A stretch of DNA of 64,000 bases, taken from Isoetes taiwanensis. Taxonomy: Eukaryota > Streptophyta > Lycopodiopsida > Isoetales > Isoetaceae. The position numbers were made by a program, and so were the translations under genes. A model generated the notes under the pieces. It saw only the letters and a program-made list of their open reading frames with translations. It had not been told where the DNA came from and ran no database searches. This document shows, piece by piece, positions 1 to 64,000 of the stretch; positions within the stretch are counted from its first letter, which is position 1, and every line of letters starts with the position of its first letter. The stretch spans positions 4,756,745 through 4,820,744 of the forward strand of contig JAJEKV010000039.1 of assembly GCA_021234155.1 (NCBI GenBank). The letters run 5' to 3'.

Positions 1-97
1 TATATAAATGTAAATAAGAAAAAACTTGCAACAATTGACTAGTTTTCTGAACTTAACAAAAGATGATGGCAAATATGAAAGTTCCTTTGTACAAAAC

Positions 98-2940
98 TTA
101 GTCATATGCAACAATCCCAGGTAGGCTTGATATAAGCATGTCATGCACCTCTCGTGTGATCATGTATGTTGTACGTGCCCCCTTCAACTTGTGCTTGACC
201 TGTTGCATGGTGAACTTTGCTCCAGTTACAGACTTAGCTAGTACCAATACTATTTTGTCATCCAACAACTTGTACTTGTGGTTTGTGCCTTGTAGTAGTT
301 GATAGTAATGATCAGCTATAACCTTGTCATCAGCAAGCATTCTATTTCCATAGTCGTCAATCACATCTTCCTGAAGAATATGCATCTCCTTCACGCATAG
401 GAGGACGAATTATGGAACATTTTCATGATTCCCTGGAGCAGCAAAAGATGCAATATGTCTCCAATTTGGAGTACTTCGGATAGTTCTTGATCATCGGCTG
501 CATAAAACCAACTAGCTCTTCTTGTTCGTCAACCTAGGCCGAACTAGGCTCCAGTTTGTGCAGCTTCCACGCACCACAATGCTGGAGATTCTCACATTCT
601 CCCCATCTGAAATTCAAGCAACCATTGCAAAAACATGACAGGGATCTATACATGACAAGTGTTGGGTCAGCTGGATTAATAGCAGACACACAATGTATAG
701 ATAGAGTACTAGACAATGTCGCACAAGCTGAACGAGAGTCCCTGTTAATGTCTTCTGCCATGACCTCCCATATGACTGCCTATTTTGCACTTCTTTTGTC
801 TTACTAAACTGCAAGTAGAGTTGGCACCCAAAATCAGAACACCATTCTCTTTCCTTTGCTCGTCTGCGAGGAACTTTTTCTCCAAAGCAGCCTGCCCCTC
901 ATGTTCTCCTTTCCCATGGCCTGAGCCAAAATAATTCCACTGCATCCTATACTGGGTCACATTCAAATAGAACACCCATCAGACCACATGATATGGTATT
1001 TGATGTGGCCAAAACCTTTTTGCATCATCCAAGTATGGTGTTTCTTGAGTGCAGCCTGAACAAAGAAAGCATCATGCAAACATCGAAAACATACAAATGA
1101 ACAGTTTTTTTCAGCTCACTATTGACTTTCATCATGGTTATGTGCACCAAAATAGTTATCTGGTCATTGTTCCAATGCTCGGACTGAACCTCCCCGAGTG
1201 GCTGCAAAGTATAGTTCTCTGCAAAGTCCATTACTGACAAAACAGAATCATTCCTCAAATTTTGCACTGATTTCTTGAATTATTTGCTCTGCCCAACTTG
1301 CTAAAAAGTTGTGAATAGTGAACTTTCTAAGGTGATGAAACATCTTGTCAAGCAATGTACCTGGACTTCCGCTTTCAGTCCTTGAAGTGCCAGCTTTGGA
1401 AGGGTTCCTTAACACAGTCCAAACTATGCCACTCTTCACCTTCCTTATCACAGACCGTAGCTCTCCACATTTTGAAATGTTTTAGAAGGAGCTTGGCAGA
1501 TGCCATTCTTCTAATCTGTCGTAAAACACCGCAAGAACACGTACAATTGGCATGAAATTTGCTCCTTAGGACGCTAAATGATTTCCTGTATAGCTCAGCT
1601 TGTTCATGCTTCACGCAACAACATGTTTTCCTCTCGTTCAACCTTCTCACACACGTAGGCTTAAGTAGCTCGAACATTCTGCAAGGAAAAAAGCAGCATA
1701 TGTAAGTAGAACATAAATTAAAACTACTTACGAATTCAAAGATGTTGCAGACATTACATTAGTTCTATGGCAGTCAGGCCATGATTTGATATACATTCAA
1801 CTACTATAACACAACATCGTACATATTATGTACATGATATGTATATAAATATGTAGAAAAATACTCACGCATTCCAGATGTACATACAAAACTCAATATG
1901 TAACCATGTCACGCACAGTGTTACTGTGTTACAGATGTATGTATTCAATACTTTTCTTATGGAGGGAAGTACATTTAGATAGTTTTCTGTATCACCCTAT
2001 GTTTCAACAGTATCTTGAGTTCAAAAAAGCATAGAACGTACTAGAATGTACTTGGAAACTATGGAAACCGAGACTATAAAAACACAGCCTGTCTTTCAAC
2101 ACATTTTCTGCTTTCTGCGACATTGGATGTAATTGGAAGTATATCCAAGTACTTTTCCTGTTAAACATAACTCAATCAGTGCCTCTAAGTGTAAAAATAT
2201 GATTATTGTAGTTGGATGTATTTCAATGTATATCAGATACATCCCTTGCATGGAATGCAAATAGGATTACTAAACTAATCCAGGGTATACAAAAACTAGC
2301 TTCTATCGAGCTCGCAACAAAGAGAATTAAAAGGCTTAAAACTGACCTGGGGCATGTCCAGAAACTAGATTGGGAGTGTCCTTTTCTTCCTGACATCCCT
2401 GTACTATGGATTAACCAAAAATCATTTACCACGTGTTTAGTTGATTTCGGAAGCATGTCTGCCCTGGGTTGCCTTCCTGCCAGCGCCCACATGTTAGCAC
2501 ATGATAATGACATGCGCTTTCTTCTAATTGCAGCTTTTTTAAGGTTTCTTGCTTGCACTTGAAGAATTCTGGAGGCTACTCCTTTTTGCTTGAGTTTCCC
2601 ATTCTCATCAAAAATCATTGATAACAGGGAATGCTTAGCTGCTAATTTTCATTGCTATTTGCTTGTTTCACTTCCTGCAGACCTTCCCGGATATTTTGTA
2701 GCATGGTATCCTTCACAATGGCTTGCACTGGATTTCTAATGGCAGGTTCAAAAAAGAAGTGCAGCCTTTCATCCTGAACAGTTTTAATTGCTAAAACCCT
2801 CCTTTGCACATGACATAAATCTTGAACCTGATCGTATATAAATTTAACAATTTCATCAATCTTAACGCTTCATTTTCTTTGTCAATTCCCGATATTGCAA
2901 TCTTCTTGCACCGTTTTTGTTCCTTTGTTGTTCATCATGG
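98..2940 (-). pseudogene. Decayed transposase-like gene, unnamed family
   Basis: A series of minus-strand reading frames reads in one N-to-C order but keeps changing frame, so this is a broken gene. From 2,940 downwards there is a basic start, a stretch with VVNDFWLIHS (about 2.4 kb), a Cys-rich block with CCCVKHEQAELY (about 1.6 kb), then DFAENY and EVQSEHW (about 1.2 kb), then GSGHGKGEHEG (about 0.9 kb), and a last frame ending at 98. I know this set of motifs from repeated, uncharacterised proteins in plant and invertebrate genomes. The acidic and His residues in the last motifs look like a transposase or nuclease core, but that is inference. No terminal inverted repeats or target duplications were found. 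Some frame changes could be introns, but several lack good splice borders. Confidence 0.5.
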
Positions 2941-3599
2941 TTCTTGCGTGGTGTAATTAAGGTTAGCTGGGGGAATTCTGGCAAGAAGGAGGGAAATCCT
3001 GGAGCTAGGCGAAGTTTTCGCCAGAAAATGGGAAATTCTCCTAACGTACAGGCGTTTCTTGGAGTGGTTAAATGGTGGAAATGAAACCTGCTTCATGATT
3101 GCGTTTTAGTTGACGTGACAAGTAGTTCCAAAAAAAAAAAGATTCCTTAATATAGCTATTATGTACATACTGAAAAAACAGTTATGTATCACATCTCGTA
3201 CTCTACATTTGGCCAAATGTAGGATACCCTAGCATTCTTTTACCCTGCATCATGGTCTGTGCCGTTTTCTTGAACAGAGATGTTAGCGCATCAATGGAGA
3301 CGTATCTATAGTGTAATATGCTCGCTTGGTATGGATTTATTGAAGGTGGTTGATTTGCACGTTGTCGCTAGCGCCAGTGCGCCTTGTGACTTGGTAAGGG
3401 TCGAGTAGTCAAGGTCGACATTTCTTTGGCAAAGTATATGCTTAAGTAGACCTGTACGAGTTATAGATCCTGGTTAGTTCAATATTCACGTGGAAGTTAG
3501 GTTGTTTGAGTGCAAAAAACCTTCGGCAGGCGGGCAGGGGGTTCTTTGTGTTGTTCTTCAAACTTGATTTTTTCATCTTTTGCCGTGTTTCTAAATTCG

Positions 3600-6007
3600 T
3601 CGTCATTTTTTATAAGCCCACGGATTTGGCATTCTATGAAATAGCAGGATTTGGAATTTCGGCTTGATATCAAATGATTTTCTTGGATAAAATAGCACTT
3701 CTGCTAATAGAAACCCTTCAAAGTGATGCAATGGATGGTAATCTGTAAAGCGAACTATATTTTTTGATGGTACAATTTTATTGCCATAGTTGTCGATGCC
3801 AATGGCATCTAGTTTGTAGCCTTTTGGCGCAAGTTGGTATTTTTTTCAATATTCTTTGAATGTTATTTGTTGAAAGCTTTGAGGTCTAGCACAATAGAGG
3901 TCAACAGGATGTAAAGTTGTTGTTGATGCTTTTGACACAATTCTTTGTCGTGATGATGGAGGTGATGTGTCTATGTATTGTACTTTTTCTGATCTTTGTA
4001 TGGATGGGATCTGTAGGCATGTCAGTGTCGCTTCTATAGCCGAGATTGGCTTTGTAAGTAGCATAGCAAAGATAATTTTGCACTTTGTGTCATCAAGGTT
4101 GGTTATGCCTAGTTTTCTTATATCGTCAATGTTCAAGATGAGGTTGCCGTACGGTTCGCACTTCATGGCATACTTTAGAAAGTAGTATGACCAGCATCCA
4201 CCTATTACTCTTTGAATATTCATGTGTGCTGGTCAAGTTCAACTGTAGCAGAGTAATGTGGAGGGAAAGGAAATCCATACTTGCATTGCTTTACATGAGA
4301 GTACTTGTAACATGATGGTCTACATGTATGGATTTGTTTTTGCAAGACAAGGCCTTGCAATCTCTGAGAAAAGCAATCAGTACTTGCATTTGGAATGACA
4401 ACATCTATTTCATTCGTTCCTCTATCAATATCTCGACTTGATACCCAGAGGACAATATGGGCATGCAATGAATACCTATTCTGAACTTCGTATCTCAAAA
4501 CATAATGGAGAACATTGCCAATTATTGCATTTTCACAAAGTATGTAATTTTTAGGAATATTTGCATCCTAACATGGAACAACACTGCGCATTCAACTGGG
4601 CAATCTGCTCACGTTCCAATATCTGGGCAATCTCAATATCGGATATCTCCATCCACCTTGTGCTACTCACCTCGTCTGCAATTAGTGTGAGGAAGAATGA
4701 TGGAATTCCTCAATATTCCACCATGGCTAACATGTCTTTAAGGTGTTTTCTATGCCATGACGACGAGTTTGGGATTGTTTTTGGCACTATGTACTTAAGC
4801 ACATTATATAGACGATCTTCTTCACTGGAGGCTGGATGTGTCCTATATTCTATCATGTTCTTTTCCAAACAACATCTATTTAGAGGCCTTGCTATAAGAG
4901 AAGCTTGTCTGACCTGGTACATCATTAGGAGATATGGCTTGTAGAAGGTGTATACTGAGAACATATAGCTGATTCTTTGGTTTAAGTATTCAAATATGTC
5001 TTATTTCCCATCATAGCTTCCAGTACTATGTGAAAATAAAAAAGGGAACATGCACATCTCTAATGTCATTGGCAAGCTAGATACTCTATTGTCTATTGTT
5101 GTACCAGTCAATGTCATATATTTCGTGACTTGTGTTAGATCGCCCCCATCTCTCTTTGACAATGTTGGGAGCTCGTATATCTCATGTTTTGAGAAAGTGT
5201 CTGATGACCCATTTTGTGTCACATCTTCTAATATTGAAAATCCCCTTGTATTTGCTGTCTCCATTGTGATGTATGGTCTTGTAACAGCATATTGGTCAGC
5301 AATTTTCTATATTACATTGACAAACATGATGCTTATTCCGGTTGTTGGATTCGGCCTTCCATACAGTGTTAGGAATTTTTTCACAAAAGGATTGTGCACC
5401 AATAGGTATTCCAACAAAGATCGTATGCTCGCTTCATGGTTTGCATCCATTGGAAGATCAATCATGTCATCCCATGCCATGGCTGGGTTTTCTAGCAATG
5501 ATCTGTTGCAATGAGTTCCAAATGCAATGCCATTATATTTCTTGACTACTTCAATGGACACATCGACGAGCGACAACAAAAAGATGGGAAGCATCAAGAG
5601 TTGACAGATGTATGCCGGACTAAACGATGAGTTGATGTTGGATTGCCTTGGATTTTTTATGCAACTTGAGCATACTTTGCAGCGGAGCCCATTTCTTACC
5701 AAGTAATGGTAAAGGAAAGGATTGCATATGCTGAGGGCAGGCACATCGTCAGTTAGGGCTGCCATGGATCTGGTTCAATTACCCATGCGTTGTAATATGA
5801 AGTGTTGCTGCATATGCCACAAACATGGAGAGAATGCACTGTTTTTGTGGTGATTCCATTCCAACTTTCATGGTATTCGGTTATTTCTAACCATGAGTCT
5901 GCGCTTGGTTGTAGATGTATCTTTCTAAGTTTTCGTCTGTTTTCTTTTGCATTATGACACTTGCATTTCAAGGTTATTTTTTTGGAACTGGTGGCCATTG
6001 TCTGCAA
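3600..6007 (-). pseudogene. Helitron Rep-type gene remnant (DUF6570 / Helitron_like_N), helicase part missing
   Basis: Five frame-shifted pieces read in order on the minus strand from 6,007 to about 3,600. The first is basic (CKCHNAKENRRKLRK). The second carries DDVPALSICN and a CKVCSSC pair, as in the DUF6570 region upstream of Helitron Rep proteins. The third has MFPFLFSHSTGSYD. The fourth has YSLHAHIVLWV, whose HAH matches the HUH histidine pair of the Helitron Rep endonuclease. The fifth has GGCWSYYFLKYAMKCEP, and the same region runs on through VRFTDYHPLHHFEGF. In living Helitrons this protein nicks and rejoins single-stranded DNA and is fused to a PIF1-like helicase. No helicase motifs follow, so the element cannot be autonomous. 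The identity rests on remembered family motifs. The breaks are seen directly. Confidence 0.7.
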
Positions 6008-6009
6008 TG

Positions 6010-9000
6010 AATTTTGGAATCTATTTTTTTTTCTTTTTTTCTTTTTACACTATGTGCATATCATGACATTATTATGTTCGAGACCTTGAACGCTTCAAGT
6101 CCAATAAGTATACAATCGGAAAAAATACATTTAGGTATGCAATTACAAAAAGGTTTAATGGTTATCAATCTTGTTAATTTGGGATTTTCCGGCCTGGTGA
6201 AAGTATTTTTGGATTTTTTTTTTTTTTACTTATTTTCCTAAGGTTTATGGGGAGTTTGGATGCTGGAACAAATTTCCAGTGTTCCAGAAATCGAGAGAAT
6301 TTTTTTTGTGTGATTTGGGGCCCCTATTTTCGATTCATTCCTCTTTGCTCTCTTTATCCGGATGCGCTGGAATTAAGCATGTATGCCACGATTGCAACAA
6401 TCGTCTCAGCTTCGTAGGCTAAATCCTTGCGTGGTGAAAGATTCGTAGCTTAAATCCTCGCATCGTCAATTGGAAGATTAGGTTTGCTTGCAGCTTCAAT
6501 AATATCCAGTTTCAATAATATGGGCAACATAAAAACACTGGACGTCTGAAGTTTTCGACATTTCATGCCCTTTGAGAGCCTGCTGCATACTACACTCAGC
6601 CCAATCACAGGTATTACTAGATCCCCTTCCATGGACAGATGCAAAGGGATGCCTGGTTAATTTTATTTCTCAGGTTCAAATGGCTTAACTTAACTCGCTA
6701 GGATGATGGGATATTGCTGTCTATGCAGATTTATTTACATGTGAGCTACTACATTAATGCATTGCATCGCAGGAATGCAATTCAGAAAGTTGCCCATGGT
6801 ATCATTGTGACAAGAATCTATCTACAGAGATTCAGAGATTCACTTGCATTAACTTAGATGTTGTGGTGGAGAGTGAGATACAACTAAGCTGTCCATGAAC
6901 ATACAAAGAACTTTTTTGTAACATTCCAGCAGGTATAACAACTTATTCTTTCATCTATTTGATGCGCTAATTTAAGTTAACCTGTCTTTCCAAGAGTTTT
7001 GAAGCGCAAGGTGAATTGAAAAGCTCATATGGAGACTTATTAGTTGGTAGAGGCAGAAAAGGCATGTCGATATGGCTGAACCTAAAAACGGTCCCCGATT
7101 TACATAAGGCAAATGCAGGGCTAGGCCACTTGATAAAATGCCAAGTGGTTGTTGAGATGTTGAACCCCCTCATGGCCGAATAATGTCATCATGCTGGAAT
7201 AGCGACTTCATAAAATGCCAAGTGGATGTTGACATGTTGAACCCTCTCATGTGATGTCAAATAATGTTATCATGTTGGAATGGATGCAAAACTATGATAT
7301 TGTTTTGTGTAAGGGCATTTGCCTCCATTTTAGAAATGAGAAATTAATGAGGTGTTAACCAACATTATGCCACCGACAGTGTTTGTCCACATATTTGGCT
7401 GCAAAGGTAGATGACGGGCAATTACATATCTGGCAATCCTTAGAAAGCCTGCGCAGAGATAGAGGTTTATTATGATGCAGTGCTATGCAGTTTGGATGTT
7501 CTCATATACATTTTGCTCTTATTTGTAGTTTTCCTTCATCCTATTGGTAAGGTATACCTTCTTGGTACATTTTTTTGCAGTTGTTTTGCAATTGCATTGT
7601 AGATAATGAAATCACATGCCTGGTATATTTGTTGGAGTCTTGCAATTGCATTGTACATAATAGAACACATGCTAGAGATTCTTGGTAATTCAATTGCTAG
7701 ACCTGAACTCTCAATCTGATGGACACAGATCATTATGACGCAGTGCTATGCAGTTTGGATCTTCTTAATGCACAATTTACTTCTATTTGAAGTTTTACTG
7801 GCAAGATGTACCTTCTATGTACATTCGTTGCAGTTGTTTTGTAATTGCACTTAGATAATGGAACCACAGGCTTGGTGCATTTGTTGCAGTTGCTTTGCAA
7901 TTTCATTGCCTCTGGTCTTACCTTTATTGTTCAGCTAACATGAGCATGAAGGCATGTCTTCCCATCGCCGATGTCACGTAACATGTACAAACAAATTAAA
8001 TCGTTATAGCAATTTCCCTCAAGTGTTCTTTCATTTTTCTAGCCTCTATTTTTTGCTTCAGAGTTTTCTTTCCACTTTCCTAGATTTTGATCTTTAGTTC
8101 AAAGTTTCTGATGCATGGTAATTTGGTGCAGACTATGATTAATAGCTTGGGTGATGCTCATAGTGAATCATAGATCACAGCATATATTAGGGCAGCTGCA
8201 ATTTGCCAGCTCTTATCCCTCATTTAGCACGGACCATGTACACTAAATTCTTGACAGGTCTATACATCTTCTTTGAGTTTGTATTTGCAATATGGATTAT
8301 TGTTTGTAGTATAAATCCAAGTCAAGCGAGTCATGATTGAATTTTCGCTGTGGATCTAAAAGGTCATATGTTTTCAAGTGATTGAGTTGCCTATAAACTT
8401 TAAGATTTATTCCTTTTTTCTCCAAGTATTTTATAGGTTATTGAGTTTGTTTGTACTTTAGAATTTAGGAGTTTATTTTATGCATTATATTTTATTGTAT
8501 TAAATTGGGTTAGCCTAAACAGGCATAGTCAAGTTAGAAGTTTAGAAGCAGCAGTGAAATCAGTGGTGGCATTTCTTGATACCGCCATGAAACGAGTGTC
8601 AAGATGCTTCATGGTAAGGCAAGATGCCCGGTATGGTTAACTTATTCTGGTCATGCCATCTGCAAAGGGCAAGTGGAAGAAACCCATCTCCATTTTATTG
8701 GCACATATTGGGGAGTAGTTAGCTCGCCTTACTGCTGTGGAATTGTTGAATTAGATGATGTATACCTGTTTCCAGACCCAATTTGTAGATAATCAGATGA
8801 TGAAGCCATGTAATGACAACAACTTTGTTGGATATTCACTTCTTATGAGGAAGAAGACTATTGTTGTGAAGCCTGGTTGTGTTACAATTGGAAGTGGTTT
8901 GATTTGGTTGTATATGAAGGACTTTCTAATTGATCTTGCAAAGAAATTAAAGAAAAATATTTCAGCTATGGAGAACTTCAGAAGAATGTATGTCCCTCCC

Positions 9001-10020
9001 CATAGATCATGTTGTTTGACATGCTAAAAGCAAGGAGAATCTTAGAGTGAATGCATTTTTCAAACATATTCAAGTAAGACTTGGTTAGATAATGTTTCCT
9101 TGGTTTTTAATAACAATGAAACCATTTCTGGTCAATATCTCATGTTAGGAACAAGAAAAACTTATGTTTCTAAAATGGAGCAAAGATTGCTCATTTGCAA
9201 GGGATGACCATTTTCATAAGAGCAAGAGATGGTCAATCATGCATTCCAGTTTTGTCTCTAAATTGTGCAAATAGGAAGATGTTGGATTTCTAAGCACAAA
9301 GCAAATGTAGATGCTTAGATTTCATTGATTAAGAGCACATTCTGCACATTCATGTTCTCTAGGCCAAATTTCTTTTAACAAAAAGACAAGGAACAATGGA
9401 CAGTGCAACGGAATCAATGATATAACCACATGACCTCAAGTTACATAATATGAAAGACAAGTAGGACAAGCACCTCCATCCAAATGGAAATCAAGTTCGG
9501 TTCGCGATAAACAACGAAGCCAAACACCATTGTAGGGGTAATAATGTCTTTTGCATGGGCAGCACCAGTGGTTTTGTAGTTATGTGTAATACACAATTCC
9601 ACTAAGACGAAAACAATAGCAACAATTAAACCCAATTCTAACATCTTCCCTTTTCCTTTCATATTCTATTCTATTCTTTCATACGTCGATCCCCTTTCAA
9701 ATCTTGCAAATGTGACAACGGTAAACTGATGCCTGAATTGGCCTATTGTTGCCTTCACATTGCAACATAAATTTCTATAGATTGCTAAAGCCCCGCAATG
9801 TCTCACCATAAAATCGTTCCAATAAAAGTTTCATAAAAACAAAAAGACCACATACTACAACATATTTGCAATCAAAATCAAAATCCTATTTTTTCTTTGG
9901 CATAATGACTTTCTATATTCATCAATGAATTTTAAAAGGGTTGCTCTATATTACCTTTGCTTCCTCCAAGCCACACTATTCATTCTATCCAACAAAACCA
10001 GCTCTTCAAATTGCTTTTAA
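6010..10020. other. AT-rich stretch without a recognisable gene
   Basis: I see no conserved protein in either strand. Short open frames occur (for example 8,755-9,027 plus and 9,441-9,662 minus), but none matches a family I know. Homopolymer runs of A and T and small imperfect duplications are common. The right end of this stretch probably belongs to the Helitron whose 3' terminus is at 10,022-10,050. Confidence 0.5.
7134..7252. repeat. Imperfect 40-bp direct duplication
   Basis: A segment starting AAAATGCCAAGTGG at 7,134 recurs at 7,213 with a few substitutions, each ending in CTCATG. A second, longer imperfect duplication follows nearby: the phrase GCAGTGCTATGCAGTTTGGA occurs near 7,478 and again near 7,740. 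No coding content. Confidence 0.6.
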
Positions 10021-10021
10021 A

Positions 10022-10050
10022 GCCCGGCAACGCCGGGCACCATAACTAGT
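10022..10050 (+). mobile_element. Helitron 3' terminus (hairpin plus CTAG|T)
   Basis: A GCCCGGC stem (10,022-10,028), AAC loop and GCCGGGC stem (10,032-10,038) are followed seven bases later by CTAG (10,046-10,049) and a T. This is the standard Helitron 3' end: a short GC hairpin, then CTRR, then the host T. The same stem occurs at two other Helitron ends in this window (24,915-24,943 and 28,107-28,135). The element lies to the left on the plus strand. I could not place its 5' TC end. Confidence 0.75.
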
Positions 10051-10057
10051 CACCATT

Positions 10058-10257
10058 AAGATGAAATGTCAAATTGTGTAAATTTCATTATTTAAAGAAT
10101 AGCTTATGGTCAAGTCTGATAAATACGATAGATAGACATTCTAAAAAAGGATATTTAGGTAGGCAATTACAAAAAGGTTTAGTGGTTGTCACCGAATGTT
10201 TGAGTTATCTTAAGATGAAATGTCAAATTGTGTAAATTTCATTATTTAAAGAATAGC
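10058..10257. repeat. 46-bp direct repeat pair
   Basis: The segment AAGATGAAATGTCAAATTGT and its continuation (10,058-10,103) is repeated at 10,212-10,257, just outside the Helitron 3' end. The spacer has a third short repeat resembling sequence at about 6.13 kb (GCAATTACAAAAAGGTTTA). Function unknown. Confidence 0.7.
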
Positions 10258-10650
10258 AATTATGGCCCAAGCGTGTAAACATTTTAGAATTGAGTGACTG
10301 TGGATTTCATTGCTATTGGATTTTTTTTTTCTTGTATGGATGATAAAAATGAGCGAATGCCACGGATATGCGATTGGATTCCTTTAATTCTTAAGTGTTG
10401 CCGAACTATAGCTTGGAGTGGATTCAATTCTAGGAGGGTCATGTTTGGACGTTCATCCAAGTTCACATGGAATGACGTCATTGAAGTGTGTAAATCAACG
10501 ATTGATTGCTCCAACTGAGCAATGTGTTGGAGCACATTATCTGCATCATTGTTTCTAGGTGCCTATAAAACAAAAGCATGATGTTAATTGATACATTTTT
10601 TTTTATGCAACAGAAAATATGTCTTACGATAGGGTTGAGGATGCCAAGAT

Positions 10651-11120
10651 ATCATGGAATCAAACGATATTCATGCCAATAAGCAGTATACACACAAAAA
10701 ACAGAACCTTGACAGACCAAGAGCTGGGTTATTTTTACCGTAGATCCAAATCTTATCTACATATTCGCTTGATTTGCAAGGATGGTATAATACCTTCAAA
10801 ATGCTAAGGATAAATTCCACAGCCTCTGAAGGACTTTTCTTATATTTCCCTCGTACTACTTGCAGAAGATTACTTCATGGAATCAAACATTATTCATGCC
10901 AAGAAGTAGTATACACACAAAAAACATAACTTTGACAGACCAAGAGATGGGTTATTTTTATTAAATAATATGCAAAAATGTATGACCTTACAACTGTAGA
11001 TCCAAATCTTGTCTACATATTTGCTTGATTTGTAAGGATGGTATAATACCTTCAAAATGCTAAGGATAAATTCCACACCCTCAGAAGGACTTTTCTTATA
11101 TTTCCCCCGTACTACCTACA
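10651..11120. repeat. Imperfect tandem duplication of about 220 bp
   Basis: Two consecutive blocks, starting near 10,651 and 10,874, share long stretches including TATACACACAAAAAACA, GACAGACCAAGAG, GGTTATTTTT and CTTCAAAATGCTAAGGATAA. The second block carries a short insertion. No protein is recognisable. Confidence 0.65.
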
Positions 11121-11871
11121 GAAGATTAACATGTTAGACATGATGGTCATGCAGATGATGGATGTAAATGCCAGAAGTTGAGATCATAGACTCCTTCCAT
11201 GCCATTGATCGACATTTACTTTCTGAAATGTAGGTTTTGGCAATGCATCTTTTGGAGTGAGATTCTTTGATATATTGCTCAATAAACTAACACAAAGCAA
11301 AATAGAGCTTCAAGGAAGATTTGCAAGTACATACAAGTGGCAAAATGGCATCTGGTGGTCCAGGAAGTGGAGCACAAAGGTATTTGAAGCAGCAAGCCAT
11401 TCCGTGGGCTTTGCCTGCAGTGTTACAAATGTATTCATATAATATAGTCCCCACATTGGCACTCACCGTATTGAATGTGAGGAAAAATCCAGAAGAAAGA
11501 TTTACTGAAAACCTATCAACTAAGTGCTTATGGGATGTATATATTAGCTTAAGTCAAGGCTGCCATCTCTAATTCCTGGAAATGTAAAATGTCTAATTCA
11601 ACATTTTGAAAATATCAAACGCTTCAATGTAGGGGATGCACAATATGCGTTTTACAAAATGAGAGAAAAAAAAATGTTTTCATTATTTTATGCAAGAAAC
11701 GAGGACTTGTTATGCAAGAAACGATTTAGAAAAAATTCATATATTTCCTTTCCTGGACAGGATTTACAAAGCTTCATGCAATGACAGAGGAGGAATGATT
11801 GACTTACCAGTAGGGCATCCTAGTTTTGCTTTTGCAACTATTTGAGAAGATGAAACAAGTATATATAAGAC

Positions 11872-11984
11872 CATGATGGTTTTGTATTTGCAAATATCTT
11901 TGGATGCTTGTGGCAGCACTGGATGCATAGAGCATGGCAAAATGGTTCACAAACAGGTTTTGCAAGGTAGACATAAATCAGATG
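11872..11984 (+). pseudogene. PPR-repeat relic
   Basis: One short open stretch reads SLDACGSTGCIEHGKMVHKQ followed by VLQGRHKSD. This resembles the E/L-type repeat junction of plant pentatricopeptide-repeat proteins (pattern ACGS...G...GK.VH.Q). Such proteins bind organelle RNA. Only about one repeat is present, with no start, no targeting peptide and no neighbouring repeats, so it is a fragment. The call is by pattern memory only. Confidence 0.45.
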
Positions 11985-11989
11985 TTTTT

Positions 11990-14900
11990 TGAGGGGAAAA
12001 CACCTCATTCACATGTTCATGGACAATAGACTTATGTCAAGTATTGTACTGGAAATGTTGTCATTCACATTCACATGTATAAAATGTCTATGAGGCAATG
12101 CCAAATAACTTTTTATGAGATGCAGCAGTGCGACATTGTCTCATAGAGTGCAACGATTCTAAAATATGCCAGTACTAGAAATGCCATGTTTCCCATGGAA
12201 GATTTTAAGATGGAAGGAGAGAGTGTCAGACCAAACGAGGTAACATGAAGAAAACAAGGTAGAAAAATGAAGAATTTGCCTTGCCAATTTTGCAACTTTT
12301 AGCAAAATCATATTTTACCATGGTGACATGGCATTTATTTGGATGATGTGGCATGTCACATGTTAACTAGAAATTTTACACAGTAAATGACTAGATTAAT
12401 TTTTAGGAAAAAGGCTTTTTTAGGAATATATAGAAAATATTTGAGCAGAGCCTGAGGAAGGTCAGAACTTCATCATTTATCACGCATAAAAAATAAAAAT
12501 AAAATAATATTTATTGGCGCGTCATAAAGTTGTATTTCATCCCACAGCCGAGATAAACCTTCCAGATCTTGATCCCTGTCTTATTAACTTATTGGCCCTT
12601 AAAATTAACGGTTGAGATTGACGACATCCAAGATCAACGGCACAGATTTTGATCTTAGTCCTCTGATCTTATTGGTTCTAGAATCAAGGGCTGAGATTAA
12701 TGACCGAGATTGTGATTCCCTGTGCCTTGTGTTTTTGCTTTCCTTCTCCAGCTATGGCGATGGCAAAACTCTGTCTATCTTTTTCATTTGCTCAGGAGGC
12801 CGAGATGCTATAAGCTATGCAAATATAGTAGCGTCTAGGTTTATACGAATGAAATTTTTATTTGCCGCATTTAGCAAGAGGATTTCAATTTCCAGCTAAA
12901 AATGAAGATCTTTTTCCCTTTACCTCATGAGTGAGAGTAGGATAAAAGAGCGCAAAATGATTTTGGCCATTGTCTGACAAAAAATTGAGCAAGCATCTAA
13001 AAAAGTCAATGTAGCACGTATGTTTTTTTTTAAGAGGTTATGGTAAAATCTTGCTCAATAAATGGCGTATATACTAAATCAAAAAATTAACTAACAAGAT
13101 CTCAGGGTGCAAATCCACATGGAAGGGTGCAAATGCAACTTTTAAGAAAAAGAATTGTGACCTACATTAAGCTACTTAACAATCAACATGGCAAGAGAGC
13201 AAATCCAGTGATACAGATTGAAGCGGTCGGAGGAGTGCTGCAGAGGTTCAAAAGAAGACTCCAACTCTGTTTGATCTACTCGGTTTCCAGGACTGCCTTC
13301 TGTGTTGCAGTTTTTCTTCGCCAAATTTGGGAACCTACTTTGAAATTCCAGTGCTCTTTGTGCTATGTCACCGTCTTCACTCTAAATTCTTCTCATCTGT
13401 TCACTCTCCTTTGTGCTTATCTCTTTTGTTCTTATCTCTCTTTTGTGAATGCAATGATGTTCGTTCATTTTTGGTGTGTATAGATTGAAGTATACCATGT
13501 ATGTATACACGTATAATAGCCATATGGGGTGCGCAAACTTATACGTGGGTCTGATGTGGAAATTCCACAGCCCTCCATTTGGCATATTCATGGAATTATG
13601 CTTGGATCCAATGATCCAAAAAAAACAATAAGGATAGTGCAATAAGGAGAGTCCAAAAGAGAGTGTCAGAACAAATGAGGTAACATTTGCAAGTATTCTT
13701 ATTGAATTATGTTGTGCAGGCATTAAAGGCAAAATTATTCAGATGACACAGATGAAAACCTAACCTCCAGAAATATATCTTCACAAGTTTTGGAATCCGA
13801 AGTAACGGCGATGGTAGAGGATGTTCATGAAAGTCATCCTGGAATCGGGACGTTGACAACGGCAAACAGAAATTTTCCAAGGCCGCAAGCATCTGGGGCC
13901 AGGACGTTTCCAACCGGCATCGACTTCTTTATTTTTCCCAACCCTCCATTTCTTTAGATCAAAATCCAACGGCATGTTGCACGTCCATGTCAAATTTTTA
14001 GACACATGGATAGGCTAGGCTTCGAGATAATGTGCCACTCGAGGTTAGGCTGTTGCGGTAAAAAAAAGGGAAGAGAGAGAGAAAAGGAGGGAAAAAAATG
14101 AAAACAAAACTGAAAAAGAAAAAAACGAAAAAAAGGGGCAAAAAACGAGGAAGGGAAAAGGGACGAATTTGCACAACTCTCTTATAGCCCAAGAACAACT
14201 ACGGTTGGGCTTGGTTTCTAGTCTATCCATAAAATCATATCAATATTTTTACAATGGCTCTTTTCCCATTTTGACTTTATGAATTGCTGCTACTAAAATA
14301 TGGAGTCATCTAGATACATCTGAAAAAAAAAAAAACAGTTTTACTAATCTTAAACATGTCTTAGCACGTTATAATGCCACTTCATATTGTGATGCCACTT
14401 CCATAAGGCTTGAACACAATTAACTTCAACGTAATCATTTCTTTGTTCCTTCTGACCATGTACATTATGACGATGCAATGGTGGAAAAGTCCTACAAGAA
14501 AAGGATCCGATGCAGTTTTTAGCTGTAATTGTAGCAAAAAATAGATCCTTTAACCTCAATCATTTCATTTTACTAGTACACAATCGAGTCTCAGCCAAGG
14601 CAAGATAGCTGGGCCATGAAGGTGAAGATAATTTGTGCACATCAATGAAAAAAAGTTTCAAAGGGGGGGGGATTTGCAGGTACAGACACACATTGCCAAC
14701 TCTGCTTTCGTTTCGAGTTCATCGATTTGAACCCCGGCTGTTAATGGCCTTGGTACTTCTTTCAGTAGGAAAACTTAATCTATCTTGGTTTCTGAATAGA
14801 AGGCTTTCTCCTATGGGTGGTAAATTCATTGCGTCAATAAATTGATTGTTCTTCAAAGAGTACGTCTTCACAACATTAGAGAAACTTTGTTTCGACACAA

Positions 14901-15400
14901 CATTAGAGCAACTCTGTTTCGACAGTTTGTTTGATTTATGTGGCATATGATGGAAGGCGTTTAGAGACCTACAAAATGCATGTAGAGGAGTGTATAAGAA
15001 TAATGAAAAGGGTTGCATATCTTATTTCCAACATTAGCTTGTCTTACATTTGCTTCAAAAAAAGCTGCTACAAGGTTCTTAACCCATTTTAAAGTTGAAA
15101 CAAAGAAAGCAATATCATAATATCATGATAGAAATTACTTAAATTTCTTGCACAAAAGATAGATATCTAAAAACTGACCTCCTTTTCCCAATGTCTTGAG
15201 TCATGGATGCTCGGGGGCTTTGTATTGTACGGGGAGAAGCTACTCCATTATAAGCTCCCTTCTGCACAAGAAAAATAGCATTCATTAAGTGGATAATAAA
15301 GACAACAACAAAGTGGTTTGTAAGTGTGATTCCAACCCGCATCCAGTTGAATGTTAATTTAAGCTTTCAGCCAGGGCAGGTCTCTTGGACACCTATTACT
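11990..15400. other. Non-coding stretch downstream of the kinase gene
   Basis: No gene is recognisable. The sequence contains purine-rich low-complexity DNA around 14,050-14,160 (GA-rich on the plus strand) and scattered A runs. It lies between the PPR relic and the stop codon of the kinase gene and presumably includes that gene's 3' untranslated region near 15.3-15.4 kb. Confidence 0.5.
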
Positions 15401-15401
15401 A

Positions 15402-18400
15402 CTACCTTTCTACTATTAAAGTATTTGTCAAATTTCCTTTCTTTTTCTTAGTAAGCTTGGAGGGTGTTTTTATGACAATAAATTGTGAAGGATGACTGGT
15501 GCAAGGCAGAACCTCATTAATCCATGGATGCTCCATCAATGCCTCTGGTGTCAGTCTGTCTGCCTTATTCCACCTCAAACAGCATTCCAAGAAGCTAGTA
15601 AAAAATGGATCGTTACACTTAATTGCAGCAGATAGAGATTTTGTTCCTGGCAAGTACTTCTTGCCCCAAAAATTTGGTACTATCCTTGGTTGTTTATTAC
15701 TATCTGCAACCATTCCACAAAAGAAATCAACATCCAAGTTAAACCATAAGGACTATAATGGTCTGCAGCTTTATGCACTTACCAAAGAACATTTTTTTCT
15801 TTGTGGACTGTTCTATAAGTTCGTCCGGGGGAACACCTAAAACTTCCATAATGCAGGCAAGTTGCTCAATCTCATTTTCACCTGGAAACAAAGGGCCCCC
15901 TGCAAATCCAATATTACCAAGCTTGGTTAATTGTTTATCTGTACCACACCCAAGAGAGCATCTTCACAAGCAGATCACTTACCAGAATACAGCTCGGCAA
16001 GAATGCATCCAAAACTCCAGATGTCAATCATTGTGTCATATGGAAGACCTGTTGATATGTTAGAGATAAATTATTTACAAGCATCAGAGTACCATTTATA
16101 CTTTGATCATTAGACATCCAACTACAATGCACACTCTATAGACCCAAGGACATTTGCAACTATCCCAATCTTATTAGTAGCTAGAAGAAACTTGTATGAC
16201 AAAAAAGAATCTCACCAAGAATAATTTCAGGGGAACGATAAAAACGGCTCTGGATGTAAGTATATACTGCAATAAGCAAAATCAGTACAGTGAGATACAT
16301 ACTTCCTCAAAAAATTGGAATTTATGGACTAAGGTTATGTACTTTCTAAATATAATGAAGGAATGTTTCCAGTAATTTACTTTTTTCCTGCTCAAAGCAA
16401 CTCGATCCAAAATCAATTACTTTAATCCCTGACATGGTGCCATGTTGTAAAAGTATATTTTCAGGCTTTAAGTCACAATGAATAACACGGAGCTTCCGAA
16501 GGAATGTCAGTGCTGTCAAAATTTGTCGAGCAATACTTCTTATTAGCACCATATTGATGCCCTGAAATTTGGTTTGCTTGATAACCTCATACAAACTGAT
16601 ATCATGTAATTCAAATACTATACACAAATGCCCTCGAAAGTAGAAACTCTCACAAATTGTCACAATATTGTAGTTTGCAGAGTCCTCTGCGGCCTGCACA
16701 GACCTTCCATTAAAATCGAGTTTCAGATTTGCTGCCAAATTTCTACCCTTTATATGTTATTTTGATGGATTCCCCAATGTTAATTTCTGATTAGGAAAGA
16801 ATATGATTAGAAACAGACAAATTCTATTCTTCCTCTTTGTACATATTTACATAGAGAAATGATCAAACTCTGTTGGTCCAACAAAGTAAATCAAAATCTC
16901 AAGCTCATCTTAACCCCATTAGAAGTTGCAAGAGCCCTCAATCCACATTGAAGAACATCATGCAGCAAACCTCTGTTATATACTTAACATATTTCCCCCT
17001 TACCTGCACTCAACAGCAAGAAGTGTATGGGCAAGAGAATCATTATTAAACCCAACAACCTGGCTAATTCTTCTGTAACTGCTTCTTCCAGGCAATTGCT
17101 CCGAAATGGTCAATATCATTCTTTAAGAGGGGGTTCACTTCCTCTGCGATGCCATTATGTAATGGCCATAATGACTGGGGAGGGTGAACTCACAGCTTCA
17201 CTATCGCCTGAATTGTAAATCCACGGCGCGACTCACCTTCCAAGCCTGGATTATCAACCCTCCCCCAGGGATTATTAGCATCCAAGAGTGAATCTGAAGC
17301 TGATCTTCAGCACGCTTCAACACAGTTCCTGGTACTTGTTTCATGTACTATATCCAGTGTTCAGAAGCTAAACGAATTGTCCCTCTCCTATCCATAAGAA
17401 AATGCATCCCTTGCCAATCCATCCCAGATCCAAAATATTGAGAGTATATTGCTTGTTTTCCCCCAAATTCTATGTGGTATATTGTCAACTCAAAATGACC
17501 ATTTCAATGAATGCTTTCTTATAAAAAAATATACAATCTCATATACATATAGCAACATATTATTACCTTATCACGCAAATGCTCCAATATTTTTACTTCA
17601 ATGAGTGCTTGCTGATGAAACCGTTTCTTATTGCGTATAATTTTAACTGCCCTGAAAAGTTTAGTCTTGTGGTCTTTACACTTCAACACTTGGCCAAAGC
17701 TTCCCTTTCCTAATAATCCCATGACCTCATGGCGGTATGCCAGGTGATCATGTTCCACAACATTATAGTCCCCCCTCTCATCATCAAAACCTAAAGGGTT
17801 CACAGCAAAGAATATGTATTGGTTAAGAACAGGCCATAAATGACTTTATCTCTGCGATAAAGGTTAATGTAACTACATTATGCTCTGCATACCATCATAA
17901 CAACGACACGTACCAAAATTACAATTTCCAGGAGTTGACGCGGCTTGAATCTTCTGGCATTTACCCCCAATAAAATAAACATCTTTGTATGGTAAGATCT
18001 CCTGCTTCTCATAGTCACTCATGTGGCTCTCACACTGTTTCAGCACCACTGTGTGAACTCTTGTGCATTAGAACTATTACCACAAGATATTGTATGTCAT
18101 AAATCTAAGATCTATGAAATAGTTAGATAATCGCTGCATAAGAAAAAAAGAGCTGCTTGAGATCTATGTAAGAAGAATTCGCCTTCATAAAACACTAAAA
18201 TAGCCCCCTTGCTGAACTAACTTTATTATCACTAGGACATTTTATGCAAAATAACACAGGTTGGGACATGTGGTAAGAGAACAAAAATATCTATTCTACG
18301 ACATTCCTCAACAATAAATCCAATGCATCCTCTGAATGCAAGGAAAAATATTACAACAATAAGGCTTTTCCTGCATCATTAGCGTTCTCGTAAGCTCATA

Positions 18401-20842
18401 GTTCCGTTGGCTCTATTTGAACTAGTGTATCTGATGCTCTCTCCTGGTAAATCGTCCATCTGTTACATTATCACTATAAAATGTGTCTGCTCCTAACCAC
18501 CTTGCTTTCCTTTGATCTATTGCTCCGTGAGTTCATAGCAATCTGACCAGAGAGGGTAGCACTGAAAGAATCCTTATGGAATGTAAAGCCAAAATCTGAA
18601 AGATGGCAGTTTGCAAAGTCATTTCAAAAAGCCTGTATGTTTGTCTCTGCTTCACAATCCGCCTCCAGGTTCATGAGGAACAACATTGTAAGGATTAACA
18701 GCAATAGGTTCAGTGCATGGAATTAATTGAGGTGAGCCCACAGGCCTTCTATGCAAGAAAGATGACATGACTTTGTACCATTGAACTTAAAAACTGGGAT
18801 AGACCTTACAACAGCTTTATATTTTGCCAAATGCAATATGGATAAAAATGACAATAACTCATACAACTATATATGCAAAATGAGAATAGATCATGGAGCT
18901 ATGCACTTACTTTCTGGGGTTGCTGCGGCACCCCCGAAAAGCGCAGTAAGAATAGGAGTATCAACTTTCTGTATAACAAAACAAACCAGTTATCAAATAA
19001 CTGCTGTAGAACTGTTACACTCATGGATACAAGTAACTTTTATAACATCCTAGTACATGGAAGTCCCAATTTTTAACACTTCATGAATATCTCCTTTGTC
19101 AAATGATAGCACACACCTTCCTCTTTAAAAATGTCTGAAGATTATCCTTCCGAGACATTCTTCTTTCCGTCAGTGCAGAACGTGGACTTTGAACAGGAAC
19201 ATTATGCATCTAGAATATTTGATTAGCATTGTCAAAACACGAAATAAGAACACAGTAATAATTCATGCAACTTATCTAGGAATTGAACAATGGGTAGAAA
19301 ACATCATCAATACAATGACAGGTTTCTTACAGTGTTAGAAGCACGTGCAGTCTGAACACAGTCTACTGGATTACCACCAAATCCTGTATGCCCATCATTA
19401 AATGGTCACAAGAGAATGATTGCAAAAGCACCTTGAAGAGAATAAGTGTCTTAAGCTTTACAGAGATTTTATTCCTGGAGTATATTTCTATGCTTAAAAA
19501 CAACAAAACAAATATTCCCTAATGCTTAGTTCATCGTCTCAACGAGGGTAATATGATTAAAACGGGATAAAGTGTGGCTCAGGAGTTATTTGAGAAAAGT
19601 ATATAGAGAACAGCTAGCATTGCCTATAAATCACTAGCTTCTTAACTGTGCGCTTCGCTCAGATACTTTTATTTGCAAGAGAAGAAAAATATTACAATAT
19701 GTTGAGCCTAAAACATTTGGTTTGCTACACATTTAATAATTGTAAAAAATTTACTCTTGACTCTACTGTACCTAGTGGAATTGAACTTTGGTTGTTATCT
19801 AGAAGTAACTTTCTCGGCTTTAACTTTACTTGTTCTGTCTCTCCTTCCTTGACTCGGTTCTCCATGTTCACATGCTGGATCCTGAGAATTTTGCTTTCTT
19901 CTTAAAAACGTCCCAGATAAAGCAAATTAAATAACTGAGCATTTAAAATTGTTTAACCTACCCAGCACAGTCTTTACTTGCTTCTTGATGCAAATATCCT
20001 TCCAATGGGCCAAGAAGCTTTTCTTTTGTGACCTTTGGGGAGTTCAAGGGTTTGTGCTCTTCCATTGAGTGATGGTCACGCTTAGCCACTTTAGCTAAAG
20101 CATCTTGTAAAGAGGTCACCAAACCTAGAGAAAGCCTTTTAGCCTGCAACTTGGCAACCCTAGCCTTTGCATTTTCCAGCTCGTGAACAAATCCAGAATC
20201 CAATTCACGGTTGGTCCACATCTTTGTTGAGTAGCTTTCAAAATTATGTCTTCGGGTGGTCAAATTACCAGCAGTAGCAACAGCAGAAGATAAAAGAGGG
20301 GCCATGGGATCACTGTATGAATACTTGACGATCTTTTCTGGGTCGTTATTGCCACCTAAATCTAACTTTACATCCTCATAGCTTGATTCTTTTTTCACAT
20401 TTGTGGTATTAAAATGAGCCTCGCTGGAAGTAGCTCCCAACCCATTGAAAAGAGGGCTTTCTTTTGTACCCCTTCTGCTAAGAAAAATCCTTTTATCTCC
20501 TTTAACACTCTGAGGACAAAACCGGGGGGAAGTATACAAACCCACTCTGTTGAAAGACTCATCCTTCACAGATGGGGAGAGAAAATGAGAATCTGAAGCC
20601 ACCAAACATTCCTTCTGATCCAAGTTTTGCCTGACTTTGGCCAAGTTGAGGCGAGGAATATCAAAACATTTCTGCTGGAGGGATTTTGTATTTAAACTCT
20701 TTTTGGTTTCTCCGGTCTTCTTAGAAGGGCCATCACCAGGCTTTGCAGCCAAGCCAGGCTTTCTGGTGACCTTCCTGAGGCCGGGAAACATATCCACTGG
20801 CAAAAAGGCCTCAGCATTCGGTCCATCCACATAACATCCTCC
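15402..20842 (-). CDS. DYRK-type dual-specificity protein kinase (multi-exon)
   Basis: Minus-strand exons that I can place by splice borders and homology: 19,962-20,842 (about 290 codons, low-similarity N-terminus), 19,331-19,383, 19,117-19,209, 18,911-18,968, exons ending at 18,748 and 18,595 (3' limits unsure), 17,914-18,048, 17,567-17,790, 16,381-16,693, 16,216-16,266, 15,983-16,048, 15,783-15,899 and 15,402-15,703 (stop). The 17.9-kb exon has the DYRK homology box ([17 protein letters not shown]). The kinase core shows LGKGSFGQV, the lysine in [28 protein letters not shown], the activation loop [13 protein letters not shown] with the YxY pair, and [15 protein letters not shown]. All catalytic residues are present. 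DYRKs autophosphorylate the loop tyrosine and phosphorylate Ser/Thr. The start is unsure: the large N-terminal exon has no ATG at its 5' edge, so an upstream exon (ATG near 21,112) is likely. A Helitron begins at 21,230. The 5' part is duplicated at 35.3-37.9 kb. Confidence 0.85.
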
Positions 20843-21112
20843 TCAATCTTCAAATTTATGAACAGAATTGGATTGAACGTCTAGGTGCAGCCAATTGGAT
20901 AAGAGGAATGCATCCCATAGGGTACGGCTTCCAAGCCGAAGAAACCCAGAAGCTTGTGTTTTGCTATGGGTGATCTCGCCCATGTCAAAGAAGGTCGTCG
21001 GAATGGCCGGTGCGGTTAGGAAAAGAGACGATCCCAGTTTTTTCCCAATGGGGTGGCCATCACCGGCGCTCGGTTTGCCTACGTGGCATTCTCTATCCGC
21101 TTCAACATCCAC
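20843..21112 (-). CDS. Possible first exon of the DYRK gene
   Basis: An 89-codon open frame starts at ATG 21,112 and runs to a stop just before the large N-terminal exon. It contains GEITHSKTQASGFLRLGS and ends in KFED. The ORF itself is not in frame with the 290-codon exon, so a short intron or alternative splicing would be needed. It is nearly identical in the second copy (about 37.93-38.2 kb), where a small indel breaks it. It may instead be 5' leader. The only support is position and the lack of an ATG in the next exon. Confidence 0.3.
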   Translation of the reverse strand: MDVEADRECHVGKPSAGDGHPIGKKLGSSLFLTAPAIPTTFFDMGEITHSKTQASGFLRLGSRTLWDAFLLSNWLHLDVQSNSVHKFED

Positions 21113-21245
21113 GTATCATTTGGACATCCGTAAAGAACAGTTAGGTGCTGTTCTGCCCTCTCGTCCAACCCTGACTTTGTAGGTTGGTATTTTTGAGCCC
21201 ATCCTCAAAAAGATCCACAAATGGGAGCATCTTGGTTTTTGTGCG

Positions 21246-21279
21246 GGAACGCCGCATGTTACGCCGCATGCGGCGTTCC
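21246..21279 (+). repeat. Helitron subterminal 34-bp palindrome
   Basis: GGAACGCCGCATG at the left pairs with CATGCGGCGTTCC at the right, and the right half also contains the perfect palindrome CGCCGCATGCGGCG. The same block lies at 33,703-33,736 (opposite strand) and, mutated, at 29,501-29,535. Confidence 0.85.
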
Positions 21280-21868
21280 CTCCCGCTTGCAGCTCCCGCT
21301 TGCGATCAGCTCGCCGGATGCTGGTTAATGGCATTGTTTGCCGTTTTTTTTTACATTTTTGAATGGGCCTCTCTTTCATGGGGCCGAGCTACCTTCCTCG
21401 AATTCTTCCTTTCAAAGGAAAAGTATCGATTAGATGCCTCAACGATGACTAATGTAACCGTGATTACGTTAAACTGCGGATTCTTCTTATGGGCGACTTT
21501 TTAGGGTCTTCTTCATGGTCGCCTTTGAAGCTACAAACCTTTACAATGGTAAAGCCGTAACGTCTTCCTTCTCATACTCGGCAATAATGCGTTGGCGTGC
21601 GAGATCGTGTCTCTAGCCAAAGCATGAAGCGCATGATCTTTGATTCTTGGCATGTTAACCTTTGCCGCCTTTGCATCAAAAATGGGAAAAGTTTTCATTT
21701 TTTCAAAGTTTTGTGGCAAGACACAATGTAACTCAATAAATACTTTGGGAGTTTTGGAACTTTTGGCATCCGACTATGTAGTCTTTTTTCTGCTTTTTCT
21801 CGCACTATTGTTTGGGATTGGGATTTTGCACCACGGGTTCTCGGTGTTCAATTCGTGCTCTAAGGACT

Positions 21869-23009
21869 GATCCTTCACCTTGGATAGTCCATTGTGACAA
21901 TATTCACTGCGGCATCACCGGGTAACTTATGTAAGCTTGGTTTCTCGGGCCGTGTTTTTGTTCGGTTTAGAAGCTTAATGAATTTTTGCGTGAGATATGC
22001 ATTGCATTTTGTGTAGTTGCGACCACCAAAGAAATCTCTACTCTCATATCTTGAGATTCCCCGAGGGATAAGAGACCTCATGCAATCGCATAAAATTTTC
22101 TTTTATGTAATTATTGCCAACAAAATGCGCTGAACCCAAGCTAATTACTAAGGTCGATGCTATGGAGGGACTAAACTTCATTGGGGCGGATGAGAGCAAA
22201 GAGCCAATTTGATGAGTGGATTCAAACGGCGGTTGTGGTTCTTTGGCGGATTGAGGCGTTCTTCCTTGATTTTCACTACCATTTTCTTGCAAGGTTATCC
22301 ACGAGGAGCTTTCACGATAGACTCTGCGTTTAAGGTAAGCTCGCTCTTGATTTTGCATGTGACAAATCATTTTCTTTTTGCAAAGACGACACTCCCTTTT
22401 GGAGAGTTTGGAGGAGATTTTTGTTTCTAAGCATCTAGCATAAACCGATCCTTTACCTTGGATAGTCCATTGTGACAATATCGCTCTGGGCATCACCGGG
22501 TAACTTATGTAAGCTTGGTTAGGTAACTTATGTAAGCTTGGTTTATTCTTTGTGTTTTTGTTCGGTTTAGAAGCTTAATGAATTTTATGTAAGATATGCA
22601 TTGCATTGTGTAGTTGCGACCACCAACAAATCTCTACTCTCATATCTTGAGATTTCGAGGGATAAAAGACCTCATGCACCGCATAAAAGTTTATTTATGT
22701 AATTATTGTCACAAAATGAGCGCTGAACCCAAGCTAATTACTAGGGCCGATGCTATGGAGGGACTAACAGCTTCATTGGGGCGGATTCAAATGGCGGTTT
22801 ATGGTTCATGGCGGATTGAGGCGTTCTTCCTTGATTTTCACTACCATTTTCTTGCAAGGTTATCCACGAGGAGCTTTCACGATAAACTCTGCGTTTAAGG
22901 CAAGTTCGCTCTTGATTTTGCATGTGACAAATCATTTTCTTTTGCAAAGGCGGCACTTCCTTTTGGAGAGTTTGGAGGAGATTTTTTTGTTTCTAGGCGC
23001 CTAGCATAA
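21869..23009. repeat. Tandem duplication of about 570 bp inside the Helitron
   Basis: Copy a (21,869-22,442) and copy b (22,446-23,009) share long stretches such as CTTGGATAGTCCATTGTGAC, GAGGCGTTCTTCCTTGATTT and GGAGCTTTCACGATA. Copy b has an extra internal repetition of TAACTTATGTAAGCTTGGTT. No recognisable protein. Confidence 0.85.
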
Positions 23010-24943
23010 TCTCCTATCATTTTGAAGTGCACGGAACCCCAAAGCAGACCGGGCCACAATAACAGAGTTGGCATACCACGAGTTGGCGATTGGCCATAAT
23101 AACAGAGTTGGCATATGTATCAGGCCTTCATTATCATGCATTCTACATGCAATCGCTAGACATGATATTTTCTCTTGCCTTTTCTAAAACTAAGTTTACT
23201 CCCAATCCTCAAATCCATGCATGTAGTAGAAATATTGGTGTTATCTACGATGGGCTGGATTGAGAGGGCCGAAAGAGATTGAGGTAGTTAGACAAGCCAT
23301 CATGGTGCATATATTGCTCTACTCCTAGATCTTCACAAGTGCACAATGTTTCCTTAAAGCCCAAAGCAGCTCGCAAACTTTTGGGCGGTTCTAGAGCTGA
23401 TTTGGATCTGCATCTCTCATATCTGCTGAAGCTAAATTCATGCTCTTTGTTATGCATTTTATTTTTGTCATTAAAAGCAAAATAAATTTGGTCTCGATTT
23501 ATGTTCATGTCCTTTAGCAAAAGATACATACGATTTTTGGACAACTTGAGAGTAACTTGATCCTTATGTTTTATAGATTCCAAACATCACTTTGTTGCAT
23601 AAGCTGCAGACATTGGCAAGCCTATTATGTTTACTGGGTATGCTAAAGGAGATTGCAGGACTACTAACAAATTTTCAAAATAAGAATGTTCCAGTTCCAT
23701 GTAATTGAAATAGCCAAATTCAAATAATGGCATATTGAACCTGTCTACACGGATTAAGTTCGTTTCAAAAAAAGATCACACATGATGAAGTTGGAAAGAT
23801 TGGATTGATTTGTTGCCACTTTGGCCTTCTATGACCTTTGTAAGATACTTAGTCTCATATTTCTTCGCTAAATTGTCGCCTTTTATATTCTTATAATTCA
23901 ACCGTGAAGCCACGTCATTTACCATGTATGATTGTTTAAAGTAGAAGTAGAGGACCATGATTCTCATTTTCCACAACATGAAGTGAAAGCAATAATCCAA
24001 AATAGATATGAATAATCCAAAAGTGGTGAATAAATGATGTCCAAATTTTTGTTTTGCCTTTCTTAATTTTACATCGATGCCTATAGTCACTACATCTAGC
24101 AGAGGTGCTTACCTCCAAAGAGACCAATTGTTCAGAACCTTCAAGAGTATTAATTATGGGAAGGCCACATTATTAACATGTATTCAAAAAGATGCTCCAT
24201 AATTATGTCTAGGAATATTCAAAAGGGCATTAAATATGCAAACTAATTCACACGCTCCATAGTCATGTCTTGAAATTTTCGAAATAGTACAAAGGCTTCA
24301 TAAAAAAAATGTATGGTTTGAAAGATGCTCCATAATAGTTCTTCATAATAGCTATGCATTGCCGGCGTTCTTCATTGCATCCTTTCAATACATAGGCATA
24401 GAATTGTCCTTGAGTGGAAATGATTACGAGTTTGTCTTAGTATGTTGTATAACTGGGGTTCAAGTTGTGTTTGTTCCTCACAAATGCATTTCTAAGTACA
24501 ACAATGAACATAGGTTGTAGTATTTGTATTTATATCAATATATATTTATGATCTTGCGTGTTCCCATTCTCAAAAACACCTCTAGAGAAATATAGTTTTG
24601 TAACTATTTTAACTTGGTTTTGGAAATGACCTATGCATGACTCTGAACTAATGTGACTAGGGTGGGTTTTTATGCACCCAACGGGACACACAATTGGTCC
24701 TTGACATGATAAATTATAGAACAATTTCAATGTAGACGTGCCAATTTTATAAATGTAAAAAAACAGCATGAATTGTCAAACGGCGGAAACCACCTATTGT
24801 TATATTCAAGTAATTTAAGAAGTTGGGCAGCGCCTGCATCCTGCACCTATTACATATTTTTTTTCACACATCCTGCACCTATTACATTTTTTTTTTCACA
24901 CGTCCATGACAAATGCCCGGCATCGCCGGGCACACGTTTCTAG

Positions 24944-25984
24944 TGACTTTGTAGGTTGGTATTTTTGAGCCCATCCTCAAAAAGATCCACAGATTTTCTG
25001 GGATAAGGTAGGGATCCTAGCATAGAGCTCCCTATAAGCTCATGAATGAAATTAAGTAGTGTCGCAGTCTGCTTGACAGTACGAAGCTTCACTAAAGCAT
25101 CACGCTCATCATGAAGTGGCGCATATTCATTTATGAAATGCTTCTTGAACTGATCCCAAATCTTCACCTCCACACCCTTTGTTCTCAAAGGTGGAGATGT
25201 AGTATCTCCACCTTTGAGATATTCCATCTCTCCTTGCACACTTGATCCGTCCTCAGCATGCTGCTCATGACCACCATTCTTTAAACCTTCTTGTGTAATG
25301 GGGCTCGTGGGTGGCTGGGTAGATTTTGTTTGGAGGCGATTCATAGAAGGATGATGCCCCTCTTCTTCCTCATGGCCCAAACCTGCTAGAAGTCTGTCCA
25401 TTTCTGCAATCTTTTCCTCAAAGTGGGCACATTTATACCATAGTCTACCAGATCAGTATCACTAAGATTACCCTGCTCTGGTAATTCTGGCTGATCCTCA
25501 GCCCCTGGCTGTTGCACTGGATCATTAGTCCCAGAAGAGCTTATCATTGCGCTCTGATACCAAAATTGTTACACCTAATGGAAGCACCGCCTTTAGCTAG
25601 AAGCGTACACTTATCGCTCACGCCAATGGATTCCTTGAATTCCCCACGGTGTAATCTGCAATCCCTGATTGCCAATAATCCCTGATTGGCTGTTTATTTC
25701 TAGCTTTTGTAGTTGCCTTAAATCAACTACTATAGTTGTAGGAAGAAAGGGAAAAGCCAATAGCCAAGATTCCTACTCAATGAGGATGCAGGAACAATCT
25801 CCGGAGCGCTTTGGCCGGAATAGTATTGGTAGGACTGACCTTCCGGGAAGTTAAAGCACGCTTGGACCGGAATAGTACTTTAAGTCATAATATATTGGGA
25901 TGAGTGACCTCTCGAGAAGTTAAGTGTGCTTTAGGTCATAATAGTACTGAGATGGATGACCTCTTGGAAAGCTTTAGTGTTGCA
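24944..25984 (-). mobile_element. LTR retroelement piece: LTR, primer-binding site and gag-like frame (copy 1)
   Basis: On the minus strand an LTR ends in GGTGTAACA (25,567 in plus coordinates). Four bases later comes TGGTATCAGAGC (25,551-25,562), the plant primer-binding site complementary to initiator methionine tRNA. A reading frame follows: first MISSSGTNDPVQQPGAEDQP, then, after a frame change, MDRLLAGLGHEEEE (from 25,401) and a gag-like stretch IWDQFKKHFINEY...RDALVKL. Gag would form the capsid. No protease, RT or integrase is seen. The element breaks off at the Helitron junction. The outer LTR edge is near 25,984, set by a TGCA after the 5S-like block. No target duplication was found. 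The LTR carries 5S-like sequence, a Cassandra feature, but Cassandra elements are normally non-coding. Confidence 0.7.
25551..25562 (-). promoter_or_regulatory. Retroelement primer-binding site (initiator tRNA-Met)
   Basis: TGGTATCAGAGC on the minus strand is complementary to the 3' end of plant initiator tRNA-Met and lies four bases inside the LTR edge. The identical site in copy 2 is at 38,879-38,890. Confidence 0.85.
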
Positions 25985-25987
25985 CCC
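25804..25987 (+). repeat. Three head-to-tail 5S-rRNA-like segments in an LTR (copy 1)
   Basis: Three imperfect copies of the 3' part of plant 5S rRNA follow each other: 25,804-25,850, 25,851-25,919 and 25,920-25,987. Each has the internal-promoter-like run (for example GTTAAGTGTGCTTTAGG), then ATAGTACT and a GATGGATGACCTC-type block. The last runs on to GTGTTGCACCC, the normal 5S 3' end. The 5' part of 5S is missing. Known 5S genes and Cassandra LTRs have one copy, so the reiteration is odd. The 5S sense is the plus strand, opposite to the primer-binding site and gag. Divergence is too high for a working rRNA gene. Confidence 0.75.
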
Positions 25988-26029
25988 AACCACCGCATTT
26001 TTTTCGAACTTAAAAAAAGTTGAGACATA

Positions 26030-26458
26030 TTGATGGAGTCGTTCAACATCTTCTTTAGCTTCAGCTTACTACAAAAGCATCATCCGTCTTCTGCTAAAAC
26101 CAAGTACTATAGGAGCCCCTCCATTCCTACAACTAATCTATTTGCTTGTCCAAATGTAGCAGCTTCTTTTACCTTCAATGGTTATAATGATTCGAATTCT
26201 TTGCAAACTAGAGGAGAAAGGCTTGAACCAAAATCTAGAAAAGATAGTCAATAATTGCCAAACCTTATGCTTGAAGACAACCATTTCCATTGTAAAGGCA
26301 GTGCAAATCTCTTAGCTCCCCATGAATCTAAATCCAAACTAGACTTCAGTCCAGCCCTGAAAATTGATTTGAAACATGATGCATTGTTAGAGTTTCCACT
26401 AGGTCATCATGCTTCTTTACAAGTAAAAGTTATCCATTCACATAACCCGTCCTCATAA
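26030..26458 (+). pseudogene. Anonymous exon-like frame with one internal stop (copy 1)
   Basis: A frame opens at ATG 26,030 (MMESFNIFFSFSLLQKHH) and, apart from a TAA at 26,252-26,254, runs in the same phase to 26,458. The same frame and stop are in copy 2 (39,362-39,787), so the stop predates the duplication. I do not recognise the protein. It lies upstream of the GPAT pseudo-exon on the same strand and might be the N-terminus of the same relic gene, but nothing in it matches the GPAT N-terminus as I know it. Confidence 0.35.
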
Positions 26459-27603
26459 AGTGAAATTCAAGGTCTTACGCCACCTGAATTTTAAGAGTTT
26501 CAGGTCTATAAGGGGGGTTCACAGTTTTGGACGTATAACCCATTTGCGTGCACGTCGAGGGGCTTTTTAATGGTTGTTGGCATACGTATATGTCCGTGAA
26601 AATACGAGTTACAGGAACACATTTTTTGTAGACTAATATGAAGGGGAGTGTGGCATGAGAACTATACGCCTCCTCCTTGTGAGCTGTCTCACGCTGTATG
26701 GGATTTCCCTTTAAGTTTTGGAGCTTCAAGTCAGATTTTGGATTTAACTTTGGTTATTTATTTTTGACAAAAAAAAAAAAGGTGTCTCATATCAGGGATG
26801 TTGATGTGCCTTCTTGCTCCAAATGTATCGAGCTTAGTTGGAACGTCATTTATATTGCATTTGCAACTGTTGATTCTCTATTTTAGTTTTAATATGCAAA
26901 AAATGCAGCATTGTTTTAGTTCTTTCTTCAATTTGAGCAATATGCTAAACTGTAGCATTTTGTTTGGCCTATTATCATGCCTTCTTGCATCACGCTCACA
27001 TTTGTTCTCGTCATTTTTATGACCAAGTTGTAGTTATAGTCCCGTGAAACTTCATTGGCAACGGTAGATGGTTCTTTTTTATGCTAAAAGAGCTGAATTC
27101 CAGAAGCAGTTTTGAAGCGGCTGAAGAACTCGTTTTCTAGCTACCCATTTGCTCTTAATAAAGGCATATTAGCAAGGCAATATCTTGATTATCATGTTAG
27201 AATTTTTTTTCTTCTCTATGCTTGATCTGGCCACCAGTATCTTTCCATTATTTCATGTAGGATCCAATAATTTGTGGACTGTTGCTTCTCCCGGTAGAAG
27301 TAATCCTGCGGGCATTAGAAGCTTTTTTACGAAAGAGCACATCAAGTCTATTAAGGTATTTCCATTTTGCCAGCAAAGGATTCCAAATAAAGATTATCAC
27401 TCCTTCTTGTCTTCCATGTGAGTATGCATGACATATTCAGATTTAAATCATTTAGACATAGATGGCATGGATGATATTGTTATTGCCATTACTATTAAGA
27501 CATAACGACCCATGTATTGTGAACTTGAAGCTTGAAAAAAAGGCATATGCTACTCTTTTGCATGCCATAGCATTCTATTTCTGTGCACTCACAAGACAGG
27601 GTT

Positions 27604-27845
27604 GCTGGAGGAAGGGATGTGACAGGATTAACTTATAGTATCAGCCATGTTTCTAAAGTTATTTAATCCATTAAAACTGCTAGATTGGCTAGAGACAAAG
27701 AAAGGGATGCTGCAAATATCACGGCTCTGCTTCAGAAAGAGGGTGAGGTAATTTGTCCGGAAGGCACTACATGTAGAGAGCCATTTCTGCTAAGATTTAG
27801 TGTATTGTTTGCAGAATTGAGTGATAAAATTGTTTGCCCTACGTA
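27604..27845 (+). pseudogene. GPAT (glycerol-3-phosphate acyltransferase) pseudo-exon, copy 1
   Basis: The frame reads LTYSISHVSKVI, stop, [18 protein letters not shown], then [20 protein letters not shown] and [12 protein letters not shown]. This is the acyltransferase core of land-plant sn-2 GPATs (cutin/suberin type), where [20 protein letters not shown] is close to invariant. In the living enzyme this block binds glycerol 3-phosphate. A TAA at 27,664-27,666 interrupts it, and it breaks off after the valine into low-complexity sequence. The HxxxxD motif and the phosphatase-like N-terminus are absent. It is a fragment, not an enzyme. Confidence 0.85.
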
Positions 27846-28130
27846 ACCCCCCGTGTGAATATGCACACAAACCAAAGGGGGTCTAAGGGGGATTTTAATT
27901 TAAATGTATTAAATGCAATGGTTTGTGTTAATAATGTTAATGGTAGTTGTGTGTTGATGGTTTATGTTAACTAAAAAAAAATTCGGCCCCTTAAGGATGG
28001 TGTAGGGGTGTAGATATAGACATTACCTAATACTCTAATGATGGATGATGTATCATAGCCTCAGATACAATATGTCATAATATAACCATAGAAAGATAAA
28101 TTAATACTAGAATCGTGTGCCCGACGATGC

Positions 28131-29020
28131 CGGGCATTAGTCATGGATGTGTGAAGGCATTTATATGCAATATGCGCAATGCATTTAAGACAATATATGT
28201 TTAGGTGCAATAACGCATATAGGTAGGGAACAAACTTTACCTTTAAAGTGTACACATAATATGAAGTTCAAACAAAATCGTAAACGTCAACCTCAATGGA
28301 ACCACAACATAAAGAACCTATCCCAAAGAACTCTAGGAGCGTTGTCGACTTAATATGAAGCTCATTTGCGAAGCCGACAGGTATAGAAGCTCCTCCCGTC
28401 ATGCCTATGGTGGCGAACATGAATGTGTAAATATGCTCTGATATCATGTACCACACTCGCGACTCGGGTCTACCAACAACGATGTTATACTTGTTCAACA
28501 ATATTATACTTGTTAGAAACTCGAGGAGCTCATAATCACCAACTGCATCGTGTGGAATCGATGCCAAAGCCGTCGTCGTCATCGTCGTGTGCAATGCCAG
28601 GCATTAGTCATAGATGTGTGAAGTCATTTATGTGCGTTAGTCGTGGTCATGTCGTGAACATGCACAATGCATTTAAGACAACAAATGTTTAGGTGCAATA
28701 ACACATATAGATAGGGAACAAACTTTACCTTTAAAGTGTCCACATAAAATGAAGTTCAAATAAAATCGTAAACCTCAATCTCAATGGATCCACATCATAA
28801 AGAACCTATCCCAAAGAACTCTAGGAACGTCTGCCAGCTCGATGTAAAATTCATTTGCAAAGCGGGCATGTATAGGATCTCCTTCCGTCATGCCTATGGT
28901 GGCGAACATATGAATGTGTAAACATGCTTGTACCACACTCGCGACTCGGGTCTACCAACGACGATGTTATACTTGTTAGAAACTCGGGAAGCTCATAATC
29001 ACCAATTGCGTCATGTGGGA
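28131..29020. repeat. Tandem duplication of about 460 bp at the Helitron 3' end
   Basis: The block beginning GCATTAGTCATGGATGTGTG (28,135) is repeated from GCATTAGTCATAGATGTGTG (about 28,601). Both copies contain TTTAGGTGCAATAA, CTTTACCTTTAAAGTG and AACCTATCCCAAAGAACTCT. The second copy starts with a decayed terminal hairpin (GTGTGCAATGCCAGGCATTAG), so the terminus itself was duplicated. Confidence 0.8.
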
Positions 29021-29500
29021 TCGATGCGCCCTTGAACCATTTCCCATCGCAAGCACCAATATCTGTGATGCCTCCTGACTTGAAGCAAGTTCCCTTACAT
29101 GTATATTAAGAGGGGAACTTTTTCGACTCCAACACAGCAACATGCCAGCATGTGTTATCAACACTGAACAACACAATGTACCAAGTTCATTCTTCCACAG
29201 CAAAACCCTTATAAAGAGACATGCCGCAGTTTTAGTGTTGGAATAGAACACAACCGGAACCAAATAAATTTCAAATAGAACATATAATACGCGGAATAAA
29301 GATGCAAAGTCGACATAGGTTTATAGAAAACAAAGGAGCTCTGTATGAACGAAGAAGAAGACTTGAGAATCTACATCTTTATTGCCACTATAGATCCGCT
29401 TAATGGATTCCTTATCTGCTACTCTGCTCAAAAGTGGGAAAAACCATAGAGGAAGAAGGCCAACAGACGCACATGGCCAAAAAACCCCGTGAGTGGAAGA

Positions 29501-29575
29501 GGAAACACCGCATGCGGCATTACATGCAGCCTTCCAGGTTCAGAAACCAAAGCCCTCCCAAAATAATTAAGAAGA
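29501..29575 (-). mobile_element. Internal, older Helitron 5' end
   Basis: On the minus strand, TCTTCTTAATTATTTTGGG begins at 29,575 after an A, followed by a mutated copy of the 34-bp subterminal palindrome (29,501-29,535). Compare the active outer end TCTTCTTTTTTATTTTGAG at 33,776. Together with the 3' end at 28,107 this would define a shorter 1.47-kb element. Confidence 0.75.
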
Positions 29576-31835
29576 TATAATCTAGAATGTCACTATCCAT
29601 CATATCAAGCAATATCATTTGAAATGATTCATTATTAGTGTTTCAGCCTATAGAATAAGACCAGAGTGTCATGAACTTGGGCTTGGGCCCTCTATGACAT
29701 AAATTTGTGTTAGGTTATTACATAAACTTCACCACCATTATATTGTTTCCGTATTTGTGTAAACAACATGCATTAGTAGTCCTCTATAATCTTCAATACT
29801 ATTGTATTGTTTTCACATTTGTATAAACAACGTGCATTACATCAATGGTGCATTGTTTGCAAATTGTAAAGGTGACATGCATTAGTAGTCCTTGTAAACA
29901 CAACGTTGATGTACAAAGTAGTCATTTTAATATTCAAAATAATTGCACCTTTTAGAAACAACAAAGCCATATATTATATGACCTAACAGAAACTTTCAAG
30001 CTATTGCTGCACAAACCAAGTTCCATAGCCACCAACTTATATAATCGTCTCTGCAACTGCTTTTTGTACTACATGTTAACGTACAAAAATATATAACATA
30101 AAGAAATAAACCATTTCAACGCCGTTAAATTGATGTAGTAGCATTGAGATGCTTCGAGAAAGTCTATGGACAATAGGCATACATGCAAGGTACTCCCCTG
30201 GTGGTCATGGTTCTTCAACACTTATGTGTCAAGCAGTAAATCTCAGCAAAATGTATTATGATTAACAAACCAAATTACAATGTATGAGCTTTGTTTTATA
30301 CAGTGGCGAATAGCAACATTTTTTCACATTTTAAAGTCCAGCATGAAAAAGCAACAATTTTTGAAGCATAAGTTACCCTTACCTACGTTTCTCTAAGAAC
30401 CCTAAGCTTGCTATATAGAAAACATTTTCTGTTACCAATTTGATTCCCATAATAGTGCAGGAAGACGGGGATGCGATACTCACTGCAACTTGATTTGTTG
30501 AAGCTCCCAAAACGTGGATGCAATGGATAGCCATATATTGACATCCTCTAGCATGTGTTGCAATGCATCAAAAATAGACATTAGGCCTTGATGGTTCTGT
30601 GCATATGGGCATGATTCCTCCTACTAAACAAACTATATCATGAATAACAAACCAAGTTACAATGTATAAGCTTGCATTTTATGTAGTACCAATTAACAAC
30701 ATTCTCCCCAACTATTCTAAGTTCCCAGCATAAAAAGCAATACTTTTTGAAACAAAACTGACCCGTTCCTCCGTTTCTTTAAGAACCCTAAGCTTGTTAT
30801 AGAAAAGGTTTATCAGCTACTAAGTTGATTCCCATAATAGGTGCAAGAAGAAGAAGGGGATGCAGATAGAAGAAGAAGACGCAGATACTTACTGAAAATA
30901 TTGATTTGCTGCAGCTTCTAAAAACATGGATGCAATGAGTAGCCATATATTGACATGCTCTAGCATGTGTTGCAGTGCATCAATAATAGACATTAAGCCT
31001 TGGTGGTCCTGTGGGCATGATATACAACCAACAAAACTAAGGGCTTGTTCTTCCGATATAATCAAACCTAATGAAATGCAATTGTACAGAGGTACATATG
31101 TTACCTTTACAAAGAAATAAATTATCTTGCAAGAAAGGAATTACCCAAAAGCTTTCCAGATGAGAGATTGTAGGACAGTAAAGGCGATGAATTTTTTGAC
31201 AGAATATCCCTCGGTAAAATCTTATATTAAACATCTGCAAGGAATACTGATATCAAAATTTGCAGCTATCAACTTGCAATCACTCAGCTACCATAGTGCC
31301 GAAGCAATCAAATTTAGACCGTCTATTCTGCAAAGTGCAGATTCTGAATTGCTAGAATGCCTATATGCTCCTTACGGCTAGTAAGTGTGCATAAGCCATG
31401 TCACAATTACCCCTAACAGTATTCGGAACATTCCAAAATGGGTCTCGCTCTTACTTTTAAAACAATGTCAAAACCAGAGAATAAACTCTTACAACTTGTG
31501 AGCTTATTATTTGTTCTCAAATTTTCTTACCTGGCTAAACACGAAATTAGAATAGCTCCCATTTGGTGTTGTTAAAAGTTTGTCTGCAAATGAAGAAAAA
31601 ATAAAGTGTTACAATTGAGAAGAACAGAAAAATGGGCTTACAATTCCGTTATTTTTGCCATGCATAACTAACAAAGGAACAAAAGCTTGAAACTTCTTCT
31701 CAGTTATCCAACCTGATGATGCAATTCTTATCTTCATGGAACATGGAATAGAATTCAGAGATGAACTTACAACGTATTTGATACTGTGGCATGAAGTATT
31801 ATGTAGGTTTCAGCTCCTGAAGTATTATGCAGGTT

Positions 31836-33002
31836 TCAGCTCCTGCAACCATATAATTCAATATGCAATGTGCAATCATGAGAGTTGAACCCATGCATTA
31901 CCGAAATAAACACATCATCATAGGATATTAACAACTGAAATATGTGAAGAAGGTAGTCACAAATGAGAAGGTAGCAGGCATCTTGAGACTCTTCGGAGAA
32001 TATCACAAACTGAGGACTTAATATTGTTAGGTATCCATTCAACAAAGTATGAAGAGTTCTTACTTTGGACATTGAACATTTGTTTATCAACTTCCTGTAT
32101 GTCCATGCAGCCCAAAAACATTGCCAATGCGGTTAGATATCAGACATAATGTGGATCTGCAGCACGCATCATAATTTTTGCAATCCAGATTGTTATGCAA
32201 ATTCTGGCACAACATGTTACACTGTACATAGTTGCAAAGATCAAATGGTTGAAGTCACCAACTGCATCAAAGTAGTTTACGTATTCGTTTAGTAAGCGAA
32301 TGGTTAAATATGAACATGCAGGATCAAACAAAGATCAAATAGAAGGGACCAAGAAGTGATGGAAATGAAATTGTTAACTAACTGCTCTCTAATATAATTG
32401 TATAGGCCAGTGATGCTATGTTGAGGGCTTACAGGTTGGGATTGTGAGCATCGGGTCCTGAAGCAGATATAGTAGAGAGTCTCGTAGTCTAACACCATGC
32501 ACACTCATCCAGTAGTCTAACACCATGCACACTCATCCAGCTGATGCACTGATAAGGTTGCATTGCATGACTCCACAATCATATCAGACATCCTTGGAAA
32601 AGGGAATACTTAGAAGGTCATGCAGTCAGGATATTTTCGTCCCATCTCCCATAGAGTCTTGAAAACTTGCATGTCAACAACCATGATGCTGAGAATAACT
32701 ATATATGTAGAGTAAAATAGGAAGTTATAATGATGTGAAATGAGAGTTGGGATTTGAATTAAAAGAAAGCAGTCGATGTAATTATCATAACTATCAAAGC
32801 AGTCCTTGATTATAAGGGATGCTAAAACAAAAGATTGAGCATAGAAATGCCGAAATGTATAAAGAAAGCAATAAAAATATGTACTGACATTTTTACCTGA
32901 TCTCTGAACTTGGACAGCATAAAGATTTCCTACATCAAAGAAGCGCAGTACCAATCTAATGATACTGTCCATCACGAAATTTGCAAGACTGTCTAGATTC
33001 AA
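31836..33002 (-). other. Exon-like pieces inside the Helitron, possible captured gene
   Basis: Several short minus-strand stretches look like exons: one around 32,895-33,000 with SLANFVMDSIIRLVLRFFDV ending at a good donor (CAG|GTAAAA), one around 32.22-32.33 kb with NEYVNYFDAVGDFNHLIFAT, and one around 31.9-32.0 kb with [20 protein letters not shown]. They read in one direction and order and have a protein-like composition. I do not recognise the parent gene. Helitrons often capture host gene pieces with introns, so this is plausible, but homology is untested. Confidence 0.3.
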
Positions 33003-33702
33003 AAACGTCCTGCTGCAAGCAAATGCTGATTATGGCATATTGCAAGGGCCAAGCGTTTCAGACACAGAGTAAACTTCTATGCAATGGAAAAAGAAACCTA
33101 GAAACAAAGAGTTGTGTTAGAAAAATAGCAAACTGTAATCTACCTAATATTTGTTCTGCAGCAACGAATCTTGCACAACGCTGTGACCAGTATCAGCAAA
33201 CATCTTCTAACTGGTGCTAATGTCGTTTGCTGCTGCCTGAGGACTCTGGGATTTGATTTACTTCTGCCGTTTTCAAGCTCTGAAAGGAACCGTGGAAAGG
33301 CGGAGCAGAGGAATGTTGCTTATGAAGATCTAATCGGCTCTCAATCAAGCATCTGCAGATTGATAACTGCCCGAGCATTATAACATCGTCTGAAAATGCC
33401 ATAAGCACCTTCCAAATTTCTTTAAAAAACGCCCAAAATCAAAGCCAAAGGCAAAAACGAACTGAGGCTTGCAAACTCTGAGGCTTGTTAGTTTTGAATT
33501 CCGACCCAGCTCAGGCTTGGGCGTCAAAAACCATGGAGAGAGCTTGGGGCGCCAAAAATCGTGAGCATAGCATAGAGGACGGAAGGAAATAATGCGTAGG
33601 CAGCATTCAAACACCCCACCAGCTCAAAAACTGGCCATCAATGCTGCCAGCCCGCGTCTCACAGCCGGGCCGCAAAAGGAAAGGGAAGCCGCAAAAAGAA
33701 AG

Positions 33703-33736
33703 GGAACGCCGCATGCGGCGTAACATGCGGCGTTCC
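33703..33736 (-). repeat. Helitron subterminal 34-bp palindrome
   Basis: This is identical in plan to 21,246-21,279: GGAACGCCGCATG pairing with CATGCGGCGTTCC. It is 40 bases inside the 5' end of the 5.67-kb Helitron. Confidence 0.85.
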
Positions 33737-34099
33737 TGGCACGGTTCCCAACCCCTTCTCAAAATAAAAAAGAAGATGTGAAGCAACAAGAATTGAGATT
33801 TGGAACCATCGTATTGTTGTTTGAAAATACAATCTTGAATCGACTTTGGATTTAAATGTGCACAGAGGATCTGGAATACATTAAACAAATCTGGAATAGA
33901 GGACAAAATAGTAGAGGCTTGAGGTAGAGCAGTGGAAATGTAAGGAAAGATAATTTAATCGAACTACAACAGGCTGAATGAGCTTATTAAATATGCGCCA
34001 TGCATTAATATGAGCCATGCATTATCTGGGTCCCCAAATTATCTACAAATAGAAACATTAACATTTTCGTCTCTGAGCCACTTTCCAAGGCAAAAGCCT

Positions 34100-34210
34100 G
34101 ACACTTTTGTGCATCACCTTTAAGAAGAACATCAGAGTTTCCTTTTCTTTGCTATGTTGAACATAAGCCGCGATAATTGTTGTCCAAGAGAATATATTTT
34201 GTGCTTCCAT
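34100..34210 (-). pseudogene. PPR fragment (copy 1)
   Basis: Reading down from 34,210: MEAQNIFSWTTIIAAYVQHS followed by KEKETLMFFLKVMH. This is one L/S-type PPR repeat (pattern NV.SWT.II.AY.Q.G....AL..F..M). Upstream there is no in-frame repeat. Copy 2 has the same piece at 44,100-44,223. Not a functional protein. Confidence 0.65.
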
Positions 34211-35310
34211 ATAATGTCAATCAGTCAAAAATGTGTTGTAAAAGTGTAGATGACTCTTGCTCCCACAACTCAGAATTTCTTCTAGACGTTTCTTATACAA
34301 ACATGGACCTTTATAGACCAAAAACCACCATGAATACGGTTCATCTGCACATTTGTTAATCACAAGCTCAAATGTGAACCTACAAACATGGAGTTAAATA
34401 TTAGAGAGCTTAATCACACCAAGCACATCAAGCAGGTTGGCAACAATGATAGAGCCAAGCATGATCAAGAACCAACAGCGTTATTCCTTTTGTGCAATGG
34501 GACAAAATGAACCACGTAATGTCAACCAGTCAGAAATGTGCTCTAAAAGTGGAGACGACTCTTGCTGCCACAACTCAGAATTGCTTCTAAAATCTATCCA
34601 TATTTTCTAACTAAAAGCTTGGTGTACATGGATAAATTAGCAGTGCTTTCTTTATATTCTCTACTGCCAATTCCTTTGCCTTATTACATGTGTCTCTTTG
34701 CTTCAAACACATAACTTGGCACATTACGAATCCGGCATTTTCTCATTTCAAAGCCTGTTTTAGCCATTGAAATCAATTTAAACACCTAAAACGAACATAT
34801 TTCGATGTCTTGGTCTCAATCTCACACTCATTTCTACCTAATGTAATGTAAAATTAATTCATATGCAGACACATCAATGGTCACGAAGGTATGAAGGATA
34901 TCAACAGGCTTGGTAGTCTGTCCTAACCCAAGGAGTTTATATCAGGAAGCTCCAATGGATGTTACACATATATTGCAATTTTCTCTCAAATATCAACATT
35001 GTTATCCGAACCTCACTCCACCTAATCACAAGAATGGAAACTAAATTTGGCTCTCTTGACTGACCACTTTACACTGCCCGGCCCGGGTTTGTTAGGCTCT
35101 TTTCTCACTCCATGGTGTGTATGCAGCAGCATTCCAGACCAACATTCCAAGAGAAATTATTCCGTACATTAATTATTTCATTGCTGCACAAACTGATCAA
35201 AGCTGTATTTATTTGTGACTTTTTAAGTAGGTTTGTCTTAGCAAACTTGGTTTCCATAGCAGCTGGAGTTAAGTATTGAAGAGTTTATCAGAACGTTGAT
35301 GTTTATTAAG

Positions 35311-37928
35311 CATTTTATGCAAAATAACACAGGTTGGGACATGTGGTAAGAGAACAAAAATATCTATTCTACGACATTCCTCAACAATAAATCCAATGCA
35401 TCCTCTGAATGCAAGGAAAAATATTACAACAACAAGGCTTTTCCTGCATCATTAGCGTTCTCGTAAGCTCATAGTTCCGTTGGCTCTATTTGAACTAGTG
35501 TATCTGATGCTCTCTCCTGGTAAATCGTCCATCTGTTACATTATCACTATAAAATGTGTCTGCTCCTAACCACCTTGCTTTCCTTTGATCTATTGCTCGT
35601 GAGTTCATAGCAATCGACTGCAGAGGGTAGCACCGAAAGAATCCTTATGGAATGTAAAGCCAAAATCGAAAGATGGCGGTTTGCAAAGTCATTTCAAAAA
35701 GCACGTATGTTTGTCTACGCTTCACAATCCGCCTCCGGGTTCATGAGGAACAACATTGTAAGGATTAACAAGCAATAGGTTCAAGTGCATGGAATTAATT
35801 GAGGTGAGCCCACGTGCCTTCTATGCAAGAAAGATGACATGACTTTGTACCATTGAACTTAAAAACTGGGATAGACCTTACAACGCCTTTTATATTTTGC
35901 CAAATGCAATATGGATAAAAATGACAATAACTCATACAACTATATATGCAAAATGAGAATAGATCATGGAGCTATGCACTTACTTTCTTCGGGGTTCTTT
36001 GCGGCACCCAAAAAAAGCTAGAGAAGAATAGGAGTATCAACTTTACGTATAACAAAACAAACCGGTTATCAAATAAGCTGCTTTGTAGAACTGCTATTAC
36101 ACTCATGGATACAAGTAACTTTTATAACATCCTAGTACATGGAAGTCCCAATTTTTAACACTTCATGAATATCTCCTTTGTCAAATGATAGCACACACCT
36201 TCCTCTTTAAAAATGTCTCAAGATTATCCTTCCGAGACATTCTTCTTTCCGTCGGTCGCGTAGCGTGGACTTTGAACAGAACATTATGCATCTAGAATAT
36301 TTGATTAGCATTGTCAAAACATCTAAATAAGAAACAAGTAATAATTCATGCAACTTATCTAGGAATTGAACAATGGGTAGAAAACATCATCAATACAATG
36401 GCGGGTTTCTTACAAGTGTTAGAAGCACGTGCGATCCCGAACACGTCTCATTGGATTACCACCAAATCCTCGTATGCCCATCATTAAATGGTCACAAGAG
36501 AATGATTGCAAAAGCACCTTGAAGAGAATAAGTGTCTTAAGCTTTACAGAGATTTTATTCCCGGAGTATATTTCTATGCTTAAAAACAACAAAACAGATA
36601 TTCCCTAATGCTTAGTTCATCGCCTCAATGAGGGTAATATGATTAAAACGGGATAAAGTGTGGCTCGGGAGTTATTTGAGAAAAGTATATAGAGAACACT
36701 AGCATTGCCTATAAATCACTAGCTTTTAACTCAGGCGCTTTCGCTAAGATACTTTTATTTGCAAGAGAAGAAAAATATTACAATATGTTGAGCCTAAAAC
36801 ATTTGGTTTGCTACACATTTAATAATTGTAAAAAAATTTACTCTTGACTCTACGTACCTAGTGGAATTGAACTTTGGTTGTTATCTAGAAGTAACTTTTC
36901 GGCTTTAACTTTACTTGTTCGTCTCTCCTTCCTTGACTTCGGTTCTCCATGTTCACATCTTTGGATCCCGAGAATTTTGCTTTCTTCTTAAAACGTCCCA
37001 GATAAAGCAAATTAAATAACCGAGCATTTAAAATTGTTTAACCTACCCAAAGACAGTCTTTACTTGCTTCTTGATGCAAATATCCTTCCAATGGGCCAAG
37101 AAGCTTTTCTTTTGTGACCTTTGGGGAGTTCAAGGGTTTGTGCTCTTCCATTGAGTGATGGTCACGCTTAGCCACTTTAGCTAAAGCATCTTGTAAAGAG
37201 GTCACCAAACCTAGAGAAAGCCTTTTAGCACGCAACTTGGCAACCCTAGCCTTTGCATTTTCCATTTCGTGAACAAATCCAGAATCCAATTCACGGTTGG
37301 TCCACATCTTTGTTGAGTAGCTTTCAAAATTATGTCTTGGTGGTCAAATTACCGCCAGTAGCAACATGCAGAAGATAAAAGAGGGGCCATGGGATCCTTT
37401 GTATGAATACTTGACGATCTTTTCTCGGGTCGTTATTGCCACCTAAATCTAACTTTACATCCTCATAGCTTGATTCTTTTTTTCACATTTGTGGTATTAA
37501 AATGAGCCTCATTTGGAAGTAGCTCCCAACCCATTGAAAAGAGGGCTTTCTTTTGTACCCCTTACGCTAAGAAAAATCCTTTTATCTCCTTTAACACTCG
37601 AGGACAAAACCGGGAAGTATACAAACCCACTCTGTTGAAAGACTCATCCTTCACAGAGATGGGGAGAGAAAATGAGAATCTGAAGCCACCAAACATTCCT
37701 TCGATCCAAGTTTTGCGACTTTGGCCAAGTTGAGGCGAGGAATATCAAAACATTTCGCTGGAGGGATTTTGTATTTAAACTCTTTTTGGTTTCTCCGGTC
37801 TTCTTAGAAGGGCCATCACTGTGCTTTTGCAGCCAAGCCGGGCTTTCGGTGACCTTCCCGAGGCCGGAAACATATCCACCGGCAAAAGGCCTCAAAGATT
37901 TGGTCCATCCACATAACATCCTCCTCAA
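35311..37928 (-). pseudogene. 5'-truncated-unit copy of the DYRK gene (N-terminal exons only)
   Basis: This matches 18,238-20,842 of the full kinase gene, in the same orientation. It holds the large N-terminal exon (about 37.04-37.92 kb) and the small exons after it, but ends at the duplication junction before the exon with the DYRK homology box. It therefore cannot encode a kinase. The large exon is broken into short frames by small indels. Nearly all of these lie on CTG/CAG/CCG sites and may be sequencing error rather than decay. If transcribed from its own upstream region, it would run on into the PPR fragment at the end of copy 1. Confidence 0.85.
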
Positions 37929-37929
37929 T

Positions 37930-38225
37930 CTTCAAATTTATGAACAGAATTGGATTGAACGTCTAGGTGCAGCCAATTGGATAAGAGGAATGCATCCCAT
38001 AGGGTACGGCTTCCAAGCCGAAGAAACCCAGAAGCTTGTGTTTTGCTATGGGTGATCTAGGCGCCCATGTCAAAGAAGGTCGTCGGAATGGCCGGTGCGG
38101 TTAGGAAAAGAGACGATCCCAGTTTTTTCCCAATGGGGTGGCCATCACCGGCGCTCGGTTTGCCTACGTGGCATTCTCTATCCGCTTCAACATCCACGTA
38201 TCATTTGCACATCCGTAAAGAACAG
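37930..38225. other. Upstream region of the truncated kinase copy
   Basis: This matches 20,843-21,170 almost base for base. It joins the LTR/gag piece directly, with no Helitron, so it shows the arrangement before the 21.2-24.9-kb insertion. One small difference (GATCTAGGCGCCC here, GATCTCGCCC in copy 1) shifts the short frame that crosses it. Confidence 0.7.
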
Positions 38226-39320
38226 TTAGGTGATGTTCTGCCCTCTCGTCCAACCCTCTAGGTTTCTCAAATGACTTTGTAGGTTGGTATTTTTGAGCCC
38301 ATCCTCAAAAAGATCCACAGATTTTCTGGGATAAGGTAGGGATCCTAGCATAGAGCTCCCTATAAGCTCATGAATGAAATTAAGTAGTGTCGCAGTCTGC
38401 TTGACAGTATGAAGCTTCACTAAAGCATCACGCTCATCATGAAGTGGCGCATATTCATTTATGAAATGCTTCTTGAACTGATCCCAAATCTTCACCTCCA
38501 CACCCTTTGTTCTCAAAGGTGGAGATGTAGTATCTCCACCTTTGAGATATTCCATCTCTCCTTGCACACTTGATCCGTCCTCAGCATGCTGCTCATGACC
38601 ACCATTCTTTAAACCTTCTTGTGTAATGGGGCTCGTGGGTGGCTGGGTAGATTTTGTTTGGAGGCGATTCATAGAAGGATGATGCACCTCTTCTTCCTCA
38701 TGGCCCAAACCTGCTAGAAGTCTGTCCATTTCTGCAATCTTTTCCTCAAAGTGGGCACATTTATACCATAGTCTACCAGATCAGTATCACTAAGATTACC
38801 CTGCTCTGGTAATTCTGGCTGATCCTCAGCCCCTGGCTGTTGCACTGGATCATTAGTCCCAGAAGAGCTTATCATTGCGCTCTGATACCAAAATTGTTAC
38901 ACCTAATGGAAGCACCGCCTTTTGCTAGAAGCGTACACTTATCGCTCACGCCAATGGATTCCTTGAATTCCCCACGGTGTAATCTGCAATCCCTGATTGC
39001 CAATAATTCCTGATTGGCTGTTTATTTCTAGCTTTTGTAGTTGCCTTAAATCAACTACTATAGTTGTAGGAAGAAAGGGAAAAGCCAATAGCCAAGATTC
39101 CTACTCAATGAGGATGCGGGGAACAATCTCCGGGCGCTTTGGTAGGAATAGTATTGGTAGGGACCGACCTTAGGGAAGTTAAAAGCACGCTTGGACCGGA
39201 ATAGTACTTTAAGTCATAATATATTGGGATGAGTGACCTCTCGAGAAGTTAAGTGTGCTTTAGGTCATAATAGTACTGAGATGGATGACCTCTTGGAAAG
39301 CTTTAGTGTTGCACCCAACC
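38226..39320 (-). mobile_element. LTR retroelement piece with gag-like frame (copy 2)
   Basis: Same element as in copy 1 but uninterrupted: primer-binding site at 38,879-38,890, LTR from 38,895, and a 167-codon gag-like frame 38,226-38,729. The frame goes further than in copy 1 (NLQSHLRNLEGWTRG) before leaving the element. The join to the kinase upstream region is at about 38,258. The gag similarity (WDQFKKHFINEYAPL..RDALVKL....F..GL) is to Ty3-type retrotransposon gag, by pattern only. Confidence 0.7.
39131..39316 (+). repeat. 5S-rRNA-like segments in the LTR (copy 2)
   Basis: These are the same three segments as at 25,804-25,987. The last two are unchanged. The first carries several CHG-site differences (CCGGAGCG to CCGGGCG, GGCCGGA to GGTAGGA, ACTGACC to ACCGACC). 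Confidence 0.75.
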
Positions 39321-39361
39321 ACCGCATTTTTTTCGAACTTAAAAAAAGTTGAGACATATTG

Positions 39362-39787
39362 ATGGAGTCGTTCAACATCTTCTTTAGCTTCACTTACTAC
39401 AAAAGCATCATCCGCTTTCGCTAAAACCAAGTACTATAGGAGCCCCTCCATTCCTACAACTAATCTATTTGCTTGTCCAAATGTAGCAGCTTCTTTTACC
39501 TTCAATGGTTATAATGATTCGAATTCTTTGCAAACTAGAGGAGAAAGGCTTGAACCAAAATCTAGAAAAGATAGTCAATAATTGCCAAACCTTATGCTTG
39601 AAGACAACCATTTCCATTGTAAAGGCAGTGCAAATCTCTTAGCTCCCCATGAATCTAAATCCAAACTAGACTTCAGTCCAGCCCTGAAAATTGATTTGAA
39701 ACATGATGCATTGTTAGAGTTTCCACTAGGTCATCATGCTTCTTTACAAGTAAAAGTTATCCATTCACATAACCCGTCCTCATAAAG
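39362..39787 (+). pseudogene. Anonymous exon-like frame with internal stop (copy 2)
   Basis: Counterpart of 26,030-26,458, with the same in-frame TAA. A few small changes near the start break the frame in this copy. Product unknown. Confidence 0.35.
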
Positions 39788-39873
39788 TGAAATTCAAGGT
39801 CTTACGCCACCTGAATTTTAAGAGTTTCAGGTCTATAAGGGGGGTTCACAGTTTTGGACGTATAACCCATTTG

Positions 39874-42249
39874 TGTGACGAGCCTGCCGAGTTGACCCTC
39901 CGGGCAACTCGGGATCTTGTCTGACTTACAACTAGATTTATGCACAGGCGAATTTAGGTGAAGAATTAAATCTTCCTTTGCAAATTAAATCCACAGTTTA
40001 GGCTCAACAAGCAATCCTGGTTCAGGCATTCAACATATTCATAAGCTTTTATATTCCAAGTTCTAACTGAGCAAATCAATAGCTCAAATATTTACAATGT
40101 GTTATCAATATCCATGTACAACAACACTGAGCAAATCAACAGGAACTGCTAGCTCTAGAATTCAAGCACGATTCCCGGCCACATTGCGACCATCAACTTG
40201 GCCGCCACCTTGCGGGTTCACTGCACATGCACTCACTGGGATTAGTCCTCGTGACTAAGTGGGGATCCCGTAGCTGCTACTGCGTACATAGGAACACTCT
40301 GACATCTTGGATAACATACACATGAACAATTCCAAATATACAAGAGACTATGGTGCAGTGCTAGACAATGACAACAAAAGAAATATCATAAGAGTCCAGA
40401 GCAAGAACACAAAGCCAAAGTACCAAAACAACATAACAAAGCTCCGGGACAATGGGAAGCTCAGCCAGCCTACAAGCAGGCCCTGTTAGCAGAGAAATGC
40501 CCGGCCAGCTCACATTCCGAGCCCCGTTGGCGGAGTTGGTGGGGTGAACCTCGTATGCGCATACCCTTCCCAGCCCACGTCTGGCGCTGGAGGACCTCTT
40601 ACCATGGAGTTCACAAGAGTTGACGTACAACCTCACCGGGAAGCTACGCCCGTGAGGAGGCCACGCCCGGTGTCACAGAGCATAGATACAAAGAACACAG
40701 ATGACATGAGAATGCCGGAACTACCCAGGCCACCGAACCTGGAAGTCCGACCCCGGAGGTTCCAAGTACATAACATAATATCAAGGACGACAGTGGAACA
40801 ATTCAAAGACCATAACAGAATTTACTATAAATGTGCCTAGATCATACTCTTAGCCCTTGTCGAGGTTGCCCATACAACCTAACCATGCCGAAGTAGCTAG
40901 ATCGGTGATGGAAACCCTGATGACAACTCAAATGTTGATGCAGCGTGCTCAAACCACCCCTGTAAGGTTGATGCAGTACTCACTTCGCCATATTATTTAC
41001 TTAAGCTCCCTTAGGTATGGTTTGAAGGTTTTAATATTTAAAGTTCCACTTCTTAGCTAATGAATTAATTGCGCATTCAAACTGGCGCCTCCAACTTATG
41101 CTTTTCCTGCTTAAAAATCTATGGGGTCCCCTGACCGCAACTGCCTGGAACTTCCGTCAAGCAGCACACAGGCAAGCCCCATCTCTGGGAGCAAGCTGGT
41201 ATAATTATCCCATGCACCTTTGAATTATTACTTTTCAATTACCTATTATCTTAGTTAAATACAACCAATCCTAGAATTCCCGCAACTTGTTATTATTCTG
41301 CCCAGGCGCCATGCTCAAATTTGCTCTGCTAACCAATTCTTCCTTAAGCCAAGGGCAACCCAATCCCATCTATGATTATCTAGATTTATATTTGAACAAC
41401 CAACAAGCAACCCACCAAACTGATTAAAACAACAAATTAATAAATCCAATAAAAAACAAGATAAAAAGCAAAACTAACGTGAGCTTTAGATCCGGTGCCG
41501 ACCAGCCCATATCCTTCTACTTTGCCCACTGATTTGGGCTTCTTGGACCCTCAAATCTTCTGATTTCCTCCTGGCTCTGTGTTCCAGGGAATTCCAGACA
41601 GTTCCAGGGCAGTTTGAAGACAGTTTTCTGCTCTAAAATTTTACCAAGCAAGCTTCTGTAACCATTTCTGAAAGCTAAAATTTCTCCCTCTACTTCCAAA
41701 TTCGGCCCTCTTAGACCCAAATCGGCCCTTCTCATCCAATTTCGACCTGTTCCAGGTCATTTTCAAGCATTTCTGGCAGTTTCGGTGCCATCTGTGATGG
41801 CTTGGTTGCAAGTAAAACTTATTGCTACAGCCTATGATTTCTGAAATTGCTCTCTCCTGGATCAATTTCGGCCTACTTCAGGCCCTCTTACTATAACTTT
41901 TCCATCAACATCATCTCATATGCTTGCTCCAGTAAAGAAAACCCTCTCCATCCACCGTTACAGTTCTTACAAAAGCATGCACAAATCTGATCCTGAAAAC
42001 CTATGCAGCTCAATTGAATCCATAAAATCAGAATTCAAAACCCCACCTGGAAGAGAAATTGATGCAGTCTCTGTCTACGACAAGCTCCGATGCTCTCTGC
42101 CTCGATGCTGAGAGTAGCCTTCTCTTGCAAAAGCTTCACGTCTCCAAAAAGCCCCAAATTTCTAAACCCTTGCTCATACATCTATGCCCTACATGTATCT
42201 TCATAAATACTTGTACAATACTGGCCCCTAGCTGCCCAGGACCATTACA
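39874..42249. mobile_element. Solo LTR or LTR-like element, 2,376 bp, TSD ATTTG
   Basis: The insert begins TGTGACGAGC and ends CCATTACA, flanked by ATTTG on both sides (39,869-39,873 and 42,250-42,254). Copy 1 has a single ATTTG at 26,542-26,546 and no insert, so the ends are exact. TG...CA borders and a 5-bp target duplication fit an LTR retrotransposon. There is no primer-binding site, no polypurine tract next to a second LTR and no coding domain, so a solo LTR from LTR-LTR recombination is most likely. 2.4 kb is long for an LTR, and a small non-coding element with unseen short LTRs is the alternative. Confidence 0.88.
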
Positions 42250-42889
42250 ATTTGCGTGCACGTCGAGGGGCTTTTTAATGGTTGTTGGCATACGTATATG
42301 TCCGTGAAAATACGAGTTACAGGAACACATTTTTTGTAGACATATGAAGGGGAGTGTGGCATGAGAACTATACGCCTCCTCCTTGTGAGCTGTCTCACGC
42401 TGTATGGGATTTCCCTTTAAGTTTTGGAGCTTCAAGTCAGATTTTGGATTTAACTTTGGTTATTTATTTTTGACAAAAAAAAAAAGGTGTCTCATATCAG
42501 GGATGTTGATGTGCCTTCTTGCTCCAAATGTATCGAGCTTAGTTGGAACGTCATTTATATTGCATTTGCAACTGTTGATTCTCTATTTTAGTTTTAATAT
42601 GCAAAAAATGCAGCATTGTTTTAGTTCTTTCTTCAATTTGAGCAATATGCTAAACTGTAGCATTTTGTTTGGCCTATTATCATGCCTTCTTGCATCACGC
42701 TCACATTTGTTCTCGTCATTTTTATGACCAAGTTGTAGTTATAGTCCCGTGAAACTTCATTGGCAACGGTAGATGGTTCTTTTTTATGCTAAAAGAGCTG
42801 AATTCCAGAAGCAGTTTTGAAGCGGCTGAAGAACTCGTTTTCTAGCTACCCATTTGCTCTTAATAAAGGCATATTAGCAAGGCAATATC

Positions 42890-43126
42890 TTGATTATCAT
42901 GTTAGAATTTTTTTTCTTCTCTATGCTTGATCTGGCCACCAGTATCTTTCCATTATTTCATGTAGGATCCAATAATTTGTGGACTGTTGCTTCTCCCGGT
43001 AGAAGTAATCCTGCGGGCATTAGAAGCTTTTTTACGAAAGAGCACATCAAGTCTATTAAGGTATTTCCATTTTGCCAGCAAAGGATTCCAAATAAAGATT
43101 ATCACTCCTTCTTGTCTTCCATGTGA
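42890..43126 (+). other. Anonymous open frame present in both copies
   Basis: A 78-codon frame (LWTVASPGRSNPAGIRSF) is identical to 27,185-27,421 in copy 1. The preceding poly(T)/TTCTTTCTC stretch is like a splice acceptor and GTGAGT follows directly after the stop region, so it could be an exon of the same relic gene as the GPAT piece. I do not recognise it. Confidence 0.3.
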
Positions 43127-43312
43127 GTATGCATGACATATTCAGATTTAAATCATTTAGACATAGATGGCATGGATGATATTGTTATTGCCATTACTAT
43201 TAAGACATAACGACCCATGTATTGTGAACTTGAAGCTTGAAAAAAAGGCATATGCTACTCTTTTGCATGCCATAGCATTCTATTTCTGTGCACTCACAAG
43301 ACAGGGTTGCTG

Positions 43313-43559
43313 GAGGAAGGGATGTGACAGGATTAACTTATAGTATCAGCCATGTTTCTGAAGTTATTTAATCCATTAAAACTGCTAGATTGGCTAGAGA
43401 CAAAGAAAGGGATGCTGCAAATATCACGGCTCTGCTTCAGAAAGAGGGTGAGGTAATTTGTTCGGAAGGCACTACATGTAGAGAGCCATTTTTGCTAAGA
43501 TTTAGTGTATTGTTTGCAGAATTGAGTGATAAAATTGTTTGCCCTACGCAACCCCCCCG
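43313..43559 (+). pseudogene. GPAT pseudo-exon, copy 2
   Basis: Same block as 27,604-27,845, with the same TAA (43,369-43,371). Here the motif reads [16 protein letters not shown] because CCG became TCG. The shared stop shows that the gene was dead before the segment duplicated. Confidence 0.85.
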
Positions 43560-44099
43560 GGTGAATATGCACCCAAACCAAAGGGGGTCTAAGGGGGATT
43601 TTAATTTAAATGTGTTAAATGCAATGGTTTGTGTTAATAATGTTAATGGTAGTTGTGTGTTAATGGTTTATGTTAACTAAAAAAAATTCGGCCCCTTCGG
43701 GGCCTTAAGGATGGTGTAGGGGTGTAGATATAGACATTACCTAATACTCTAATGATGGATGATGTATCATAGCCTCAGATACAATATATGTCATAATATA
43801 ACCATAGAAAGATAAATTAATATGTGAAGCAACAAGAATTGAGATTTGGAACCATCGTATTGTTGTTTGAAAATATAATCTTGAATCGACTTTGGATTTA
43901 AATGTGCACAGAGGATCTGGAATACATTAAACAAATCTGGAATAGAGGACAAAATAGTAGAGGCTTGAGGTAGAGCAGTGGAAATGTAAGGAAAGGAATG
44001 AGCTTATTAAATATGAGCCATGCATTATCTGGGTCCCCAAATTATCTACAAATAGAAACATTAACATTTTCGTCTCTGAGCCACTTTCCAAGGCAAAAT

Positions 44100-44223
44100 C
44101 CTGACACGATTTGATGCTTTTGTGCATCACCTTTAAGAAGAACATCAGAGTTTCCTTTTCTTTGCTATGTTGAACATAAGCCGCGATAATTGTTGTCCAA
44201 GAGAATATATTTTGTGCTTCCAT
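44100..44223 (-). pseudogene. PPR fragment (copy 2)
   Basis: Counterpart of 34,100-34,210 (MEAQNIFSWTTIIAAYVQHS). It has 12 extra bases near 44,108 compared with copy 1 (GATTTGATGCTT). Not functional. Confidence 0.65.
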
Positions 44224-45329
44224 ATAATGTCAATCAGTCAAAAATGTGTTGTAAAAGTGTAGATGACTCTTGCTGCTACAACTCAGAATTTCTTCTAGAC
44301 GTTTCTTATACAAACATGGACCTTTATAGACCAAAAACCACCATGAATACGGTTCATCTGCACATTTGTTAATCACAAGCTCAAATGTGAACCTACAAAC
44401 ATGGAGTTAAATATTAGAGAGCTTAATCACACCAAGCACATCAAGCAGGTTGGCAACAATGATAGAGCCAAGCATGATCAAGAACCAACAGCGTTATTCC
44501 TTTTGTGCAATGGGACAAAATGAACCACGTAATGTCAATCAGTCAGAAATGTGCTCTAAAAGTGGAGACGACTCTTGCTGCCACAACTCAGAATTGCTTC
44601 TAAAATCTATCCATATTTTCTAACTAAAAGCTTGGTGTACATGGATAAATTAGCAGTGCTTTCTTTATACTCTCTACTGCCAATTCCTTTGCCTTATTAC
44701 ATGTGCCTCTTTGCTTCAAACACATAACTTGGCACATTACGAATCCGACATTTTCTCATTTCAAAGCCTGTTTTAGCCATTGAAATCAATTTAAACACCT
44801 AAAACGAACATATTTCGATGTCTTGGTCTCAATCTCACACTCATTTCTACCTAATGTAATGTAAAATTAATTCATATGCAGACACATCAATGGTCACGAA
44901 GGTATGAAGGATATCAACAGGCTTGGTAGTCTGTCCTAACCCAAGGAGTTTATATCAGGAAGCTCCAATGGATGTTACACATATATTGCAATTTTCTCTC
45001 AAATATCAACATTGTTATCCGAACCTCACTCCACCTAATCACAAGAATGGAAACTAAATTTGGCTCTCTTGACTGACTACTTTACACTGCCCGGCCCGGG
45101 TTTGTTAGGCTCTTTTCTCACTCCATGGTGTGTATGCAGCAGCATTCCAGACCACCATTCCAAGAGAAATTATTCCGTACATTAATTATTTCATTGCTGC
45201 ACAAACCGATCAAAGCTGTATTTATTTGTGACTTTTTAAGTAGGTTTGTCTTAGCAAACTTGGTTTCCATAGCAGCTGGAGTTAAATATTGAAGAGTTTA
45301 TCGGAACGTTGATGTTTATTAAGCATTTT

Positions 45330-46298
45330 TGAGTCTTGGGCACATTGGGATATCACAAGTTAGGTTCCTAAAACTGAGCATAGGATGGCATGCCTGCACC
45401 AATGCCTTTGTTCTTACTTAGATTAATTTATCATGGAAGCTGAAAAGTGAAGAGACTAGTACATATTGTCTAAGAGAGGACCAAAAGAATTTTGACAGTA
45501 GTTATGTAAGCAAGTAAAAAATATAAATGTGGCATACATCACTTACAGAGTGTCTAATGAACTTAATGAGCCCAAATCCGTTGGTATCTTTATCGTTTAA
45601 GTTGTTGAAGCTTAAATCCCTGGAAACGTGCTGGCATCGCTATTCAATTGTATTAAGGAAAAGGCATTTTAGGTAAAAGGAACATACAAGTAAGTGAGAG
45701 ACTGCAAACTCCCCAGAAAAGAAGGTATTGCCCCAGTCAGCTGACAGTTTTGTAAGGGTCTATGACAAGAACAAGTTTTGCCAAGGCATGCTTTGTTATC
45801 TCAGACTTTCAACAAGGCATCAAATATACTTAACTTACAGTTTTGTCTTGCATAGCGGGCAACCTGACATCAGATTATGGGATGCCTTCTTCAACTTTCA
45901 ATACAAGGGCACAAATAAGAAATGACATTTCCGGCCACTCTATTGGAGGCTCCTCTGTCTATGAACCACGAACCAGCTTATTATTGTTGGTCTGATACCT
46001 CTCTCAAATCCAAGAAGCTCCTATGTTTCCACCTATTGCCAGAAGAATTAAAGCAGAAGAGAGCTTTGATAGAGATAGAGTCGGCTGCAGAAGGGTCGCT
46101 ATGGTTAGTCGAATCAGCCATAACAGATATCTAACAAAACCAACAAAACCAACGGCCGCTCCAACGCTCACCAAGACTTGAAAGGATGCTGCCGTATCCT
46201 ACTCTCGAGGCCGCTCCAAGCCCTTGCCTCACCAAGACCACCAAAACCACCAAAACTCAATAACCCTAAAAAAAACCCTGTTCGATGCTTACATGCTC
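45330..46298. other. Unique sequence between duplication and second solo LTR
   Basis: This is the ancestral right flank of the duplicated segment. Short open frames at 45,728-45,925 and 45,922-46,134 (plus) have no match that I recognise. No other structure noted. Confidence 0.4.
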
Positions 46299-46303
46299 GA
46301 TTT

Positions 46304-48022
46304 TGTGACGTTCCACATATTTATACGCCTTTTTAAGTATAAATACGTGACACGTCACTATGAATAATTAATGGCACATTAATTATTCATAAGCTAAGGT
46401 TAGCTATGTTAATAATTAAATTATAAAGGTGGAAACCTAACCTTAAACCCTAATTCGAATTTAGGGCTTAATCTAATATTAAAAGGGCCTAAAATACCAA
46501 ATTAGTTAATATTAGCCAACCCGGAGCTGCCACCTGGCCCAAATCGATTGGGCAAGGGAGAGTTACTAACTTGGGACCCAAATTGGGGTTTTGCACCCCC
46601 ATTTGCCCCAATTCGAATTAGGAGCAAGTGGAGATGGAGAGGAGGAGCAAGCAGCCGGGCACCCTTCAGCAAATCGACCAAGAGGAGCTGAGCGCCACCT
46701 TTGAGGAGCTGAGCGCCTGCCAAGCTGAGCGCCACCTTTGCCAAGCACGTACCTGTGTAGCTGAAGCTGAGCACCAAATCCAAGGAAGATGGAAGCACCA
46801 AATGACAACGGGTCCAGCAGGAACTCAGGTGGGTGGCTAGTATAGCTTGGGAATTCTAGGGTAGCGCCCCTGTTGGGCACTTGTAGTGTGTATTTCTTCT
46901 GTTCTCTCTGTGTTTTACTTGTAGGAACTAACCCTTGATTGTAAAGGTAAGTTCTCTTTATATTCTGATTCTGGGTTTGCTCTTAAAGGATGGATTGATA
47001 GTTCTTTGCATAGTATTACTCTGGAAATGGGGGAATTAAGGGGGGTAGAGACCTCTGAGCCATGATAGTAGGATGCTCCTAGGTAGATCCCTGTACTTCC
47101 CATTAGTTGCGGCCTGTGCACAAGAGCCCACCGGGTCATAGATGCTATGGTACTGGCTTAGCACCAGACAAGGAACACAGTGGTGAAGTGGAGGTGGGGT
47201 CTTGCACGAACATAAAAGGCTCCTGGGACTCCTATAGCGAGCTAGACCTGATAGCCGGTCACGTAGAGGGCCGGGTATGGGTCTGACACTCCCTGGGTGG
47301 GAAGGTGTGACCCGTATGGGGCACCTTGCACTTTGAGTAGATTTAGGGTGAGTAAGTCGGGTACGGATGCGGGGGTCGCTGATGCGGCACGTATTCTCTA
47401 GCTCGCCCATGGAGCCACTGTGATTCTGGAAGGGGACGCTTCCCTGACCTGCCTCATCGGACCGGGGCTTCATGAACCCTGGAGTAGGCTCAGCAGGGTG
47501 ATGCCTCGAGCCTGCGTCTCCGGAAGGCTATAGCGACGCCATAGCGTGAATTGACCCATCTGCAAAGTGTGCACAGGAGGGGCGGATGGAGTGGACAACC
47601 CTAGCCGATGTTCTATGCCAGCCAACGCCATGTTATACCTCTGTCTGCTGATCTCTTGAGACCGAGCCGTCAGTCTATCCTCACAGGAGTCTGAGCCGGG
47701 GTAGAACCATGGGTTTGGGGTGCTTTCCTTAGGATTAGATGCATATTCTTTGCCGTTGGTATTTGGATGGATGTTCCACCCTTCGTGGTGGTTATTTATA
47801 TATATTTGTGCTGTGTGCTAACATGTATTCACGCTTCCGCGACATAGGAGTCCCACTGAAGGCGTGGGCCGAATGACACCTCCGTGTCCTTCACTCGGGC
47901 ATCTCTCTGTAGATGGCCCGGGATAGACGGAGGGCCCTGCTCATGGCGAGATAGTAGCCATGGGAGGGGGAAGTCCCCGTATGTATACGGCCGGGTGTCG
48001 TATATATTTAGGGAGCGTCACA
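46304..48022. mobile_element. Solo LTR, 1,719 bp, TSD GATTT
   Basis: TGTGACGTTCC at the left and GAGCGTCACA at the right form a 7-bp inverted terminus (TGTGACG/CGTCACA), flanked by GATTT on both sides (46,299-46,303 and 48,023-48,027). There is no coding domain or internal region. The right half (47.0-48.0 kb) is clearly more GC-rich than its surroundings. It is a different family from the 39.9-42.2-kb insert, since the two share only the TGTGACG start. Confidence 0.85.
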
Positions 48023-48029
48023 GATTTGA

Positions 48030-50840
48030 GATATTTAGTGAAATCATAGTTGTAACCATTGGAAAATGCCACTAAAAATAACTTGACAGTATGCGCACTC
48101 TAAATGTACCGATTAGTATGTCTCATCAAATACCATCATCAAATCATATAAAAACCATAGGAAAAAACGTATAAAAATACGAAAAAAAACCCCTTGTTAT
48201 TATGCTAGATATTCCATATATCATTTCCACCAAACATTGAAGTATTTCAGATTTTTCCTCTTGTATTTATGCATAGAAAATTATAGTATTTGAAGCCTAA
48301 GGTAACAATCTAACTTCCAAAGAAAATTATGAGCCCGTAGGGACGACATGCCTGACATGCTTCATGAACCTTCTTAAGCATGCATTCTAACTTAATCAAT
48401 AATGGTCAATCAAAATGTAGAGAACTTTGGATAGTTAAAATCCATAGCACATTCTTAAAATATGCAAGCAAGATAGAGAAGAATAGTATCTAAAAAGCTC
48501 TACCGAAAGATTACATTAACAGATTGATAGATTGAGTTCACCTTAAATCCAAATAAATGTCCTTAGCAGACCCTTGAAGATGGTCTGCACGTAATTCGTT
48601 GAATGGTTTGTTCGAATAGAATCTTCCATCATTCTTCAAAATGATCCTGTAATGTGTAAAAGCAAAAATGAGATTTCACTATTTACCACATGAACTTATG
48701 CCTTCAAATAAGCAATATAATTACCTGCAAGATTCGCATCAATGACAATCACAATAAGATAAGGAATAGTTTTCATGGAGTACAAGGTGAAGAAGAAGAG
48801 CCAGAGATAGAAGCAACAAATATATTTATGCCTAAAACCTGTTATTTGTGTTTTGCATTTGCACATAAGACGTGCAAATGTAGCTAAAAGGATCGTGTCT
48901 AACATTAGATTATTCTCTGAATAACAAAGTATAAAAAATATGTATAGGTACTACTCTTTATAATAAGTTATTTCACCAAAGAAACCGTTATATATGCAAA
49001 TATACATAATTCTCTGAAGTTATTGATGGTTGATAAAAGAAACTGAAGAAATCTTAAGAGGTCAAATGTACCGCACTGTCCAAAGCTCTTAACGGGTGTT
49101 AGTAAATCTTAGAACGAAACCTTGACTTATAGCTCCATTTCTAGCCAGAGATTTAAGCTTTCTTACCGCTTTGTAAATGTTGCCAGTGCACAAAGTAAAA
49201 CAACATCGTGAAGAAGATCTATACATAATGAAGCAACCCATAACGGAGGCAGTTACTCGTAAAGAAGTTCCAGCATGATTCATGCAGATCACTCTTTGAC
49301 ATCATATGCTCTCTCACTTGCAAGCAAAGGAAATATTAGAAAATGAAAAACGTGCCATACTAAACAATAACCTAATTTTTCCAAACATCTCGATTCGTCC
49401 CATCCAATCTCGTCCACCAATTTATGGCCTTAAAGAGAATACCAACTTCAGCATCACTGCATAAACATATTTCAGAATGAGATTTATATACAAATAGAAG
49501 AAACTTGATCTGGCTTGAAGAAACTTGATCTGGCTAGACCTATCTGAGCAATTCTTTTTCAAAGCTTCTTGAAGCAAGAATAAAGTATGAAAATAGACAG
49601 ACGCCATGGAAGTCAATTTGCCCATGTTTCATGCCATGGAATGCAACTTGCTACCCATGCGCTTTCCATGCCATTATAGGAACTTCAATAAATGAGTCAC
49701 ATAAAATTGCCATTCAATATGACACATTGTTTTTGGATTTTTTTGGACAATCGCAGCCTGCAAATAGAGCTCTGGCAAGTAGAGACTATTTGGAAGCATT
49801 GGACATTTGGAAGCAGCTCAACAAAGGAGTGCATGTCGGTCTGGTCGGGAAAACTTAAAGCCGTAGATAACTACTCTCTCAATGCCATTTCAATTTTTGG
49901 AAGCTGGTTTATTTTTTAAGAAGGGCCGAAATAAAGCAAATCATAGGAAACCATAGTATATCATCAACCGAAGAAAAAAATTCCCACTTGCCGAAAAAAC
50001 CAAATCTAAACAAGTGACACATGAGGTTAAAAAAGTGAAATCAATGGTTAGAAAATGTTAGTGTATACCAAATGACATGCCCTTGACATGCAAATGTCGA
50101 GAATATCTCTTATCCCCTATATTACACCATTAAATAAACAAAACAAATTTCAATCAAGTAAAAATAATTGTGAATGCAAATTCTTAATGCAAAGATTACT
50201 CGAAAAACCTCCACTTTACAACTTCCAGTTGTAGTGCAAGTGTTCCATCAACACAGAGTTTATATTGTATCCACTATAGTTTAGCAAATCTCCCATACAT
50301 ACATAAATGTGAAATAAATAAATAAAAATAAAAATTAAATCTCGCATTTATTTATGATCTACAAGCATGTAGTACGAGAAAAAAATATTTTCTTGCTACT
50401 CATGGCAACATTCATGAATGTCTATAAGATTCTAGAAATGAAAGGAAAAGAAAAATAGTTGGTAGAACCTTATGAAGTCCCAAATGTAAGGCTCGTGTTT
50501 TCTCTTTTTAATTAATATATAAAACAAATTCATTAGTCGGTTCTTTGGAGGAATTGGAAAGACACTCACAATCATATTGGCATTATATATTAGCAGTCAA
50601 TGTGATTGATTTGGGGTTCTATTGTTCAAACATCACTAAGTGAACTTCACTCATTACAATTTCATTCGCTTGCTATTTTAATTCCTCCTTTTTTTTTCAA
50701 GAATGTAATAAAGTAGGCACGATTTACATGATTAAACATATTAAATTCCAAGAGAATATTTTCTATTACATGATGTCCCACAAATATCTAGGCTTCCATG
50801 TCTTGGTGTCTATGACGTTATGTGGAAAGGGAACATGGAG
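48030..50840. other. AT-rich stretch, nothing recognised
   Basis: No conserved protein, RNA or complete element was recognised on either strand. A GAAGAAACTTGATCTGGCT doublet occurs near 49.5 kb. Confidence 0.45.
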
Positions 50841-50841
50841 T

Positions 50842-50928
50842 ATATTCCGTACTAGCAGGGGCAGCCAGCAGCCGGGAGCGCCGTTTAGGCGCGACTGGCT
50901 GCTGGCTGGCCCTGCCAGTCCGGAATAC
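50842..50928. repeat. GC-rich imperfect hairpin, about 32-bp arms
   Basis: The left arm (ATTCCGTACTAGCAGGGGCA, then GCCAGCAGCC) pairs with the right arm (GGCTGCTGGCTGGCCCTGCC, then AGTCCGGAAT) around a 23-bp loop. About 26 of 30 positions match. It stands out in AT-rich DNA. It could be a microRNA-like precursor, a tiny inverted-repeat element or chance. Confidence 0.7.
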
Positions 50929-51214
50929 ATGACTTGTTCCTATTCCACAGCATAAAGGAAAGCTAAGAACTGGCTGCAGGGCGAAGAAATGGCGAAAAAC
51001 CTTGATCTTGAATTGCTAAATCTGCCATCGAACTTGCTCGCATATCATGCGAGAAACAGGCCCCAACAAGTCATAGCAAGAAAACCATTCTTGATTTGAA
51101 TGGTCGCCACATGGTGGCTATTCATTGGCTGATAATCAAGAATGAAGACTCACTTTCCTTGACATTATGAGAAGCCATTAATGTTGGCTTTTACATCACA
51201 AAATGGAAGGGCCC

Positions 51215-51509
51215 CTTGGCACAAGGGGCATGATAAGGATACATGGTCCATGCTTAATGATATCTAATAAAAGCAGAGTGGAATAGAACCTACTAAATAT
51301 GATCTTGGCGCAAGGGGCATGATAAGGAGACATGGTCCATGCTTAATGATATCTAATAATAAAAGCAGAGTGGAATAGAACCTACTAATTATGGTCTTGA
51401 CGCGGTGTTAGGTAAACTACATGGTCCATGCTTAATGATATCTAATAAAGGCATATAGTGAAATGAAACATACGAAATATGGTCTTTACGCAAATTATGT
51501 AAACTACAC
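51215..51509. repeat. Tandem repeat, about 90 bp by three and a part
   Basis: Units start at 51,215, 51,304 and 51,396, with a partial at 51,484. Each begins CTTGGC/CTTGAC and contains ACATGGTCCATGCTTAATGA and TATCTAATAA. Later units diverge. No coding content. Confidence 0.85.
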
Positions 51510-52718
51510 GAAAATAATACACACTCACCACCAAACCATCATAATATGCAAGAACAGGAGATTTTAAATAAAACAAATAGAACAACATTGACATTGATGG
51601 TCAAGGAGACACCTAAGAAAGACTAAGGCAATTTTGTCCAAAAAAAAAACACAAAGCCACGCGGAAAAAATTGCTTTGGAATATACATTTAGATGTCGAG
51701 GGTCATGAGTACGAGGTTGCCAGGGAGTTCTTACAATGAAAATCTAGGCGAGGAGTTGTCTTGGATTTTAATAGTTCAAATGTGGTTATGAAGGCTTGCA
51801 CATAGTTCTTATGAGGAAAATCATTGTTTTGGATTTGAGGACTTCGTGGTTGCTTCCAAGTTCCTAGAGTATGCATATTATAAGGGGGAGGTTGCAAGGT
51901 TGAAACCTAAGGAAGTAAACAAGAAACAACGTGATGTTAGAGTTATTCTCGTCAGGCTGATGTGGTGCAATCTCAACGGTTGGTGATTCCATCCCGTAGA
52001 ATAACCAACGGTGGTGATTGTGCCACGACCTATAACAAGGGTAACTGTATTTTCACCTAGAAACAATGGAGAAAAACACATGGAAAGTGTGTATATGGGG
52101 AAGGTGTACAAGGTTGGAACTTTATAAGGAATCAAACAAACTACTTGAAAAAGGCTTGACGTTTGCGACACGTGTTCATCTCCAATAGGCTCCAGTATCA
52201 CCGGGTCTTCCTCCTAAATCTAGTAAAAGACTTACGTGGCGCTTGCATATCGAAGATTTTACGTCTCTTGGCGCTCCCTTTTCCCGTTTTCAACGGTCAT
52301 AAATATAGAACTCCTCACATCCGACCGCTCGGAACGCTCCACGTCAACAGAACTTCTCATCCCAGCCGTTAGCAAATCGTTCTAGCATTTAACCATCGAT
52401 CCCAGCCGCCCGTTAGGAGATGTTAATAGTTATAATTTATACCACGAGGGACGGACGGCCCTGGATGGCTCTTCGTGTGGAACCAATAAATCTGCACCGT
52501 TGAAGGTTGCAAAAGGAGTAGTGCTTGCGTGCTCGTTCTATGCGTGCCTGCTTGCTGGCTGGCGGCGTGTGGTATTAGCCGGCTCAATTATGCGCTTCCT
52601 TGTCAGATTCACGATTTGAATTAAGTCGTACAGCTTTTTACAGAAAACAAGTTTATGATCCCTTTTTCCGCTCCCAATTTGGCCTTAAAATAGCAGGCTG
52701 AATTGGATTCTTGCTCTT

Positions 52719-52725
52719 ATATACA
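52719..52725 (+). promoter_or_regulatory. Possible TATA box of the EDR2-like gene
   Basis: TATATAC within CTCTTATATACATAGAG lies about 145 bp upstream of the likely ATG at 52,867. This is a fitting place for a core promoter with a 110-120-base leader. Position and sequence are the only evidence. Confidence 0.35.
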
Positions 52726-52866
52726 TAGAGATTTGTACAAGCTACAAACTGGAGTTGATTTAAACAATTTATGCACTGGGATCAGCATTCTAAATTTGTC
52801 TTTTGATCCTGGGGGATCAAGCTGAATCTGGCTGCAGAAGTAGTAAAAGGTAAAAAGCAGCTGCTC

Positions 52867-55800
52867 ATGCTTTATAGGCTGAAAACAGAAGCGACAGACT
52901 TAAAGCAGATGGGCATTGAGAAAGAAAGGGATACGCAAGTATATGCTGGATGGGTATATCATGTTGGTTCTAACTCTGTGGGCTATCAATTTTGTCGTCT
53001 CCGTTACCTTGTGATTAAGGGCAAGTATGTAGAGATGTATAAACGAGATCCCACAGAAGATCCTAACCTGGTATATACAGACTCCATTCTTGTCGAGATA
53101 TATTATATCATTTGATATTACACCTATTGATATTCTCTTGCAAAATTTTCAGAAGCCCATAAGAAGAGGAATTGCAGGTCGTTCTATGATGGTGGAAGAG
53201 GTTGGCAGGCAAATTTATCACGGCAGGGTAATTTTATTTCATTTTCTTGTTTTCAGAAGACATGTATATTTAGGAATTAGCCAATTAATATTTATAGTTT
53301 CGTATCTAAAACTTGGATTTTAATGTTCAGGCTGTATATGTGCTGAAGATTTATAGCCTTGTTAACCATAACAAACATGGGGAGGTATGCAGTCATTAAG
53401 CTATCATTAAGTGAATTTTAAAATGAAGTTCCATTTCTCACCACTTGCTTTCGTATGCAAGATTGCATGCAATAGCGCTGAGGAGGCAGAGAAATGGATC
53501 TCAGCCTTTCAGCATGCCAAAGAAGAGGTACTTGTCGGATATTATATTAGATTGTTCATGAGCCCTTTGAAAATGAATAGCTAAGATGCACTTTTCCAGG
53601 CAGAATTTGACATTAGAAGCACCCGGAGGTTCATCAACAATGAAGCCGAGTAAGTTAATTATTTTTAAAATCAAGAAAGGCCTTTACCTTGTCATCTTAT
53701 TGATGGTAATCTCAATCTGGCAGATTCAAGTTAAATGGTAGGAAGAACTCTCGATCCTATGCGCGAGGCTTAATCAAGCTTATATACATTGGCAGAGGTA
53801 AGGGGGTGAAGCATTTGATTGCTCAAAACTCCACTGGTTCAAACTTGACCAATGCCATTGTGATCAGGTCCCGAGTCTGTTTTGGGACGTCCCGCGGTAG
53901 TGGCACAAGAACCAGGATCTGATGAGTACTACAAGCAAGGAGGTGATGCAGTTGAGCAAGCTGATTGGAGGTGTATACGAACTGTTAATGGTATGTTCAT
54001 GACTAATGCCATGCGTATTTCATTTGTTGTTCATTGATAAACCTTTTGATTCTATTCTTTATTGCAGGCCTTAGGATATTTGAAGATGTTGCTGCATCAA
54101 AGGTGCTTGCATTATACTTAAGTATTTTTTTAAGTGCAGATGCCAACATGGGTTTAATACTCACAATGCATTATGTATACCAAGTTGCCTGTTACATTTG
54201 GATACAATCTACTGCCAATTAAACACTAAATGCTGCTGGTGTAACAGGCAGACAAGGGAACAATCATGAAGTCTGTTGGAGTTGTTGATGCAACTCCAGA
54301 TATGATTTTTGAGATGATAATAAGTTTGGACAAGTCCCAAAGATATCAGTACGTACCAGCATACCCTTAGCAAACATTTACCTGAAATCCAGTTCTATTG
54401 CTTACGCTGGAATTATATTTACAGATGGGATACATTAACAGGTGATTTGGAGCTGGTGGAACATATAGATGGTCATTCGGACATTGTTTATGGAACATTT
54501 GATCCTAAATATTTCAAAAGGTTGTTCATGTGTGTCAGTTTCTCGGATTGTTCAGTTTATAATTCAGATGTTTTTTATATTCAGATGGAATTCGTTCTTT
54601 GGCATGAAAAGGGACTTCATATTTTCACGTTACTGGCGCAGGGATCAGGATGGGTCATATTGTAAGTCTCCCTTATAAGTTTTGCTCCATATGATCGGTG
54701 ATGCGTTACATGATGAGGATGTGCTTTATGCAGATATCAATCAGACAACTGTAACTCACAAGAATCGACCACCAAGGCGTCACTACTGCCGGATTATCCT
54801 GAACAGTAAGCTTTTGTATTTGCAGATAATGGAAAATGTGTCTCTTATCTTTGTGTTCCTTGCAGCTGGCATTTGGGAGATATCTCCACTTTCATCTAAA
54901 CCTATGATGGGGCCAAGGTCATTGGTAACTCAGATAATTGAGATCAAATCGACTGGATGGGGACGTTGGAAGAAAAGCCATTATTCCAAGTTTCACACGA
55001 CTGTGCCATATGCACTGCTATTACGAACGGCAGGTAACAATTGCTCTTGTATCTCTAATATTTTTAAGTGATCTTTTGTGACCATTCAGATTAATTCGTG
55101 GATTGACATCTAGGTTTACGGGAGTTTTTTGCTGCTGAAAATGAAATGCGAGTGTCAACACCAGTTGCTTATGCACGCGAAATTAAGAAAGCACCAGGAA
55201 CCACCATGGAGGAATGCCAAAGCCAGGAAACAAATGAACAGTTTTATGATGCAATAATGGCAGAAGACTCCCCTGAAGATGATGATAGTGAAGAGGAAAG
55301 GAAACCACTTAATAAGGTCCGCATTGTCAGACGCAAGAAACATTCTAAGATTTTTTTTCACAGTATGAAACTTTGAATCCTTGTCTTTTACAATCGCTTA
55401 GTCCAATTATCATCCTCTGCTTCTTCTGCTAAAGAATAGTTGTCTTTGTAATAGCTTTTCTGCCTTACAATCCTCATATAATTCATTTGTTTCCTGTAGG
55501 CTGCAAGCAAGAGCCACAAATTTAGAAGTGTTTCATGGAGTGTGATGCTTGGCCTTTCTCATAAGAAACCTCCAGGTATGCTCTCTCATTGATATTATGT
55601 TTTAATGTAGAGCTTTTAACCATTTGCAGTTGAAATATAGGAAGGGAAGACAATGGAGAATTAGTTTTAAATTGCCCACCTGTAGACCTAGACATATCTT
55701 GCTTCAAGGGGTCACTATGCCATGCTCGTGATGACAGAGACCATAATTGTTGGGACGATCCTGGTGGAAAGGGCTTTATGGTCCGTGGGAAAACATATAT

Positions 55801-56823
55801 AAAAGACTATCTTAAGGTCAGTAGCAGCAGTGAATGTATTATTTGAACCATTAAATTAACTCCACTCAAAACTTTCTTTCTTTAGGTTCCTGCAGAAGAT
55901 CCTCTACTGAAGCTTCTTGCTGTGGACTGGCTAAAATCTGCTTCAAAAATTTCAGCACTAGCAAAGCACCCTAATTCTGTTGTGCAGGTAGTCCTTAATA
56001 AAGAACAATTCATTTGGATTTTGCATTTTTATATGAACTTAACTTTCAGCTTCTTTATTCTAGTCGGATGCAGGGAGGAAATTGCCATTCATTTTAATTG
56101 TGAACCTGCAGGTATATTTCCATCTTTCCTAGTACTCGTGACATGCAAACTGATGGTATTACTCTTGTTTAAGGTCCCAGCGAAGCCCAACTATAGTCTT
56201 GCATTTTATTTTGGAGCAGATAGACCTATTAGACCAGGTTCTATATTAGACAGATTTGTAAATGGAGATGATGCATTCCGGAATGCCAGGTTTAAATTGA
56301 TTCCTAGCATAGCGGAGGTGAGCTTCGGATATCCTTTTAAGCAATTGCCGCGTGATAAAGGAACTTATAATGTTCTTCTACTTTTTCAGGGGTACTGGGT
56401 TGTGAAGAGGGCTGTTGGCACAAAAGCATGTTTGTTAGGGAGAGCTGTAACATGCAACTACATTAGAGAAGACAATTTTTTAGAGGCATGTGAAATACAC
56501 CCCTTTATTGTGATCTTACAAAAATTTGAAACAAGCTTTCTTAACGAATTTAGCGGTGGGTGTTTCCAGATTGATGTAGATATTGGATCATCGAGTGTGG
56601 CACGGAGTGTAGTTGGATTAGTTTTGGGCTATGTTACAAATGTTGTTGTAGACCTTGCCATTCTTATTGAGGTAAAATATCATATTGATTTGTGTTGGAT
56701 GCGCGGTGTACTCAAGCAGCTATGACTTTGCAGGCAAAGGAGGAGGAGGAGTTGCCAGAATATTTGTTGGGGACAGTGAGGGTGGACCGCGTTGTTCCTG
56801 AGACAGCAAACCTATACCTTTAA
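52867..56823 (+). CDS. EDR2L: EDR2-like protein: PH, START and DUF1336 (EDR2_C) domains, 22 exons, about 743 aa
   Basis: Exons: 52,867-53,070; 53,153-53,227; 53,331-53,384; 53,462-53,527; 53,600-53,649; 53,724-53,797; 53,868-53,990; 54,068-54,102; 54,248-54,348; 54,425-54,520; 54,585-54,661; 54,734-54,805; 54,866-55,033; 55,114-55,316; 55,500-55,575; 55,641-55,816; 55,886-55,987; 56,064-56,111; 56,174-56,317; 56,390-56,485; 56,570-56,671; 56,734-56,823. They sum to 2,232 nt with phases that fit throughout. PH about residues 24-150 (GWVYHVGSNSVGYQFCRLRY), START about 208-410 (RCIRTVNG|LRIFEDVA), acidic stretch about 450-462, DUF1336 about 500-735 (GKGFMVRGKTYIKD, FLE|IDVDIGSSSVARSVVGL). Arabidopsis EDR2, about 720 aa, binds PI4P and restrains defence and cell death. 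All introns are GT-AG except 56,486-56,569, which is GC-AG. ATG 52,909 is an alternative start. No breaks, so it is probably functional. Confidence 0.93.
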
Positions 56824-57696
56824 ATAGCTACTCGAGATAGAATTCAGGTTTGCCTTTGAACATTAGCAGGAGATTCAATCAAGTAGAAAGCAGAGATTAA
56901 CAATTGTTTTGTTGTTTGTTCAGCAATCATTTTTTGGCGGTGCGTAAGATGGAACAGACTTTGTATAGCAAATCACTTGTAAAATATAATGGCCGCTTAT
57001 AGACACATGAAAGGTGATTCAAGAAATTTGAGCATTTTCTAGCGTCATTCACTTCGAGAACCCAGTTACTCATTTTCCACCTCATATACCTTTAGGACCA
57101 AGGTTGTGGTCCTAGAATTCAATAAGAATCAAGGGCATTGGGCCCCACAATGATGGTGCATTGCTTATTTTGTTCCAAGCATGCGCTGTCGAAGGTTGTA
57201 TCATACAGCAAGATATGTGAAGGGCAAAACCAAAAAAGGAATTGTAAAAAAACAGAAAGCAAATTATAAATATCATAAATTACCATTCCATTTCACTTGC
57301 TATTTCTGATTTACAGTTGGCAATGTTTCACAAGATCCTCCTACGTCGGAAAGACATGAAGAGTGTCTTAATTTGCAAAGGCTTATGCAAAAATAAAGAG
57401 TATATTCAATTTTAAATCAGCGGTAAAGAGTATATTCAAGTTTAAATCAGCGGAATTATGTCATTCCAAACATTGTATATAGAGAGCCTCTTATTAAAAG
57501 CTACAATAGTTAAGCTACCAACATGAAGCTTATATATCTCCATCTTGGGGTCATAGGTTTTTTGTCGGGAAGGTTAGCATTCCTTTTTTCTGCTCACTAA
57601 GAAAATTAGTTCATCTTCATGCTGGAAGAAGTTTGGTCCAAGATTATGGAAGTTGTGAGCAAGTTGGTGGGCAAGAAACTCTTTGATGATCATGGC

Positions 57697-57925
57697 GGCC
57701 AAACAAAAGATTTTTTTAGCAACACATTCTTCAGATGTTTATGTGGCGTGTCGAATATAAAGTCTGCCAATTGACAGGCCAAACAAAAGATTTTTTTAGC
57801 AAATCAGATGTTTATGTGGCGTGTCGAATATAAAGTCTGCCAATTGACAGGCCAAACAAAAGATTTTTTTAGCAAATCAGATGTTTATGTGGCGTGTCGA
57901 ATGTTTATAAAGTCTGCCAATTGAC
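57697..57925. repeat. Tandem repeat, three units of 73-80 bp
   Basis: Units at 57,697, 57,777 and 57,850 each read GGCCAAACAAAAGATTTTTT, then TTATGTGGCGTGTCGAAT and AGTCTGCCAATTGAC. The first has a short insertion (AACACATTCTTC region). A minor doublet GAGTATATTCAA...AATCAGCGG lies at about 57.4 kb. Confidence 0.85.
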
Positions 57926-58546
57926 GGACGAAATAGTAGAAGGGAAGACCTTGACGGTACAACTTGGATATGCTGAAAGATATTGAGAGCAGAGGGCTTT
58001 GGATATAAGGACTCTGACCTTCATGCATTGAGATGATCTTGATTATGCCAACAATGTCGTGCAAAAGGAGTATTCAACTTTTGACGAGCCTGCAGACCAA
58101 TTCCTAGAATTCTCAGGGTAGCATCTTCCTAATATTGCAGATTCTGATTTTGAATATGTTAAAGCAAATTATAACAAGGACCATGTTTTAGGAAATCTGT
58201 TAAATGCCTCTTTTGAAGGTATTAGCTTCATATAAAACAAAAAGAAAAAAGGAAAAGAGAAATATTGTACATATTGTTACTAAGTTGGGCATACTCTTGT
58301 CAGTACCAATTTTTGAAATTGATATTTTTTTATATGAGGAGCTTCACTAGAGATTGGGAGGTCAAGAAGTATTTGAATGGTCGGCATGGCAACATCAAAG
58401 ATATATCATCGGCATATTCTTGCGCTCAATGCAACTACCAAATTGCTTGTATAGTGAGAGCCAATTATAAGGTATTTCACATTTTTCGGTGGGTCCTTAT
58501 CTAACTTGCAACATCGTTAAGAATAGAATATAATAGAATAGATTTT

Positions 58547-59490
58547 TTAGCATCCACGGAGACCGATTGGCCTATGGGACCCAAACAAAAAGAGAGCAGC
58601 AAGCGTATTACTGACAGGATTAAAATACCCCCGCCCCGACAGTATGCTGGCACGCTGTACAATTGTATAGAACAGTTTAATACCGCCCCGGAGGACACAA
58701 CTGAGTCCGTGCATCCATAACCTCCTGGAAGTATGACCCCAACAAACCCACTGACGCCTATTCAATAACTCATGCAATGGTTGGCCAGGCACTAGCAATC
58801 GAACATACCGCTCTCGGATATGGGCAAACGCTGGGCAGATCTGGAGGGCATGACATTCATCCTCAATGGTGCCATGGTGGCAACACTGGCAAAGCCTTTC
58901 CTCCCCTGCTTCCCGAGCCCAACATCCTGTCTCAATGCAGAGACGATGTGCACCTGTGCGAATGAAAGCTATAAGTCTGTGCTTCTTCATGGGCAAATGG
59001 GTGTACAAGTACTGGTGTGGGCCTCTCGTGAGCCTAGGATTGACTTGCTGCTGATAGTGTGCCAGCTTAACGCGCGTCAGAGCATCCGCATCCCAAAGCT
59101 TGCGAAGGAAAGTAGCATCTAGGTACAGCTTAAGTGCCTTGTGATCTTTCTTTGTCCTTACATGTACGCATCTGTTTGCCTGTACACCCCAGCGTGAGAA
59201 CCACTGAGCTTGCTTGTCCTTCCAGCAGGCTTTAAGGCGTTGGGGACCTATCACGATGGCCAAAGCAAGGTTGGTCAAACGTTTATCGCCCATAGCGACC
59301 ACCTTCTGGAAGTAAATGATATGGCGTTCCAATGCAGCCCGTTGAAGGGGTAGAAAACCTGTCTCCTAGAGTAGGATCTGGTATGGAACTGTGGACTTTA
59401 CCCCAAGGGCTCGTGCCAAGAAGGCTTTCTGCACCTGCTTGAGGTCATTCCAAGTGTTGAGGGATACCATCGGACCCCACATTTCTATTC
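58547..59490 (-). pseudogene. LINE 3' fragment (C-terminal part with zinc-knuckle region)
   Basis: From 59,490 down the frame reads EMWGPMVSLNTWNDLKQVQK, ALGVKSTVPYQILL, a TAG stop (59,366-59,368), then ETGFLPLQRAALERHIIYFQ and a 260-codon frame with CQCCHHGTIEDECHALQICP. This is the region after the reverse transcriptase in plant LINEs, with a zf-RVT-like Cys/His cluster. Reverse transcriptase itself is missing, so it is 5'-truncated. The end near 58,547-58,500 is AT-rich without a clear poly(A). It abuts the plus-strand LINE. Confidence 0.7.
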
Positions 59491-59491
59491 A

Positions 59492-62400
59492 GTCAGGACA
59501 GCGGAAAGTGCAATGGTTATGGCATTGGCTAGGGTAAAACAGTTTGCAAAAGAATGGGGGCGGCAAAAGGCTTTGGCTCAGCGTCGCAGGTTGGATGCCT
59601 TATATGCGGAACTGTTGTCTCTTAGAGGGCGGGTCTCTGATGGCTTGCGTGAGCAGCAGGTGCTTCGTCAGATCGAGGTTGAGGAGGAGGCCAAGGTGTC
59701 ACAGGCCAGGGTCAAAGCGGATTTGACGTGGCTGAAGCAGTCTGACACTTGCTCTAAAGTCTTTTTTTCCGAAAGCAGCCCGCCGGAAGAAGTATGCACG
59801 GTGAGCCATGGCGGACATAGTTATTTTGTGGAGTGGTGTTGCAGCAACCAGATGCTATCAAGGCCTTTGTAGCAGCACACTATGAAACATTTTTCAAGGA
59901 GAGCCCTCTTCCCTCACAGAGTGTTTTTCAAGAGCTGGTGCTGGCCAAGGTATCGTCAAGAATCTCAGCCCTTCAAAGACAGAGCTTAGAAAAGCCGTTG
60001 ACAGGCGGGGAGTTGGGGGACGATGTCACTTTGTTGGCTCGGAATAAGTGTCCTGGGTTGGATGGAATACCAGTGGAGTTTTTTTAGAAGTAATTGGGAA
60101 TGGGTGGGGACTCGGTGGTGGTGTGGTGTATGTGGATCTTTTGGGGAATAACTCGATGCATCCTCTGCTGAATACATGTTGTATTTCACTTATACCTAAG
60201 TGTAAGCATCCTAAAACTATCAATGACTGGAGGCCTATTACTCTGTTGTCTTTAGTGTATAAAATCATTGCTAAGGCTTTGGCTGAGAGGCTTAAGCCAG
60301 CACTAGTTCACGCCATTAGTGCAGAAGCGATACGGTTTTATACCTCAAATGGAATATTCTTCATAATGTGGCTGCTGCTTTTGAGGGAGTGCATTGGGCT
60401 CGTAGGATGAGGCAGCCCCTTGTTTTTCTTAAGCTGGATTTTGCCAAGGCTTATGACAGTGTCAGGTGGCAGTTCTTGGCAGATATGATGCAGGCCTTTG
60501 GGTGCGGGCCTAGTTTCAGGGAAACAGTTATGAAGTTGCACGTGTTTGCTAGGGCGACAGTGTGGTATCAGGGTGAGACCTCTTCAATCTTCCCTGTGGG
60601 CCGAGGCATTAGGCAGGGATGTCCGTTGGCCCCCTTCCTGTTCACTATAGTGGCAGAAGCTCTCTTGCAGCTTTTTCAGGTGGCAATTGCTGACAATGTG
60701 GTGCAAGGTCTCCGCATAGATGATGGGTCGCAATAGGTTTGCAGTCAATTTGTGGATGATACATTCCTCTTTCTTCATGCAGATGAGTCCAATCTTCAGG
60801 CAGCCAAGAATATTTTGGATGCCTTTTCTTTAGCTTCGGGATGCTTGCTTAACTGGTCGAAGTGCTCGGCCATGTGGGTACTGGAGGAACCTCCTCTCCC
60901 ATGGTTGAGTCAGTTTTCCTGGGCTCTAACACCGCCACACACAGCTGCCAAACTGTTAGGCATACCATTTGGCTTGGACATTAATGCTAGGGCAATTTGG
61001 GCGGAGACATTACAGAATCTTAAGCAGCATTTGAATTGGTGGAGGGGAAGTAAACTCATCATGGCTAGTAGGATTCTTGTAGCCAAGTCAGTGCTCTGTA
61101 GCACTCATGTTTACGCAGCCTCCTGCATACTTGCGCCAGAAAGTGTGGTTAAGGAGTTGGATGACACCATTCGCAATTTTGTTTGGGGAGGGAATGAGGA
61201 GGGGGCTACAGTGAAGGTCGCATGGTGGAAGTGTGTGCGTCCCAGACAGGCAGGGGGCTTGGGTATGCTTGATGTGTTGTTACACACGAAGGTTCTGGTG
61301 TCGAAATTCATCTGGCAGTTGTTGCAGAAGCAACAATCCTCAGATTTGGCTCTGTTGGCACAGTCGCTTCGTCACTCTATTGTGTTTAGGAAGCCAGCTA
61401 TTCCGGCTCAGTTGCCGTGGGCTCTGTTTGAGGATTTGCGGCCATTCCCTCATGCTTCGCCTTTTCTTAAGGGTCTCCTGAAGGCCTGGAAGGTGGTCAA
61501 TGTTCTCTTTTCATTGGACCCTAGCAGGTGTATGGTAGCCTCATCGCCCTTTCTCTGGGTACCCTTGGACTCTGCATCTCCCTTGGCCTCTTCCCTACAC
61601 CCAGGTACTCAGCGGCGATGGATTGCGGCAGGGGTAACATCCATCCGTGACTGGTATTGGGAGGGTCATCTGGCGCCGTGGGAGTTTTTTAGGGAGAGAT
61701 TTGGCCTTCGGTGGTGGGACATACAGACTTGGGCCAGAATTGCCAATGCTATTCCATTGCAGTTGTCTTCTCAAGTCAATCGCGTTTGGAAGTCGCATAG
61801 TGAACTTGATGCATCTCAGTTTGTAGCATCGGTTTATGGGCTCCCTAGCGCCAGACACGCTGTCGCCGGATAAGTGGTCGCTTAAGCTTCCGGGGAGTAA
61901 GTGGCCCGCCATGTGGAAGTGGGCGTGGAATACATTGCCTCCTCCTAAAACTGCACCCTTTTGTGGCAGATCTTGCACCGTGAGCCTCGGGGTGAATGTC
62001 CGAGGCCCACGTGTTCAAGCCTCAGGTAGCGGAAACATGCCCTTTATGTGGGAGGCGACGTGAGACCATTGAGCACTGCTTTGTCCTATGCACAGAGGTA
62101 GGGGCAGCTTGGTCCTGGGTGAGAGCCCTCTTTGAAACTTCACTATGCAGTCAGAAGATTCTCTTGGGAGTCCTTCCTAGTAGGTGGGCAAAGGGCTGCG
62201 GCGGCGTTTCATTTATGCAGAGCTTGGCTTTTGTGGCTGATTTGGAAAAGACGGAGAGCGAAGGTCTTTCAGAATGCAGTGCTTAGCCCTTTTCGGTTGG
62301 TTCCGATCTTGAGGCATAAGTTGTGGCAGGCTTACCAAGTCTCAAGCTTGTCTGGCACAGTTAAGCGGGAAATTTGGTCGACATTCCTACAGCTTGTGGA

Positions 62401-62492
62401 TCATGATGGGCGCTTCATTTCTTAGCACCACACTTATCATTGTACTTGATCGCATTCTAATGGTTTATTCTTCAAAAAAAAAAAAAAAAAAA
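59492..62492 (+). pseudogene. 5'-truncated LINE retrotransposon with RT domain and poly(A) tail
   Basis: Reading frames in order: a pre-RT helical region (VKQFAKEWGRQKALAQRRRL), an RT start with KCPGLDGIPVEFF, CCISLIPKCKHPKTINDWRP, KLDFAKAYDSVRW, GRGIRQGCPLAPFLF, the catalytic FVDDTFLF, then a long C-terminal frame 60,752-61,873, and a zf-RVT cluster (CPLCGRRRETIEHCFVLC) near 62.0 kb. FVDD is the RT active site (usual FADD). A poly(A) tract at about 62,475-62,492 ends the element. Frameshifts near 60.05 and 60.35 kb, a TAG just before FVDD (60,734-60,736) and a shift near 61.87 kb make it dead. The endonuclease region is missing. Confidence 0.88.
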
Positions 62493-64000
62493 GGCGAGAG
62501 AAGGCGACAAAATCTGGAGCAAGAAAGGCGAGAAAAGGATGGCACGGGGGATAAAGGCGGGGCTGAGGGCGGATCCCCATTACAGAAATTCCCAGTTTCT
62601 GGGTTTTGTCACGTAAGCAAAGCGCAGGCCTCCAAATCAAGACCATTTCCATTGAAAATAGGCACTCCGAGCTCTCGAAGTGGAGCAAGAACCAACATCA
62701 TGATGGCTAAACTAGCTATAAGACAGAAATCTATGGCGGAGGCTGGCTACAAGACAAAAAGCTTCAGAAAAACAACAAACTCTAGGGCGACTTCAGTTTT
62801 TCAGATGGAATGAAGGGGCATCTGAAATTTTTGCCGGATTCTGTGCCATGTCATCCTAATTCATTTCCTGTAAAACTAATAGGAACGGGAAATCAGGCAG
62901 TCGGAATTGCCATGTGGCACAGGAATGCCCCAAAGAGAGAGATGGGCCCTGATATAAGGATAGAAGCATCTTCAAAATGGAGATACCAAAAGGAGAAGTT
63001 CAAGGCAGGCATGGATTCAAGCGGCATCATCTGGCTTCTTCCTGCTAAGGTTCTTCCTATCCGGCTCTGATCCGTTGCGTGCGTCCTACAACAACAGACA
63101 TCTGTGTTGCAGAAACAAATAAGGCAGAGACCTCCAACGCCGGAACTGCTTCCACTCCATTTTCTTAAAGTTTGAGAGGGTGCATATTCATTAAACAGAC
63201 TGGTTAAGGCGCACAGAGGCGCCCTGCAAAGCGCCATACAGCTAAGCTCCAGCTCCTCCAGCTTCAAGGGTTTAGCATCTCCAGCATCTTATGTATCTTG
63301 AACTAAGCTCCAGCATCTTCGATATACGACGCATCTCCGACATCTTCAGCTAATCTTTAGCATCTCTGGCTCTAGCTGCTGCCAAAAGGGGGATGTATCA
63401 AGTTTTGCAAATCTTGTCCCCTCATTTTATTTTCATTATTATTCCCTCTTATTTTCAATGTTAGCTTCCAGATATGATCTTGAAGCCTCTACAAAAGCCG
63501 AGAAATCTTTGGAAATGGCGTGAATCTCCATAGCTGGAAGCTCAGATGTTTGAAGGCCCGGATCATCGGGAGGGGGGAGGAGGAGGGAAGGTATATACTA
63601 AATTTTAAATTTCAAGAACGAGCGGGAAAAGAAAGCGGGGTATATATTTTGACCTTATTTTGATATTTTATTATCACATTTTACACATTATAGATGCATA
63701 TTTGCTAGGTATAATTGACTTATGCTTATTATAGGTGTATATAGGGGACCTTATAGGTGCATACTGACTTTATGTTAAGGTAAGAAGTTAATGTTGGCTT
63801 ATAGAAGCATATTCGCTAGGCATATAATTGACTTATGTTGAGCTTATGCTAAGATAAAGAATTGACTATGAAATTTTATTTCCAAAGGTTTGTTTGAGCC
63901 ATTGGTAAAGATGGGCCTATAGGTAAAAATCATGATGTATGCTTAACTATACTCTGGAGTGTATTGATACAATATCTTAGTAGAATTACCCAATATGATG
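62493..64000. other. Right end of window, nothing recognised
   Basis: No conserved gene. 63.25-63.38 kb has short CAGCATCTTC-like repetitions (AGCTCCAGCATCTTCG, CATCTCCGACATCTTCAGC). 63.66-63.86 kb repeats GCATATTTGCTAGG/GCATATTCGCTAGG and ATTGACTTATG. Functions unknown. Confidence 0.4.

Follow-up and report, generated by a model that had tools for sequence, protein, structure and literature searches.

Candidate nanopore miscalls at CTG and CAG sites in a duplicated region of the Isoetes taiwanensis assembly

The Dcm mark is a 5-methylcytosine (5mC) in a CWG core. In a Klebsiella pneumoniae genome read with the ONT callers then current, ∼70% of the consensus errors fell in Dcm motifs (CCAGG/CCTGG) and homopolymer errors held a share of the consensus errors, according to the accessible text of PMC6591954. 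For native plant DNA, the available portion of PMC9749173 describes a lower nanopore accuracy and names methylation as a likely cause. Methylation-linked nanopore ambiguities in bacterial outbreak genomes fell from 2357 to 44 after PCR, as stated in the accessible part of PMC11610573. Here, a related pattern of differences is described between two copies of a tandem duplication in the lycophyte Isoetes taiwanensis, read from the deposited assembly.

Location and site specificity of the differences

The window analyzed here, a stretch of 64,000 nucleotides of contig JAJEKV010000039.1 (assembly GCA_021234155.1), contains a tandem duplication of two units, at 18238-35316 and 35311-45329, with internal insertions and deletions. 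In the first block of the duplication, 18238-21222 (copy 1) pairs with 35311-38322 (copy 2) at 94.9% identity; the further matching blocks, 24936-26550/38262-39877, 26542-28106/42250-43822 and 33762-35316/43808-45329, have identities of 98.6, 98.5 and 95.5%. By this block layout, a 3.67-kb stretch of unit 1 (21219-24886) is lacking from unit 2. A 95.2% homologue of this stretch (L008) lies on contig C919. Direct repeats of 51 bases (21172-21222 and 24944-24994, 98%) border the stretch, which reflects either the insertion of an element or a deletion across the repeats.

In the full alignment of the first block pair, the differences bunch on CTG and CAG. They define an affected patch in copy 2 (about 35597-37905), the middle part of the block pair, with a clean counterpart in copy 1 at 18526-20852. 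Of the 73 CTG/CAG sites that copy 1 has opposite 35598-37905, copy 2 spells 62 differently; among background triplets distant from both CTG/CAG and CG, the count is 18 of 1367. CTG (34/38) and CAG (28/35) are hit alike, as expected for a strand-symmetric, methylatable motif. Away from CTG/CAG, CCG/CGG is altered at 6/12 sites and other CG sites at 2/7. When the changes are merged into events (73 in the patch, including one alignment-end artefact), 57 touch a CTG or CAG of copy 1, versus a mean of 12.2 and a maximum of 25 under random placement (2000 trials). The patch of copy 2 holds 61 CG dinucleotides, versus 30 in copy 1 over 18526-20870.

The first altered CTG/CAG is at 35615, preceded by a CCG change at 35597, and the last is at 37894. 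In the clean left margin of copy 2 (35311-35597), all 7 CTG/CAG sites are intact and the single substitution is at 35433. In the clean right margin (37906-38257), 6 of 8 sites are intact, the two exceptions being a C>A at 38233 and the block end, and the first difference from copy 1 is a 3-base insertion at 38059. The original prediction that the copies differ almost only at CHG sites, with CTG and CAG intact just outside the patch, is thus borne out by the counts. "Almost" is needed: three substitutions, six one-base indels and one mixed event, ten in all, fall clear of every C[ACT]G/CGG of copy 1, so that "only" would not hold.

The three other blocks gave 4/14, 1/13 and 4/17 events touching CTG/CAG, against random means of 1.9, 1.1 and 2.5. 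In block 24936-26550/38262-39877, CCG/CGG is altered at 6/14 sites and CTG/CAG at only 4/41. In block 26542-28106/42250-43822, only 4 of 1214 masked positions differ, and both copies are clean.

A search of the whole genome (1.658 Gb, 1110 contigs) provided partial third copies on other contigs. One of these, L003, sides with copy 1 at 61/61 difference columns. Columns matching copy 1 number 16/19, 14/19 and 16/19 in three others, L004, L005 and L006, and those matching copy 2 number 2, 4 and 2. At 13 CTG/CAG sites they keep the copy 1 triplet in 8, 7 and 7 cases, and at the other 5, 6 and 6 the triplet is absent both from them and from copy 2; they are weaker witnesses than L003. Because the partial third copies side mostly with copy 1, copy 2 is, on balance, judged to be the altered copy, as had been proposed from the window alone.

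Recurrence in other patches

CTG/CAG counts along the window flag further poor stretches besides 35597-37905. One is a second affected patch inside unit 1 (21427-24250), dense to ∼22.9 kb and partial from 23.0 to ∼24.2 kb. Over 21223-23400, 52 of the 67 CTG/CAG sites of the homologue L008 are altered in the window, versus 13% of triplets without CTG/CAG or CG. Beyond ∼24.2 kb the effect is gone (7/7 sites unaltered), along one continuous 3.7-kb match to L008. The error is therefore not confined to copy 2.

The kilobase at 28100-29100 is also poor in CTG/CAG, with CG near expectation. The window has 8 sites there, and the near-full copies L016, L017 and L018 have 6, 8 and 8; partial copies compared over the same part have 5 versus 2 in the window (L019), 9 versus 5 (L020) and 5 versus 4 (L022). 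This poverty may be natural composition or error in several copies, and the stretch was not counted as an affected patch. Because the near-full copies share it, depletion alone is not diagnostic and was rejected as a detector. Two further kilobases, 9001-10000 (observed/expected 0.41) and 51001-52000 (0.40), are likewise CTG/CAG-poor, without CG excess.

Elsewhere in the genome, twelve 8-kb stretches on other contigs were sampled at hand-picked round coordinates rather than by a random generator; three of them (L023, L027 and L034) consisted of N throughout and were left out. Among the 144 500-base segments of the nine remaining stretches, 17 had an observed/expected ratio under 0.5 for CTG/CAG and over 0.7 for CG, a count that reflects composition only. 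Two of the 17, in L031 and L033, were compared with related copies. The family at L031:1001-3000 was unusable: the five compared copies have CTG/CAG counts of 25-34 versus 31 in the sample, and because none is clearly richer, the family could not be polarized.

The repeat family of L033 was more informative. CTG/CAG counts are 11 in L033, 15 in L036 and 48-49 in L037-L040. Relative to these four clean copies, L033 has lost 46-47 of the 48-49 CTG/CAG sites and L036 38-40, versus differences at 3-8 of 48-49 sites between clean pairs. In a six-copy alignment, the clean copies L038-L040 themselves lack the L037 triplet at 10-14 of 49 sites. A larger set was drawn from 749 candidates, of which 40 were scored; it comprised the 26 matches scoring best against the affected copy L033. 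Of these best 26 of 40 scored, 9 were affected (11-36 CTG/CAG) and 17 clean (at least 40), with limits (≤36 and ≥40) chosen after the counts had been seen and with graded counts among the affected copies.

Products of the changes and competing explanations

Three unrelated affected/clean pairs were used to compare the products of the changes. A new CG arises at 37/62, 32/50 and 29/45 altered sites (60-64%), and the total number of CG dinucleotides rises by 31, 27 and 24. C>T or G>A products account for only 7/62, 4/50 and 4/45 sites. Deamination of 5mC, or a process resembling repeat-induced point mutation, would share the targets seen here, the CHG sites, but C>T/G>A changes do not predominate and CG goes up rather than down, so that the probability of this explanation is close to nil. 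The original prediction had already set deamination aside, and the small share of C>T/G>A-type products (7/62 in the patch) agrees with it.

The products also recur with sequence context. When sites with identical 5-mers at unrelated loci are paired, unaltered ones included, 67 of 716 pairs agree in their product; 1000 shuffles gave a mean of 40.8 and a maximum of 61. The recurrence lies beyond every shuffle, and the effect is moderate in size. L033 and L036 have 38 altered sites in common, despite each being closer to the clean copy L037 outside CHG sites (2.2% for L033 and 2.1% for L036) than to the other (3.0%). At these 38 common sites they carry the same product in 10 cases (shuffled mean 3.6, maximum 9). 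Real divergence of a decaying copy, through some mutational process aimed at CHG sites, is in keeping with copy 2 being the altered copy and with its broken frame. Such a process would have to make insertions, deletions and CG-creating substitutions at 62/73 CTG/CAG sites versus 18/1367 background triplets, and to repeat this in non-sister copies elsewhere with context-recurrent products across loci. Like deamination, real decay was discarded in view of the product spectrum and the third copies, and we regard it as very improbable.

Homopolymer-length errors are a hallmark of nanopore sequencing, and methylation is not their cause. Among 25 copies of the L033 family compared with L037 (from the best 26 of 40 scored), CTG/CAG loss does not follow divergence (rho -0.12, p 0.57). 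It is correlated with homopolymer indels located away from C[ACT]G/CGG in 25 copies of the same set of best 26 of 40 scored (rho 0.69, p 0.00015). Such indels are present in 9/9 affected and 4/16 clean copies among these 26 best of 40 scored. In pairs among L033 and L036-L040, there are none in 6/6 clean pairs, 3-4 in 8/8 affected-clean pairs and 7 in the affected pair. In the window, affected stretches have 10 homopolymer indels per 2610 columns versus 4 per 4772 in clean ones (Fisher p 0.0087). Since methylation does not cause such errors, the affected patches as a whole resemble nanopore consensus that was left uncorrected, with a CHG bias on top.

Nanopore miscalling at CHG sites, rather than the DNA of the organism, very probably accounts for the differences of copy 2. 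The idea of nanopore miscalls at CHG sites, put forward in the original prediction, is supported by the site specificity, the recurrent products and the homopolymer indels; the direction of change in copy 2 and the recurrence in other patches are observed alongside them. The reads would be nanopore reads, and the altered CTG/CAG cytosines would carry CHG methylation (5mC), at which the basecaller would make systematic errors. A basecaller trained mostly on DNA with 5mC in CG context would render a methylated CTG or CAG as a CG-containing string. The errors would persist wherever subsequent correction was ineffective, in patches of the assembly whose accurate reads would have landed on cleaner, near-identical copies.

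The positions of the patch edges bear on this last step. The left edge falls between the intact site at 35560 and the change at 35597; the block starts 286 bases before that change, at 35311, and the sole left-margin substitution (35433) is 164 bases away from it. On the right, the last difference of the patch is at 37901 and an intact site is at 37945, with the edge in between; the insertion at 38059, the following difference, is 158 bases beyond 37901. These edge-to-variant distances of ∼160 bases would correspond to about one short read, although the actual read length may differ. Outside CHG sites, copies 1 and 2 differ at 6/1555 positions, a number much smaller than that of the altered CTG/CAG sites (62). 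Accurate reads derived from copy 2 would therefore fit the clean copy 1 better than the uncorrected copy 2, which would remain as it is. Two observations count against misplaced reads. Three substitutions lie inside the patch (36597, 36623 and 36629) and neighbouring CTG/CAG sites are still altered; if real, these substitutions should have anchored accurate reads. The clean block 26542-28106/42250-43822 (4/1214 differences) is also not predicted by misplaced reads alone. Failed consensus correction is the likelier cause of the patch edges, judging from these positions, and we hold this account of the edges less firmly than the error itself.

Alternatively, the same miscalls could be bounded by methylation itself, the CHG-methylated and silenced stretch of copy 2 coinciding exactly with the patch, and the surroundings and copy 1 being unmethylated. 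The sharp edges and the strong CHG specificity are compatible with such a boundary, as are the remaining duplication blocks, which are largely unaffected. A boundary would leave unexplained the extra homopolymer indels away from CHG sites in affected patches, the range from clean to heavily affected copies of the repeat family regardless of divergence, the presence of the error inside unit 1 as well, and the placement of the edges at about one read length from the nearest distinguishing variants. We consider a methylation boundary unlikely as the cause of the edges; its probability overlaps with that of miscalling with failed correction, because the error mechanism is common to both and only the cause of the edges differs, and the two could both apply. 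The original prediction that methylation marks copy 2 in particular is not supported, as the same error occurs in the unit 1 patch at ∼21.4-24.2 kb. The 9/26 repeat copies affected elsewhere (best 26 of 40 scored) and the homopolymer indels, which methylation does not explain, likewise tell against it. Copy 1 may be equally methylated, and methylation and silencing specific to copy 2 find no support in these alignments.

Nanopore errors intrinsic to CTG and CAG and independent of methylation would also yield nanopore-like errors at these sites, which are what is observed, whereas methylation is here something that we infer. We know of no published CTG/CAG nanopore bias in unmethylated DNA. Motif-linked nanopore errors in the literature go with methylation, as in the accessible text on Dcm (PMC6591954), and PCR cut the ambiguous positions from 2357 to 44 in the available part of PMC11610573. 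This explanation is improbable, less so than real divergence. CHG-methylation-linked miscalling is the preferred reading.

Gene models and relation to described nanopore errors

The affected patch has consequences for annotation. A 294-aa frame on the minus strand is open in copy 1 (19958-20842) and interrupted in copy 2, and its residues 1-145 have a partial match on contig C523 (97%) that is also an open frame. The best copy 2 match is 62% identical with 7 stops, and fragments of the same protein, split by indels, lie on the minus strand at 37038-37931 as ORFs of 101, 60 and 95 aa. Of the 16 frame-shifting indels over the 294-aa frame, 14 have a C[ACT]G/CGG of copy 1 no more than 4 bases away, a raw count without a chance control. 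This agrees with the view, taken from the outset, that the frameshifts of copy 2 are partly artefact, and the apparent pseudogene state of copy 2 cannot be trusted from the assembly.

The original prediction placed a kinase fragment in copy 2, a reading that found no support. Pfam gave no kinase domain in 11 of the 38 listed frames, a search that would miss a non-catalytic kinase part, and the one frame searched against PDB sequences, the 294-aa frame, had no match there. The Pfam matches in the 11 frames were a weak Retrotrans_gag, in a frame crossing the right block end, and two families far below threshold. Retrotrans_gag matches just under the cut-off occur on the minus strand in both units, at 24940-25452 and 38226-38780. 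Outside the duplication, an open frame at 55886-56725 matches EDR2_C (E 1.1e-40), a domain with a plant distribution.

From the composition and alignments examined here, CHG-site errors in the present assembly do not look rare. Left uncorrected, such errors can give an intact duplicated gene the look of a pseudogene, make repeats seem older than they are and add spurious CG. The signature is easy to screen, which makes it possible to vet the annotations of such assemblies with existing data. It is conceivable, though we would put it at somewhat less than an even chance, that uncorrected patches in deposited plant assemblies form an inadvertent record of CHG methylation, readable from the letters alone. 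If so, the DNA that was CHG-methylated in the sequenced plant could be recovered, without the raw signal, from the loss of CTG/CAG, the gain of CG and a dictionary of products by context, and false pseudogenes and falsely aged repeats could be flagged.

In the open-licence PMC literature, including the accessible parts of PMC10473749, PMC8514461, PMC12425826 and PMC9716091, no breakdown of CTG/CAG errors was found for a plant nanopore assembly, which does not prove its absence. The terms CHG, CTG and CAG have zero occurrences in the main text of PMC9749173. As in that study, insofar as its text was available, plant methylation is named as a likely cause of the miscalls; unlike in it, the spectrum is here read from an assembly alone. 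The errors are systematic and motif-linked like those in the accessible part of PMC11610573, of which a strong reduction by PCR is a feature. That work concerns purine/pyrimidine ambiguities at RACG/CGTY, in contrast to the CTG/CAG sites that are turned here into CG-containing products with indels. The likeness to the Dcm errors, as given in the available text of PMC6591954, lies in consensus errors concentrated at one motif and accompanied by homopolymer errors. In both cases the motif has a CWG core, which carries 5mC in Dcm motifs and putatively does so here. The differences are that the present errors affect CTG/CAG generally, and CCG/CGG less, rather than just CCWGG, and that they occur in patches of an otherwise cleaner assembly. 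Methylation-induced nanopore error is already known, and the present case would be a clear instance of it with a readable spectrum.
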